Positions 1 to 64,000 of a DNA stretch of 64,000 nt are shown here, piece by piece. The stretch comes from an uncultured Paracoccus sp. (lineage in GTDB: Bacteria > Pseudomonadota > Alphaproteobacteria > Rhodobacterales > Rhodobacteraceae): assembly GCF_945915435.1 (NCBI RefSeq), contig NZ_CAMEFG010000009.1, positions 1 through 64,000 on the forward strand, written 5' to 3'. The notes beneath the pieces were generated by a model, which searched no databases, was not told where the DNA came from, and was given only the letters and a program-made list of their open reading frames with translations. The first letter of the stretch is position 1, and every line of letters starts with the position of its first letter. The position numbers and the translations under genes are program-made.

Positions 1-1054
1 TGTCGCCCGCCAAGGGCAGCTTGACGGTGTTCAGCCAATAGTCCCGGTCGCCGGTATCCTCGCCCGCCGCCTTGTCCGCCGCGATCTTGTGCAGCATTGC
101 GTCGCGGACCTCTGCCGGGTCTGACTTCCGCACCGCCGCCATGTTGCGGACGGGCGGACCCCCGGCAATATGCGCTGGCGGACTCTGCGCGGGCGCAGCA
201 GGGGCCACGCCCCGCCCGACCAAGGGCTGACCACCAGAAAACCCAACTTGCCCGTCAGCGGGCCGCCCCGTGGTTCCTGTGGGCATCGCCTGCCCGTCAA
301 GAGAAGGTGATGGCGGCGTTGCTGGTGCCATTTGTGCAGGCTGGGCGGGCCGATTATTCGCCTTGTTCGCCTCGGCAAAATCAGCCCGTAACCGTTCCAG
401 ACGTGACGCGGGCACGACGGCCAACTGGTCAAGGCGCAGATCGCCCCCTTCCAGCGTCTGATAGGTTCCTCGCTGCACAGCGGCTGGCGAAGTTTCCGGC
501 ACTTCCTTTCCATCGCGATCATAGAAGATCGTTCCCGCGACCAGCGCACCGCCTTTGGACAGAAATTCCAGCTTCGCCCCGTCATCGGTGCCCAGCGCCT
601 TTGATCCTGTAGCACGAACAGTCGCCCCGTCCATGAGAACGAACAATCGCCAGCCGCGTGGGGTGCGCCCCACAATGCAGCGCCCCCGTAGTTCTGCTAG
701 CAGCCCAAAGAAAACCTGCCCGAGAGGGTGAGAGGCCCAATCCGCATCATTCATGGTCACGCGCTTGGGTGGGTCCAGATCGAAGCCGAACAGATGCACC
801 ACCCGGCCATCCGACAGCCGGTATTCCCCCAGCCTGATGCCCATGCGCCCGGCATTGGCGTCCCATTGCATTGAAGCAACGGCCTGCGGGTCGCTGCTGG
901 CGTTATTCCAACCGCCGGTGTCGGCGGCGGGTGCCTTTTTGAATGTAGCGGGCAGCATAGCGTAGCCCTTGGCCGCCAGTTCAAGCGCCTGATCCCGCAG
1001 GGATTTGGCAGCATTCACTTGCCCCTGTGGGGTGATTGAACTATGGTTGTTCAT
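1..1054 (-). CDS. Bifunctional primase-polymerase (prim-pol)-like replication protein, C-terminus beyond window edge
   Basis: Manual translation from ATG at 1054 stays open for 351 codons to base 1 (MNNHSSITPQGQVNAAKSLRDQALELAAKGYAMLPATFKKAPAADTGGWNN...FGFDLDPPKRV...GRTPRGWRLFVLMDG...). DxD-like motif and RTPxGxR-like motif; absent from the ORF track because it has no stop in the window. Confidence 0.6.
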   Translation of the reverse strand, partial: MNNHSSITPQGQVNAAKSLRDQALELAAKGYAMLPATFKKAPAADTGGWNNASSDPQAVASMQWDANAGRMGIRLGEYRLSDGRVVHLFGFDLDPPKRVTMNDADWASHPLGQVFFGLLAELRGRCIVGRTPRGWRLFVLMDGATVRATGSKALGTDDGAKLEFLSKGGALVAGTIFYDRDGKEVPETSPAAVQRGTYQTLEGGDLRLDQLAVVPASRLERLRADFAEANKANNRPAQPAQMAPATPPSPSLDGQAMPTGTTGRPADGQVGFSGGQPLVGRGVAPAAPAQSPPAHIAGGPPVRNMAAVRKSDPAEVRDAMLHKIAADKAAGEDTGDRDYWLNTVKLPLAGD

Positions 1055-1122
1055 AGACGTAAACTTTCGTTTGCGCCTCGCCGGGCGCTGTTTCTGGTTG
1101 ATATGTCGGGATAGACAAGAAG

Positions 1123-1150
1123 CGCCCCCGCAGCTGCCGCGGCGGGGGCG
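1123..1150 (-). terminator. Putative intrinsic terminator/attenuator between the 191-aa ORF and the prim-pol ORF
   Basis: 9-bp perfect stem CGCCCCCGC / GCGGGGGCG, 10-nt loop, followed on the minus strand by CTTCTTGTCT. Confidence 0.5.
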
Positions 1151-1155
1151 TTCGG

Positions 1156-1731
1156 TCATTTAGGCAAGAGCGTCTCGCGCAACGCCAGCAAGACACCGTG
1201 TCCTATCCGCCAATGGTGAAAGAGCGCAAACAGTGCCGCAGTCAGTTGTTCGGCATCCCTTCTGGCCTCTGCCTTCCGCGCTTCCGGGTCGTAATGCATC
1301 CCCACACGGCCACCGTCTTGAGCGAGAAACACCGACTGGCGCAGGTTGTCTGCCGCTTGCACAGCCTTCACCCCATACAAGGCGAGGTAATGGGCTGTCT
1401 GGTCGGCCACCGAGTGATCGACGCCCGCCCGTATCTTCGCCATTGTGATTTCCATCGCGCTGGCTGCCGCTGTGAGGTTTGCCGCAGCCAGCGCCTCGGC
1501 AGTTTCGGCTTGTTCGCGGGCGTCCCGCAACGCGGTCCATTGCAGCCAAGCCGCGTGTTCCGCTGCCCGGTCAGCTTCGCGTCTGGCCTTTTCCTGTTTA
1601 GCGGCTGCCGCTTCCTTTTCCGCCTGTTCCTTGCGCTGTGCCGTGGATCGTTCCAGCGCTGCGAGCAGGGATTCAGTGCTGTCGTCGACGTCGTCGTTGA
1701 TTAAAGACGGTGATTGAACTTGGACAGTCAT
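1156..1731 (-). CDS. Hypothetical protein with an Ala/Glu-rich probable coiled coil
   Basis: 191-aa ORF 12 nt downstream of alpA; charged heptad-rich N-terminal half; no family recognised. Confidence 0.6.
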   Translation of the reverse strand: MTVQVQSPSLINDDVDDSTESLLAALERSTAQRKEQAEKEAAAAKQEKARREADRAAEHAAWLQWTALRDAREQAETAEALAAANLTAAASAMEITMAKIRAGVDHSVADQTAHYLALYGVKAVQAADNLRQSVFLAQDGGRVGMHYDPEARKAEARRDAEQLTAALFALFHHWRIGHGVLLALRETLLPK

Positions 1732-1743
1732 TGCCCCACCCCC

Positions 1744-1974
1744 TCACGCCAGCCGCCCGGCAAGGGCGTCGTCAATGATCGACACGGGCCAGCGGGTTGA
1801 ACCAGCGATACGGACGGGCTGGATTTTTCCATCCTTGGCCCAACGCCAGATCGTGCTGGGCGCGACGCGCAGCCGCGCTGCCAGTTCCTTGACCGTCAGC
1901 AGTTCAGCGTCGGCAGGCAGCGGGGGCACCCCTTGCGGCAGACGAAAAAGGGTGAAGGGCGTTGCGTGTTGCAT
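1744..1974 (-). CDS. AlpA-like helix-turn-helix regulator/excisionase
   Basis: 76 aa, LLTVKELAARLRVAPSTIWRWAKDGKIQPVRIAGSTRWPVSIIDDAL, a typical AlpA/MerR-type excisionase fold motif. Confidence 0.85.
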   Translation of the reverse strand: MQHATPFTLFRLPQGVPPLPADAELLTVKELAARLRVAPSTIWRWAKDGKIQPVRIAGSTRWPVSIIDDALAGRLA

Positions 1975-2064
1975 GTTCTGTCCTTTCAGGCTGTGTGCCG
2001 CAGGTTGCGCGGCATCTGTCTGAAAAGGTGGCGTCCAAGCCCGTTTGCTTCAATGGAATCCTAT

Positions 2065-2091
2065 GCTTACAGAAATGCCTATTCTGTAAGC
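2065..2091. promoter_or_regulatory. Perfect palindrome, candidate repressor/AlpA operator upstream of alpA
   Basis: GCTTACAGAA-ATGCCTA-TTCTGTAAGC: 10-bp arms, 7-bp spacer. Confidence 0.55.
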
Positions 2092-2696
2092 CAGATGGCG
2101 CGTAGCACCTTTATCAACTTGCGCCGTTCGTCGTCTGCCGATCCCACAAGCCCGTTGCGGTCGCACAGTGACAGATATTCACCCGCCCATTCCGGCGGGG
2201 TTTTGCCCGCTTCGCGAAACAGACGTTCGAGTTCTGCCGCCTTGTCGGCGTTGTCGCGGGCCAGTGCCGCCGCCAGCGTTAGCTGTTCAGGAAAGGCGAA
2301 CCCGCCAAGTCCGCGCTGAAACGCCTGAACCTCATCCGGTGACGGAACGCCCCCGTCGTGCCCGCCGTAGCGGTTTCTGATCCATCGGGTTAGTTTCTGT
2401 TCCCCCGGCGGGTGGTCCAGCCCGTCGCCGCGCAGATTGTTTGCCAGAACCTGCACCGACCACAGCCCCAACCGCTTGCCCCAGTCCGCCGCGCCAGCCA
2501 GTGCGGCCCGCTGCGCCCGCAAATCCCGTGAAAGGTTCCCTCTGCCGACAGGGGCAGCAGCCATGACACGCGCCAGAAGTGCCCGGCGGGGTTCATAGTC
2601 CAGCGAACAGGACGGCGTGTGTGCAAGATCGCGCTTCATTGCGGCAATGATCCCCTGCCAATCTTCGGCGGCCAGCTTGTTCTTTGCGCCCGTCAT
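2079..2696 (-). CDS. Hypothetical protein, translationally coupled to the integrase
   Basis: 205-aa ORF; its ATG overlaps the integrase stop (2693-2696); no family recognised. Confidence 0.65.
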   Translation of the reverse strand: MTGAKNKLAAEDWQGIIAAMKRDLAHTPSCSLDYEPRRALLARVMAAAPVGRGNLSRDLRAQRAALAGAADWGKRLGLWSVQVLANNLRGDGLDHPPGEQKLTRWIRNRYGGHDGGVPSPDEVQAFQRGLGGFAFPEQLTLAAALARDNADKAAELERLFREAGKTPPEWAGEYLSLCDRNGLVGSADDERRKLIKVLRAIWLTE

Positions 2697-4021
2697 CCCG
2701 TCACCCTTGATAGGGGGGCGATAGGCACCACGTTCGCGCTACCGTCCGCGTCGCCCCGGTCCAGCCGGGTAACGCCCTTGTCGATCCACCCCGCCCATGT
2801 CTGCATCAGCTTGCGTCGCTTGGTCAGGTGGCCGGTGCGCAGGTAGGCCGCTTCCACCTTGTCGGCATTGACATGGGCCAGCGCCGCCTCGGCAATCTCA
2901 CGGGGAAAACTGGTCTGTTCCGCGCACCAGTCACGGAAGGCCGACCGAAGCCCGTGCATGGTCGTCCGGTCCCGCCAGCCCATGCGGTCCAGCAGGACCA
3001 GCATCGCCATGTTTGATAACCCCACGGGTTTACCGCCCTTCCAGCGCGGGGCGGGAAAGATCGGCGCATCCGCTGCACCTCCGGTCAGCGGCTTGGCCCT
3101 TTCAAGAAGGGTGATGGCCTGCGGCACCAGCGGCACGACATGTTCACGCCCGGCCTTCATCCGCGACGCGGGCACCCGCCAGACCGGCCCGCCTTCCGCC
3201 TGCATTTCGATCTCGCCCCACGTCGCCCCGATCACTTCCCCGGTGCGGGCGGCGGTCAGCACCAGCCATTCCGCCGCCAGCGCCGCGACGCTGTCGCCCT
3301 GCCGCGCCCGAAGGGCATGAACGAACGCAGGCACATCCTTCCACGACAGCGCCCGCTGGTGGATCACACGGGCGGCCTTGGGCATGGCCCCCAGCAAAGG
3401 TTCAAGCCCTCCCTTCCAGATCGCCGGGTTGGGGTCTGTGCGGTCGCCTGCGGCAATGGCGGCATCCATCACCCTTTCGATCCGCCCGCGCAGCCGGGTC
3501 GCGGTCTCGGGCTTCTTGCGCCAGATCGGTTCCAGCACCGCCAGAACATCCGCCCGCGTGACCTGTGCCACGGGCTTGTCGCCCAGCGCAGCGGCATCCT
3601 TGAGAAGTGTAGCCCGCCACTGGTAACGATGCTTGGCGTTGCGCCAAGCGTGCTCATGCGTCGCGATGTAGCGTTCCGCCCATAGCGCGAAGGTTGCCGC
3701 CTTCACCCTTTTTCTTTCCTGTTCGGCTTCGGCCTGCGCTTCCCGCGCTGCGTCACGCTTGTCGATTGGATCGAAACCATGCGCCAGATGGTCACGCGCC
3801 GCAGCGGCCAGCTGTCGGGCGTCCACCAGCGCAACGCCGCCCTTACCGGCAACGCCAAGCCCCATTTCCCGGCGACGTCCTGCCGGGCTGGTATAGATGA
3901 ACGACCACTTGCGCCGCCCGTCCTGTGCGACGATCAGGTAAAGCCCGCCGCCGTCGCTGTGCTTTCCTGCTGCCGCTGTCTCGACCGTTCGGGCGGTCAG
4001 CCGGTTTAATGTTCGGGCCAT
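2693..4021 (-). CDS. Tyrosine-type recombinase/integrase, P4-type with DUF4102-like N-terminus
   Basis: 442 aa; N-terminal MARTLNRLTARTVETAAAGKHSDGGGLYLIVAQDGRRKWSFIYTSPAGRRREMGLG; C-terminal R...HGLR...H...Y catalytic pattern. Confidence 0.95.
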   Translation of the reverse strand: MARTLNRLTARTVETAAAGKHSDGGGLYLIVAQDGRRKWSFIYTSPAGRRREMGLGVAGKGGVALVDARQLAAAARDHLAHGFDPIDKRDAAREAQAEAEQERKRVKAATFALWAERYIATHEHAWRNAKHRYQWRATLLKDAAALGDKPVAQVTRADVLAVLEPIWRKKPETATRLRGRIERVMDAAIAAGDRTDPNPAIWKGGLEPLLGAMPKAARVIHQRALSWKDVPAFVHALRARQGDSVAALAAEWLVLTAARTGEVIGATWGEIEMQAEGGPVWRVPASRMKAGREHVVPLVPQAITLLERAKPLTGGAADAPIFPAPRWKGGKPVGLSNMAMLVLLDRMGWRDRTTMHGLRSAFRDWCAEQTSFPREIAEAALAHVNADKVEAAYLRTGHLTKRRKLMQTWAGWIDKGVTRLDRGDADGSANVVPIAPLSRVTG

Positions 4022-4072
4022 TCTCTCACCTTTTCCTTGCTTGCCATCGTGCCGGGCGCGGCGGGCGGGCGC

Positions 4073-4110
4073 TGTGGGGTTGAGGGTCCAGCCCCACAGT
4101 CAGCCCCACA
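4073..4110. repeat. Iteron-like repeats: two direct CAGCCCCACA copies plus one inverted 9/10 copy
   Basis: TGTGGGGTTG (4073-4082), CAGCCCCACA (4089-4098), CAGCCCCACA (4101-4110). Confidence 0.7.
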
Positions 4111-4350
4111 ATTATGCTGCGATCTGGTGAGAGGTCAAGAGTCTGCACGAGACAGTATCGGAGTATAAACTACAGATAAACATAAATATTAATGAGTTTT
4201 AAGATGCCGCCTGCGATAATAGGAAACATCAGTGTGGCGGACCTCGGCTCCACCAGTTCCATCCCCCGCGATCCCGGAAAACTTGCGCTTGTGGTTGGGC
4301 TTGGCCATGCTGGGCCATATTGCAGTGCATTTTCAAAAAGGGGGACGACC

Positions 4351-6087
4351 ATGACGATGATTTCCCGATTCCGGCTGTCCGGCGCGGCGGGTTTGCTGGC
4401 GGCGCTGTCCATGCCCGCCGCGGCGCAAGAGGCCGCGATCTATTCCGGCATGGACCGCGTTCATCCGGTCTGGGCCGAGAACGGCATGGTGTCGGCCCAG
4501 GAACAACTCGCGGCCGAGATCGGACGCGATATCCTGGCCCAGGGCGGCAATGCCGTCGATGCGGGCATCGCGGTCGCCTTCGCGCTGGCCGTGACCCTGC
4601 CGCGCGCGGGCAATCTGGGCGGGGGCGGCTTCATGCTGGTCCATGACGCCGAAAGTGGCGAAACCCACGCCATCGATTATCGCGAGATGGCCCCGGCGGG
4701 CGCGACCCGCGACATGTTCCTTGACGCCGAGGGCAATGCCGACAGCGAGCTGTCGCGCTATTCCGGCGCGGCCTCGGGCGTGCCGGGGACGGTGGCGGGG
4801 ATGAAGCTGGTCCATGACGAATACGGCTCGATGGACTGGGCCGAGATCGTCGCCCCCGCGATCCGCTTGGCCGAGGAAGGCATCACCGTCACCCCCGACC
4901 TGGCCGACAGCCTTGAGGCGATGCAGGAACGGCTGACACATTATCCTTCGGCTGCCAGGATCTTCTACAAGGAAGGGGGCGAGTTCTATCGCCCCGGCGA
5001 CACGCTGGTTCAGGCCGATCTGGCCAATACGCTGCGAAAGATCGCCGAGGAAGGCCCGGACGGTTTCTATCGCGGCGAGGTGGCCGAGGCCATCGCCCGC
5101 GCCGTCACCGAGGCGGGCGGCGACATGACCACCGAGGACCTGGCGAACTACCGCGCCGTCACGCGCGAGCCGGTGCGCGGCACCTATCGCGGATATGAAA
5201 TCGTCTCGATGCCGCCGCCGTCCTCGGGCGGCATCCACCTGATCCAGATCCTGAACGCGCTGGAGGGCTATCCCATCGGCGCGCTTGGCGAGAATTCGTC
5301 CGAGACGATCCACCTGATGGCCGAGGCGATGAAGATCGCCTATGCCGACCGCTCGGAATATCTGGGCGACCCGGATTTCGTCGATGTGCCGGTGGATGCG
5401 CTGACCGGCAAGGATTACGCCGCCGAGATGCGCGCCCGCATCAACACAGGCTTCGCGACGCCTTCGGAACTGATCCGCCCCGCCGATCTGGCGCCTTACG
5501 AATCCGACCAGACGACGCATTATTCGATCATCGACAAGGACGGGAACGCGGTCTCGAACACCTACACGATCAACTTTTCCTATGGGTCGGGGCTGGTGGC
5601 CGAGGGCACGGGCGTGCTGATGAACAACGAGATGGACGACTTTTCCGCCAAGCCCGGCGTGCCCAATGCCTACGGGCTGATCGGCGGCGATGCCAATGCA
5701 GTCGAGGCGGGCAAGCGCCCGCTGTCCTCGATGACGCCGACGCTGGTTCTGCGCGATGGCGAGATCTGGCTGGTCACCGGCTCGCCCGGCGGGGCGCGGA
5801 TCATCACCACGGTCTTGCAGGTCGTGATGAACATGATCGACCACGGCATGAACGTGGCCGAGGCCAGCCATGCCCCGCGCATCCATCACCAATGGCTGCC
5901 CGATGAGCTGCGCATCGAACAGGGCATCAGCCTTGACACGCAGCGCGCGCTTCAGGCCAAGGGGCACCGGCTGTCACTGGAAGAGGTCATGGGTTCGACC
6001 CAATCGGTCATGCGCGACCCGGAAAGCGGCGTCCTGCTGGGCGCCTCGGACCCCCGGCGGGCGGGTGCTGCGACGGTGGGTTACTGA
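4351..6087 (+). CDS. ggt: Gamma-glutamyltransferase precursor
   Basis: GNAVDAGIAVAFALAVTLPRAGNLGGGGFMLVHD, internal TTHYSIIDKDGNAVSNTYTINFSYGSG autoprocessing region; signal peptide MTMISRFRLSGAAGLLAALSMPAAAQ supports the start at 4351. Confidence 0.95.
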   Translation: MTMISRFRLSGAAGLLAALSMPAAAQEAAIYSGMDRVHPVWAENGMVSAQEQLAAEIGRDILAQGGNAVDAGIAVAFALAVTLPRAGNLGGGGFMLVHDAESGETHAIDYREMAPAGATRDMFLDAEGNADSELSRYSGAASGVPGTVAGMKLVHDEYGSMDWAEIVAPAIRLAEEGITVTPDLADSLEAMQERLTHYPSAARIFYKEGGEFYRPGDTLVQADLANTLRKIAEEGPDGFYRGEVAEAIARAVTEAGGDMTTEDLANYRAVTREPVRGTYRGYEIVSMPPPSSGGIHLIQILNALEGYPIGALGENSSETIHLMAEAMKIAYADRSEYLGDPDFVDVPVDALTGKDYAAEMRARINTGFATPSELIRPADLAPYESDQTTHYSIIDKDGNAVSNTYTINFSYGSGLVAEGTGVLMNNEMDDFSAKPGVPNAYGLIGGDANAVEAGKRPLSSMTPTLVLRDGEIWLVTGSPGGARIITTVLQVVMNMIDHGMNVAEASHAPRIHHQWLPDELRIEQGISLDTQRALQAKGHRLSLEEVMGSTQSVMRDPESGVLLGASDPRRAGAATVGY

Positions 6088-6098
6088 ACCCGCAAAGC

Positions 6099-6126
6099 GC
6101 GGCGCCCGCGGCTGGCCGGGCGCCGC
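6099..6126. terminator. Putative bidirectional terminator between convergent ggt and the response regulator
   Basis: 10-bp perfect stem GCGGCGCCCG / CGGGCGCCGC with 8-nt loop; weak U-tracts. Confidence 0.5.
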
Positions 6127-6175
6127 CTGCAACGCCCGCCCAAGCGGTGCGGTCGCCGGGCCGGACCTCTTGCCG

Positions 6176-6799
6176 CTATGCGGCAAGCCGCAGCAGAATG
6201 GCCACCCGCGCCGCTTCGGCGCGGTTGTTGATGCCCAGCTTGCGGTAGAGTTCCTTGATGTAATGGCTGACCGTATGTTCGGAAATTTCCAGCGCCAAGG
6301 CGATCGAGCCGGTGCGTTCGCCCTGCCCCAGCAGCGACAGGACCTGCTTTTCGCGGCGTGAAAGATGGACATCGGGCGCCTCGCCCGCGGGGACCGGCCC
6401 GCCGCGCAGGCGATGGGTGAAGGCCAGCGTATTCTCGATCTTCAGATGCAGCAGGTCCAGGTCGATGGGCTTGGTCAGGTAGTCGATAGCCCCGGCGCGC
6501 AGCCCCTTCAACTGCGGCTCACGCGAGGACAGGGCAGTCAGGAAGATGAAGGCGGTCGTTTCGGCCAGCCTGTCCGATCCGCGCAACCCCTCCAGCAGTT
6601 CAAAGCCGTTGCGGTCGGGCAGCATGACGTCGCAAAGCACGATATCGGGGCAATGTCGGGACAGGATGGCCTCGGCCTCGGCGCTGCTTTGCGCGGTCAG
6701 AACCTTGTGGCCGCGCGCGGTCAGTTCCTCTTCCAGCTCTTCCAGCAGGAAACGCTCATCCTCGACGCAAAGGATCGTCCCCGTTATCCGCGCGCTCAT
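6176..6799 (-). CDS. Response regulator, receiver plus LuxR-type HTH
   Basis: ILCVEDERFLLEELEEEL...DIVLCDVMLPDRNGFELL...KPIDLD; C-terminal LSRREKQVLSLLGQGERTGSIALALEISEHTVSHYIKELYRKL. Confidence 0.9.
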   Translation of the reverse strand: MSARITGTILCVEDERFLLEELEEELTARGHKVLTAQSSAEAEAILSRHCPDIVLCDVMLPDRNGFELLEGLRGSDRLAETTAFIFLTALSSREPQLKGLRAGAIDYLTKPIDLDLLHLKIENTLAFTHRLRGGPVPAGEAPDVHLSRREKQVLSLLGQGERTGSIALALEISEHTVSHYIKELYRKLGINNRAEAARVAILLRLAA

Positions 6800-8177
6800 C
6801 CGTATTGTCCCCCAGGGCGGGCAAAGCGACGATGAACATGGTCCCCTCACCCATATGCGAAGTGAACGTGATCTCGCCATCATGCAGCGAAACGATGTCG
6901 CGGGCCAGACTTAACCCGACTCCGACACCCGGCAATGTATGGGCATTTGGCGCGCGATAGAACCTGTCGAAAACAGCAGCTTGTGCGCTTTCGGGGATGC
7001 CCAGCCCCTGATCGCCGACGCGGCAGAGGACGCGCGTGCCTTCCCGCCATGTTTCCAGCAGGACAGGGGCGGGGGCATGGGAATATTTCATCGCATTGGA
7101 CAGAAGGTTCAGCACCACCTGTTCCAGCAGCACCGGATCGCCGTCGACGGGCAGCGGCGTTTCGGACAGGCAGATATCCAGAATTCGCCCCGGATCCGCC
7201 TCTTGCGTCTGCGCGGCGGCGGTTTCGGCGATCTGGTTGAAATCCACGGTGCGGCGCGACAGGGTGATGGCCTGCCCCTCGCTGCTGACGGAATGAAGAA
7301 AGCCGCTCAGCAGCCGTTCCAACCGCTGCGCGGCATCCAGGATGCGGCTGAACTTGGGCTGAAGCCCCTCGGGCAGGCTGGCCGCGTTGTTGCGCAATTG
7401 CCGCTGCGCGATCATGTGGATGATCGAGACCGGCGTGCGGAACTGATGCGAGACGGTGACGATGAAACTGCGGTAGACTTCCTTGCTGCGGCGCTCGGCC
7501 TCCAGCAGGTCGCGCAATTCGCTGGTGCGCGCGGCCACGGTTTCCTCAAGCTGGGCGCGGTGCAGGGTCAATTCCTCTTGCGTGCGCATCACGCGGCGCA
7601 TGTTGCGCCACAAAAGCCCCGCCATGACCATGCCCATCGCAAAGACGCCGAACACGGCCAGCAGCAGCAGGCGAAAGGCGTGCAGCATCTCTTCGCGCCG
7701 GTCGTGCCGGTCGAGGCGGCCGTCCTGCATCGCGGCCAGCGCGATGTCATGCACGACCGAGGAAAGCGCGATGGTGGGCTGGATCAGGGTCACGATTTCC
7801 GCGAAGTCCAGGTTGTCGGCTAGGATCGTCTGGTCCAGGTCGTCCAGCATGGCCTGCGCCTGCCTGACCTGATCGCCCGCCCCGATCGACTGGAAATATT
7901 CCGCCTGCGGCTGGTCCATCATCAGCCCGACGCGGCTATAGAGGATGTCGAAACGTAGCAGGACATCGTCGATATTGCGGTCAAGGCTGACGCGATAGAG
8001 GGTCAGCAGCAGGTTCTGCGCCTCGCGATCCGCCTGCGTGGCGACCCAGAGGTTCGTCTCGACGGCATCCATGCGAAAGGCCCGGTCGATATTGACAAGC
8101 TGGATCAGCGAGTAGGCGAACAGGACGATGAAGCTCGCGAAGGTCGCAAGCGCAAGGTAAGAGCCTTTCAGCGGCAT
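6756..8177 (-). CDS. Membrane sensor histidine kinase
   Basis: Two TM segments flanking a periplasmic helical region, H-box VSHQFRTPVSIIHM, N/G boxes NLLSNAMKYS and GLGIPESAQAAVFDRFYRA. Confidence 0.92.
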   Translation of the reverse strand: MPLKGSYLALATFASFIVLFAYSLIQLVNIDRAFRMDAVETNLWVATQADREAQNLLLTLYRVSLDRNIDDVLLRFDILYSRVGLMMDQPQAEYFQSIGAGDQVRQAQAMLDDLDQTILADNLDFAEIVTLIQPTIALSSVVHDIALAAMQDGRLDRHDRREEMLHAFRLLLLAVFGVFAMGMVMAGLLWRNMRRVMRTQEELTLHRAQLEETVAARTSELRDLLEAERRSKEVYRSFIVTVSHQFRTPVSIIHMIAQRQLRNNAASLPEGLQPKFSRILDAAQRLERLLSGFLHSVSSEGQAITLSRRTVDFNQIAETAAAQTQEADPGRILDICLSETPLPVDGDPVLLEQVVLNLLSNAMKYSHAPAPVLLETWREGTRVLCRVGDQGLGIPESAQAAVFDRFYRAPNAHTLPGVGVGLSLARDIVSLHDGEITFTSHMGEGTMFIVALPALGDNTDERADNGDDPLRRG

Positions 8178-8692
8178 CAGACGACGTCGATTTCGAACAG
8201 TTGCCAGATCCAGCGTGCATCCATCGAAGAGTTTTGCAACTCGATCCGCTGATCGCGCGGAAAGACCAGCCAGATCGGCCCCTTGTCGCGCACCCGCATC
8301 CGCTTGCCGTTCATCTCGCAGGCAAGGATGGGCTGGAAGTTCCAGGCATCGTCGGCGGGCATGACCATCCCGAAATCGTTGAGCGCCCGCATCAGCAGGT
8401 TGTGCCCGGCGAAATCGGCCCGGGACATGCCGCCGCTGGTCAGAACGTCGGTCAGATAGGGTCCGCGAAAACTCTGGACACCTTCGGTCCAGCGCGTATG
8501 CGTGTCGATCCGTTGCCAGGGCAGGGCTTCGATATCCTCGGTCGTCAGTTCCCTGACGGTGCCGGAAGGCTCTTTGATCGTCAGCATGGGCCGCGATCGG
8601 GCAAGGACCGGCAAGGCGGGCAGCAGGGCGGCGGCGGCCCCGGCCATGACAACGGCCCTTCTGCTGACGGTCGGCTTTGGCGGGCGGGACAT
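8177..8692 (-). CDS. Exported sulfite-oxidase/molybdopterin-fold domain protein, degenerate at the Mo-Cys position
   Basis: 172 aa, Tat-like/Sec signal MSRPPKPTVSRRAVVMAGAAAALLPALPVLARS; THTRWTEGVQSFRGPYLTDVL aligns to the CxEGW...W.G.pL.dlL region; TGATG overlap with the kinase gene. Confidence 0.75.
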   Translation of the reverse strand: MSRPPKPTVSRRAVVMAGAAAALLPALPVLARSRPMLTIKEPSGTVRELTTEDIEALPWQRIDTHTRWTEGVQSFRGPYLTDVLTSGGMSRADFAGHNLLMRALNDFGMVMPADDAWNFQPILACEMNGKRMRVRDKGPIWLVFPRDQRIELQNSSMDARWIWQLFEIDVV

Positions 8693-8719
8693 GTGGACCT
8701 TCTTCGGCGCGGGACCGTG

Positions 8720-8763
8720 AAAAAATATGATATGCGCGAACCGGCGTCCAGTCCGCGCATATC
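8720..8763 (-). terminator. Strong intrinsic terminator-like hairpin plus U-tract in the leader of the Mo-fold/HK/RR operon, or terminator of tRNA-Pro
   Basis: Minus strand GATATGCGCGGACTGG-ACG-CCGGTTCGCGCATATC (16 bp including two G-U pairs) followed by ATATTTTTTC. Confidence 0.75.
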
Positions 8764-8892
8764 GTTTCATCGCTTGCGATTCAAACAACGCACTCGTTAA
8801 CAGACAGATATGCCCCCAGGAGCGAGGAATTCGCAAAGCTGCGGACCCCGATGGACATACCTATACATTGGCATGTTTCCGCCGAGGGGCGC

Positions 8893-8914
8893 CATTCCCC
8901 AAAATCGGGGAATG
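8893..8914. repeat. Perfect inverted repeat between tRNA-Pro and the Mo-fold operon
   Basis: CATTCCCC-AAAATC-GGGGAATG. Confidence 0.6.
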
Positions 8915-8970
8915 AAATGAAACGGTGGGTTTAGGGAGAAGGGGACGACGCGGCAGGCACCCCGAGATGG

Positions 8971-9047
8971 TGGTCGGGGCGAGAGGATTCGAACCTCCGG
9001 CCTACGGTACCCAAAACCGTCGCGCTACCAGGCTGCGCTACGCCCCG
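8971..9047 (-). tRNA. tRNA-Pro(TGG)
   Basis: CGGGGCGTAGCGCAGCCTGGTAGCGCGACGGTTTTGGGTACCGTAGGCCGGAGGTTCGAATCCTCTCGCCCCGACCA; anticodon loop TTTGGGT, encoded CCA. Confidence 0.97.
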
Positions 9048-9107
9048 AACGGCATGGTCTTAGCCGCAAAGGGACGGGGATGAAAGCCGAAAAAGCCTGT
9101 GCAGGTC

Positions 9108-9596
9108 CTAGTCGCAGGGCGCTGCGGCGCGGTCTTGCGGAACGCGGGGATGGGCCATCGCCGCGCCGGGCTTCAGGCCAAGGCGGGCGGCCTCGCCCCC
9201 CGCGATCTCGACGACCATCAGTCGTGCGGGATCGGGATCGCCGGGGCGCGCGCCGGGGATCGGGGTCTCGTCCAGCGGTTGGGCCATCGGGTGGATATGG
9301 CGAATGACCCCCTGCGCGTCCAGGAAGATCATGTCCAGTGGAATCAAGGTGTTGCGCATCCAGAAACTGACCGGGCCGGGCTGTTCGTAGACAAACAGCA
9401 TGCCTTCGCCCCGCGGCAGTTCCCGACGGAACATCAGGCCCTGCGCACGGGCCTGCGGGGTGTCGGCCAGCTCGACCCGGATCGTCACCGGATCGTTGTC
9501 GGTCAGGAAAACGGCCTTATCGGCTTCGCAGGCGACACCGGCCAACGCAGGCAGGGCCGGGAAAGCCATCATCAGCGCCGTGGCAAGCGTCCTCAT
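9108..9596 (-). CDS. DUF192 family exported protein
   Basis: RAQGLMFRRELPRGEGMLFVYEQPGPVSFWMRNTLIPLDMIFLDAQGVIRHI. Confidence 0.9.
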   Translation of the reverse strand: MRTLATALMMAFPALPALAGVACEADKAVFLTDNDPVTIRVELADTPQARAQGLMFRRELPRGEGMLFVYEQPGPVSFWMRNTLIPLDMIFLDAQGVIRHIHPMAQPLDETPIPGARPGDPDPARLMVVEIAGGEAARLGLKPGAAMAHPRVPQDRAAAPCD

Positions 9597-10192
9597 GCGC
9601 CCCCGACGACCAGCCGGGGCTTGTGCGTATGGGATTCGCCCGAGGGGTCCGAATCCGCCTCGTCCCCGCCCGTCACCCGGTCCCATGCGATGACCTGCGC
9701 GGCCATCAGGCCGCGGCGCCCTTCGACCACGCGCAGGGCGATCGCCTCACCCACGGTCAGGTCGGCGAAACCGCAATGGCGCAGGACCTCGATATGCAGG
9801 AAGACATCGCCCTTTTGCGAAAAGATATTGGCAAAACCAAAGCCCTTGGCCTTGTCGAACCATTTGACGCGGGCAGGCAGCAGGGGCAGCCGCTCAAGGT
9901 CCTCGGGGGCGGTGCCGTCCAGGTCCGCGATGGGCGGCGCCGCGCCGGGGGCGGCGGGCGGCTCGATCGACAGCACCTCGACCGCCTGCATCCCGCGCGA
10001 GGTGTTTTGCGCGATCACCTCGACCCGCGCGCCGTCGGCGACCGAGCTTTGCCCGAAATTGCGCAGCACGTTGGCATGCAGCAGCACATCCGAACTGCCG
10101 TCGTCCACCGCGAGGAATCCGAATCCCCGCGCGGCGTCGAACCACTTTATCACGCCTGAAACAGGGCGTTTCTGGCCTTCGGATTCGTTCAT
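9593..10192 (-). CDS. Protein with two cold-shock domains
   Basis: GVIKWFDAARGFGFLAVDDGSSDVLLH and RVKWFDKAKGFGFANIFSQKGDVFLHIE. Confidence 0.93.
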   Translation of the reverse strand: MNESEGQKRPVSGVIKWFDAARGFGFLAVDDGSSDVLLHANVLRNFGQSSVADGARVEVIAQNTSRGMQAVEVLSIEPPAAPGAAPPIADLDGTAPEDLERLPLLPARVKWFDKAKGFGFANIFSQKGDVFLHIEVLRHCGFADLTVGEAIALRVVEGRRGLMAAQVIAWDRVTGGDEADSDPSGESHTHKPRLVVGGA

Positions 10193-10342
10193 AGTTCTCG
10201 CGTTGCCTTTCTTGGTCCGGCGGCAAAGGTCGATCTAAGGGACCACAGCCCCATCAAACTCTCAATCACAAATGTGGATATGAGCGTAAACCGAGCCTTC
10301 ATGGTCAGGTTGTCCTTACCATGAATTTATCAGGGCCGGGAA

Positions 10343-11005
10343 TCAAGGGGCAAGACGCGCAATTCGCCACGTTCCCGACCGAGATTCCGTCCACCCCTGC
10401 GGCAAGCCGTTGTCCGGCCTGTCGATTTTCCGCCGCACCCATTTGAAACGATCATGCAGGCGGAAAGCGCCGTCGGCCCAGAACTCGATCTCGCGCGGGC
10501 GGATGCGGTAGCCGCCCCAGCAGGCGGGGCGCGCGGGATGCGATCCAAGGCTGCGTTTGCCTTCTTCGACGGCAGAGATCAGCGTATCGCGGCTGTCCAA
10601 CAGGCGGCTTTGCGCCGAAGCCCAGGCCCCGATGCGCGAATCCAGCGGGCGCGAGTCGTAATAGGCGTCAGACTGCGCCGACGGCGCGCGGGTCACGTCG
10701 CCGCGAACCCGAATCTGCCGGCGCAGGCTTTTCCAATGCATGACGAAGGCGGCGGTGCCGGTATCCTCGATCTGCCGCCCCTTGGCGCTTTCGTAATTCG
10801 TATAGAAAACGAAGGTGCCGTCCTCGTCCTGCCCTTCGATTTCCTTGAGCAGGACAACCCGCACATCGGGCAGGCCCTGCGCATCGACGGTTGCCAGGGC
10901 AACGGCGTTGGGGTCGTTCGGCTCGGCCGATTCCGCCTCGGCAAGCCAGCGGCGCGCGATCTCGAATGGATCGTCGCCTGCGAAAATTCCGTCACGCTCA
11001 TTCAT
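10343..11005 (-). CDS. pdxH: Pyridoxamine 5'-phosphate oxidase
   Basis: [44 protein letters not shown]...[14 protein letters not shown]...[14 protein letters not shown]. Confidence 0.95.
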
Positions 11006-11089
11006 TTCTTCGTCGCTCCTGACCTTGATGCCCCGCGGCACTTGGCCTAATCCATGACCTCATGGGTAAAAACCGCGAGAGGCAAGGAT

Positions 11090-11917
11090 ATGTCAAGCAA
11101 TGGCGGCCTGGAATTGATGAAGGGTAAACGCGGCCTGATCATGGGGCTGGCGAACGACAAGTCCATCGCCTGGGGTATCGCCAAAGCCCTTGCCGGCGCA
11201 GGCGCCGAACTGGCCTTCTCCTACCACGGAGAGGCGCTGAAACGGCGCGTCGATCCGCTGGCCGCACAGATCGGTTCGGATTTCGTGCTGGAATGCGACG
11301 TCGCCGACGAAGGCTCGATCGACAGGCTGTTCACCGAACTGGGCCAGCGTTGGGACAAGCTGGACTTCGTGGTCCACGCCATCGGCTTTTCCGACAAGGA
11401 GCAGTTGCGCGGCCGCTATGCCGATACGACGCGCGACAACTTCCTGATGACGATGGACATCTCCGTCTTTTCCTTTACCGCCGTCGCGCGCCGGGCCGCT
11501 GCGATGATGACCGACGGCGGCAGTATGCTGACCATGACCTATTACGGGGCCGAGCGCGTGATGCCCCATTACAACGTCATGGGCGTCGCCAAGGCCGCGC
11601 TCGAGGCGTCCGTGCGCTATCTGGCCGAGGATTTCGGCAAGGACGGCATCCGCGTCAATGCGATCAGCGCCGGGCCGATCAAGACGCTGGCGGCCAGCGG
11701 CATCGGCGATTTCCGCTATATCCTGAAATGGAACGAGCTGAACTCGCCCCTGCGACGCAACGTCAGTCAGGAAGAGGTCGGGCGGTCCGCGCTTTACCTG
11801 CTGTCCGATCTGGGTTCCGGCGTCACGGGCGAGACCCATCACGTCGATGCGGGCTATCATGTCGTCGGCATGAAGGCGGTCGATGCGCCGGATATCGAGA
11901 CGGTGAAGAAAGACTGA
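11090..11917 (+). CDS. fabI: Enoyl-[acyl-carrier-protein] reductase (NADH)
   Basis: GLIMGLANDKSIAWGIAKALAGAGAELAFSY...MTYYGAERVMPHYNVMGVAKAALEASVRYLAEDFG...GPIKTLAASGI. Confidence 0.97.
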   Translation: MSSNGGLELMKGKRGLIMGLANDKSIAWGIAKALAGAGAELAFSYHGEALKRRVDPLAAQIGSDFVLECDVADEGSIDRLFTELGQRWDKLDFVVHAIGFSDKEQLRGRYADTTRDNFLMTMDISVFSFTAVARRAAAMMTDGGSMLTMTYYGAERVMPHYNVMGVAKAALEASVRYLAEDFGKDGIRVNAISAGPIKTLAASGIGDFRYILKWNELNSPLRRNVSQEEVGRSALYLLSDLGSGVTGETHHVDAGYHVVGMKAVDAPDIETVKKD

Positions 11918-11957
11918 CCCCCGTGGGCCGCCGCCCCGATGCACCGAGGCAAGGCGG

Positions 11958-12560
11958 ATGAGCGCCGAACAGGTCCTGACGCTGTTCGGCGCGCTTTCAC
12001 TGGCGATCCTGACGCCCGGTCCCGCGATCATCGCAACCGTTCAGGCGGCCTTTCAGCGGGGCCGCGCCCATGCCCTGCCCTATGCGATGGGGCTGGCCCT
12101 GGGCGCCTCGCTGTGGTGCCTGATGGCGCTGGCGGGGCTTGCGGTGGTCTTTCGGCTGAACCCGCTGCTGTTTGCGTCGCTGAAGGTGTTTGGCGGGTTC
12201 TATCTGCTGTGGTTCGCATGGGCGCTGTGGCGCGCCTCGACGCAGCCCCTGCCTGCGCCTGCGGGCGGCGTGCGCCGGGGCTTTCTGGGCGGCATCGCGC
12301 TGAACCTGTCGAACCCCAAGCCCGCGCTGTTCTACGCCACGCTGATCCTGTCGGTCTTTCCCAACCCCCTTGGCCACGTCCAGCAGGCGGCGGTCTTCGG
12401 CCTTTGTCTTGCGACCGAAGTCTTCTGGTATGGGCTGGTCGCAATTGGCATGTCGACAGCGGCAATGCGGCTGCGCTATTTCTCGGCCAGATTCTGGATC
12501 GACCGGGCGGCCGCTGCGGCGATGGCGGCGCTTGGTGTGATCCTGATCCTCAACCACTGA
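11958..12560 (+). CDS. LysE/RhtB family translocator
   Basis: Hydrophobic 200 aa with [34 protein letters not shown]. Confidence 0.88.
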
Positions 12561-12574
12561 AAGGACCCCCTTCG

Positions 12575-13072
12575 ATGATCGACCCCCTGCCCCATGAGCG
12601 CGGCTTTCACATAAGCTGGGACCAGATCCATCGCGATTCCCGCGCGCTTGCATGGCGGCTGGAGGATCGCCAATGGCGCGCCATTCTGGCGATCACGCGC
12701 GGCGGGCTGGCCCCGGCGATGATCGTCGCACGCGAGCTGGACATCCGCGTGATCGACACGATCTCGGTCAAGTCCTACCACGGCAAGGGCGGGCAGGAAC
12801 GGGGCGACGTGAACGTCCTGAAAGCCCCCGACCCCGCCGTGATGCAGGACGGGGACGGCATTCTGGTCATCGACGATCTGGTCGATTCGGGCCGCACGCT
12901 GGAGCATGTGCGCAAGATGTATCCCAAGGCCCATTTCGCCACCGTCTACGCCAAGCCCAAGGGCCGCCCGATGGTCCAGACCTATGTGACCGAGGTGAGC
13001 CAGGACACCTGGATCTTCTTCCCCTGGGACATGGCCCTGCAATACGTCCAGCCCTATCGCGGCGAGGATTGA
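12575..13072 (+). CDS. gpt: Xanthine(-guanine) phosphoribosyltransferase
   Basis: [35 protein letters not shown]...[38 protein letters not shown] at 12575. Confidence 0.92.
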
Positions 13073-13178
13073 GGGCGGGCCCGCCGGCAGACCGAGCGGT
13101 AAGCCCTTGTCCCCGTCATCGCCGGCGATCCCCTTGCCACGCAAACATGCCTGCATATGAAGCTGTCAAAGGTTCTGA

Positions 13179-13856
13179 ATGGCGATTGTCCTCATACCCG
13201 GTTTCATGCTGGACGTAGACCTCTGGTCCGACATTTCCCATGATCTCGAACCTTTCGGCCCCATCATTCATGCCGATCCGGCGCATGCCGGCTCCATTGA
13301 AGAGATGGCCGCCCAAACCCTTGCCGCCGCGCCCGGTGCGTTTACGATCATCGGCTTTTCGATGGGCGGCTATGTCGCGCGCGAGGTGCAACGCAAAGCG
13401 CCTGAGCGCGTGTCGAAACTCGTGTTGATCGCGACTTCGGCGCGGGGCGATGGCACGGTTCAGGCACAAAGGAAAGCTACGGTTGCCGCAGCGGGCCTTT
13501 CCACGTTCCGGGGGCTGAGCAAGGCGTCCATACGCCGCTCGCTGGCCCCGGATCATCGGGACGAGGCAGTCATCATCGACAGGATACAGGCGATGGGCAT
13601 ACGATTGGGGGTAGAGGTCTTTCGCCGCCAAGCCCTGTTCAGGCGCGACGGCGACCTGAAGGATCTGCCTGCCATCACCTGTCCGACGCTGATCGTCGCA
13701 GGCAGCAAGGACCGGCTGCGGTCTCTGGATGAATCCGCGGAAATGCATGCGGCAATCCCGAACTCACGGATTGAGGTCGTGGAGGCAGGGCACATGATCC
13801 CGATCGAGGCACCTGCGGCGTTGTCGGCCCCGCTGCGCGATTTTCTGACCGGCTGA
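13179..13856 (+). CDS. Alpha/beta hydrolase
   Basis: IGFSMGGYVAREV nucleophile elbow; GHMIPIEAP terminal His region. Confidence 0.88.
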   Translation: MAIVLIPGFMLDVDLWSDISHDLEPFGPIIHADPAHAGSIEEMAAQTLAAAPGAFTIIGFSMGGYVAREVQRKAPERVSKLVLIATSARGDGTVQAQRKATVAAAGLSTFRGLSKASIRRSLAPDHRDEAVIIDRIQAMGIRLGVEVFRRQALFRRDGDLKDLPAITCPTLIVAGSKDRLRSLDESAEMHAAIPNSRIEVVEAGHMIPIEAPAALSAPLRDFLTG

Positions 13857-13908
13857 GATCTTTCCACCCGACAAACATCCACGCCACCCGCGCACCGGAC
13901 GCCCGCCC

Positions 13909-15411
<1,503 letters not shown>

Positions 15412-15413
15412 GA

Positions 15414-17399
15414 TCACATCCGGGATTTGACGGCATCCACGGCGGCCTGGTTCACCGTCGGGTTCAGCCGGGTCTGAATGGCGCGCGTATAATATTCAAA
15501 CAGGTCCGATTGCAGCCCGTCGGACAGTTGGCGCGAGACCGCGTCGCGCACCTGCTCGGCCTCGTCCGTGGTCAGGTCGACCGGGTTGATGCGGTCCAGC
15601 GCGACAAGAAAGACGCGGCGGTCGGCATCGACCACCTCGGCCTCGCCCGGTTCGGACAGCTCGAACGCGCCCGAGACCAGCGCGGCAGGCGCGCCCTCGA
15701 CAAAGCCGCTGCGGGACAGGGCGGCGACCTCGTGCCAGTCCTCGATCTCGGGGGCGGCCAGCACAAGGGGCGCGCCCGATGCAAGCGGCGCGACGATCTG
15801 CGCGGCGCCGGGCACCGGCGCGGGATTGGGCTGGATCGCATCCGGGGCCGGGGCCGCCTCGCCCTGTTCGTCACGGGCCGCGCCGCCGATCGAGCGGGCG
15901 ACGGCATTCACCTTCAGCTCATCGGCAAGGGCCAGCAGGCGGCGATGGGTTTCGCTGGCCTTCCAGTCCTCGGCCACGCGGTCGCGAACCTCGTCCAGCG
16001 GGATCAGGCTGGGCGGCACGATCTCGTCCAGTTGCAGGATGAAAAGGCCCCCGTCGTCCAGTTCGCGCACCTCGGGAAAGTCCTGTTCGCTCACCGCGGC
16101 GGCGGCCTCGCGGAAGGCGGGGTAGCCCGCGATGCTGCCATGTTCCGGCGTCATCGAGGCGTCCCAGTCGATCCGGCCCAGTTCCATGTCGGTCTCGGCG
16201 GCCAGTTCCTCAAGCGTCGCGCCGCCTGCCAGCAGGTCGTCAAGCTGCATGCCCAGATCCTCGATCAGGCGGCGCGCGCGGTCCAGGCCCGCCTCGCCGC
16301 GCAATTCGGGGATGGCCTGATCAAAAGGGATGTCCACGGGCTCGAGGATCGCGTTCATGGAATAGAGCGCGGGGCCGAAATTGCTGGGCAGCGGTCCGAT
16401 AATGCCGGGTTGTTCAAGGGCAAAGACCTCATCCCCCGCGGCGCCAAGGGATTCGCGGGTCGCCTCGCCCAGGTCGATATCGGCCAGCGACAGGCCGCGT
16501 TCGGCGCCCAGTTCCTCGAAGGAAAGCTCGCGCGCCTCGACGCGGGCCTTGCCGGCCAGGGCGGCGTCCTCGCTTTCAAAGACGATGCGTTCGACCATGC
16601 GCCGCTCGGGGCGCTGGAACTCGTCGATGCGGCGTTCGTATGTGGCGCGCAGCGTTTCCTCGTCCAGCTCGACGCTGCCCTCGATCATGTCGGGGTTGAT
16701 CCAGGCATAGGTGATCCGGCGCATCTCGGGCGCGGTGAAGCGGTCGGCATTGGCCTGATGCCATGCCTCCAGCGCCGAATCGTCGGGTTCCTCGACCGGG
16801 TTGGGCAGGTCGCCGGCGGTCAGTTCGTGCCAGCGGATGTCGCGGGTTTCCAGCAGCCAGGTGGTCCAGCGGTCCACCATCGCATCGCCCGCATTGGCCC
16901 CGCTGGCGACGGCGCGCTGGATCATCGCCCGCGCCTCGTCCATGCGAATCTGCTGTTCGAACTGCGCGACGCTCAGCCCTTCCTGGCGCAGCACATTGGC
17001 ATAGACCGCCGAATCGAAATTGCCGCCGATGCCGCGAAAGGCCGGGGCGGCAAGGATCTGGTCCGCCACCGCCTGGTCGCCGATCGAGACGCCCAGCCTG
17101 CGGGCCTGTTCTTCCAGCGCGGCGGCCAGGAAAAGGCGGCGCAGCACGTTGTCGGGGATGCCGACCGCCTGCGCCTCGGCCCCGGTCATCATGCGGCCGG
17201 TCTGCGCGGCAAAGGCGCGCATCTCGCCGTCCACGGCGCGGGAATAGTCGTCGGCGGTGATCCGAACCTCGCCCACCTGCCCCACGTTGGAACCGCCGCC
17301 CGAGAAGTTCTCGATCCCGAAGCCCCCAAGGCCAAGCACGAGCAACCCCATCAGCACCCAGACGATGGTCGATTTGCCTTTCGACTTGGCCTTGCTCAT
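15414..17399 (-). CDS. PpiD/SurA-N domain peptidyl-prolyl isomerase-like membrane-anchored chaperone
   Basis: N-terminal single TM, SurA_N-type region, PPIase-like repeats, 661 aa. Confidence 0.85.
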   Translation of the reverse strand: MSKAKSKGKSTIVWVLMGLLVLGLGGFGIENFSGGGSNVGQVGEVRITADDYSRAVDGEMRAFAAQTGRMMTGAEAQAVGIPDNVLRRLFLAAALEEQARRLGVSIGDQAVADQILAAPAFRGIGGNFDSAVYANVLRQEGLSVAQFEQQIRMDEARAMIQRAVASGANAGDAMVDRWTTWLLETRDIRWHELTAGDLPNPVEEPDDSALEAWHQANADRFTAPEMRRITYAWINPDMIEGSVELDEETLRATYERRIDEFQRPERRMVERIVFESEDAALAGKARVEARELSFEELGAERGLSLADIDLGEATRESLGAAGDEVFALEQPGIIGPLPSNFGPALYSMNAILEPVDIPFDQAIPELRGEAGLDRARRLIEDLGMQLDDLLAGGATLEELAAETDMELGRIDWDASMTPEHGSIAGYPAFREAAAAVSEQDFPEVRELDDGGLFILQLDEIVPPSLIPLDEVRDRVAEDWKASETHRRLLALADELKVNAVARSIGGAARDEQGEAAPAPDAIQPNPAPVPGAAQIVAPLASGAPLVLAAPEIEDWHEVAALSRSGFVEGAPAALVSGAFELSEPGEAEVVDADRRVFLVALDRINPVDLTTDEAEQVRDAVSRQLSDGLQSDLFEYYTRAIQTRLNPTVNQAAVDAVKSRM

Positions 17400-17497
17400 G
17401 GTCTTGTCCCGCTTTCCTTGTTCGTTGCGCCGTCTTTAGGATGCCGCTTCGGGTTGAGCAAGCGAAACGCGGCATTCCACCGAACGACAAGAGGCGA

Positions 17498-18673
17498 TCA
17501 GGGGCGGAAGGCGGCAAGGCGGGACATCAATTCCGCGATAGCATCGGCATCGACATTGGCAAAGGCGATCCGAACATGCTGATGCCCCGTCGGGTCGCCT
17601 TCTGGCATGAACATCGTGCCGGGCAGAAGCAGCACGCCCGCCTCGCGCACCAGCCGCTGCGCCAGTTCGGCCGAGGACAGCCCCCAGGGGTGGCGCGCCC
17701 AGGCGAAATAGGCGCCGCAGCCCTTGACCTGCCAGCCCTCCAGCCTGGCCATGCCCGCCGCCATCGCATCGCGGCGGCGCAGGACCTCGGCCCGTTCGCC
17801 CGCAAGCCAGCCGCGCAGGTTGGCCATGCCCCATGCCGCGCCGATCTGGCCAAGCTGGCCGGTCGAGATCGCGACGGTGTCCAGGAACTTCTCAAGCTGC
17901 ACCATGCGCGCGGTGCTGGCGACGATGGCGCCGACGCGGTGGCCGGTCAGGCGATAGGCCTTCGAGAAGGAATAAAGCTGGATCAGCACATCGCCCCAAT
18001 CGGGATCGCCGAAAAGGTCGTGCGGCGCGCCTTCGCGGCTGTCGAAATCGCGATAGGTTTCGTCCACGACCAGCGCGATCTTCCTGTCGCGGGCCAGTTC
18101 GAAAAAGGCGCGCAGCGTCGCGGCGGGATATTCCGCCCCCGAGGGGTTGTTGGGGCTGACCAGCACGATGGCGCGGGTGCGCGGGCCGATCAGCCGGGCG
18201 GCGTGATCGGCGTCGGGGATCATGCCGGGACCGCAGGGCAAGGGCACCGCGCGGACGCCCTGCATGTCCAGCCACATCTTGTGGTTGAAATACCACGGCA
18301 CCGGGATGACGACCTCATCCCCCTGCCCGGCAAGCGAGGCCAGCGCGGCGCAGAACGCCTGGTTGCAGCCCTGCGTGATCGCGACCTGGGCGGGCTGGAC
18401 GTCCGCCCCATAAGCGGCGGTCCATTCGGCGGCGACTGCCTCGCGCAGGTCGGGGTTGCCAAGGACGGGACCGTAAAGATGCGCCTGCGGCAGTTCCAGC
18501 GCAGCCTGGGCGATGGCGCGGCGCAGCCCCTCGGGCGGCGGCTCCAGCGGCGCGGCCTGGCTGACGTTGATCAGCGGACGGTCGGGCGGAAAGGCGACAC
18601 CATCGAGCCAGCGCCGCGCCTCCATCACCGGGGGGCGGAAGGTCTGGGCGAAGGTCGGGTTCAGGGGCAGCAT
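17498..18673 (-). CDS. PLP-dependent class I/II aminotransferase
   Basis: LVSPNNPSGAEYP, VDETYRDFD, SFSKAYRLTGHRVGAIV (PLP lysine). Confidence 0.92.
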   Translation of the reverse strand: MLPLNPTFAQTFRPPVMEARRWLDGVAFPPDRPLINVSQAAPLEPPPEGLRRAIAQAALELPQAHLYGPVLGNPDLREAVAAEWTAAYGADVQPAQVAITQGCNQAFCAALASLAGQGDEVVIPVPWYFNHKMWLDMQGVRAVPLPCGPGMIPDADHAARLIGPRTRAIVLVSPNNPSGAEYPAATLRAFFELARDRKIALVVDETYRDFDSREGAPHDLFGDPDWGDVLIQLYSFSKAYRLTGHRVGAIVASTARMVQLEKFLDTVAISTGQLGQIGAAWGMANLRGWLAGERAEVLRRRDAMAAGMARLEGWQVKGCGAYFAWARHPWGLSSAELAQRLVREAGVLLLPGTMFMPEGDPTGHQHVRIAFANVDADAIAELMSRLAAFRP

Positions 18674-18682
18674 ATGGTTGCT

Positions 18683-19318
18683 CTAGTTGCGGGGGGTCAG
18701 GCCCAAGCTGCCGATATCGGGCGGCAGGAACAGGTTCGGCGCAAGCGAGGGGACCGTGCCTTCGCCATCCGTTTCGCCGTCATCCGGCACGGGCGCGGTT
18801 GGGGGCACGGACGGGGACGGGGGCAAATCCCCGGACATGGGCGGTTGGGCGGCGGGCAGCGCCGGGGCCTCGCCGGGGTCGGGGGCGCGGTCGGCATCGG
18901 GCATCGGCAGGCCGCCGGGCCGCTCTGCCGCTGCGGCCCGGTCGCCGCCCTGCGCGGGCAAGGCGGGTGCCGTGGTCTCGGTCGCCTGGACCTGCGCGGT
19001 CGGGACGGTGGTTGCGGGCAGGGGCTGGTCCCCGACCTCGGCCGCCGGGCGGGGGGCGGGTTCCGATGCGGCGGCGGGCGGTTGCAGGGGCGCGGCATTG
19101 CGCGCACCGATCGGATGGGGCGCATCGGGCGCAAGCGGCGCCGGATCGCCGTCGTGGGTCCGGCCCGCACCGCGCAGCTCGGGCGCATCGGCCTGCGGCG
19201 CGCCCTGGGGCGGGGCAAGGTCCGGCACCGGCGGCGGCAGGATCAGGGACGCCGCCGCCAGCGCGAATGCGCCCAGCAATGTCCCGTGCAACAGTCCCGC
19301 CCCAAAGCCTCGCGCCAT
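18683..19318 (-). CDS. Proline/alanine-rich membrane-anchored protein, possibly an orphan N-terminal part of a divergent polysaccharide deacetylase-like protein
   Basis: MARGFGAGLLHGTLLGAFALAAASLILPPP anchor followed by a low-complexity P/A region; no catalytic domain downstream. Confidence 0.5.
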   Translation of the reverse strand: MARGFGAGLLHGTLLGAFALAAASLILPPPVPDLAPPQGAPQADAPELRGAGRTHDGDPAPLAPDAPHPIGARNAAPLQPPAAASEPAPRPAAEVGDQPLPATTVPTAQVQATETTAPALPAQGGDRAAAAERPGGLPMPDADRAPDPGEAPALPAAQPPMSGDLPPSPSVPPTAPVPDDGETDGEGTVPSLAPNLFLPPDIGSLGLTPRN

Positions 19319-19435
19319 CTTGCCGCCTGTCCGATACCAGCTTTTCTGACCGCGCGGGGTTGACCCGCCACGGCCCTTTGGCACATCTATAGCGGCAGTT
19401 TTTCCGGGGTTCATCCCCCAATAGCAAGGGCCACC

Positions 19436-20029
19436 ATGATCCTGCTGATCGACAACTATGACAGCTTCACCTGGAATCTGGTCCATTACATGGGCGAGGC
19501 AGGGGCAAGGGTCGAGGTGCGCCGCAACGACGCCCTGACCGTGGACGAGGCGCTGGCAAGCGGCGCCTCGGGCATCCTGATCTCACCCGGTCCATGCGCG
19601 CCGTCGCGGGCGGGCATCATCGTGCCGCTGATCCGCGCAGCCGCCGAACGGGGCTTGCCGCTCTTCGGCGTCTGCCTTGGCCATCAGGCCATCGGCGAGG
19701 CCTTCGGCGGCCATGTCATCCGCGCGGGCCGGGTCGTGCATGGCAAGGTCGATGAAATCGCCCATGACGGCAAGGGCGTGTTCGAGGGCCTGCCCTCGCC
19801 CTTCAAGGCGACGCGCTATCACTCGCTGACCGTGGACCCCGACAGCCTGCCCGAGGCGCTGGAGGTCACGGCGACCAGCCCCGACGGCACGATCATGGGC
19901 CTGCGCCACCGCAGCCTGCCGGTCGAGGGCGTGCAGTTCCACCCCGAATCCATCGCATCCGAACATGGCCACCAGATGATCCGAAACTTCCTGCGCCGCT
20001 GCATGAACCTGTCGGGCGAGGCCGCATGA
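19436..20029 (+). CDS. trpG: Anthranilate synthase component II
   Basis: [15 protein letters not shown]...[16 protein letters not shown]...GVQFHPESI. Confidence 0.97.
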
Positions 20030-21051
20030 GCGCGCCGGTGGACATTCGCCCGATCATCGGCCTGGCCGCGGAACGCTCGCTGACCGGGGACGAGGCCGAA
20101 GCCGCCTTCGCCGCCCTGTTCGAAGGCCGCGCGACCCCGGCCCAGATCGGCGGGCTGCTGATGGCGCTGCGCGTGCGCGGCGAAACGGTCGAGGAAATCA
20201 CCGCCGCCACCCGCGCCATGCGCGCGCGCATGAACCGCATCACCGCACCCGAGGGGGCGATGGATATCGTCGGCACCGGCGGCGACGGCAAGGGGACGCT
20301 GAACATCTCGACCGCCTCGGCGCTGGTCGTGGCGGGGGCGGGCGTGCCGGTCGCCAAGCATGGCAACCGCAACCTGTCGTCGAAATCGGGTTCTGCCGAC
20401 GCGCTGTCGCATCTGGGCATCGACATCATGTCCTCGCCCGAGGTGGCGCAGGCCACGCTGGACGCCACCGGCATCTGCTTCATGATGGCGCCCGTCCACC
20501 ACCCCGCGATGCGCCATGTCGGCCCCGCGCGGGCCGAGTTGGGAACCCGCACGCTGTTCAACCTGCTGGGACCGCTGACCAACCCCGCCGGGGTGCGGCA
20601 CCAGTTGACCGGGACCTTCGACCGCCGCTGGAACCGTCCGATGGCCGAAACTCTGCGCGATCTCGGCACCCTCTCTGCCTGGCTGGTCCACGGCGGCGAC
20701 GGCACGGATGAGCTGTCCATCGCCGGACCAAGCTGGGTCGCCGCGCTGAAGGATGGCGAGATCGCGGAATTCGAGGTCTCACCCGAGGATGCCGGCCTGC
20801 CCGTCCACCCGTTCGAGGCGATCATCGGCGGCGATCCCGCACGGAACGCTGCCGCCGCCCGTGCGCTGCTGGACGGCGAAAAGGGCGCCTATCGCGATGC
20901 GGTGCTGCTGAACTCGGCCGCCGCGCTGCTGATCGCGGGCCGCGCCACCGACCTGCGCGAGGGGGTCGAGATCGCGCGGCAATCCATCGATTCGGGCGCG
21001 GCCAAGGCCAAGCTGGCCGCGCTCGTGGGCCACTCCGGCGCCCCGGCATGA
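20026..21051 (+). CDS. trpD: Anthranilate phosphoribosyltransferase
   Basis: [48 protein letters not shown]. Confidence 0.97.
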
Positions 21052-21704
21052 CCCCGCCCGAGGCATGGGCCGACCTGCCCTTCTTCGCCCGCGACTGGCC
21101 CGCGATCCGCGACCGTTTGAGCGGCGACTGGTTGCCCGGTCCCGCGCGCCTCTTCGCCGCGCTGGACCTGACCCCGCCCGAGAAGGTCCGCGTCGTCCTG
21201 CTGGGGCAAGACCCCTATCCCACCCCCGGACATGCGAACGGGCTGGCGTTTTCGGTTTCCGAAACGACGCCCCTGCCCCGGTCCCTGCGCAATATCTACA
21301 AGGAAATGCAGGACGACATCGGCGCTTCCCCCGCCAGCGGCGATCTTGCTCATTGGGCGCGTCAGGGGGTGCTGCTGCTGAATACCTCGCTGTCGGTTCC
21401 GCCCGGTCAGGCAGGTGCGCACGCGAAATGGGGCTGGGGCAGGCTTGCGCGCGAGGCCGTCACGCGCGCGCAGGAACTTCGTCCGCTTGCCTTCCTGCTT
21501 TGGGGGGCACATGCGCAAAAGGCCCTTGCCGGGCTGCCGCGACCGCAGGATCTGGTGATCGAAAGCGCGCATCCCTCGCCCCTTTCCGCGCGGCGGGGCT
21601 TCTTCGGGTCGCGCCCCTTCAGCCGGATCAACGACTGGCTGGCCGCGCGGGGCGAGGCACCGATAGACTGGGCGGGGCTTTCCCGCCGCGATTTGCAGGG
21701 TTAG
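21048..21704 (+). CDS. ung: Uracil-DNA glycosylase, family 1-like
   Basis: [22 protein letters not shown] ... LLWGAHAQ ... [24 protein letters not shown]. Confidence 0.92.
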
Positions 21705-21712
21705 GTTGAGAC

Positions 21713-22504
21713 ATGGATATTCTGGACCGCATCAAGGCCTACAAGCTGGAAGAGATCGCCGCCGCCAAGGCCGCCCGCCCTCTGTCGGGCGTCGAGGATC
21801 TCGCCCGCGCCGCCGACGCCCCGCGCGGCTTTGCCCGCGCGCTACGCGACAAGGCCGCCACCGGCCACGCGCTGATCGCCGAGATCAAGAAGGCCAGCCC
21901 CTCGAAAGGGCTGATCCGCCCCGATTTCGACCCGCCCGCGCTGGCCCGCGCCTATCAGGCGGGGGGCGCGGCCTGCCTGTCCGTGCTGACCGACGCGCCC
22001 AGCTTTCAGGGCGCGCCCGAGTTCCTGACCGCCGCCCGCTCCGCCTGCGAGTTGCCCGCGCTGCGCAAGGATTTCCTCTATGACCCCTATCAGGTGGCCG
22101 AAGCCCGCGCATGGGGCGCCGATTGCATCCTGATTATCATGGCCTCGGTCGACGACACGCTGGCGGCGGAGCTTGAAGACGCCGCCTTCCACTGGGGCAT
22201 GGACGCGCTGATCGAGGTTCACGACCGCGCCGAGCTGGACCGCGCGCTGCGGCTGAAATCGCCGCTGATCGGGGTGAACAACCGCAACCTGCGCACATTC
22301 GAGGTCAGCCTGGACGTGACGCTGGACCTTGCGCCCCATGTGCCCCCGGACCGCGATCTGGTCTGCGAAAGCGGCCTTTTCGCCCCCGCCGATCTGGACC
22401 GGATGGCTGGGGCCGGGATCAACCGCTTCCTGATCGGCGAAAGCCTGATGCGGCAGGCCGACGTGACCGCCGCCACCCGCGAGATCCTGGGACTGGCGGC
22501 ATGA
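21713..22504 (+). CDS. trpC: Indole-3-glycerol phosphate synthase
   Basis: [41 protein letters not shown]...[13 protein letters not shown]. Confidence 0.97.
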
Positions 22505-22974
22505 GCCTGACACATTTCGACAATCGCGGGCAGGCCCATATGGTCGATGTATCCGGCAAGGCGGAAACCGCGCGCATGGCCGTGGCCGAGGGGGTCGTGA
22601 TCATGGCGCCCGAAACGCTGGCGCTGGCGCAGGGCGGCGCGGCCAAGGGCGACGTCATGGGCGTGGCGCGGCTGGCCGGGATCATGGGGGCCAAGCGCAC
22701 CGCCGACCTGATCCCGCTGTGTCACCCACTACCGCTGAGCAAGGTCGCCATCGAACTGACCCCCGACCCCGCCCTGCCCGGTATCCGCGTGACCGCCACC
22801 GCCGCCACCACCGGCCGCACCGGCGTCGAGATGGAGGCGCTGACCGCCGTTTCCACCGCCTGCCTGACCATCTACGACATGCTCAAGGCCGCGCAAAAGG
22901 ACATGCGGATCGAAGGCATCCGCCTGCTGTCGAAAACCGGCGGAAAATCCGGCGATTTCAAGGTGGAAGCATGA
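22501..22974 (+). CDS. moaC: Cyclic pyranopterin monophosphate synthase
   Basis: [29 protein letters not shown]...[13 protein letters not shown]...[12 protein letters not shown]. Confidence 0.97.
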
Positions 22975-24143
22975 TCACCACGGACAAGGCCCTTGCGCTG
23001 GTCCTCGACCTCGCCCCCCCGCCCGAGGGCGAAGAGATCGCCATCGCCGACGCGCTGGACCGGGTGCTGCTGGCCCCGGCGGTCGCGGCGCTGACGCAAC
23101 CGCCTTTTGATGCGTCGGCGATGGACGGCTACGCGCTGCGCGGCGCCGACCTGCCGGGTCCGGTGCAGGTCATCGGCACGTCGTCCGCGGGCCACCCGTG
23201 GCAGGGCGAGGCCCGGCCCGGAACCGCCGTGCGCATCTTCACCGGCGCCCCGGTCCCGCAAGGCTACGACCGCGTGGTGATGCAGGAAAACGTCCGGCGC
23301 GAGGGCGACCGGATCACGGTTTCCGGGGGCAGCGACAACCCGAACATCCGCCCGCAAGGCAGTGATTTCGCCCAAGGTTACGGCTTCCATCCCCATCGCC
23401 CCCTGCGCGCGGGCGATATCTGCCTGCTGGCCGCGATGAACGTGCCCAGGGTTCAGGTCGCGCGACGTCCCCGCGTCGCGATCATGCCCGGCGGGGATGA
23501 ACTGGTGCGCCCCGGCGAAACGCCCGGTCCGGGGCAGATCATCTGCTCGAACGACCTTGCCATCGCCGCCATCGCGCGCAAGGCCGGGGCCGAGGTCACG
23601 CTGCTGCCCATCGCCCGCGACACCGAGGAAAGCGTCACCCAGGGCTTTCACATGGCCCGCGACGCCGACCTGATCGTGACCATCGGCGGGGCCTCGGTCG
23701 GCGATCACGATTTCGTCGGCAAGGTCGCCGCCGACCTTGGGATGGAGCGTGCCTTCTACAAGCTGGCGATGCGTCCCGGCAAGCCGCTGATGGCGGGCCG
23801 GATGGGCCGCCGCGCCATGCTTGGCCTGCCGGGAAATCCCGTTTCGGCAATCGTTTGCGCGACGATCTTCATGCGGCCCCTGATCTATCGCATGCAGGGC
23901 GTTGATATCGGAACGGAACTGCATCGCGCGCGCCTTGCCGCCCCCCTGCGGCCCGAGGGCGACCGGCAGCACTACCTGCGCGCCCGGCTGGTGCAGGGCG
24001 ACGACCTGCCCCAGCTTCACCCCTTCACCGATCAGGGTTCGTCGCAGTTGAAAATCCTGTCGCAAGCGGATGCGCTGATGGTGCGCCCCGCGCATGATCC
24101 GGCGCGCGAGCCGGGCGAAATCGTCGAATATCTGGCTTTGTGA
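22971..24143 (+). CDS. moeA: Molybdopterin molybdenumtransferase
   Basis: [17 protein letters not shown]...[24 protein letters not shown]...[14 protein letters not shown] at 22971 overlaps the moaC stop. Confidence 0.95.
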
Positions 24144-24194
24144 CAAAAAATTCCCTGTTGTTAACCATTTGTTCAGAGGAATCTGCTCTGTTCG

Positions 24195-24234
24195 TTGACG
24201 GATGGGGTGAACGCCTCTAGAACATAAGTCGAAC
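24195..24234 (+). promoter_or_regulatory. lexA promoter with overlapping tandem LexA (SOS) boxes
   Basis: GAAC-GCCTCTA-GAAC-ATAAGTC-GAAC at 24209-24234 (two overlapping GAAC-N7-GAAC boxes); candidate -35 TTGACG (24195-24200) and -10 TAGAAC (24218-24223) with 17-bp spacing. Confidence 0.85.
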
Positions 24235-24266
24235 AGATTTGATCGGGCGGGTTTAGGGAACAGAAC

Positions 24267-24968
24267 ATGCTTACGAAAAAGCAGATCCAGTTGCTGGAGT
24301 TCATCCAGTCACGCATGGCGCGGGATGGCGTCCCGCCGTCTTTCGACGAAATGAAGGATGCGCTGGATTTGCGGTCGAAATCGGGGATCCACCGCCTTGT
24401 CACCGCGCTTGAGGAAAGGGGCTTCATCCGCCGCCTGCCGCATCGCGCGCGCGCGCTGGAAATTCTGCGCCTGCCCGATGCGCTGAACAAGGGCGGCGAT
24501 TTCACCCCGCGCGTGATCGAAGGCGATAAGCCCGCCAGCCCGCCTCCGCCACCGCGCGGGGCGATGCCGGTGACCAGCGGCTCGGCGGTCGAACTGCCCG
24601 TGATGGGCCGTATCGCGGCAGGCGTCCCGATCGAGGCCATCTCGGAAGTCTCGCACCATATCGCGGTGCCGGGCGACATGATCAGCAGCCGCGCGCATCA
24701 CTACGCGCTCGAGGTGCGCGGGGATTCCATGATCAACGCAGGGATCAACGACGGTGACGTGGTCATCATCCGCGAACAGGATTCGGCCGACAATGGCGAT
24801 ATCGTCGTCGCCCTGGTCGAAGGGCACGAGGCAACGCTCAAGCGCTACCGCCGCCGCGGCGGACTGATCGCCCTGGAGGCTGCCAACCCCGCCTATGAAA
24901 CAAGGCTGCTGCCCGAAAACCTGGTTCATGTGCAGGGCCGCCTGGTCGGGTTGATCCGCAGCTACTGA
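24267..24968 (+). CDS. lexA: SOS repressor LexA
   Basis: [54 protein letters not shown]; Ala-Gly cleavage site AAGVP; RGDSM; Lys in TLKRY. Confidence 0.97.
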
Positions 24969-25088
24969 CCTTGCGAATGCCGGCCCGGCAAAAGGGATCA
25001 CAAATGACGCATCCCATCCGGCCCGTCATTGCGGGACGCGGTGCGCTGCTGTAACGATAGACGCGAATTCGCAGCCAAGGGAAATGCC

Positions 25089-26237
25089 ATGCGGGCCAGG
25101 ATATTCAGCCTTTTCGCCCTTTTGTCCGCCTTCGCCCTGCCCGCCGGGGCCTTCGACACCAATGCCCGCGCGGCGTGGGTCTATGACATGGCGACCGGCA
25201 CCGTTCTGATGGAAAAGAACTCGGACCAGGCCCTGCCGCCCGCATCGATGTCCAAGCTGATGACGCTTTACATGCTGTTCGAGGCGCTTGAGGAAGGCCG
25301 CGTCCAGATGGATACCCGCTTCCCGGTATCGACCAAGGCGCGCCAGATGCAAGGCTCGACGATGTTTCTCAACGAAAACGACAGGCCCACGGTCGAGGAA
25401 CTGATCAAGGGCATCGTCGTGCTGTCGGGCAATGACGCCTGCGTCGTCGTCGCCGAAGGCCTTTCGGGAACCGAGGAAGCCTTTGCCCGCCAGATGACGG
25501 AACGTGGCCGGACCATTGGCCTGACGCAATCGACCTTCATGAATGCATCGGGCTGGCCCGCGCCCGGCCATGTGATGTCCGCGCGCGACCTCGGCATCCT
25601 CTCGCTCCGGCTGATCGAGGATTTCCCCGATCTTTATCCCTATTTCGCGATGAAGGAATTTCCCTTCGACAACCGCGCGCCCGCAAACCGCTTCAACCGC
25701 AACCCGCTGCTCAACCTGGGGATCGGGGCGGACGGTCTCAAGACCGGCCATACACGTGAGGCGGGCTACGGCCTTGCCGCCTCGGCCACACAGGGCGACC
25801 GCAGGATCGTCTTTGTCGTGAACGGCCTTGCGGATGAACGCTCGCGGGCCGAGGAATCCGAACGGATCGTCAACTGGGCATTCCGCCAATTCACCATGCG
25901 CACGGTCATTCCCCAGGGCGAAATCGTGACCGAGGCTCCCGTCTGGCTTGGCAATCGCAGCAAGGTGGGCCTGACCACCGAAGAAGGCGTTCGCGTCCTG
26001 ATCCCCGCAGGCGCACAAAGCGGGGTCACGGCAGAGGCCGTTTACCACGGCCCGCTGGATGCCCCCCTGGCGGCTGGCACCCGTGTCGGCGATCTTGTCG
26101 TCAAGGTTCCGGGCGCGGGCGAATCGCGTGTGCCGCTGATCGTATCCTCGGATGTGGAAGCTGCGGGGGTCGTCGGCCGGATGCAGGGTGCGGCCATGCG
26201 CCTTGGCAACCGCGCCGTCGGCGCGATCATGAACTGA
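25089..26237 (+). CDS. D-alanyl-D-alanine carboxypeptidase, PBP5/6-type
   Basis: ALPPASMSKLMTLYMLFEAL (SxxK), SGND (SxN), KTGHTREAGYGLAASA (KTG); signal peptide. Confidence 0.95.
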   Translation: MRARIFSLFALLSAFALPAGAFDTNARAAWVYDMATGTVLMEKNSDQALPPASMSKLMTLYMLFEALEEGRVQMDTRFPVSTKARQMQGSTMFLNENDRPTVEELIKGIVVLSGNDACVVVAEGLSGTEEAFARQMTERGRTIGLTQSTFMNASGWPAPGHVMSARDLGILSLRLIEDFPDLYPYFAMKEFPFDNRAPANRFNRNPLLNLGIGADGLKTGHTREAGYGLAASATQGDRRIVFVVNGLADERSRAEESERIVNWAFRQFTMRTVIPQGEIVTEAPVWLGNRSKVGLTTEEGVRVLIPAGAQSGVTAEAVYHGPLDAPLAAGTRVGDLVVKVPGAGESRVPLIVSSDVEAAGVVGRMQGAAMRLGNRAVGAIMN

Positions 26238-26249
26238 GCCGGCCTTTCC

Positions 26250-26849
26250 ATGTTCATCAGCTTCGAAGGCATCGACGGATCAGGCAAATCGGTCCAGGCC
26301 AGGCGGCTTGCGGCCCATCTGCGCGACGCGGGAAAGAATGTAACCTTGACGCGCGAACCCGGCGGCAGTCCGGGCGCCGAGGAAATCCGCAAGCTGCTGG
26401 TCGAGGGCGAACCCGACCGCTGGTCGCCCGAAACCGAACTGCTGCTGTTCACCGCCGCGCGGCGGGATCATGTCGAACGACTGATTCGCCCCGCCCTGAA
26501 GGCCGGACGAACGGTTATCTCCGACCGTTTCGCGGATTCGACCCGCATCTACCAAGGTGCGACGCGGGGCGATCTGCGGCAGACCGTCGACCAGCTTCAC
26601 CAGTTGATGATCGGGATCGAACCCGACCTGACCCTTGTCATCGACCTGCCCGCCGAACTCGCCCTTGCGCGCGGAACCGCACGCGGCGGCGCCGAGGTTC
26701 GGTTCGAGGATATGGGCCTGCCCTTCCAGGAAAAACTGCGCGCCGGATTTCGCGAACTGGCCGAAAGCACCCCTGAACGGGTGCGCCTGATCGACGGCAC
26801 CGGCAGCGTCGAAGAGGTCTCGGCCCGCGTTCTGGCCGCTTTGCCATGA
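26250..26849 (+). CDS. tmk: Thymidylate kinase
   Basis: FISFEGIDGSGKSVQARRLA...TREPGGSPGAEEIR...DRFADSTRIYQG. Confidence 0.96.
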   Translation: MFISFEGIDGSGKSVQARRLAAHLRDAGKNVTLTREPGGSPGAEEIRKLLVEGEPDRWSPETELLLFTAARRDHVERLIRPALKAGRTVISDRFADSTRIYQGATRGDLRQTVDQLHQLMIGIEPDLTLVIDLPAELALARGTARGGAEVRFEDMGLPFQEKLRAGFRELAESTPERVRLIDGTGSVEEVSARVLAALP

Positions 26850-27931
26850 ACACGGATCAGCCCGCATTCGAAACCGACCAGGTGCCGGGCGCACCGCACC
26901 CCCGTCATGCCGAGCGCACCATCGGCCACGGCGCGGCGATTCAGGACTTCATGGATACGGCGCGGCGCGAACGTCTGCATCATGGCTGGCTGATCACGGG
27001 TCCACGCGGCACCGGCAAGGCCACGCTGGCATGGACGCTGACGCGCTGGCTTCTGGCCGGACAGCCCGACAGGTTGCAAATCCCCCCGGACGATCCGCTC
27101 TCGCGCCGCATCGCCGCCCTGGCCGAGCCGCGCCTGCAATTGGTTCGCCGGTCGGTCGACGACAAGACGGGCCGCCCCCGCTCGGAACTGACCGTGGACG
27201 AGGTGCGCAAACTGCTGAGCTTTTTCCACCTCAGCGCTACGGATGGCGGCATGCGGGTCGCCATCATCGATTCCGCCGATGAAATGAACACCTCCGCGGC
27301 CAATGCCCTGCTGAAGCTGCTGGAGGAACCGCCCGAGAACGCCATCATATTCCTGATCTCGCATCAACCCGCGCAACTGCTGCCCACGATCCGGTCTCGT
27401 TGCCGCCTGTTGCGGCTTGGCCCCGTGTCAGGCCGCGACATGGACGAAATTCTGCACCGTTTCGGCGTCGAGGATGGCCGGGACAGGCTTGCCGCGCTCT
27501 CTGGCGGTTCGGTTGGCGAGGCACTGCGCCTTGTCGGCCAGGACGGGCTGGCGATCTATCAGCAGATCGTCGACCTTTTCGCCACGCTGCCCCGTCTTGA
27601 CCGCCAGGCGGCGGCGCGGCTTGCCGACCTGGCGGGTACCCGCCCCGGTCCCGAGGGCGACCCCTTCGATCTTGTCGTGACATTGCTCGACCGCTTTTTA
27701 TCGCGCGCCGCAAGGGCCGGGCTGCTCGGCCCGCCCCTGCCCGAGGCCGCTGCTGGCGAGGCCGAACTGTTCACCCGCATCGCCCCCGACGACCGCGTGG
27801 CGCGTGACTGGGCCGCCGCCCAGGCACAGCTTTCGGCACGGGCACGGGCCGGGCGGGCCGTCAACCTTGACCCTTCCGCACTGGTGTTGGATATGCTGAT
27901 CGGGCTGGCGCAACGCAAACCCTCCAGTTGA
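26846..27931 (+). CDS. holB: DNA polymerase III subunit delta'
   Basis: GWLITGPRGTGKATLAWTLTRWLL...NALLKLLEEPPENAIIFLISHQPAQLLPTIRSRCRLL. Confidence 0.93.
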   Translation: MNTDQPAFETDQVPGAPHPRHAERTIGHGAAIQDFMDTARRERLHHGWLITGPRGTGKATLAWTLTRWLLAGQPDRLQIPPDDPLSRRIAALAEPRLQLVRRSVDDKTGRPRSELTVDEVRKLLSFFHLSATDGGMRVAIIDSADEMNTSAANALLKLLEEPPENAIIFLISHQPAQLLPTIRSRCRLLRLGPVSGRDMDEILHRFGVEDGRDRLAALSGGSVGEALRLVGQDGLAIYQQIVDLFATLPRLDRQAAARLADLAGTRPGPEGDPFDLVVTLLDRFLSRAARAGLLGPPLPEAAAGEAELFTRIAPDDRVARDWAAAQAQLSARARAGRAVNLDPSALVLDMLIGLAQRKPSS

Positions 27932-27945
27932 CCGGACCCCTGCCG

Positions 27946-28746
27946 ATGACCGAAAATTCCCTTGTGCCCGAGCTGGTCGACAGCCACTGCCACCTCGACT
28001 TTCCCGATTTCGACGGGCAACTGACCGCGCTGATCGACCGTGCCCGGACCGCCGGGGTCAAGCGCATGGTCACCATCTGCACGCGCCTGAAGAACGAACC
28101 GCAGGTTCGCGCGCTGGCCGAGGCGCATGACGGGCTGTTCTATGCCGCGGGCACCCATCCCATGTATGCCGCCGACGAACCCCTGGTCGCGGTCGAGGAA
28201 CTGGTCGCCCTGGCGTCCCATCCCAAATTCGTCGGCATAGGCGAGACTGGGCTGGACTATCATTATACCGCCGACAGCGCCGCGCAGCAGCAGGAAAGCC
28301 TGCGTGTGCATATCGAGGCCGCGCGTCGCACCGCCCTGCCACTGATCATCCACGCCCGCGACGCGGATGAGGACATGGCCCGCATCCTGACCGAAGAGTA
28401 TCGCGCGGGCGCCTACGCCTGCGTGCTGCATTGTTTCACCAGCGGGGCGGAACTGGCGCGGCAGGCGCTGGACCTGGGCTTTTATATCTCGATGTCGGGG
28501 ATCGCCGCCTTCCCCCGCTCGACCCAGTTGCGCGAGATATTCGCCGAAGTCCCGCTGGAGCGGGTGCTGGTCGAAACCGATGCGCCCTATCTGGCCCCCC
28601 CGCCCCATCGCGGCAAGCGCAACGAACCTGCCTTCGTCGCCCATACCGCCCGCGCGGGGGCCGAGGTTTTCGGGCTGTCCCCCGCCGAATTCGCGGCTGC
28701 GACCACAGCCAATTTCGACAGGCTTTTCAGCAAGGCAAGCCCATGA
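27946..28746 (+). CDS. TatD family metal-dependent hydrolase
   Basis: LVDSHCHLDFPDFDG...GIGETGLDYHY...LVETDAPYLAPPPHRGKRNEP. Confidence 0.95.
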   Translation: MTENSLVPELVDSHCHLDFPDFDGQLTALIDRARTAGVKRMVTICTRLKNEPQVRALAEAHDGLFYAAGTHPMYAADEPLVAVEELVALASHPKFVGIGETGLDYHYTADSAAQQQESLRVHIEAARRTALPLIIHARDADEDMARILTEEYRAGAYACVLHCFTSGAELARQALDLGFYISMSGIAAFPRSTQLREIFAEVPLERVLVETDAPYLAPPPHRGKRNEPAFVAHTARAGAEVFGLSPAEFAAATTANFDRLFSKASP

Positions 28747-29543
28747 TCCGTGCGACGGTCCTGGGCTGCGGGTCGTCCGGCGGCATTCCCCGCCTTGGCA
28801 ACCGCTGGGGCGATTGCGATCCGTCGAACCCGCGCAACCGCCGCCGCCGCTGCTCGCTTCTGGTCGAGCGGGTCGGGGCGCAAGGCGTCACCCGCGTTCT
28901 GATCGATACGGGTCCCGATCTGGTCCCGCAACTGCTGGATGCCGATATCGCCGAACTTGACGCCGTGGTCTACACCCATGCGCATGCCGACCACATCCAC
29001 GGCATCGACGACCTGCGCCAGATCGCCTTCAACATGCGGCGCATGATCCCGCTGTGGGCCGACGCCTTGACCGAACAGGCGCTGCAGGCGCGATTTTCCT
29101 ATATCTTCGCCACGCCCCCCGGTTCGACCTATCCGCCGATCGCGCAGTTGAACCGGATCGAGGGCGATGTGCTGATCGACGGTGAAGGCGGCCCGATCCG
29201 CCTCACCCCCTTCGAGGTCGATCACGGCGACATCATGGCGCTCGGCTTTCGGATTTCGGGCAGCGGTCCCGCGCTGGTCTATCTGCCCGATGTGCGCCGC
29301 ATTCCCGACGCGTCCTGGCCCGCGATCATGGATTGCGATACCTTCATCTGCGATGCGCTGCGCCGGACGCCCCATCCCAGCCATGCTCATCTTGAACTGA
29401 CGCTGGAATGGATCGCACGATCGCGGGCGCGGCGTGGCATCATCACGAACATGCATCTGGACATGGATTACGACGCCGTGATGCGCGACACCCCGCATAA
29501 TGTCGTGCCGGCCCATGACGGGCTGGTTCTGGAAATCGGATGA
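28743..29543 (+). CDS. MBL-fold metallohydrolase, PhnP-like
   Basis: VLGCGSSGGIPRLGNRWGDCDPSNPRNRRRRCSLL...VYTHAHADHIHGIDDLR. Confidence 0.93.
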   Translation: MIRATVLGCGSSGGIPRLGNRWGDCDPSNPRNRRRRCSLLVERVGAQGVTRVLIDTGPDLVPQLLDADIAELDAVVYTHAHADHIHGIDDLRQIAFNMRRMIPLWADALTEQALQARFSYIFATPPGSTYPPIAQLNRIEGDVLIDGEGGPIRLTPFEVDHGDIMALGFRISGSGPALVYLPDVRRIPDASWPAIMDCDTFICDALRRTPHPSHAHLELTLEWIARSRARRGIITNMHLDMDYDAVMRDTPHNVVPAHDGLVLEIG

Positions 29544-30484
29544 CGGTTCTATTCGACGTCATCCTGCCGGTCTTCCTGATCATCGGCTTCGGTTATCTTG
29601 CCGCATGGAAAAGGATTTTCTCCGACAATGCGGTCGAGGGGGTGATGACCTACGCCCAGAGCTTCGCCGTCCCCACCCTGCTTTTCGTGTCGATTGCGCG
29701 GCTGGACCTGGCGGAAAGCTTCAACCCCCTGATGTGGCTGGCCTTCTACAGCGGCGCCTTCCTGTCGTGGTTCATCGGTTGGGGCGTATCGTTGCGCTTT
29801 CTTCGGCGCAGCCCGGAAGAGGCGGTCGCCATCGGCTTCGTCTGCCTCTTTTCCAACTCGGTCCTGCTGGGCCTTCCGATCATGGAGCGCGCCTATGGAC
29901 CCGAATCGATAGCGGGCAACTTCGCCATCATCGCGATCCATTCGCCGCTGCTTTACACATTCGGCATCACGGTGATGGAGTTCACGCGGGCGCGCGGGCA
30001 GGGGCTGCCGATCGGTCGCGTCGCCTTGCGCGCCCTGTCGGGGGTGCTCCATACGCCGCTGGTCATCGGCATCTGCTGTGGGCTGGCGGTAAACCTGCTG
30101 ATGCAGGCGGGGCTGGCCCTGCCCGGCGGTTTCTGGTCCGCTGCCGGAATGATGGCGGCCTCGGCACTGCCGGCGGCATTGTTCGGCCTTGGCGGCATCC
30201 TTTACCGCTACAGGCCCGAGGGCGACGCGACGGCCATTGCGCTTTGCTGCCTTTGTTCGCTGGTGATCCACCCGGTGGTGGTCTGGCTTCTGACGATAAT
30301 CTTCGGCCTGCCGGTGCCTTCGATACGCTCGGCCGTGATCACGGCCAGCATGGCGCCGGGAGTGAATGCCTATCTTTTCGCCTCGATGTATGGCGTGGCG
30401 CGGCGCGTGGCAGCCTCGACCGTCCTGGTCGCAACGGCGCTGTCGATCCTGTCGGTGTGGTTCTGGATCTCGGTCCTGCCCTGA
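29540..30484 (+). CDS. AEC family transporter
   Basis: About ten hydrophobic segments; FDVILPVFLIIGFGYLAAWKRIFSD, typical auxin-efflux-carrier layout. Confidence 0.88.
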   Translation: MTVLFDVILPVFLIIGFGYLAAWKRIFSDNAVEGVMTYAQSFAVPTLLFVSIARLDLAESFNPLMWLAFYSGAFLSWFIGWGVSLRFLRRSPEEAVAIGFVCLFSNSVLLGLPIMERAYGPESIAGNFAIIAIHSPLLYTFGITVMEFTRARGQGLPIGRVALRALSGVLHTPLVIGICCGLAVNLLMQAGLALPGGFWSAAGMMAASALPAALFGLGGILYRYRPEGDATAIALCCLCSLVIHPVVVWLLTIIFGLPVPSIRSAVITASMAPGVNAYLFASMYGVARRVAASTVLVATALSILSVWFWISVLP

Positions 30485-30491
30485 GGGGCGC

Positions 30492-31445
30492 TTAGCCCGG
30501 CGACAGCCCGCGCAGCCTTTCCGAGCGGCGGCGCAGCAACTCGACCGTGGTCAAAAGCGCGATGGAAAAGATCACCAGCAACGTCGCCACCGCCAGGATC
30601 GAAGGCGAGATCTGCTCGCGGATACCGTTCCACATCTGGCGCGGGATCGTCTGCTGCTCGGGTCCCGCGATCAGCAGCACCGCCACCACCTCGTCGAACG
30701 AGGTGACGAAGGCGAACAGCGCGCCCGAGATGACGCCCGGCATGATCAGCGGCATGGTGACGCGAAAGAAGGTCGTGCGCGGGTTCGCCCCAAGGCTGGC
30801 CGCCGCGCGCGACAGCGAATGGTCGAAACCGACCAGCGTCGCCGTTACCGTGATGATGACGAAGGGTATCCCCAGCGTCGCATGGGCCAGCACGACCCCA
30901 AGATAGGTGCTGGTCAGCCGTCCGCATTCGCCCGAAAAGCCGAACCAGCCAAGCGGCTCGCAGGGGTTCGAGTAGAAGAAGAACAGCCCCGTCGCCGTGA
31001 TGATGATCGGCACGATCATGGGCGAGATCAGCACGGCCATGATCACCCGCCGGAACGGCATCTCGGGCCGCGACAGGCCAAGCGCGGCCAGCGTGCCAAG
31101 CACCGTCGCAACGATGGTGGAAAACACCCCGATGATGATCGAGTTCTTGGCCGCATTGACCCAGCGCGAATTGTTCCAGGCATCCGCCCACCAGCTTGCA
31201 TCGCGCGGCGCGCCGCCGTTCGACATGCCCAGCGTCAGCAGCCGGTCATACCAGCGCAGCGAATAGCCATCGGGGTCCAGCGACAGCATGGCCGGGGAAA
31301 AGGTGAAGGAATTCGTGGGGTTGAACGACAGCGGAATGATCACGACGATCGGCGCGATCAGGAAGAAGAAGATCAGCGCACAAATCACCAGATAGGCGTA
31401 ATGCCAGATCTTTTCCAGCGGCGAGGCGTATTTGGGAAGCGCCAT
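30492..31445 (-). CDS. ABC transporter permease, PotC-like (spermidine/putrescine type)
   Basis: Six TM; SLGANPRTTFFRVTMPLIMPGVISGALFAFVTSFDEVV EAA motif. Confidence 0.93.
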   Translation of the reverse strand: MALPKYASPLEKIWHYAYLVICALIFFFLIAPIVVIIPLSFNPTNSFTFSPAMLSLDPDGYSLRWYDRLLTLGMSNGGAPRDASWWADAWNNSRWVNAAKNSIIIGVFSTIVATVLGTLAALGLSRPEMPFRRVIMAVLISPMIVPIIITATGLFFFYSNPCEPLGWFGFSGECGRLTSTYLGVVLAHATLGIPFVIITVTATLVGFDHSLSRAAASLGANPRTTFFRVTMPLIMPGVISGALFAFVTSFDEVVAVLLIAGPEQQTIPRQMWNGIREQISPSILAVATLLVIFSIALLTTVELLRRRSERLRGLSPG

Positions 31446-31448
31446 GTC

Positions 31449-32762
31449 CTACCCCAGTTTCAGGTTGTCGATGCCGACCAGCCGGTCATAGACCCAGTAA
31501 AGCAGCAGCACGCTGGCCAGCAGCAGCGCGGCCAGCGCGGCGGCCATCGACCAGTTCAGCGTCTGCATCATGTGCATCGCGATCATGTTGGAAATCAGTT
31601 GCCCCGACGATCCGCCGACCAGCGCGGGCGTGATGTAATAGCCCACGGCCAGGATGAAGACCAGAAGCGCCCCCGCGCCCAGCCCCGGCAAGGTCTGCGG
31701 GAAATAGATGCGCCGGAAGGCCGTCCAGCTTGTCGCGCCAAGGCTGCGCGCCGCGCGGACATAGCTGGGGTTGATCGTGCGCATCACCGAATACAGCGGC
31801 AGGATCATGAAGGGCAGCAGGATATGCGTCATCGCGATGATGGTGCCGGTCTGGTTGTAGATCATCTGCAACCTCTGGCCGGTTCCGATGATGCCCAGCC
31901 ACACCAGGATGTCGTTGATGACGCCTTGCTGCTGCAACAGCACCATCCACGAGGTCGTGCGCACCAGTAGCGAGGTCCAGAAGGGCAGCAGCACGAAGAT
32001 CATCAGCAGGTTCGACTTGCGCAGGGGCAGCGTCGCCAGCAGATGCGCCACGGGAAAGCCCAGCAGGAAGGTCATGAAGGTGATGACCGCCGACATGACG
32101 AAGGTGCGCTGGAACAGCATGATATAGACCTGCCGCTCGGACGGGGCCATGACGATATCGCCCTGGGTGTTGCGGGTGCGGTCCAGGGCGGCAAGATAGA
32201 AATTCGCGGTATAGGCCGACGAGGCCTCGCGCATGATCGACCACAGGGCGGGCGATTCCCAGCGGGCGTCGATGTCCAGGATGGCGTCGCGATAGGGCGG
32301 CTCCAGCCCGTTGCGGGCCTGCCGGCCGGCCGAGGTGAACAGCGAGCGCGTGCCCGCCATATCATAATTGATCCGGGTGCCGACGATGCCGATGGTGCGG
32401 TCGCGGGCGGCCTGTTGCAGGTCGGCGGCCAGCGCCGCCCAGGCGGCTTCGTCAGGTTCGGTCCCGCGGGGGTTTTCCGCGAACCAGGCGCTGATCTGCG
32501 GCATGTTCGCCGAGAATCCGTCGTTCTTGACCGAGCGTTGCAGCATCTGCCCGATGGGCACGACGAAGGTGATCAGGATGAACAGAAGCAACGGCAGCAC
32601 CAGCAGGAAGGCGCGGCGCCGCGCCTTGCGTGAACTGCGCGCAAGGGCGCGTGTCAGCGGGCGCCCATCGGCGGTCGTCAGCCGCGGACCTGGTTCGACG
32701 CCAGCGGCCTTGGCCACGGTTGCGGCATGGGGATCAAGCGCTTGGGACATCGGTTCCTTCAA
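31449..32762 (-). CDS. ABC transporter permease, PotB-like with large insertion after the first TM
   Basis: AARSLGATSWTAFRRIYFPQTLPGLGAGALLVFI EAA motif; 437 aa. Confidence 0.92.
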   Translation of the reverse strand: MKEPMSQALDPHAATVAKAAGVEPGPRLTTADGRPLTRALARSSRKARRRAFLLVLPLLLFILITFVVPIGQMLQRSVKNDGFSANMPQISAWFAENPRGTEPDEAAWAALAADLQQAARDRTIGIVGTRINYDMAGTRSLFTSAGRQARNGLEPPYRDAILDIDARWESPALWSIMREASSAYTANFYLAALDRTRNTQGDIVMAPSERQVYIMLFQRTFVMSAVITFMTFLLGFPVAHLLATLPLRKSNLLMIFVLLPFWTSLLVRTTSWMVLLQQQGVINDILVWLGIIGTGQRLQMIYNQTGTIIAMTHILLPFMILPLYSVMRTINPSYVRAARSLGATSWTAFRRIYFPQTLPGLGAGALLVFILAVGYYITPALVGGSSGQLISNMIAMHMMQTLNWSMAAALAALLLASVLLLYWVYDRLVGIDNLKLG

Positions 32763-32857
32763 GGTTCATCAACACACCCCCGACCCGACGCCGGGCAAGG
32801 AATTCCTGTTTGCAAGGCGGCAGGTCCGGGCCGCGCGCAACGCCCCGGACCCCGGCT

Positions 32858-33937
32858 TTACTGGGCCAGCCAGGCGCTGAAACGTTCGTTCAGCTCACCA
32901 TCGTGATCCACCCAGAAATCGAGGTTCGACGCCAGCGCATTGGTCATGTTCTCGGCATAGGTGGGCAGGTTCGGACCCATCGGGATATCCGTGCCCTCCA
33001 TATTGCCGACCAGCGCGGCGGCAGAGCGGCGCGGCGGACCATAGCTGATGAACTCGGCCGCGCGGGCCTGATGCTGCGGCGCGGTCGTGAAGGCGATGAA
33101 TTCATGCGCCGCCTCGACGTTCTGCGCGCCTTGCGGAATGACCCAGCCTTCCATCTCGTAGATCTGGCCGTCCCAGACGATTTCAAAGGGCAGATCGTCT
33201 TCCTGCGCGGCAGCGAAGATGCGGCCGTTGAAGGCATAGGCCATCGAGACCTCGCCATCGGCCAGAAGTTGCGGCGGCTGCGCCCCGGCCTCCCACCAGA
33301 TGACGTCGGGTTTGATCTCCTCCAGCTTGGCAAAGGCCCGGTCGACGCCCTCGGGGGTGCCCAGCAGGTCATAGACCTCATCCGCGGGAACGCCGTCGGC
33401 CATCAGGGCGAATTCCAGGTTGAACTTGGCGCCCTTGCGCATGCTGCGCTTGCCGGGGAAGTTCTCGGTGTCGAAGAAATCGGCGGGGGCCGACGGCTTG
33501 GCATCGGGGAACTGGTCGTCGTTATAGGCCAGGACCATCGAATAGACGTCGGTGCCGATGAAGCACTCGGTGATCGCACCGTCGATGAAATCGTCCTCGG
33601 GGGTGGTGCCGTCCTCGGCATCGACCAGGACCGAGGCGTCGATTTCCTCAAGCAGGCCCTCATCGCACAGGCGGACCGCATCGGCATATTCGACCGAGGC
33701 GATGTCGGTCGTCACGTTGCCCGCCTCGACCTGCGCCTTGAGCGGCGTCGCGGGGTTGTCGGCATCGCTGATCGTGACGCGGATGCCGGTTTCGGCCTCG
33801 AAGGGCTTGGCATAGGCCTCGACATGGCTGTTGCCATAGGACCCGCCCCAGGACAGCAGGTTGAGTTGGCCTTCCTGCGCCTGCGGGGCACCCGCCACGC
33901 CGACCAGTGCCGAAGTCAGGATGAGTGTCTTTTTCAA
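32858..33937 (-). CDS. Periplasmic substrate-binding protein, PotD-like; probable TTG start
   Basis: Signal peptide (M/L)KKTLILTSALVGVAGAPQAQ then LNLLSWGGSYGNSHVEAYAKPFEAETGIRV; TTG at 33937 overlaps the upstream TGA. Confidence 0.9.
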   Translation of the reverse strand: MKKTLILTSALVGVAGAPQAQEGQLNLLSWGGSYGNSHVEAYAKPFEAETGIRVTISDADNPATPLKAQVEAGNVTTDIASVEYADAVRLCDEGLLEEIDASVLVDAEDGTTPEDDFIDGAITECFIGTDVYSMVLAYNDDQFPDAKPSAPADFFDTENFPGKRSMRKGAKFNLEFALMADGVPADEVYDLLGTPEGVDRAFAKLEEIKPDVIWWEAGAQPPQLLADGEVSMAYAFNGRIFAAAQEDDLPFEIVWDGQIYEMEGWVIPQGAQNVEAAHEFIAFTTAPQHQARAAEFISYGPPRRSAAALVGNMEGTDIPMGPNLPTYAENMTNALASNLDFWVDHDGELNERFSAWLAQ

Positions 33938-35127
33938 TTTACGCTCCCTTGTTGCGTTGTTACCGGGTCCAGCGCGCGCGCGTCGCGGGGATGCCAGCCG
34001 ATCTTGATCTGCTGGCCCGGCGACAGGCGCGTCTGGCCCAGGGTATTGCGGCATTTCATCACGAAATCATCGGATCCCGCGACGCGCAGCCGGGTGCGCA
34101 GGATATCCCCCATATAGACGACATCGCGCACCTCGGCGTCGATCGTATGGGCATCGGGGGGCATCATCTCGGGCTTGAACTCGACCCGTTCGGGCCGGAT
34201 CGAGACGGTCGTCGGCTGACCGTTTTCACGGATGTTGACGGCAGTGGCGTCGATCAGCGCGCCATTGGCCAGGCGGACCAGCGCATTGTCGCCGTCCAGC
34301 TTTTCGATAACACCGGGCAAGGCGTTGTTTTCACCGATGAAACCGGCGACGAAGCTGTTTTCCGGCGCCTCGTAAAGCGTGGCGGGGGGGGCAAGCTGCT
34401 GGATGCGGCCATCGTTGAAGACGGCGATGCGGTCGGACATGGTCAGCGCCTCGCCCTGGTCATGGGTGACATAGACGACGGTGATGCCGAGGCGTTCGTG
34501 CAAAGCCTTGATCTCGAACTGCATATGTTCGCGCAACTGCTTGTCCAGCGCGCCCAGCGGTTCATCCATCAGGACCAGCTTGGGATCGAAGACCAGCGCA
34601 CGGGCCAGCGCGATTCGCTGCTGCTGCCCGCCGGAAAGCTGGGCAGGGCGGCGATTGCGGAACTTGCCCATCTGGACCATGTCCAGCGCGCGCATGATGC
34701 GGGATTCACGCTCGACCTTGCCCATGCCGCGCACTTCCAGCGGGAAGGACAGGTTTTCGCCCACCGTCATATGCGGAAACAGCGCATAGTTCTGGAACAC
34801 CATCCCGATGCCGCGCTTGTGCGGCGGCACGTCGTTGATGTTGCGCCCGTCCAGGCGGATTTCGCCATGCGTGGCGGTCTCGAACCCCGCCAGCATCATC
34901 AGGCAGGTCGTCTTGCCCGACCCCGAAGGGCCAAGCATCGTCATGAACTCACCCTTGCCGATCTGAAGATTCAGATCCTTTACGACAAGCGACTGACCAT
35001 CATAGCTTTTCTGAACACGATCAAACACGACGAACGCATCGTCAGCCGAAGTCCTGGACAAGATTGCGCGCCCCCTGTGGCCGTCTTTTTTCTGCGACTC
35101 CCAGACTATCGCCGGAGTTTGGCGCAT
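33934..35127 (-). CDS. ABC transporter ATP-binding protein, PotA-like
   Basis: MLGPSGSGKTTCLMMLAGFE, LSGGQQQRIALARALVFDPKLVLMDEPLGALD, TOBE-like C-terminus; exact start uncertain. Confidence 0.94.
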   Translation of the reverse strand: MRQTPAIVWESQKKDGHRGRAILSRTSADDAFVVFDRVQKSYDGQSLVVKDLNLQIGKGEFMTMLGPSGSGKTTCLMMLAGFETATHGEIRLDGRNINDVPPHKRGIGMVFQNYALFPHMTVGENLSFPLEVRGMGKVERESRIMRALDMVQMGKFRNRRPAQLSGGQQQRIALARALVFDPKLVLMDEPLGALDKQLREHMQFEIKALHERLGITVVYVTHDQGEALTMSDRIAVFNDGRIQQLAPPATLYEAPENSFVAGFIGENNALPGVIEKLDGDNALVRLANGALIDATAVNIRENGQPTTVSIRPERVEFKPEMMPPDAHTIDAEVRDVVYMGDILRTRLRVAGSDDFVMKCRNTLGQTRLSPGQQIKIGWHPRDARALDPVTTQQGSVN

Positions 35128-35207
35128 TGCAACCGGCTTGTGGGATTACCGTTAAGTTCCGGTTGATTTCAGACGCGATCAGGGCAGATCCGGCGCGGCA
35201 TGACCGC

Positions 35208-36050
35208 CTAGACGGCAATGCCGTGGCGGCCTGCAAGGTCGGTGAAGAATTGCCACGCCACCCGGCCCGAGCGGGACCCGCGCGTGGCCTGCCACTCGAT
35301 GGCCTCGGCGCGCAGTTGATCGTCGTCGATGCCCAATCCATAGGCATCGCAATAGCCGCGCACCATCGCCAGGTATTCGTCCTGCGAACAGGGATGGAAC
35401 CCCAGCCACAGCCCGAAACGGTCCGAGAGCGAGACCTTTTCCTCGACCGCCTCGCCCGGATGGATGGCGGTGGCGCGTTCGTTGTCGATCATGTCGCGCG
35501 GCATCAGGTGGCGCCGGTTCGAGGTCGCGTAAAGCACCACGTTGGACGGCCGCCCCGAAATCCCGCCATCCAGCACGGCCTTGAGCGATTTATACTGCGT
35601 ATCGTCGTGGCTGAAGGACAGGTCGTCGGAAAACAGGATGAAACGCTTGTCCTCGGCCCTGGCCAGGATCGCCAGCAGCCGGGCGACCGAGCCAAGATCC
35701 TCGCGTGCGATCTCGACCAGGATCAGCGGCAGGCCCTCGCGCCGGGCCTCGGCATGGACGGCCTTGACCAGCGAGGATTTCCCCATCCCGCGCGCGCCCC
35801 ACAGCAGGGCGTTGTTCGCCGCATGGCCGCGCGCGAATTGCAGGGTGTTTTGCAACAGCGTGTCGCGGGCGCGGTCGATGCCGATCAGTTGCACCAGATC
35901 GACCCGGCTGACGCTGTCCACGGCCACCAGCCGGTCGGGATCGGGCTGCCAGACATAGGCCCCGGCTTCGGAAAAGGCAGGCGCGGGCGCGGGCGCGGGG
36001 GCCAGGCGCTCAAGCGCGTCGGCGATCCGGGCGAGGTATTCTTCAGACAT
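35208..36050 (-). CDS. DUF815 family P-loop ATP-binding protein
   Basis: [23 protein letters not shown]...[21 protein letters not shown]...ILFSDDLSF...[10 protein letters not shown]. Confidence 0.92.
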
Positions 36051-36876
36051 CGGCTTCCTGTTCTTGCTGTTCGCGCTTTCGTTCGATCCGCCGGACAAGC
36101 TGGATCGAGATCTCGTATAGCGCATAGACCACCGTGAACAGCACGATCTGCGAGATCACGTCGGGCGGCGTGGCGACGGCGGCAAGGATCAGAATCCCCA
36201 CGACCGCATAGCGGCGGACCGAGGCAAGGCTGTGCGCGCTGACCAGCCCCGCCTTGCCCATCAGCGTCAGCGCCACGGGTAGCTGGAAGCTGAGCCCGAA
36301 GGCCAGCAGGAACTTGATCGTCAGGTTCAGGTATTCCTGCATCGAGCCCTGGAAGGCGATCCCGGCGACGTTGCCGGTCGTCGTCACCTCATCCGCCGTG
36401 GCCACGACCGGGGCCTGCTGGAAGCTGAGGAAGAAGGTGTAGGCCATCGGCAGGATGACGTAATAGGCGAAGGCCGCCCCGATCAGGAACATCACCGGCG
36501 AGGCGACCAGGAACGGCAGGAATGCGGCCTTTTCCGAACGGTAAAGCCCCGGCGCGACGAAACGCCAAAGCTGATAGCCGATCACCGGAAAGGCCAGGAC
36601 GAAACCGCCGAAGAACGAGATGTTGATGGCCGTGAAGAAACCTTCCTGCAATTTGATGATCTGCAACTGGCAATTCTGCCCCCGCACCTCGAGCGCGGAA
36701 CAGATCGGCTGCGTCAGGAAGTTGTAGATCGGCTTCCACACCGTATAGCACAGCACCATCGCGACGATGAAGGCCACCACCGCCCAGATGATGCGGCTGC
36801 GCAATTCGGCCAGATGCTCGATAAGGGGGGCGGCGCTGTCGTCGATGTCGTCCTGGGTCGAAGCGTTCTTGGCCAA
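36043..36876 (-). CDS. tatC: Sec-independent protein translocase TatC
   Basis: [20 protein letters not shown]...[25 protein letters not shown]...[11 protein letters not shown]. Confidence 0.97.
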
Positions 36877-36877
36877 G

Positions 36878-37396
36878 TCAGCGATCTTTCATGTCCGAAC
36901 GGCGTATCGCATGGATGCGGCGGCGCGATTGGCTGGCGGCGGCATCCTGTCCGTCGGCGGTTTGTGCCGGGGCGTCTTGTGTCTGGGCATCCGCAGGTTT
37001 TTCGGCGGCCCTTGCAGGGGCGGCGGGCGGCACGGGCGCCGCCGGATCGGGCTTGACCGCATCGGCCTGCCCCTTGCCCTGCGCGCCGTTGCCATTGGCC
37101 AGCGGGCGCGAGGGTTCCCATTTCTCGAACTTGTCCACCGCGCGGTCCAGCGCGTCGAGGCCAAGCGATTTCTTCGATGTCAGCGATTTGACGTCCTTGA
37201 GGCTTTTCGCCGCCTCGTCCACGCCGGCCTCGCGGGCGGCATCTTCCATCGCCGAAGAAAACTCGCGCGCCATCTGCCGGGCGCGCCCGGTCAGCCGCCC
37301 CAATGTGCGGAAAAGCTGCGGCAGTTCCTTGGGGCCGATAACGATCAGCGCGACGATGCCGATCAGCATCAGCTCGCTCCAGCCGACGTCAAGCAT
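36878..37396 (-). CDS. tatB: Sec-independent protein translocase TatB
   Basis: [46 protein letters not shown]. Confidence 0.95.
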
Positions 37397-37414
37397 GGGA
37401 CAACCTTTCCAGGA

Positions 37415-37648
37415 TCAGCCTTGGTCGGTCGTCTTGGGCGTCACGTCGCGCGCCTTTTCGCCCGGAACGTCGCGCAGCGCGTCCTCGGTGCTTTCGATTT
37501 CCTTGTTGCCTTCGCTCACGCCCTTCTTGAAGGCGGTGATTCCCTTCCCGACCTCACCCATCAGCGAGGACACCTTGCCCTTGCCGAAAAGCACGAGCAC
37601 AACCACCGCGATAAGCAGAAGGCCGGGGATACCGATATTGTTCAGCAT
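37415..37648 (-). CDS. tatA: Sec-independent protein translocase TatA
   Basis: MLNNIGIPGLLLIAVVVLVLFGKGKVSSLMGEVGKGITAFKKGV. Confidence 0.95.
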   Translation of the reverse strand: MLNNIGIPGLLLIAVVVLVLFGKGKVSSLMGEVGKGITAFKKGVSEGNKEIESTEDALRDVPGEKARDVTPKTTDQG

Positions 37649-37879
37649 GATTTGCTCCTTGCCGGGCGAACTGGCGGCCCGGTCACTCATTTAAGATGTC
37701 GCGGCGCGGAATGCAAAACCCGAATGCGTGAATTTGCAACCTTGATCGGGTGCCCGGCCATATCCCGATGCATGATAACATGGCTTGGCATCGGATACAT
37801 GGCGCGCGATAAACGGGCATGATGTCAGCTTCCTGCGCCAACCTTGCGATCTCACGCCCCGCACCGGAAAGGCGCGGTC

Positions 37880-38470
37880 ATGAAGGTGGGCGTCATGGGC
37901 GATGAATTCGGTCGGCTGGCCTATCTGGTCCTGCTGCTGGTCGCCATCGGCGGCTTCGTCCTGGTCGAGTTCCGCCAGCGCCCCGGCCAGGCGTCGCGCC
38001 AGATGCTGGCCTGGGTGCTGATCTTCGTCGGCGTCGTCGCCGCCGCCGGGCTGTGGGAAGATTTCTCGAATCGCGCCGCCCCGCGCCAGCAGGTGCTGGA
38101 GGGTGGGCGGATCGAGATCCCGCGCAGCCGTGACGGCCACTATCACCTGGCGGCGAAACTGAACGGCACCCCGGTCCGCTTCGTCGTCGATACCGGCGCC
38201 ACCACCATCGCGCTGTCGCGCCGCGACGCCGAACGGATCGGGATCGACACGGACGGGCTGGCCTATATCGGGCAGGCGCGGACGGCCAACGGGCTGGTGC
38301 AGACGGCGCCGGTGATGATCGACAGCTTCCGCATCGGCGATATCGCCGACGACCGCGTGATGGCGGTGGTGATCGACGGCGAGATGGAGCTGTCGTTGCT
38401 GGGGATGACCTATCTCAGCCGCTTCGCCCGCGTCAGCATGGAGGCCGACCGCCTGCTGCTGGAACGCTAG
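37880..38470 (+). CDS. Retropepsin-like clan AA aspartic protease (TIGR02281-type)
   Basis: VRFVVDTGATTIALSRRDAERIGID; N-terminal TMs; LSLLGMTYLSRF. Confidence 0.9.
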   Translation: MKVGVMGDEFGRLAYLVLLLVAIGGFVLVEFRQRPGQASRQMLAWVLIFVGVVAAAGLWEDFSNRAAPRQQVLEGGRIEIPRSRDGHYHLAAKLNGTPVRFVVDTGATTIALSRRDAERIGIDTDGLAYIGQARTANGLVQTAPVMIDSFRIGDIADDRVMAVVIDGEMELSLLGMTYLSRFARVSMEADRLLLER

Positions 38471-38473
38471 CGG

Positions 38474-38923
38474 CTACTGCCTGCGCTGCCAGCGCCCCGA
38501 AGCTTCGGACCAGTATTGCGCCTCTACCCCCTGCCCGGTCAGGTCGCGCCATTGCTGGCGCGCGACGTCCAGCGCGGCGTCGTCGTTCCCGTCGAAAAGG
38601 ATGCAGACCCGTTCCAGCGCCGTGCAATCCTGCGCGGCGACCGCGACCCCTTCGATGGCGATCAGGCAGGCGGGCAGGTTCGTCGCGGGCTGGTCCGGCA
38701 GGGTCAGCAGCACGGGCTGGCGCGCATCATGCGGCCCGCCGGCAAGACCGTGGGGCAAGAACCCCTCGCCCTGCCAGAGCCGCTGGTCCAGCGCGGCCAG
38801 CGTCCCGGCGCTGCGGCCCCGCAACTCGACCCGCCATCCGGCGTCCAGGCTCTTGCCGATCAGCACCGGCAAGAGCGCTTCGGGCGCCGAGCGGGTCAGG
38901 TGATAGAACAGCGCCGCGCCCAC
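38474..38923 (-). CDS. holC: DNA polymerase III subunit chi
   Basis: FYHLTRSAPEALLPVLIGKSLDAGWRVELRG...LDQRLWQGEGFLPHG. Confidence 0.93.
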   Translation of the reverse strand: MGAALFYHLTRSAPEALLPVLIGKSLDAGWRVELRGRSAGTLAALDQRLWQGEGFLPHGLAGGPHDARQPVLLTLPDQPATNLPACLIAIEGVAVAAQDCTALERVCILFDGNDDAALDVARQQWRDLTGQGVEAQYWSEASGRWQRRQ

Positions 38924-38927
38924 GACC

Positions 38928-40502
<1,575 letters not shown>

Positions 40503-40628
40503 CTGTGGCTCTCGCGGAAAATTTCGTCAGGGGAAAACCTAGTGCCCAAGTCCGCCCTTGACCAGAGCCGGGACTTCCCCAATCGCTTGGCAGAGGTTAA
40601 GCAGACCGCGACCCTTCTGCAGGACGAC

Positions 40629-41765
40629 ATGCCGCGTATCGACCGTTATATTCTGTCGCAGTTCCTGACGCTGTTCGGGTTCTTCGCGCTGGTGCTGGTT
40701 TCGGTCTACTGGATCAACCGCGCCGTTTCGCTGTTCGAGCAACTGATCTCGGACGGGCAGACCGCACTGGTGGTGCTGGAGTTCACGGCGCTGACCCTGC
40801 CGCTTGTGATCTCGGTCGTGCTGCCGATCGCGGCCTTCGCGGCGGCGGCCTATGGCACCAACCGGCTGTCGGGCGAATCGGAACTGGTGGCGATGCAGGC
40901 GGCGGGCATGTCGCCCTTCCGGCTGGCGCGCCCGGTGCTGGTTTACGGCCTGATCGTCGCCACCATGTCGGCGGCGCTGGTCCACGGGCTGGTGCCGATG
41001 GCGCGCGCCCATATGGCCGACCGGCAGGCGCAACTGGCCGAAAACGTCACCGCCCAGTTCCTGCGCCCCGGCATGTTCCAGTTCCCGGCCGAGGGGCTGA
41101 CGCTGTATATCCGCGACATCGCGGCGGACGGGCGGCTGCGCGACATGTTCTTTGAAGACACCCGCGACCCGGACAACCAGACGACCTATTCCGCGTCCGA
41201 AGCGCTGCTGATCCGTTCCGACAGCGGGCCGGTGCTGGTGATGATGCAAGGCTCGATGCAGGTGCTGGAACGGCGCGGCGGCGAACAGCGGCTGTCGCTG
41301 ACGCGCTTTGCCAACATGTCGCTGGACATCGGCAGCGCCATCGGTCCCTCGAACGCACGCAAGCGCGACCTGCGCGCCTATTCCACCCCCGCCCTGCTGG
41401 CGGCGGGGCCCGAGTTGTTGCAGGCGACCGGCGCCAGCCCCGACAAGGCCCGCGCCGAGGCGTTCGAGCGGATCGCCAGGCCGCTGCTGTCCCCCGTCGC
41501 CGCCATGCTGGGCTTTGCCATGCTGCTTCTGGGCGGCTACAGCCGCTTCGGCGTCTGGCGGCAACTGGTCTGGTCGGTGGTGGCGCTGATCCTGGTGCAG
41601 TTCCTGGACACGGCGGCGGCCAACCAGGTCGCGCGCGACGCGACGCGCTGGCCGCTGGCCTTCCTGCCCTCGGCCGTGGGGGCGGCGATCGGGTTCGGCG
41701 CGCTGTGGTGGGCCGCCCGGCCCCGGCGCGTCGCGCGGCCCGCGGCGCAGGGGGCGCGGCCATGA
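40629..41765 (+). CDS. lptF: LPS export ABC transporter permease LptF
   Basis: MPRIDRYILSQFLTLFGFFALVLVSVYWINRAVSLFEQLISDGQ...; ATG at 40629. Confidence 0.92.
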   Translation: MPRIDRYILSQFLTLFGFFALVLVSVYWINRAVSLFEQLISDGQTALVVLEFTALTLPLVISVVLPIAAFAAAAYGTNRLSGESELVAMQAAGMSPFRLARPVLVYGLIVATMSAALVHGLVPMARAHMADRQAQLAENVTAQFLRPGMFQFPAEGLTLYIRDIAADGRLRDMFFEDTRDPDNQTTYSASEALLIRSDSGPVLVMMQGSMQVLERRGGEQRLSLTRFANMSLDIGSAIGPSNARKRDLRAYSTPALLAAGPELLQATGASPDKARAEAFERIARPLLSPVAAMLGFAMLLLGGYSRFGVWRQLVWSVVALILVQFLDTAAANQVARDATRWPLAFLPSAVGAAIGFGALWWAARPRRVARPAAQGARP

Positions 41766-42883
41766 TCCTGTCGGCCTATCTTGCACGGCGCTTTGCGCGG
41801 CTTCTGGTGCTGATCGCGCTGATCTTCCTGGCGATCCTGTTCCTGGTCGAGATGGTCGAGCAGGTCCGCCGCTTTGCCGATGAAAACATCGGGCTGAGCG
41901 GCGCGGCGCATCTGTCGATCCTCAACATCACCGGCAGCTTCTACGCCATCCTGCCGCTGATCACCGTGCTGGCGGGGATCGCGCTTTTCGTGAACCTGTC
42001 GCGGACGTCCGAGATGGTGGCGATCCGCGCCTCGGGGCGGTCGGGGATGCGGGCGGTGGCCTCGCCCGCCATCACGGCGATGCTGTTCGGCGTGCTGTCC
42101 GTCGCCATCCTGAACCCGATGGTCGCCGCGACCTCCAAGCAATACGACGCGCTGGTGGCCGGGATCCAGTCGGGCGACCGCGACACCATCAGCCTTGGCG
42201 ATTCCGAGGTCTGGCTGCGCCAGAGCCTCAGCTTCACCCGCCCCGGCGGGCAGGCCGAAAGCGGGCAGATCGTCATCCGGGCAAGCCGCGCAAGCCCCGA
42301 TGCGGCGACACTTTACGACGCGACCTTCATGCTGTTCACGCCGACCGAAGGGCCGGTCGGACGCATCGACGCGCGCGAGGCGCGGCTGTCGAACGGAAAC
42401 TGGCTGCTGACGGATGCCAAGGAATGGCCGCTGACCGCGCCCAACCCCGAAACCGCCGCGCGGGTGCTGGACAGTTTCGAGATCCCGACCGAACTGACCG
42501 CCGAACGCATCCGCGACGGCTTCGGCCAGCCCGATTCGGTCCCGGTCTGGCAGTTGCCCGGCTATATCGCCACGCTGGAGGCCGCGGGCTTTTCCGCACA
42601 GCGCCACAAGGTCTGGTTCCAGATGGAACTGGCGCGGCCCCTGCTGATGGCCGCGATGATCCTGATCGCGGCGGTCTTTACCATGCGGCACATCCGGGGG
42701 CGCAAGATGGGCACGCTGGTCCTGGCCGCCTTCGCCTGCGGGATCGTCCTGTTCTTCTTTCGCAACATGGCGCAGGTGCTGGGCGACAATGGCGATATCC
42801 CGCCCCTCCTGGCAGGATGGGCACCGCCGCTGGTGGGGCTGCTCTTCGCGCTTGGCGCCCTGCTGCAACTGGAGGACGGCTGA
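41762..42883 (+). CDS. lptG: LPS export ABC transporter permease LptG
   Basis: MILSAYLARRFARLLVLIALIFLAILFLVEMVEQVRRFAD; overlaps lptF stop. Confidence 0.92.
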   Translation: MILSAYLARRFARLLVLIALIFLAILFLVEMVEQVRRFADENIGLSGAAHLSILNITGSFYAILPLITVLAGIALFVNLSRTSEMVAIRASGRSGMRAVASPAITAMLFGVLSVAILNPMVAATSKQYDALVAGIQSGDRDTISLGDSEVWLRQSLSFTRPGGQAESGQIVIRASRASPDAATLYDATFMLFTPTEGPVGRIDAREARLSNGNWLLTDAKEWPLTAPNPETAARVLDSFEIPTELTAERIRDGFGQPDSVPVWQLPGYIATLEAAGFSAQRHKVWFQMELARPLLMAAMILIAAVFTMRHIRGRKMGTLVLAAFACGIVLFFFRNMAQVLGDNGDIPPLLAGWAPPLVGLLFALGALLQLEDG

Positions 42884-45288
42884 TGGCCGCAAAAGGCTTT
42901 TCTGCACCCGCCCCGATCCTGGCCCTGGCGCTGGCCGCCTGCGGCTGGACGCTGGCCCCGCAGGCCACCCTTGCGCAGGCCGTCCCACCCGACGCCGCCG
43001 CCCCCCTTGCGGGGGTCCCGGCCACGGTGGCGCCCATCCGCCCTGTCCCGCAACCGCCGCGCCCCGGCGGACCCGCGCTGGCCCCGACGGAAAGCCTCCA
43101 TCTCGGCGAACGCACGGGCGACGGCACCACCGGCCTGACCCTGCCCCGCCCCTTGCGGGTGGCCCAGCCCGAGATCCGCATCTCGCGGCCCGAACCCGCC
43201 GACGGCACCGCCGCCACCATCCTGGCCGAGGATCTTTCGCTGTCGCCCGACCGCACCCTGACCGCCTCGGGCGGGGTAGTGGTGTGGTATCAGGGCACGC
43301 GGCTGGTGGCGCAGCAGGTGGTCTACGACGGCCAGTCCGGGGGCGTGACGCTGCGCGGGCCGATCCACATATCGCAGCCCGCGCTGGCAGGTAGCACCGA
43401 CGAGGCGGTCCTGATCGCCGAGGCCGCCCAGCTTGAACCCAACATGCAGGACGGCATCCTGCGCGGCGCCCGCCTGCTGCTTGCGCGAGAGCTGCAACTG
43501 GCCGCCGCCGAGGCCCACCGCAGCCAGGACGGCCGCCTGACCACGCTGGACCGGGTGGTGGCATCCAGTTGCCGGGTCTGCGCCTCGGACCCGACGCCGC
43601 TGTGGGAAATCCGCGCGCGCCGGATCACCCATGACGCGCTGACGCGGCAACTTCATTTCGACAATCCGCAATTCCGCGCCTTCGGCATCCCGCTGGCCGC
43701 ACTGCCCGCCATGACCGCGCCCGACCCCACGGTCGAGCGGATGACCGGCCTTCTGCGCCCGCAGTTCCGCACGACCTCGCGGCTGGGTTTCGGCATCAAG
43801 CTGCCCTATTTCGTGACGCTTGGCGATCACGCCGACGTCACCCTGACGCCCTACCTGTCCACCAGCCGCACCCGCACGCTGGACCTGCGCTATCGCCACG
43901 CCTTCCGCAACGGCGTGATGGAATGGGACGGCGCGTTGTCGCGCGACGACATCCGCCAGGGCGAAACGCGCGGCTACCTGTTCGGCGCGGGCCAGTTCAT
44001 GCTGCCGCGCGGCTACCGCCTGACCGGCCAGATCCAGTCGGTCAGCGACCGCTCTTATCTGCTGGACTACGGCATCACCGACGCCGACCGGCTATGGAGC
44101 GGGCTGATGATCGACCGCGTCCGCCGCGACCGCTTCTTCTTCGCCCGCGCGGGAAAATACGAATCCCTGCGCGACGAGGCGGACGAGGCCAACGACCCCA
44201 ACCGCGTCGTGGACGTGATGTGGCACCGCCGCTGGCGGCCCGCGCTGATCGGCGGAGAGGCGGGCTTCGAATGGTCTCTGCATGGCCATCGCCGCCGCTC
44301 GTCGCAGGACATCACGGGGCGCGACGGGGTGCGCGGCTCGGTCTCGCTGGACTGGCGGCGCAGCCAGATCCTGCCGCATGGCTTCGTCGGCGCGGTGCAG
44401 ACCAGCATCGATGCCGATGTCTACCGCATCCGGCAGGACAGCCGCTTCGACGACTGGTTCATGCGCATCGACCCGGTTCTGGCAACGGAACTGCGCTGGC
44501 CGCTGATTCGCAGCGATGGGGGCGCCACCCATATCCTGGAACCCGTCGTGCAACTGGTCTGGTCGCGCCGTTCAGACTGGGGCGACGATATCCCCAACGA
44601 GGACAGCCACCTGATCGAGTTCGACGAGGGGAACCTTTTCTCCCTCAACCGCTTTCCGGGGTGGGATGCGCGGGAAACCGGGCTGCGCGCCAACCTGGGG
44701 CTAAGCTGGACCCGGCTGGACCGCGACGGCTCGACCCTGTCGCTGACGGCGGGCCGCGTGATCCGCAGCCGCACCGATCCGGCCTTCGCGAATTCCTCGG
44801 CGCTGGACGGGCGGCGCTCGGACTGGCTGCTGGCGGCGCAATACAGCCACCCCGACGGGCTGGCCATCGCCAACCGCGCCCTGTTCGACGATTCCCTGTC
44901 GATCAGCCGCAACGACCTGCGGCTTGGCTGGGCGCGCCCCGACCTGCAACTGTCGGCGGGCTACCTGTGGATGACCAGCGACGCGCTGGAAGGGCGCGAG
45001 GATCGGGTGTCCGAACTGACCACCACCGGCGGCTGGCAGATCGCGGACGGCTGGTGGGGCATCGCCGAGACGCGCTATGATTTCGTCGCCGACCGCGCGC
45101 AGAAGGCCCTGCTGGGGCTGGAATATCGCAACGAATGCGTGTCGCTGGAAATGGCGGTCGAGCGGCGCTTTACCTCGTCCGACGAACTGCGGCCCGAAAC
45201 CTCGTTCGAGCTGGGTATCCGCCTGGCAGGCTTCGGCAGCCAGAAAGATATCCGCGGAACGGTGGCGCGGCGCGCCTGCCTGCGCTAA
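42883..45288 (+). CDS. lptD: LPS assembly outer membrane protein LptD
   Basis: N-terminal OstA-like LSLSPDRTLTASGGVVVWYQGTRLVAQQVVYD, beta-barrel C-terminus; start overlaps lptG stop. Confidence 0.93.
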   Translation: MAAKGFSAPAPILALALAACGWTLAPQATLAQAVPPDAAAPLAGVPATVAPIRPVPQPPRPGGPALAPTESLHLGERTGDGTTGLTLPRPLRVAQPEIRISRPEPADGTAATILAEDLSLSPDRTLTASGGVVVWYQGTRLVAQQVVYDGQSGGVTLRGPIHISQPALAGSTDEAVLIAEAAQLEPNMQDGILRGARLLLARELQLAAAEAHRSQDGRLTTLDRVVASSCRVCASDPTPLWEIRARRITHDALTRQLHFDNPQFRAFGIPLAALPAMTAPDPTVERMTGLLRPQFRTTSRLGFGIKLPYFVTLGDHADVTLTPYLSTSRTRTLDLRYRHAFRNGVMEWDGALSRDDIRQGETRGYLFGAGQFMLPRGYRLTGQIQSVSDRSYLLDYGITDADRLWSGLMIDRVRRDRFFFARAGKYESLRDEADEANDPNRVVDVMWHRRWRPALIGGEAGFEWSLHGHRRRSSQDITGRDGVRGSVSLDWRRSQILPHGFVGAVQTSIDADVYRIRQDSRFDDWFMRIDPVLATELRWPLIRSDGGATHILEPVVQLVWSRRSDWGDDIPNEDSHLIEFDEGNLFSLNRFPGWDARETGLRANLGLSWTRLDRDGSTLSLTAGRVIRSRTDPAFANSSALDGRRSDWLLAAQYSHPDGLAIANRALFDDSLSISRNDLRLGWARPDLQLSAGYLWMTSDALEGREDRVSELTTTGGWQIADGWWGIAETRYDFVADRAQKALLGLEYRNECVSLEMAVERRFTSSDELRPETSFELGIRLAGFGSQKDIRGTVARRACLR

Positions 45289-45302
45289 TGTCCGGCCAAA
45301 CA

Positions 45303-46571
45303 ATGCTGCGAGGGGTTTTCATGCGGCGAGCAATTCTTGGCGCGGCAATGGCCGCGATGATGCTGGGCGGGCAGGCTGCGCTGGCGCAATCCAATCCGTT
45401 CCGCCCGGTCGTCTATGTCAACGACTCGGTCGTGACCGAGTTCGACATCCAGCAACGTGCCCGCTTCCTTCAACTGTTGCAGGCCCCCGACACCAGCCGC
45501 GCCGCCGCCGAACGCGCGGTGATCGAGGACCGGCTGCGCATGCAGGCCGCCGATTCGATCGGCATCCGCCCCACGGACGAAGCCATCGACGAGGCGCTGG
45601 CCGAATTCGCCGGGCGCGGCGGCCTCGACACCGCCCAGTTCGAGCAGCTCTTGCGCCAGAACGGGGTGGATCCGCAGATCTATCACGATTTCATCGTCTC
45701 GGGCGTGGTCTGGCGCGACGTGGTGCGCGCCCGCGTCGTGCCGACCGTCCGCGTCTCGGATGCCGAGGTCGAACAGGAATTCCAGAAGATCGTCCAGACC
45801 CCGCGCGTCACCGACGTCCTGCTGTCCGAACTGATCATCCCCGCACCCGAGGGGCAAGAGGCCCAGGCGATGGGCCTGGCCGAGGACATCCTCGCCAACG
45901 TCTCGTCCGAAAGCGAATTCGCCGCCGCCGCGCGGCAATATTCCGCCGTGCAAAGCCGCGAGGAAGGCGGACGCCTGCCCTGGACACCGCTGGCCAACCT
46001 GCCGCCCTCGCTGCAACCCATCGTCCTGTCGTTGCAGCCGGGCAGCGTCAGCCAGCCGCTGACCGTTCCGGGCGCGGTGGTGCTGTTCATGCTGCGCGAC
46101 ACGCGCGGCGTGGTGCGCTCGGGCGCGCGCGATCAGGTGCTGGAATATGTCCACCTGCGCCACGGCGACCCCGCCGAGGCCGCCCGCATCGCCGCCACCG
46201 TGCGCAGTTGCGGCGATCTCTTCGTGCGGGCCAACGGGCTGCCCGCCGACCGCCTTGTCCACGAGACGCGCAATCTTGGCGCGATCCCGCAGAACATCGG
46301 GCTTTACCTCGCCAGCCTCGACGACGACGAGGCCACCGCCTTCGGGGGCGAGGTCGTGATGCTGTGCAAGCGCACCCCTGCGCTGATGGCCTCGGCGGAC
46401 GAACAGCCGCAGGTGCCGGTGGCGCCCGACGAACCCGCCGAGCAGGCCCCCGATTCCAACGCGCTGCCCGATCTGGACACGGTGCGCAACGTGGTCTTCA
46501 ACCGCAAGATCTCGAATGCCGCCGACGCCTACCTGGCCGAGTTGCAGGCCAATGCCATCATCCGGCGCTGA
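45303..46571 (+). CDS. surA: Peptidyl-prolyl isomerase/chaperone SurA-like
   Basis: SNPFRPVVYVNDSVVTEFDIQQRARFLQLL; SurA_N and rotamase-like layout; located between lptD and pdxA. Confidence 0.88.
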   Translation: MLRGVFMRRAILGAAMAAMMLGGQAALAQSNPFRPVVYVNDSVVTEFDIQQRARFLQLLQAPDTSRAAAERAVIEDRLRMQAADSIGIRPTDEAIDEALAEFAGRGGLDTAQFEQLLRQNGVDPQIYHDFIVSGVVWRDVVRARVVPTVRVSDAEVEQEFQKIVQTPRVTDVLLSELIIPAPEGQEAQAMGLAEDILANVSSESEFAAAARQYSAVQSREEGGRLPWTPLANLPPSLQPIVLSLQPGSVSQPLTVPGAVVLFMLRDTRGVVRSGARDQVLEYVHLRHGDPAEAARIAATVRSCGDLFVRANGLPADRLVHETRNLGAIPQNIGLYLASLDDDEATAFGGEVVMLCKRTPALMASADEQPQVPVAPDEPAEQAPDSNALPDLDTVRNVVFNRKISNAADAYLAELQANAIIRR

Positions 46572-46580
46572 TCCGGGACC

Positions 46581-47579
46581 ATGCGGATGCCCCCGATCCT
46601 GCTGACCTGTGGCGAGCCTGCGGGCATCGGGCCGGAACTGGCCCCGCTTGCGCTTGACGCGGGGGTGCCCTTCGCCTGGCTTGGCGACCCGGCCCACCTG
46701 CCCCCCGGCACCCGCTGGACCGGCGTGACCGATCCCGCGCAGCCGGTGCCGCCAGGGCATCTGGCCGTGCTGCCCCACTCCTTCCCGTCACCGCGCACCC
46801 CCGGCAAGCCCGACCCGGCCAACGCGCCCGCCGTGGTCGAGGTCATCGCCCGCGCCGTCGCCCTGACCCGGCAGGACAAGGCCGCGGCCATCTGCACCCT
46901 GCCCATCAACAAGCAGGCACTGGTCAAGGGCGCCGCCTTCCCCTTTCCCGGCCATACCGAATATCTCGCCCATCTCGCGGGCGGGGCAGATGTCGCGATG
47001 ATGCTGGCCTCGACTACCATTGACCCACCCTGCCGGACCGTGCCCGCGACCATCCATATCGCGCTCGAAGACGTCCCGCACAGGCTGACGCCCGAGCTGC
47101 TGGAACGCACCATCCGCATCACCGCCGCCGCCCTTGCCCGCGACTTCGGCCTGTCGCATCCGCGCATCGCCCTGGCCGGGCTGAACCCCCATGCGGGCGA
47201 AAACGGCGTCATGGGCGATCAGGAAGGCGACTGGATCGCCCCGCTCGCGGACCGCCTGCGCGAACAGGGATTCGCGCTGACCGGCCCGCTGCCCGCCGAC
47301 ACGATGTTTCACGCGGCGGCGCGCCGAAACTACGATGCGGCGATCTGCGCCTATCACGACCAGGCGCTGATCCCGATCAAGACGCTGGACTTCGCGGGCG
47401 GGGTGAACGTGACGCTCGGCCTGCCCTTCATCCGAACCTCGCCGGACCACGGAACGGCCTTCGACATCGCCGGAAAGGGGCTGGCCGATCCCACCAGCAC
47501 CATCGCCGCCCTGCGGATGGCCCATGACATGGCCCAAAAGAGCATGGCCCAAAAGAACATGACACAGAAACGCCGATGA
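46581..47579 (+). CDS. pdxA: 4-hydroxythreonine-4-phosphate dehydrogenase
   Basis: [17 protein letters not shown]...[10 protein letters not shown]...GHTEYLAHL...[43 protein letters not shown]. Confidence 0.96.
47529..47573 (+). repeat. 15-bp tandem repeat at the pdxA 3' end ([15 protein letters not shown])
   Basis: ATGGCCCAAAAGAGC / ATGGCCCAAAAGAAC / ATGACACAGAAACGC. Confidence 0.8.
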
Positions 47580-47593
47580 TTCTTCATCATTCA

Positions 47594-47635
47594 AACACCC
47601 TCGGGGGGTCCGGGGGGCAGACAGCCCCCCGGCCG
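47594..47635. repeat. GC-rich intergenic palindrome between pdxA and rsmA, possibly a dispersed repeat or terminator
   Basis: CCGGGGGGC-AGACA-GCCCCCCGG (47610-47632) preceded by CCCTCGGGGGGT. Confidence 0.6.
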
Positions 47636-47643
47636 GCGCAACC

Positions 47644-48495
47644 ATGAGCGCGCTCGACAACCTGCCCCCCCTGCGCGAGGTGATCGCGCGCCACGACCTG
47701 CGCGCGAAAAAGCAGCTTGGCCAGAACTTCCTGCTGGACCTGAACCTGACCGCCAAGATCGCGCGCGCCGCAGGCGATCTCGGCCAGTGCGACGTGATCG
47801 AGGTCGGCCCCGGTCCCGGCGGGCTGACCCGTGGCCTGCTGGCCGAAGGCGCGCGCCACGTCCTCGCCATCGAAAAGGACGCCCGCGCCCTGCCCGCCCT
47901 GGCCGAGATCGCCGCCGCCTACCCTGGCCGCCTGACCGTCATCAACGGCGACGCGCTGGAAATCGACCCGCTGGCCCATGTCGCGCCGCCGGTGCGCATC
48001 GTCGCCAACCTGCCCTATAACGTCGGAACCGAACTGCTGATCCGCTGGCTCACCCCGCCCGCATGGCCGCCCTTCTGGCAGTCCCTGACGCTCATGTTCC
48101 AGAAAGAGGTGGCCGAGCGCATCACCGCCCGCCCCGGCGGCAAGGCCTATGGCAGGCTGGCGGTGCTGGCGCAATGGCGGGCCGACGCGCGCATCGTGAT
48201 GACGCTCCCGCCCGAGGCTTTCGTGCCCGCGCCCAAGGTCCATTCCTCGGTCGTCCACCTGACCGCCCTGCCGCAACCGCGCTATCCCGCCGATGCGAAG
48301 GTGCTTTCCTCGGTCGTCGCGGCGGGCTTCAACCAGCGCCGCAAGATGCTGCGCGCCTCGCTGAAATCGATCCACCCGGAAATCGAGCGCCTGCTTGAGG
48401 AATGCGGCATCCCCCCCACCGCCCGCGCGGAAGAGGTCGGGCTGGAACAGTTCTGCACGCTTGCCCGCGCCGTCCAGGCCGCGCGGCAGGGCTGA
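47644..48495 (+). CDS. rsmA: 16S rRNA (A1518/A1519-N6)-dimethyltransferase
   Basis: [28 protein letters not shown]...[20 protein letters not shown]...[18 protein letters not shown]. Confidence 0.97.
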
Positions 48496-48521
48496 CCCCC
48501 CTCCCGAAAGGAATGACCGCG

Positions 48522-49706
48522 ATGCCCCCCTCCGGCCCCCTGGCAAGGTTCTTGCGGCAGCTTGGACCTTCCATGCCCTTCCTGGGCCTGCGCGAGGCCC
48601 TGCGCGCCAGCATCGGCGCCTTTGCCGGGCTTGGCCTGCTGGCGGTCGCGGTGATCTTCCTGGCCCGCCACGATTACGGCCTGTTCATGATCGCGCCCTT
48701 CGGCGCCAGCGCCGTCCTGCTTTTCGCCGTGCCCAACAGCCCGTTGGCACAGCCCTGGTCGGCGATGGTCGGCAACCTGGTATCGGGGCTGGCAGGCGTC
48801 GGGGCAGTATTCTTCGTGGCCGATCCCGCGCTTTGCATGGCGGTGGCGGTCGGCGGCGCGATCTTCGCCATGCACCTGTGCAACGCCCTGCATCCGCCCG
48901 GCGGCGCGGTCGCCCTGACCGCCGCCCTGTCGGCCGAACAGATCCGCGAACTCGGCTGGAGCTTCGCGCTGTCCCCGGTCCTTGCCGGAACCGCCTGCCT
49001 TGCGGCGGTGGCGGTGATCTGGGCGCGGCTGACCGGGCGGCGCTATCCCTTCCGCCAGCAGGACGAGGTCAACCGCCACGGCACCACCGACAACGTGGAC
49101 CGGCTGCATGTCACGCGCGCCGAGCTGGCCGGGATCCTGCAACAGTTCCGCCAGACCACCAACATCGGCGTCGAGGATCTGGCCCGGCTGGTCGGCGCGG
49201 TCGAGATGCTGGCCGCCCAGCACCAGATGGAAGGGATCGAGGTCGCCGATGTCATGTCCCGCGACCTGGTCACAGTCGCCCCCGATACCCGCCTGTCCAA
49301 TGTCGCGCGGCTGTTCCGGGACCACGGCTTCACCTCGCTGCCGGTGGTGGGACCGGATGCGCGCTATCTTGGGCTGATCTTCCAGATCCATCTGATCCGG
49401 CGCGGGCAGGAACTGGCCGAGCGCACGGATCAGGGCTTCCTGCGCTCGATCGGCTCGCTGCTGAGCCCGCAGTCCGGCACCCCGCCCTCGGCGGCGCAGG
49501 TGATGTCGGTCACGGTGCCCTCGGTCGCGGCGACGGCACCCCTGGCCGAGGTGCTGCCGCTGCTGGCACGCAGCGATTGCGACGCGGTGCCGGTGCTTGA
49601 AGGCCAGCGCATCATCGGCATCGTGACCCGGACCGACCTGATCGACGCCCTGGCGCACCGGCAGGCGAACCTGCTGGTTCAAGACACGGGATCGACACCC
49701 GCATGA
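48522..49706 (+). CDS. HPP family membrane protein with C-terminal tandem CBS domains
   Basis: FMIAPFGASAVLLFAVPNSPLAQPWSAMVGNLVSG...ALHPPGGAVALTAAL; two CBS repeats (VADVMSRDLVTVAPDT...; VMSVTVPSVAATAPLAEVLPLL). Confidence 0.92.
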   Translation: MPPSGPLARFLRQLGPSMPFLGLREALRASIGAFAGLGLLAVAVIFLARHDYGLFMIAPFGASAVLLFAVPNSPLAQPWSAMVGNLVSGLAGVGAVFFVADPALCMAVAVGGAIFAMHLCNALHPPGGAVALTAALSAEQIRELGWSFALSPVLAGTACLAAVAVIWARLTGRRYPFRQQDEVNRHGTTDNVDRLHVTRAELAGILQQFRQTTNIGVEDLARLVGAVEMLAAQHQMEGIEVADVMSRDLVTVAPDTRLSNVARLFRDHGFTSLPVVGPDARYLGLIFQIHLIRRGQELAERTDQGFLRSIGSLLSPQSGTPPSAAQVMSVTVPSVAATAPLAEVLPLLARSDCDAVPVLEGQRIIGIVTRTDLIDALAHRQANLLVQDTGSTPA

Positions 49707-49710
49707 TTTC

Positions 49711-49740
49711 TTGACACTTTCACTAGGATACGACTACAAG
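49711..49740 (+). promoter_or_regulatory. Candidate sigma70-type promoter for the TonB receptor
   Basis: TTGACA-18 bp-TACAAG upstream of the ATG at 49796. Confidence 0.35.
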
Positions 49741-49795
49741 CCCGTTGAAACGCCAGCGCCCGCCAGCCTCATCCCCTTCTCCAACGGAGCTATCG

Positions 49796-51811
49796 ATGAG
49801 ACCGAGCGCCCTTTTCACCTCCTCTCTCTTCACCGCCGCCGCATGGCCGCTGATCCTTGCCGCGCAGCAGGCACCCCTGCCCCAGGTGCGGCTGGACGAG
49901 GTGGTGCTGACCGCCACGGACGAGGGACCGGCGGGAACCGCGCCGGTCGCCACGATTTCGGCGGACGAGATCGCGCGGCGCCAAGCGGGGTCGGTCGCCG
50001 ACATCCTGCGCGATGTGCCCGGCATCAGCGCCGCCCATCGCGGCAATGTGCTGAGCGCGGCGCCCAATATCCGGGGTTTCGGCGGAACGGCGCATATGGC
50101 CAGCGACCCCTCGGTCCAGGTGGCCATCGACGGGACGAACACCGACGGCGGGCGGGTCTATCAGAACGTGACCGGACAGGCGGCGGACCCGGCGCTGCTG
50201 CGCTCGGCCTCGGTGCTGAAGGGGCCGCTGGCCTCGCTGGAATATGGTTCGGGGATCAATGGCGGCACGGTGCGGCTGGACACGATCAACGGCGCCGACC
50301 TGACCGGCGGCCAGCCCGGCTACCGCTTTCGCCAGTTGCTGGGCGCCAACTCCAACGGCGACGGCTGGGTGACGTCCTCGACGCTGGCATGGCAGGCGGA
50401 TGATCGCTTCGACTTCCTGCTGAACTATTCCCGCCGCCGCCTGGCCGAGCAAGAGGACGGCGACGGCGACACCATCGCCAACGAGGGATTCAACCTGCCC
50501 TCGCTGCTGGTCAAGGCGCGCTATCGCATCGACGAGGCGAACACCGTCACCCTGTCCTACACCGATTCGAAAAGCGCCGAACGCGACGTGCCCTATGCGC
50601 AGGCCACCGGCTCGCCCATCTTCGGCAACGTCAACCGCGACCGCGAGGGGTCCGTGGCCTCGGTCGCGTGGAATTACGATCCCGCAGGCAACGACCTGAT
50701 CGACCTGGAACTGAAATACACCCGCTCCGAGCAGGTCGTCGATATCGAGGCGCTGGTCCCCGGCACCCCCGCCGCCATGTTCGAGGGGCGCTATAACCTG
50801 GACACCGACCGCATCACGCTGAAGAACACGGCCCGCTTTGCCCATGCGGGCGTCGCCCACAACCTGCGCGCGGGGCTGGACTGGCAGCGGCAGGAACGCG
50901 ATGCGGCGAATTATACGCCCTCGGGCCGGTTCACGCGCTTCGGCGTCTTCGTCCTGGATGAAATGGAACTGGCGGGCGACCTGAACCTGTCCGCCGGCCT
51001 GCGGGTCGAGCGGCAGAAGATCGAGGGTGCCGAACAGGGCGGCGCCGCCTTCGGCCCATTCACCACCACCGCCCGCACGGCGGGCCTGGGGATCGAGAAG
51101 GGGCTGGGCGCGGGCTTCAGCGCCTTCGGTTCGTTCACCTATGGCGAGGGGCTGGCGACGCTGGACGTCGCGCCCTCGCTTTCGCCCACGCGCGGCACCT
51201 ATTACGGCGATACGGTCCAGAAAAGCCGGGTGTGGGAGGCCGGGCTGAAATACGCGGGCAACGACCTGGTGGCGGCGGGCGACCGGCTGACCGCCTCGGC
51301 CTCGGCCTACCAGACGGTGATCTGGGACGCGCTTTATGGCGTCTCGACCTCGGCATCGGCGGAATATACCGGCTTCACCATGCGCGGGGTCGAGCTTGAG
51401 GCCCGCTATGACATGGCGCAGGGCTTCTACGCGCGCGGCGCGCTGACGATCAACAACCACAGCGAGGACTATTATACCGCAGCCGAGGGGCTGATCCGGC
51501 AGGATTATATCTATACCGCCGCCGACCAGTTGACCCTGACCGTCGGGCAACGCTGGCGCGAATTCGACCTGGCCTGGCACATGCATGCCGCCAAGGGGGT
51601 CGAACTGGCGCGTCCGGGCACCACCTCGGAAGGGCCGGGTTGGGCGGTCCACGACCTGACCCTGCGCTACGAACCGGAAACCGGCCCGCTGGCCGGGCTG
51701 GCCGTGGACCTGGGCGTGGAAAACGTCTTTGACCGCCAATACAAGAACAACCTGTCCTATCTGGCCGAGCCGGGGCGCAACTTCAAGCTGTCGCTGGCCC
51801 GGACCTTCTGA
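49796..51811 (+). CDS. TonB-dependent outer membrane receptor, haem/siderophore-like
   Basis: Plug VRLDEVVLTATDEG...ADILRDVPGISAAHRGNVLSAAPNIRGFGG; terminal VENVFDRQYKNNLSYLAEPGRNFKLSLARTF. Confidence 0.9.
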   Translation: MRPSALFTSSLFTAAAWPLILAAQQAPLPQVRLDEVVLTATDEGPAGTAPVATISADEIARRQAGSVADILRDVPGISAAHRGNVLSAAPNIRGFGGTAHMASDPSVQVAIDGTNTDGGRVYQNVTGQAADPALLRSASVLKGPLASLEYGSGINGGTVRLDTINGADLTGGQPGYRFRQLLGANSNGDGWVTSSTLAWQADDRFDFLLNYSRRRLAEQEDGDGDTIANEGFNLPSLLVKARYRIDEANTVTLSYTDSKSAERDVPYAQATGSPIFGNVNRDREGSVASVAWNYDPAGNDLIDLELKYTRSEQVVDIEALVPGTPAAMFEGRYNLDTDRITLKNTARFAHAGVAHNLRAGLDWQRQERDAANYTPSGRFTRFGVFVLDEMELAGDLNLSAGLRVERQKIEGAEQGGAAFGPFTTTARTAGLGIEKGLGAGFSAFGSFTYGEGLATLDVAPSLSPTRGTYYGDTVQKSRVWEAGLKYAGNDLVAAGDRLTASASAYQTVIWDALYGVSTSASAEYTGFTMRGVELEARYDMAQGFYARGALTINNHSEDYYTAAEGLIRQDYIYTAADQLTLTVGQRWREFDLAWHMHAAKGVELARPGTTSEGPGWAVHDLTLRYEPETGPLAGLAVDLGVENVFDRQYKNNLSYLAEPGRNFKLSLARTF

Positions 51812-51836
51812 GCAGGCCCGAATCGGCAAGGCAGGC

Positions 51837-51856
51837 GGCCGGGCGCGGACCCGGCC
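51837..51856 (+). terminator. Putative hairpin terminator downstream of the TonB receptor
   Basis: GGCCGGG-CGCGGA-CCCGGCC; no strong U-tract. Confidence 0.4.
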
Positions 51857-52068
51857 GTTCGCGTTGCGGCACCACCGATCACCCATTCGTGACCGCGCCC
51901 GGACCGCGAAACGCGCCCCTGCCCCGGCGGCGCGGTTTTGCCGATATGGGGTCAGGGCATCGCATGGCGTGGACGATGGCGCGCGGAACGATTAGAAGAA
52001 CCCGACCCTGGGCGCGTGCGTTGCGGTGCCCCGGAACAAGCCAGAACAAGAAAAGAGCGGCAGAGCAT

Positions 52069-52830
52069 ATGCACAACGGCAGCAGGACGGCCCAATCGGT
52101 CGCCTCGGTCAGACCCCTACAGATCCGCGGTCGTTTCCTGACTGCGGTCGCATTGCACCTGGAAGGGCACCCCGACCACGCATTCATGGATGCGCTGGAC
52201 ATGCGCCTGCGCCAGACCCCGCGCTTCTTCCAGGATGCGCCGGTCGTGATCGACCTTGAAAAGGCGCAGGGCATCGACAGCACCGCCGACCTGATGGCCC
52301 TGATCGAGTCCTTGCGCGCCCGCAGGCTGGCCGTCATCGGCATCCAGTCGGGCGACGACGTGCAGGCGCAGGCGGCGGGCGAGATCGGGCTGGTGGCGCT
52401 GGCCGCGGGCCGCGACGCGCCGCTGGAGCGCGTCTCGCGTCCCGGCAAGCGCCCCGCCGCTGCCGCGGCCACCCCGCCCGCCGTCGTCGAACAGCCCCCC
52501 GCACCCGCAAGGCTGATCACCCAGCCCGTCCGTTCCGGCCAGACGGTCTTTGCCGACCGTGGCGACCTGATCGTCGTCGGTCCCGTCAGTTCGGGGGCCG
52601 AGGTGATCGCGGCGGGCAATATCCACATCTACGGCCGGTTGCGGGGCCGCGCGCTGGCAGGGGTGAACGGCGATACCTCGGCCCGGATCTTCTGCAATGC
52701 GCTGGACGCCGAACTGCTGGCCATCGCCGGGCTTTACCGCACCAGCGAGCAGATGGGCACCGACACGCCACGCCAGCATGTGCAGGCATGGCTGGACGGC
52801 GACCGGCTGCAAATCGAATCCCTCAAGTAA
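52069..52830 (+). CDS. minC: Septum site-determining protein MinC
   Basis: QPVRSGQTVFADRGDLIVVGPVSSGAEVIAAGNIHIYGRLRGRALAGVNGDTSARIFCNALDAELLAIAG. Confidence 0.95.
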   Translation: MHNGSRTAQSVASVRPLQIRGRFLTAVALHLEGHPDHAFMDALDMRLRQTPRFFQDAPVVIDLEKAQGIDSTADLMALIESLRARRLAVIGIQSGDDVQAQAAGEIGLVALAAGRDAPLERVSRPGKRPAAAAATPPAVVEQPPAPARLITQPVRSGQTVFADRGDLIVVGPVSSGAEVIAAGNIHIYGRLRGRALAGVNGDTSARIFCNALDAELLAIAGLYRTSEQMGTDTPRQHVQAWLDGDRLQIESLK

Positions 52831-52865
52831 CCCCTTCCAATACCAATGACCGAAAGGAAGCGTTC

Positions 52866-53687
52866 GTGAGCAAGGTTATCGTGGTCACCTCCGGCAAGGG
52901 CGGCGTCGGCAAGACGACCTCGTCCGCCGCCATCAGCGCAGGGCTTGCCATGCGCGGGCACAAGACGGTCGTGATCGACTTCGACGTGGGGCTGCGCAAC
53001 CTGGACATGATCATGGGCTGCGAACGCCGCGTCGTCTTCGATTTCATCAATGTCATCCAGGGCGACGCCAAGCTGAAGCAGGCGCTGATCAAGGACCGGC
53101 GGCTGGAAAACCTGTCGATCCTGCCCACCTCGCAGACCCGCGACAAGGACGCGCTGACGAAAGAGGGCGTGAAGGCCGTTCTGGACGAATTGCGCGAGGA
53201 TTTCGACTATATCATCTGCGACAGCCCGGCAGGGATCGAGCGCGGCGCGCATCTGGCGATGTATTACGCCGACGAGGCCATCGTCGTGACCAACCCCGAA
53301 GTGTCCTCGGTCCGCGACAGCGACCGGGTGCTGGGGCTGCTCAACTCCAAGAGCGCGCTTGCGGAAAAGGGCGACGGCAGCGCGGTCAAGGCCCAGCTTC
53401 TGCTGACCCGCTTCGACCCCGCCCGCTCGGCCAGGGGCGAGATGATGAGCGTCGAGGACGTTCTGGAAATCCTGGCCATCCCGCTGCTTGGGATCATCCC
53501 CGAAAGCAGTTCGGTGCTGAAGGCCTCGAACGAGGGGATGCCGGTCGCGCTGGACGAGAAATCGGCGGCGGGCCGCGCCTATCAGGACGCCGTCGGGCGC
53601 CTGCTGGGTGAAACCACCGAAGTCCGCGCCGTGCAGGGCGAGGAACGCCGCGGCTTCTTCCAGCGCCTTCTGGGACGGGGGGGCTGA
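52866..53687 (+). CDS. minD: Septum site-determining protein MinD (GTG start)
   Basis: VSKVIVVTSGKGGVGKTTSSAAISAGLAMRGHKTVVIDFDVGLRNLD; C-terminal amphipathic RRGFFQRLLGRGG. Confidence 0.97.
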   Translation: MSKVIVVTSGKGGVGKTTSSAAISAGLAMRGHKTVVIDFDVGLRNLDMIMGCERRVVFDFINVIQGDAKLKQALIKDRRLENLSILPTSQTRDKDALTKEGVKAVLDELREDFDYIICDSPAGIERGAHLAMYYADEAIVVTNPEVSSVRDSDRVLGLLNSKSALAEKGDGSAVKAQLLLTRFDPARSARGEMMSVEDVLEILAIPLLGIIPESSSVLKASNEGMPVALDEKSAAGRAYQDAVGRLLGETTEVRAVQGEERRGFFQRLLGRGG

Positions 53688-53689
53688 CC

Positions 53690-53959
53690 ATGTTCGGATT
53701 CCTTCGTTCACGCAAGCCAAGCTCGGCGCAGACCGCCAAGGAACGCTTGCAGATCCTGCTGGCGCATGAACGCGGCAGCGGCGGCGGTTCGGATCCGGAT
53801 TTCCTGGCATCGCTGCAACGCGACATCCTCGAGGTCGTCCGCCGCCATATCGAGATCGACCGCGACGCGGTCGAGATCAAGCTGGAACGCAGCGACGACC
53901 TGTCCAGCCTGGAAATCAACATCGACATGCCCGGCGCCAAGGCCCGCACCCCCGGCTGA
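53690..53959 (+). CDS. minE: Cell division topological specificity factor MinE
   Basis: [14 protein letters not shown]...[20 protein letters not shown]; directly follows minD. Confidence 0.95.
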
Positions 53960-54036
53960 CGGGGGTTCGGGCGGCGGCGCGCGGAACAACCCGACCGGCC
54001 GCGGGTTGTCCCCCTGTTCAAGCAAGGGGAAGCGCG

Positions 54037-55167
54037 ATGGCCGAGGACATGGAATTCACGATCGGCATCGAAGAGGAATATCTTCTGGTCGATGCCGAAA
54101 CGGGTGATCTGCGCCCTGCCCCCGATGCGCTGATGGCCGCCTGCAAGGCCGAACTTGCCGATCAGGTCAGCCCCGAGTTCCTGCGCTGCCAGATCGAGAT
54201 CGGCACCCCCGTCTGCGCCGATATTTCCGACGCGCGCGCGCAGCTTTCGCGCCTGCGCGGCAGCATCGCGCGACAGGCGGCGGAATTCGGGCTGGCCCCG
54301 GTTTCGGTCGCCTGCCACCCTGTCGCCGACTGGCGCGACCAGCCCCATACGGACAAGGACCGCTACAACCGGATCTGGCACGAGATGGGCGGGGTCGCGC
54401 AGCGGATGCTGATCTGCGGAATGCATGTCCATGTCGGCATCCCCGACCGCGACATGCGCATCGACCTGATGAACCAGTTTTCCTGGTTCCTGCCGCAATT
54501 GCTGGCGCTTTCGACCTCCAGCCCGTTCTGGCAGGGCGACGACACGCGGCTGGCATCCTATCGCACGACGGTCTTTGGCGGCTATCCCCGCACCGGGCTG
54601 CCGCCACGCATGGGAAGCTGGGCGGAATACGACCGCTCGGTCGCGGCGCTGACCGGGACGGGGGTGATCGAGGACGCCAGCAAGATCTGGTGGGACCTGC
54701 GCCCCTCGTGCAACTTTCCCACGCTGGAAACGCGGATCTGCGACGCCTGCCCGCGCCTGTCGGAAACGATCACGCTGGCAGCGCTGATCCAGGCGACGAT
54801 GCGGATGCTGTGGCGAATGTCGCGCCACAATCTGCGCTGGCGCGAATATGACAACTTCCTGCTGGGCGAAAACCGCTGGCGGGCACTGCGCTATGGCATG
54901 ACCGAGGGGCTGATCGACTTCGGCACCGGGCGGGTGGTCCCCTTCGAGCAACTGGCCGAGGACTGGCTGGCCGCCATCGCCGAGGATGCCGACGCGCTGG
55001 ACAGCCAGCCCGCCGTCGCGGGGCTGCGCGACATGGTCGCCAAGGGCAGCGCCGCCGAACGCCAGCGCCGCCTTTACGCGCAGGCCATCGCCGCAGGGGC
55101 CGGGCAGGACGAGGCATTCCGCGCCGTCGTCATGTCGCTGATTGAGGACTTTCGCCGCGATATCTGA
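54037..55167 (+). CDS. Carboxylate-amine ligase, YbdK/GCS2 family
   Basis: [19 protein letters not shown]...[24 protein letters not shown]...[13 protein letters not shown]. Confidence 0.93.
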
Positions 55168-55175
55168 CAACGGCG

Positions 55176-55189
55176 CAAACAATCGTTTG
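55176..55189. promoter_or_regulatory. Candidate operator upstream of the XRE regulator
   Basis: CAAAC-AATC-GTTTG inverted repeat. Confidence 0.3.
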
Positions 55190-55267
55190 ATACTCATGCG
55201 CTTTCTTGTAAACATGCGGGGCTGACGAAAGAGTTCTTCTGTCAATACGGGACCGCAACGGGACATC

Positions 55268-56830
55268 ATGCGCGCATTGACCGGCAGCCATATCCGCCGC
55301 AAGCGGATCGAGATGGGCCTGACCCAGGCGGCGCTGGCGCGTCAGGCGGGTATCTCGGCCAGCTATCTCAACCTGATCGAAAAGAACAAGCGCGATATCG
55401 CGGGCAGCTTGCTGCTGCGCATCGCCGCGCAGTTGCGGCTTGACGTCGACGAACTGACCGGCACGCGGGCCGAAAGGCAGTTGCACCGCCTGCGCGAGAT
55501 CCTGGGCGACCCGCTGTTGCAGGGGCTGGCGCTGGATCAGACCGACCTGCGCGAACTGATCGCCGGCTTCCCCGAGATCGTGCAGGTCGTCATCGCGCTG
55601 CATCGCGGCTACAGCGATGCCGGGGCCGAGATCGAGGCCTATGCCAACCGCTTCCATTCCGACCCGATGCTGGCCGAAATGCTGCACGAGGTGCTGAACC
55701 GCATCGCCGGCATCCGCTCCAGCGCCGAGATCGTCTCGGGTGTCGAGGGGCTGGCCGAGGCGGATCGCGACCGCTTCATCGCCGCCATCACGCATGAGGC
55801 GCGCGAGGTCACCGGGTCGATCAACGGGCTGGTGCGCTATTTCGACAGCAGTTCGCTGCAACGCCGCTCGATCTCGCCCATGCGCGAGGTCGAGGATGCC
55901 TTCATCACCGCGGGCAACCACTTCCCCGAACTGGAAGAAGCCGCCCAGACCCTGCGCGGGGCGGTGGCGGGCGAATTCGGCGAACCGGCACTGTCGGCGC
56001 ATCTGCACGGCGAATATGGCGTCACCTGCCGCGTCTGGCCGGAAGGCGGCGGAAGCGACGGACCGGGACCGGCTGAACAGGTCTGGATGGACGGCAGGGC
56101 GGGAACGCTCTGGCTGCGCGGATCGGCGCGCTACGCCACGCGCCAGTTCCGCCTCTGCCGCCAGATCGCGGAACTGGGCGCGACCGAGGTTCTGGCCCGC
56201 ACCTGCGAGGGCCTGGCGCTGCGCTCGGACGAGGCGCGGGGAATCGCGTTGACCGCGCTTGCCTCATATGTCGCGGGGGCGATGATCATGCCCTACCGCG
56301 CGTTTCGCGACAATGCCGAGGCGCATCGCTACGACATCGACCTGCTCAGCCACCACTACCGCGCAAGTTTCGAGCAGGTCGCCCATCGGCTGATCACCCT
56401 GCGCCGCCGCAATGACGAGGGCCTGCCCTTCGGCTTCCTGCGCGCCGACCCGTCTGGCAGGCTGACCAAGCGATTCCCCCTGCCGGGCCTGACCCTGCCC
56501 GGCGGCGGGCATGGCTGCCTGCTGTGGCCGATCTACGGCGCGGCGGGAGCGCCGGGCATCCTGCGGCAGGTGGCCGAATTTCCCAACGGATCGCGTTTCC
56601 TGCTGATCGCGAAATCGGTGTCGAAGCGGGTCGCAAGCTGGCAGGAGCGACCGCTGGCCTTCTCGATCATGCTGGCCTGCGACATCCACCACGCCGACCG
56701 CACCGTCTACGCCCACGGGCTGGACCTGGCGGACAGCCGCATCAGCGTGCCCGTCGGGCCGTCCTGCCTGCTTTGCCCGCGCGAAAACTGCGGCCACCGT
56801 CAGGAAGAGACCTCGCTGGCCCGAGGTTGA
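55268..56830 (+). CDS. XRE-family regulator with ImmA/IrrE-like and DUF2083-like domains (ScfR/RamB-like)
   Basis: HIRRKRIEMGLTQAALARQAGISASYLNLIEKNKRDIAGSLLLRIAAQL; C-terminal LLCPRENCGHRQ. Confidence 0.9.
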   Translation: MRALTGSHIRRKRIEMGLTQAALARQAGISASYLNLIEKNKRDIAGSLLLRIAAQLRLDVDELTGTRAERQLHRLREILGDPLLQGLALDQTDLRELIAGFPEIVQVVIALHRGYSDAGAEIEAYANRFHSDPMLAEMLHEVLNRIAGIRSSAEIVSGVEGLAEADRDRFIAAITHEAREVTGSINGLVRYFDSSSLQRRSISPMREVEDAFITAGNHFPELEEAAQTLRGAVAGEFGEPALSAHLHGEYGVTCRVWPEGGGSDGPGPAEQVWMDGRAGTLWLRGSARYATRQFRLCRQIAELGATEVLARTCEGLALRSDEARGIALTALASYVAGAMIMPYRAFRDNAEAHRYDIDLLSHHYRASFEQVAHRLITLRRRNDEGLPFGFLRADPSGRLTKRFPLPGLTLPGGGHGCLLWPIYGAAGAPGILRQVAEFPNGSRFLLIAKSVSKRVASWQERPLAFSIMLACDIHHADRTVYAHGLDLADSRISVPVGPSCLLCPRENCGHRQEETSLARG

Positions 56831-59598
56831 TCGCGCATCTGGTCCCCCTCGGCCAGCAACGGCAGGGAAATGCGGAAGGTCGCCCCCGGCAGCGGCCCAT
56901 CGACCAACGCGATCCGCCCGCCCAGCTTGCCGACGATCGTATGGCTGATGTTCAGCCCCAGCCCCAGCCCCGGCGCACCACCCGCGACGGCGGTTTGCGG
57001 CCCGCCGACCCGCATGAACTTGTCGAATATGGCGCTGCGGTATTCCGGCGCGATCCCTTCGCCATTGTCGGAAACCTCGACGACATATTCGCGCCCGTCC
57101 GGCCCCCCGTCTGGCCCCCCGTCCGGCCCATCGCGCAGGCCCGACCAGACCAGGACCTGCGGATCGGGATTGCGGTTATGGGCGATGGCATTGGCGATGA
57201 TGTTGATGAACACCTGGCACAGCCGGTCAGGATCGCCCAGGATCATCGCCTCGGGCGCCTCGCTGCGCCGGACAAGGCGTATCGAATGCTGGCGCGCCCA
57301 CGCCTCGCAGACGTCGAAGGCGCGCAGCAGCACGGCCTCGGCCTCGACCGGCGCATTGGTCCAGTTGCGTTCGCCATGTTCCAGCGCGCTGAGATCCAGG
57401 ATCTCGTCCAGAAGCCGCGTCAGCCGCGCGCTTTCGCGATGGATCAGGCTGACGAAACGCTGGCGCTGCCCGGCATCCAGCCCCGGCTCTTTCATCAGGA
57501 TCTCGGAAATCGAGCGGATCGAGGTCATCGGCGTGCGCACCTCGTGGCTGACATGGCTGAGAAAATCGTCCTTTTGCCGGTGCAGCGCCTGCAATTTCGC
57601 ATTCGCCTCGCGCAGCTTCAGGGCGGTCAGGCGCAATTCGTGCGATTTGCGCTCCAGCTCGTTCGAGTGGGAAATGACCTGCCGGGTTTCGTCGGCGATG
57701 CGCACGACTTCCTCAAGCGACAGCGCGTCGCCGCCGACCACCTTCGACAGCAGGATATGGGCCGAGGCCGCGCCGATGGCGCTGGCAAGCTGGCGTTCCA
57801 GCCGGTGGATGAACTCGGCGGGCACCATCCGCTGGCGCGCCTCGGGGCCGCGCGGGATGCCGCTGGCCCGAAACAGATCGCGCGCACGCGGGTGGCCCAG
57901 GACACGCTCGGCCAGGAAGAACAGGTCCTCGGCGCTGGCGGAACGGCGTGGGGCGGGATCCGCGCCGGTAGGATCGGTGGCAAAGACATCGACGAAAACC
58001 CGCGCCTGCACCTGCTCCAGCCCGCTTTGGCGGGTGGCCAGCGAAACCACGATCAGCACCGCCGTGTTCAGGCTGAGGCTCCAGAACGTCGCGTGGACCA
58101 GCGGGTCGTGGCCCACCATGCCGAAAAGCGCCTCGGGGCGCAGAAGGGCGATGCCCCAGGGACCGTGGGCCACGAGCCGGGCGATATCGGCGCTGCCGCT
58201 GGCGAAACTGGGCAGGAACAGCGTCCAGGCCCAGACGGCGAAACCCAGCGCCATGCCCCAGACCGCGCCCCTGACCGTGGCGCGGCGCCAGTAAAGCGCG
58301 GCCAGAAGCGCCGGCATGAACTGCGCCACCCCGGCGAAAGAGATCAGGCCGATGGGCGCCAGCGCCCCCGAATCGCCGGTCATCTGGAAATAGAGAAACC
58401 CCAGCAGCAGGATCGCGGCGATGGACAGCCTGCGGCTATACAGCATCAGCCGCGCGATACCCCGGCTGTCGCGGCCCGGCAGGTCGTCGGACATGCGCAG
58501 CGCCAGCGGCAGGACGATGTGGTTCGAGACCATGATCGACAGCGCGATCGAGGCGATGATGATCATCGAGGTGGCCGAGGAAAACCCCCCGATGAAGGCA
58601 AACAGCGCCAGCCCGTCCTGCCCGGCGGCCATCGGCAGGGTCAGCACGAACATGTCCGGGTTCGATCCGGCGGGCATGGTCGCCAGCCCGTAAAGCGCGA
58701 TCGGCCCGATGAACAGGCTGAGCAGGATCAGGTAGGCCGGAAAGGCCCAGCTTGCCGTGCGCAGGTGATCCTCGTCCGCGTTCTCGACCACGGTGATCTG
58801 GAACTGGCGCGGCAGGCAGATGATCGCGATGGCCGACAGCAGCAGCACGGTGACCCAGCGGCTGCCGAAACCCGCGCCTTCATGGACATCCACCGCGGCC
58901 TGGATGGCGCGGGCGTGGATCTCGACCGGGCCGCCGCCCAGCCCGAAGGTGACGAACAGCCCCACGGCGACCAGCGCCAGCAGCTTGACCACCGCCTCGA
59001 AGGCGATGGCGGCGACCACGCCCAGGTGTTGCTCGCGCGCATCGACGTTGCGGGTGCCGAACAGGATCGTGAACAGCGCCATCCCCGCCGCGACGGCCAG
59101 CGCCAGGCTGGTTTCATCCAGCCCGGCGGGCGGGCCGCCGCTTCCCCGCGCCGTGGACACCGCCTGGATCGAGCCGGTGATCGCCTTCAGTTGCAGCGCG
59201 ATATAGGGGGTGATGGCAAAGACCGCCATCAACGTGACCAGCACCGCCAGCCCGCTGGACTTGCCGAAGCGCGAGGACAGCAGGTCCGCGATCGAGGTGA
59301 TGCGCTGGCTGTGCCCGATCCGCAACAGCTTGCGCAGAAGGAACCACCAGCCCGCAAAGACCAGCGTCGGTCCCATGTAGATCGCCAGATACTCCAGCCC
59401 CGAAAGCGCCGCCGTGCCGACGGCGCCGTAAAACGTCCAGCTCGTGCAGTAGACCGAGATCGACAGCGTATAGACCAGGGGCGAGCGCAGGAACCCGCCC
59501 CGCCCCCGCCGGTCCAGCCCGTCCGACAGATAGGCCAGCAGGAACAGCAGGCCGACATAGGCGACCGCGGTCAGGATGACGAAATCGGGCGACAGCAT
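56800..59598 (-). CDS. Sodium:solute symporter (SLC5)-type sensor histidine kinase, CbrA-like
   Basis: About twelve hydrophobic segments (ITPYIALQLKAITGSIQAV), then FLSHVSHEVRTPMTSIRSISEILM and NAIAHN / DNGEGIAPEYRSAIFDKF. Confidence 0.92.
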   Translation of the reverse strand: MLSPDFVILTAVAYVGLLFLLAYLSDGLDRRGRGGFLRSPLVYTLSISVYCTSWTFYGAVGTAALSGLEYLAIYMGPTLVFAGWWFLLRKLLRIGHSQRITSIADLLSSRFGKSSGLAVLVTLMAVFAITPYIALQLKAITGSIQAVSTARGSGGPPAGLDETSLALAVAAGMALFTILFGTRNVDAREQHLGVVAAIAFEAVVKLLALVAVGLFVTFGLGGGPVEIHARAIQAAVDVHEGAGFGSRWVTVLLLSAIAIICLPRQFQITVVENADEDHLRTASWAFPAYLILLSLFIGPIALYGLATMPAGSNPDMFVLTLPMAAGQDGLALFAFIGGFSSATSMIIIASIALSIMVSNHIVLPLALRMSDDLPGRDSRGIARLMLYSRRLSIAAILLLGFLYFQMTGDSGALAPIGLISFAGVAQFMPALLAALYWRRATVRGAVWGMALGFAVWAWTLFLPSFASGSADIARLVAHGPWGIALLRPEALFGMVGHDPLVHATFWSLSLNTAVLIVVSLATRQSGLEQVQARVFVDVFATDPTGADPAPRRSASAEDLFFLAERVLGHPRARDLFRASGIPRGPEARQRMVPAEFIHRLERQLASAIGAASAHILLSKVVGGDALSLEEVVRIADETRQVISHSNELERKSHELRLTALKLREANAKLQALHRQKDDFLSHVSHEVRTPMTSIRSISEILMKEPGLDAGQRQRFVSLIHRESARLTRLLDEILDLSALEHGERNWTNAPVEAEAVLLRAFDVCEAWARQHSIRLVRRSEAPEAMILGDPDRLCQVFINIIANAIAHNRNPDPQVLVWSGLRDGPDGGPDGGPDGREYVVEVSDNGEGIAPEYRSAIFDKFMRVGGPQTAVAGGAPGLGLGLNISHTIVGKLGGRIALVDGPLPGATFRISLPLLAEGDQMRDQPRASEVSS
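57097..57130. repeat. 12-bp tandem repeat (about 2.8 copies) within the kinase ATPase domain
   Basis: GTCCGGCCCCCC / GTCTGGCCCCCC / GTCCGGCCCA, encoding DGPDGGPDGGPDG. Confidence 0.85.
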
Positions 59599-59843
59599 CA
59601 GCCGCCGTCCTTCCCCGCCCTTCGCCGACGGGTCGGCTCATCCGAGGGGCGCAGGTGGCGCGACAGCCAGAACGCCCCTGCGGCAAGGCCCAGCCAGACC
59701 GCGAAAAGATAGATCACCTCGAGCGGGACGCCCCAGATCGCCAGGCGGCGGTTGAACAGGTTGACGAACACCGGCAGCAGCAGCACCGCACCGAACAGCG
59801 GCACGGCAAAGGCGGCGTCGCGGTGGCGATTCGGCGCGGGCAT
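59598..59843 (-). CDS. Small membrane protein (81 aa, about two TM), coupled to the SLC5 kinase
   Basis: AAFAVPLFGAVLLLPVFVNLF ... LEVIYLFAVWLGLAAGAFWLSRHL; TGATG overlap with the kinase start. Confidence 0.8.
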   Translation of the reverse strand: MPAPNRHRDAAFAVPLFGAVLLLPVFVNLFNRRLAIWGVPLEVIYLFAVWLGLAAGAFWLSRHLRPSDEPTRRRRAGKDGG

Positions 59844-59847
59844 GGGG

Positions 59848-60237
59848 TCAGCCCTGCCGGGCGCGGCCGGCGCGCAGGGTCATGAGCTGGCGGACCCCCG
59901 CCACCAGCGCATCATTGGCAAAGGGCTTGGTGATGAAGGCGTCGGCCTTCAGGTCCTGCGCCAGTTGCCGGTCGTGGTTCTGCCCCCGCGCGGTCAGGAT
60001 CAGCACCGGGGTATCCGCATGGTCGGGATCGGCACGCAGCGCGCGCAGCACGTCGAAGCCGCTGCGCCCCGGCAGCATGACGTCCAGCAGGACGACGCCG
60101 GGCCGCTTGCGGCGGATGGCACCCATCACTTCATCGCCGTGGCCGACGGAATCCACCGTCCAACCTTCATGCGACAACAGGAAGCTGAGGGTTTCGAGGA
60201 TGATCGGCTCATCCTCGACGATCAGTATATCGAGCAT
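59848..60237 (-). CDS. Single-domain response regulator (receiver only)
   Basis: MLDILIVEDEPIILETLSFLL...VVLLDVMLPGRSGFDVLRAL...VLILTARG...AFITKPF; 130 aa, no output domain. Confidence 0.92.
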   Translation of the reverse strand: MLDILIVEDEPIILETLSFLLSHEGWTVDSVGHGDEVMGAIRRKRPGVVLLDVMLPGRSGFDVLRALRADPDHADTPVLILTARGQNHDRQLAQDLKADAFITKPFANDALVAGVRQLMTLRAGRARQG

Positions 60238-60366
60238 TCCGGCTGGCCTCCCCCCAAGGCTCATAGCATCATGCTAGGCACAGTTCCCCCGCCGCGCAAC
60301 CCGTTGCCGGGAAACGCGCGGGGACCGGATTCGCGCGGTCGATGCGGCCCGGACGAAAGGCGGGGT

Positions 60367-61077
60367 TCAGCCCTCGCTGGCAGGCTCTTTCGAGACGGGG
60401 GGCTCGGGATCAGCGGGCTTCTTGCGCGTGCGCGGGGTGGTGCTGCGCGTGGTCCGGCGGCGCGGGGCGGCGCGGGGTGCCTCCTGCGGCGGCTCGGGGG
60501 CGGCTGCGGTGTCGGCGGTCGCTTCGGGCGTCTCGACCGGACCGGCCTCGTCATCCGTGGCGATGACCGGTGGCAGGCCGATGTCCGATGCCTGCACGGC
60601 GGGCGGGCCGGATTCGGGTTCGGGCGCAGGCGCCTCGACCACCGGCTGGGGATCGGGCGTGGCACCGGCCTCGTCCTGCCGGGGGGCCTGCGACCGGGGT
60701 TGCTGGTCGCCGCGATGGCGGGCCGAGCCGTTCTCGCCCTGCCGCCCGCCGCCATTGCGCGGATCGCCGCCGTCCTCGCGCGTGTCGTCGTCGCGCTGGC
60801 TGGCTTGCTGCTGTTGCTGCCTTTCGGCCTGCTCGCGCTGCGCCTCGCCCAGAAGGCGGGTGTAATGCTCGGCATGTTGCAGGAAGCTCTGCTCGGCCAC
60901 GCGGTCGTTGGACAGTTGCGCGTCGCGGGCAAGCGTCAGGTATTTCTCAATGATTTGCTGCGGCGTTCCGCGAACCTTGCCCTCGGGTCCCGACGAATCG
61001 AAGACGCGGTTGACAATGTTTCCCAACGAGCGTTGGCGGTTCGACTTGTTGCGCGAACGTGATTTGGATGATCTCAT
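60367..61077 (-). CDS. DUF4167 domain-containing protein
   Basis: MRSSKSRSRNKSNRQRSLGNIVNRVFDSSGPEGKVRGTPQQIIEKYLTLARDAQLSNDRVAEQSFLQHAEHYTRLL. Confidence 0.93.
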   Translation of the reverse strand: MRSSKSRSRNKSNRQRSLGNIVNRVFDSSGPEGKVRGTPQQIIEKYLTLARDAQLSNDRVAEQSFLQHAEHYTRLLGEAQREQAERQQQQQASQRDDDTREDGGDPRNGGGRQGENGSARHRGDQQPRSQAPRQDEAGATPDPQPVVEAPAPEPESGPPAVQASDIGLPPVIATDDEAGPVETPEATADTAAAPEPPQEAPRAAPRRRTTRSTTPRTRKKPADPEPPVSKEPASEG

Positions 61078-61304
61078 CAGCTTGTTTGTCAGGTTAACCG
61101 GAATAGCGCCGGATATGGTTGGGGGTCTGCGGCCAACCGACCCATCTGGGTGAGGCGCGCCCGAAATCTTTGCCTAGCTTAGCTGATACGGTTGACCCGT
61201 GCGTGGGCACCCTGCCCCCGTCACAGTTTCGAATAAACATGCCAGCGCCCGCCTTACAAGGGCAAATTTCAGAAATACCGCCCCTTGCGACGGTTTTTAG
61301 CAGT

Positions 61305-62138
61305 TCAACCGGGCCATTGGGCCACGATCACGCGATCGCGGCCATCCAGATCGCGGCGAATCCCGGTTTCAGGGAAACCCGCCAGCCGAAAGATCGCCGC
61401 GACCTCGGCGGCCTGGGTCGGGCCGATTTCCACGATCAGGCGCGCGCCGGGGGCAAGGTGGGAAGCCGCACCGGCTGCGATCAGGCGATAGGCGCCAAGC
61501 CCGTCGCCTTCGTCGGTCAGGGCGTTGCGCGGCTCCCAGTGGCGGACCTCGGGGGACAGCGCGTCCATCTCGGCCAGCGCGATATAGGGCGGGTTCGACA
61601 CGATCAGGTCATAGCACCCCGTCACCCCCGCGAACCAGTCGGCCCGGACGAAATCGGCCACGACCCCCAGCCGGGCGGCATTACGGGCGGCGACATCCAG
61701 CGCGGCCTGCGAAATGTCGGTCCCTGTGCCGCCTGCCTGCGGACGTTCCGCCAGCAGCGAGACCAGGATCGCCCCGGTTCCGGTTCCCAGGTCCAGCACC
61801 CGCCGGAAGGGCCGTTCCAGCGCGGCCTCGATCAGGGTCTCGGTTTCGGGGCGGGGGTCCAGCGTGTCGCGCGTCACCTCGAATTCATGTTTCCAGAAGG
61901 CACGCCGCCCGATGATCTGGCTGACCGGCTGGCGGCTGGCGCGGGCCTGGACGGCGCGCTGAAAACGATCCTGCGCCGCCTGCCCCAGCGGCGCCGCTAG
62001 CGCGTCGCGCAGCCGGTGGCGCGGCACGTCCAGCGCATGGGCCAGCAAGACCTGCGCATCGCGTTCGGGATCGGACACCCCCGCCACTGCCAGCCGGGCG
62101 GCCGCCACGCGCAGCGCCTCGGCCGCCAGCGGTGTCAT
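61305..62138 (-). CDS. prmC: Peptide chain release factor N5-glutamine methyltransferase
   Basis: [13 protein letters not shown]...[18 protein letters not shown]...[10 protein letters not shown]. Confidence 0.96.
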
Positions 62139-63187
62139 TCGGCCTCGGCCAGCCGCGCGGCCTGGTCATGGGCGACCAGCGCATCGAGGATATCGTCCAG
62201 GTCGCCCTGCATGATCCGGTCCAGCGCGTAAAGCGTCAGGTTGATGCGGTGGTCGGTCATCCGGCCCTGCGGAAAGTTGTAGGTGCGAATGCGCTCGCTG
62301 CGGTCGCCGCTGCCCACCTGCGACTTGCGGTCGGCGGCGCGTTCGGCGTCGGCGCGCGAGCGTTCCATGTCGAACAGCCGCGCGCGCAGCACCGCCAGCG
62401 CGTTGGCGCGGTTCTGGTGCTGCGATTTTTCGCTGCTGGTCACGACGATACCGGTGGGCAGGTGGGTGATGCGCACCGCCGAATCGGTGGTGTTGACGTG
62501 CTGGCCGCCCGCCCCGCTGGCGCGCATCGTGTCGATGCGGATGTCGCTGGCGGGGATGTCGATATCGACCTCGGCGGCTTCGGGCAGGACGGCGACGGTG
62601 GCGGCGCTGGTATGGATGCGCCCGCCCGATTCGGTTTCCGGCACGCGCTGGACGCGGTGAACGCCCGATTCGAATTTCAGCCGGGCAAAGACGCCCTCGC
62701 CCTCGATCCGCGCGACCGCTTCCTTGACGCCCCCCAGTTCGGATTCGCTGAGGTCGAGCAGTTGGAAGCCCCAGCCCCGGCCCTCGGCGTAACGCTGATA
62801 CATGCGCAAGAGGTCGCCCGCGAAAAGCGCGGCCTCGTCGCCGCCGGTGCCGGGGCGGATCTCGACGATGGCGGGGCGGGCGTCGGCGGCGTCGCGCGGC
62901 AGCAGGGCGACGCGCAGCTCCTGCTCCAGGCCGGGCAGCAATCCGCGCAGGCGGGACAGTTCGTCCTCGGCCAGTTCGCGCATCTCGGGGTCGGCCAGCA
63001 TGGCCTGCGCCTCGGTCAGTTCGGCGCGGGCGGCGCGCCAGGTGGTGATCTGGGCGACGACGGGTTTCAGTTCGGCATATTCGCGGCTGATCGCGGCGAT
63101 CTGGTCCGGCGATGCCCCTGCGTTCAACTGCGCTTCGAGATACTCGAAACGCTGGATGATCTGGGCAAGCTTGTCTTCGGGCAGCAT
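62135..63187 (-). CDS. prfA: Peptide chain release factor 1
   Basis: [18 protein letters not shown]...[28 protein letters not shown]...[26 protein letters not shown]. Confidence 0.97.
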
Positions 63188-63273
63188 GAGGCGGCATTTA
63201 CCCGCAGCACCGCGCACAGGCAAGTGACAAGCGCGCCACGGGGTGATGTCGGGGGGCAACATCGCGGCGGGAT

Positions 63274-63287
63274 GTGACCCAGATCAA
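63274..63287 (+). promoter_or_regulatory. Candidate FNR/Anr-type box upstream of the cytochrome c peroxidase gene
   Basis: GTGAC-CCAG-ATCAA versus TTGAT-N4-ATCAA (8/10). Confidence 0.5.
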
Positions 63288-63352
63288 TGTCGCCTGCGAT
63301 TGTGAATGCTAGGAGTGACTCGCGCGCGAGCAAGTAAGCCAATGGAGAGCCA

Positions 63353-64000
63353 ATGAAACTCGTCCCCCTTTTGTCGGCAACAGCCGTCGCCCTTTCCGCA
63401 CTTCCCGCCCTGGCGGCGGAAGATGCGGAACTGCGGGAAGAGGCACAATTCTATTTTGAAGCCATCCCCACCGAAATCAGCGTGATCAAGCAGACCGAGG
63501 ATCAGCCCGAGGGCGTGCCCCTGACGTCCGAGAAGATCGAGCTTGGCCGCTGGCTGTTCTTCGATCCCCGCATGTCCAGTTCGGGCCTGATCTCGTGCCA
63601 GACCTGCCACAACGTCGGCCTTGGCGGCGTTGATGGGCTGGCGGTGTCGATCGGTCACGGCTGGCAGTCCGGGCCGCGCAACTCGCCCACCATGCTGAAC
63701 GCGATCTTCAACGCCGCCCAGTTCTGGGATGGCCGCGCCGCCGACCTGGCCGAACAGGCCAAGGGTCCGGTCCAGGCCAGCGTCGAGATGAGCAACACGC
63801 CGGATGCGGTGGTGGAAACGCTGAACTCGATGCCCGAATATGTCGAGGCCTTCCAGACCGCCTTTCCGGGCGACAACGATCCGGTGAACTTCGACAATTT
63901 CGCCGAGGCGATCGAGCAGTTCGAGGCGACGCTGATCACGCCCAACAGCAAGTTCGACCTGTTCCTGAACGGCGACGACGATGCCATGAGCGAACAGGAA
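63353..64000 (+). CDS. Di-haem cytochrome c peroxidase, partial (runs off right edge)
   Basis: Manual translation MKLVPLLSATAVALSALPALAAED...LGRWLFFDPRMSSSGLISCQTCHNVGLGGVDGLAVSIGHGWQSGPRNSPTMLNAIFNAAQFWDGRAADLAEQAKGPVQ; CQTCH haem motif; open to base 64000. Confidence 0.93.
   Translation, partial: MKLVPLLSATAVALSALPALAAEDAELREEAQFYFEAIPTEISVIKQTEDQPEGVPLTSEKIELGRWLFFDPRMSSSGLISCQTCHNVGLGGVDGLAVSIGHGWQSGPRNSPTMLNAIFNAAQFWDGRAADLAEQAKGPVQASVEMSNTPDAVVETLNSMPEYVEAFQTAFPGDNDPVNFDNFAEAIEQFEATLITPNSKFDLFLNGDDDAMSEQE

Follow-up and report, generated by a model that had tools for sequence, protein, structure and literature searches.

The window (the whole 64,000-nucleotide stretch analysed, C9:1-64000) opens with the right 4.26 kb (window 1..4255) of a 10,558-bp unit that runs, in the joined sequence of contigs C44 and C9, from C44:25473 to window 4255 and is very probably a complete integrated mobile island. 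We put the probability that this is an undescribed satellite-like integrative island, working like a phage satellite and packaged by a helper phage, at roughly 0.55, and it would probably spread by hitching in that helper. We favor this reading because the order of the core genes is as in PICMI115, because structural and conjugation genes were not found, and because one of the encoded proteins yields a structure model with the helix layout of a small terminase (TerS). What is established here comprises the element and its two ends, the genes that it contains, and, in the same genome, a sibling in decay. A gene block that was only half visible thus becomes an element with known boundaries, whose ends can be tested.

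The source genome consists of 89 contigs and is about 89% complete. Since the window starts at base 1 of contig C9, the gene block seen in the first-pass annotation was cut by the assembly and not by biology. The remainder of the island, including the far third with the cargo that had been expected outside the window, lies on C44 from 25473 to the contig end at 31830, overlapping window 1-55. The last 55 bases of C44 are an exact match to the first 55 of the window, which is typical of assembly-graph overlaps, and no further copy of this 55-mer was found among the contigs examined. In addition, the C44 end encodes a 100% match to the final 18 residues of the truncated primase, and joining both contigs restores an unbroken primase-helicase reading frame of 883 aa. 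The adjacency is thus deduced from sequence overlap rather than from read support, and the assignment of the window portion to the island draws on this overlap, the continuous primase frame, and the att repeats.

Leftward extension, which had been proposed as a check, leads to a second att site. A tRNA-Ala(GGC) gene is located at C44 25397-25472, and its last 14 bases, CCTCGGCTCCACCA, form attL (C44 25459-25472). The same 14 bp recur as a direct repeat, attR, in the int-ggt spacer (window 4242-4255, plus strand). We regard the gene block as more than a chance assemblage, since 14 bp of a tRNA 3' end are repeated at its outer edge. When this spacer was resampled first-order 2,000 times, no version shared a word of that length with the tRNA end (longest, 11 bp). 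Within both ends of the island we observe a tandem CAGCCCCACA repeat, at window 4089..4112 (plus strand) and C44 25515-25538, with the tandem form CAGCCCCACAG(C/T)CAGCCCCACAAT absent elsewhere in the joined 43.8 kb; these are probably the integrase arm sites. The GC content is 61.3% for the island versus 66.5% and 64.3% for the flanks. In relatives of the genus that carry tRNA-Ala(GGC) behind an FYDLN_acid gene, the downstream sequence varies between genomes, and the site after this tRNA looks, by sequence, like an integration hotspot.

The block ends beside ggt (PF01019, 5.6e-188), as noted earlier. The ggt start at 4192 is that of the mechanical open reading frame (ORF) only, because homology in relatives begins at about 4369. 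Synteny around ggt was rejected as a guide to the empty site, the region upstream of ggt being unconserved in the genus; the relatives checked lack ggt behind tRNA-Ala. Inside ggt, ARAGORN predicted a tRNA-Thr (window 5833-5921), which was discarded as spurious.

All five ORFs of the first-pass annotation are present at their places, co-oriented on the minus strand, in the order int, a gene that shares 4 nt with int, an AlpA-like gene, an orphan, and the primase. The P4-type tyrosine integrase (442 aa; 2693..4021, minus strand) is borne out by Arm-DNA-bind_3 (PF13356), Phage_int_M (PF22022), and Phage_integrase (PF00589) domains above the Pfam cut-off and by phrog_1 (1.2e-45). Its best relatives within the genus are about 46% identical, relatives at E <= 1e-30 occur in 67 of 125 genus genomes, and a pattern scan of IMG/VR and genome contigs returned no close relative. 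The next gene (205 aa; 2079..2696, minus strand) overlaps the int stop by 4 nt (ATGA) and occupies the position of iolg in PICMI. It has no family in four profile libraries, searches of plasmids, phages, IMG/VR, genome contigs, and 298 family genomes gave no relative, and its predicted structure was set aside as unusable (pLDDT, 41.5). The 76-aa helix-turn-helix (HTH) protein (1744..1974, minus strand) matches HTH_17 (43 bits; 5.1e-11), and its best PHROG is phrog_66 (1.3e-10), annotated as excisionase and transcriptional regulator. The earlier assignment to AlpA therefore holds at the level of an excisionase-like HTH regulator, but Pfam Phage_AlpA is not matched and for this reason we call the protein AlpA-like rather than AlpA. 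Between it and the primase lies a 191-aa ORF (1156..1731, minus strand; the up1 position in PICMI), which has 4 nt (ATGA) in common with the primase start. No family above the cut-off was obtained for it in Pfam or PHROGs and no close relative by pattern scan of IMG/VR or genome contigs, while weak matches to DUF6033 and RT_XIII were rejected as low-complexity and below the cut-off.

The primase-helicase is divided by the contig end. Its N-terminal 386 aa (2..1159, minus strand) are the prim-pol-like ORF of the first-pass annotation, which PF09250 confirms at 29.1 bits against a cut-off of 22.8, and its C-terminal VapE part (PF05272, 2.3e-50) is encoded on the minus strand of C44 at 30283-31830. 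Pattern scans of IMG/VR and genome contigs gave no close relative of the VapE part and matched it to nine distant viral contigs. Such collection scans with single proteins detect close relatives only, and relatives of the orphans were sought in samples of genomes.

Reading from the tRNA, the island encodes a 148-aa protein, a transposase, a PrsW protein, a SnoaL-like protein, a 78-aa protein, and a 181-aa protein, followed by the primase, the 191-aa ORF, the AlpA-like gene, the 205-aa ORF, and int. The far third is cargo, comprising an orphan (148 aa; C44 25835-26281, minus strand), a broken IS5-type transposase (C44 26329-26981, plus strand), a PrsW-family membrane protease (390 aa; C44 27036-28208, minus strand), and a small SnoaL-like protein (141 aa; C44 28365-28790, minus strand) with a signal-peptide-like N terminus and a weak match below the cut-off. 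Ends of the IS5-type element were sought, no terminal inverted repeat being found. The 78-aa ORF (C44 28808-29044) and the gene of the 181-aa protein (C44 29297-29842), both on the minus strand, lead over to the primase. None of the ten predicted genes is recognised as a head, tail, or lysis gene by Pfam or PHROGs, and no relaxase, coupling protein, or type IV secretion system (T4SS) gene is recognised in the complete island by Pfam or NCBIfam. The cargo check proposed earlier yielded no recognised capsid-remodelling gene and, by PADLOC, no known defence gene in the island; for packaging it produced a structure-level TerS hint.

This hint comes from the 181-aa protein, for which Pfam, PHROGs, NCBIfam, PDB, phages, and plasmids yield no sequence match and pattern scans of IMG/VR and genome contigs no close relative. 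A family-wide genome sample contains a relative in its own genome only, and the genus sample provides one weak match that runs across stop codons. A candidate relative at an IMG/VR locus (L104) was rejected, the match lying in the antisense frame over a terminase gene. In the AlphaFold2 single-sequence model, which is of fair quality (pLDDT, 75.5), a three-helix HTH-like N terminus is followed by long helices. An HTH start with long helices is the layout of phage small terminases. Foldseek returned nothing significant against PDB; against viral models a TerS ranks first (E 0.059, probability 0.89), and TerS proteins account for 6 of the top 50, with no match at E <= 0.001 and TM-scores of about 0.3. 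We consider the putative TerS identity a lead and not a result. If the protein is a terminase, its gene would serve packaging and yet escape the profile searches now in use.

The relative in the same genome is a frameshifted copy of the 181-aa gene that spans the ends of contigs C30 and C75 (55-bp overlap). It belongs to a 1.8-kb sibling remnant between tRNA-Arg(TCT) and tRNA-Ser(CGA). Immediately after the tRNA-Ser 3' end comes sequence with 82% identity to the left end of the island, arm-site region included, and the CAGCCCCACA repeat is also found near this tRNA-Ser. A partner att site was sought for the sibling, but neither the tRNA-Ser end nor the tRNA-Arg end was found repeated. Because the decayed sibling shares both the left end and the 181-aa gene with the island, at about 82% DNA identity, these two parts appear to travel together, and probably at least two elements of this type have entered the genome at different tRNA genes. 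At tRNA-Arg(ACG) on contig C33, the genome also harbors a separate cf-PICI-like island of 11.8 kb, with its own capsid, portal, and terminase genes. A gene transfer agent (GTA)-like cluster is present on contig C3, consistent with a Rhodobacteraceae-type host.

In the proposed working of the element, integration at the 3' end of tRNA-Ala(GGC) would result from the integrase recombining the 14-bp att core, guided by the putative tandem arm sites near each end. In response to a signal from the helper, the level of the AlpA-like protein would rise, and this protein, probably with the 205-aa protein, would trigger excision, the integrase and the 205-aa protein releasing a circle. This circle would be copied by the Prim-Pol/VapE primase-helicase and packaged by the helper phage, the TerS-like 181-aa protein of the island perhaps making the selection. 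We infer excision control and replication by analogy with PICMI115 and EcCICFT073, and packaging likewise enters as a conjecture. Excision of PICMI115 requires alpA, int, and iolg, with alpA in trans sufficing as the trigger, and its replication is driven by prim (PMC10803314). AlpA is the activator in the Escherichia coli PICI EcCICFT073 (PMC6092414). Of the satellite reading already proposed in the first-pass annotation, the int/AlpA/primase module stands, but helper packaging is still something that we infer.

Several points count against the satellite reading: the TerS match is not statistically significant, no capsid-remodelling gene is recognised in the island and no helper was identified, the PICMI likeness of the 205-aa and 191-aa genes is one of position, and 4-nt gene overlaps are common in bacteria. 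In addition, the methyltransferase cargo at related int/AlpA/VapE loci also fits a defence island. As this cargo varies, a plain tRNA-borne integrative cargo or defence island, equipped with a P4-type integrase and its own replication gene and moved passively by generalised transduction, GTA, or transformation rather than adapted to a helper, stays a serious rival, though we consider it less likely. The type II or III methyltransferases at similar int/VapE loci of the family agree with it, as do the breadth of related integrases in the genus, the GTA-like cluster in the genome, and the lack of a secure packaging gene in the island. However, elements shown to be phage-induced (PMC10803314, PMC6092414) are laid out in this way, with an AlpA-like gene, a primase-helicase, and a gene overlapping int; the PADLOC result and the TerS-like fold hint also count against this rival.

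The first-pass annotation had also kept an integrative and conjugative element (ICE) or a degraded prophage in play, and both are disfavoured by ten genes among which no structural, tail, or conjugation gene is recognised. A prophage that has lost its structural genes while still holding those for integration and replication is improbable: the integrase and the VapE-type helicase do have phage relatives, and the broken transposase signals some decay, but the att and arm repeats are intact at both ends, none of the core genes is broken, the ten predicted genes include no recognised structural remnant, and the int/overlapping gene/AlpA/primase layout recurs in another genome as a compact island. 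tRNA-targeting integrases of this type also serve ICEs and integrative mobilizable elements (IMEs). A mobilizable element carried by a conjugative helper, perhaps with an oriT alone, is nevertheless the least probable of these explanations, as the complete island has no recognised gene for a relaxase, a coupling protein, or a T4SS. It is likewise a long shot that the island represents an undescribed satellite family with its own highly divergent TerS, which could be packaged by the capsids of the unrelated cf-PICI-like island in its host chromosome together with a tail donor phage and would then be a satellite exploiting a satellite.

Compared with known systems, the preferred satellite-like island is close in layout to the PICMIs (phage-inducible chromosomal minimalist islands) of Vibrionaceae, which are ordered int-iolg-alpA-up1-prim in PICMI115 (PMC10803314). 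Both have int, an int-overlapping gene (4-nt ATGA), alpA, one further gene, and a primase, as well as an AlpA detected by HTH_17, direct repeats at the ends, and no recognised capsid-remodelling gene. Co-location of int and AlpA, which the PICMI model defines by PF00589 with PF05930 or PF12728, is found here through PF00589 and PF12728, and the int-overlapping gene, frequent and not universal in PICMIs, has its counterpart by position in the 205-aa ORF. In contrast, the island is inserted at the 3' end of tRNA-Ala(GGC) and PICMIs at fis, its primase is of the Prim-Pol/VapE type rather than DUF3987/DUF5906 (PF13148 is absent from the genome at E <= 0.001, and PF19263, DUF5906, scores 23.4 bits, below its cut-off of 27.6), and it measures 10.6 kb versus about 6-7 kb, with a possible TerS and a different host group. 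By its integration site and primase family, the island falls outside the published PICMI model. With Gram-negative PICIs such as EcCICFT073 (PMC6092414) it shares int, an AlpA-type regulator, a primase-replication gene, and a specific att site, whereas no PICI-specific packaging or interference gene is recognised, the att site differs, and PICI membership depends on phage induction and packaging. Some PICIs carry a packaging gene of their own such as TerS, for which the 181-aa model offers a hint without a significant match. P4-like satellites resemble it in a P4-type integrase at a tRNA gene, an AlpA-like regulator, a primase-helicase, and a size of about 11 kb, and are set apart by its Prim-Pol/VapE primase; no island protein matches psu, sid, or delta in Pfam, PHROG, and NCBIfam scans. 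The capsid, portal, and terminase genes of their own that characterize cf-PICIs are not recognised in the tRNA-Ala island. By gene content it is not a P4 element, a cf-PICI, a complete prophage, or an ICE/IME.

Within the same family, an island at tRNA-Phe in genome G355 (locus L122) also carries a P4-type int, AlpA, and a VapE primase with the cargo last, as well as an int-overlapping orphan with a 4-nt overlap (TTGA). It differs in its cargo, a cytosine methyltransferase and a HATPase protein, in having no further gene of at least 55 aa listed between AlpA and the primase, and in a primase whose similarity is confined to the VapE domain (about 41% identity). As relatives share the core and differ in cargo, with type II or III methyltransferases carried by related int/VapE loci in the family, the layout appears to be a recurring kind with varying cargo. 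A limited literature search found no described satellite in this lineage; similar int/AlpA/VapE islands with methyltransferase cargo are known from the family. The island reported here suggests that the int/overlapping gene/AlpA/primase core of Vibrio PICMIs is more widespread, in combination with other primases, tRNA sites, and cargo.

The core of the window island, comprising an integrase, an overlapping orphan, AlpA, and a VapE primase, is matched in a related island at a tRNA-Phe site in G355, another genome of the same family (locus L122, 5875-14541). Its cargo consists of a C5-cytosine methyltransferase and a HATPase-domain protein, possibly a defense pair; PADLOC analysis of this cargo gave no name for the HATPase-domain protein. 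Within the source genome, we observe a 1.8-kb remnant (C30:1-624 and C75:1-1213; loci L068 and L069), bordered by tRNA-Arg(TCT) on one side and tRNA-Ser(CGA) on the other. This is a decayed sibling retaining the window island's left end and the 181-aa gene, the latter frameshifted.

ARAGORN also called a tRNA-Thr inside the ggt coding sequence (window 5833-5921, minus strand), which is probably spurious, since the Rfam tRNA model does not support it.

A gene-transfer-agent-like cluster on contig C3 of the source genome (locus L157, about 9088-17600) encodes a terminase large subunit (Terminase_6N/6C) and a prohead protease, and could package chromosomal DNA, including the window island. Separate from the latter, an 11.8-kb island occupies tRNA-Arg(ACG) on contig C33 of the same genome (about 16752-28592; L158:4753-16593), with a 17-bp att repeat, AATGGCGGACCCGGAGC. 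It encodes an integrase, an AlpA-like protein, a primase/helicase, TerS (phrog_57) and TerL gpA, as well as a lambda-type portal, protease-capsid fusion, head-tail adaptor, and head decoration protein, with no tail gene recognized among its genes; this layout is cf-PICI-like.
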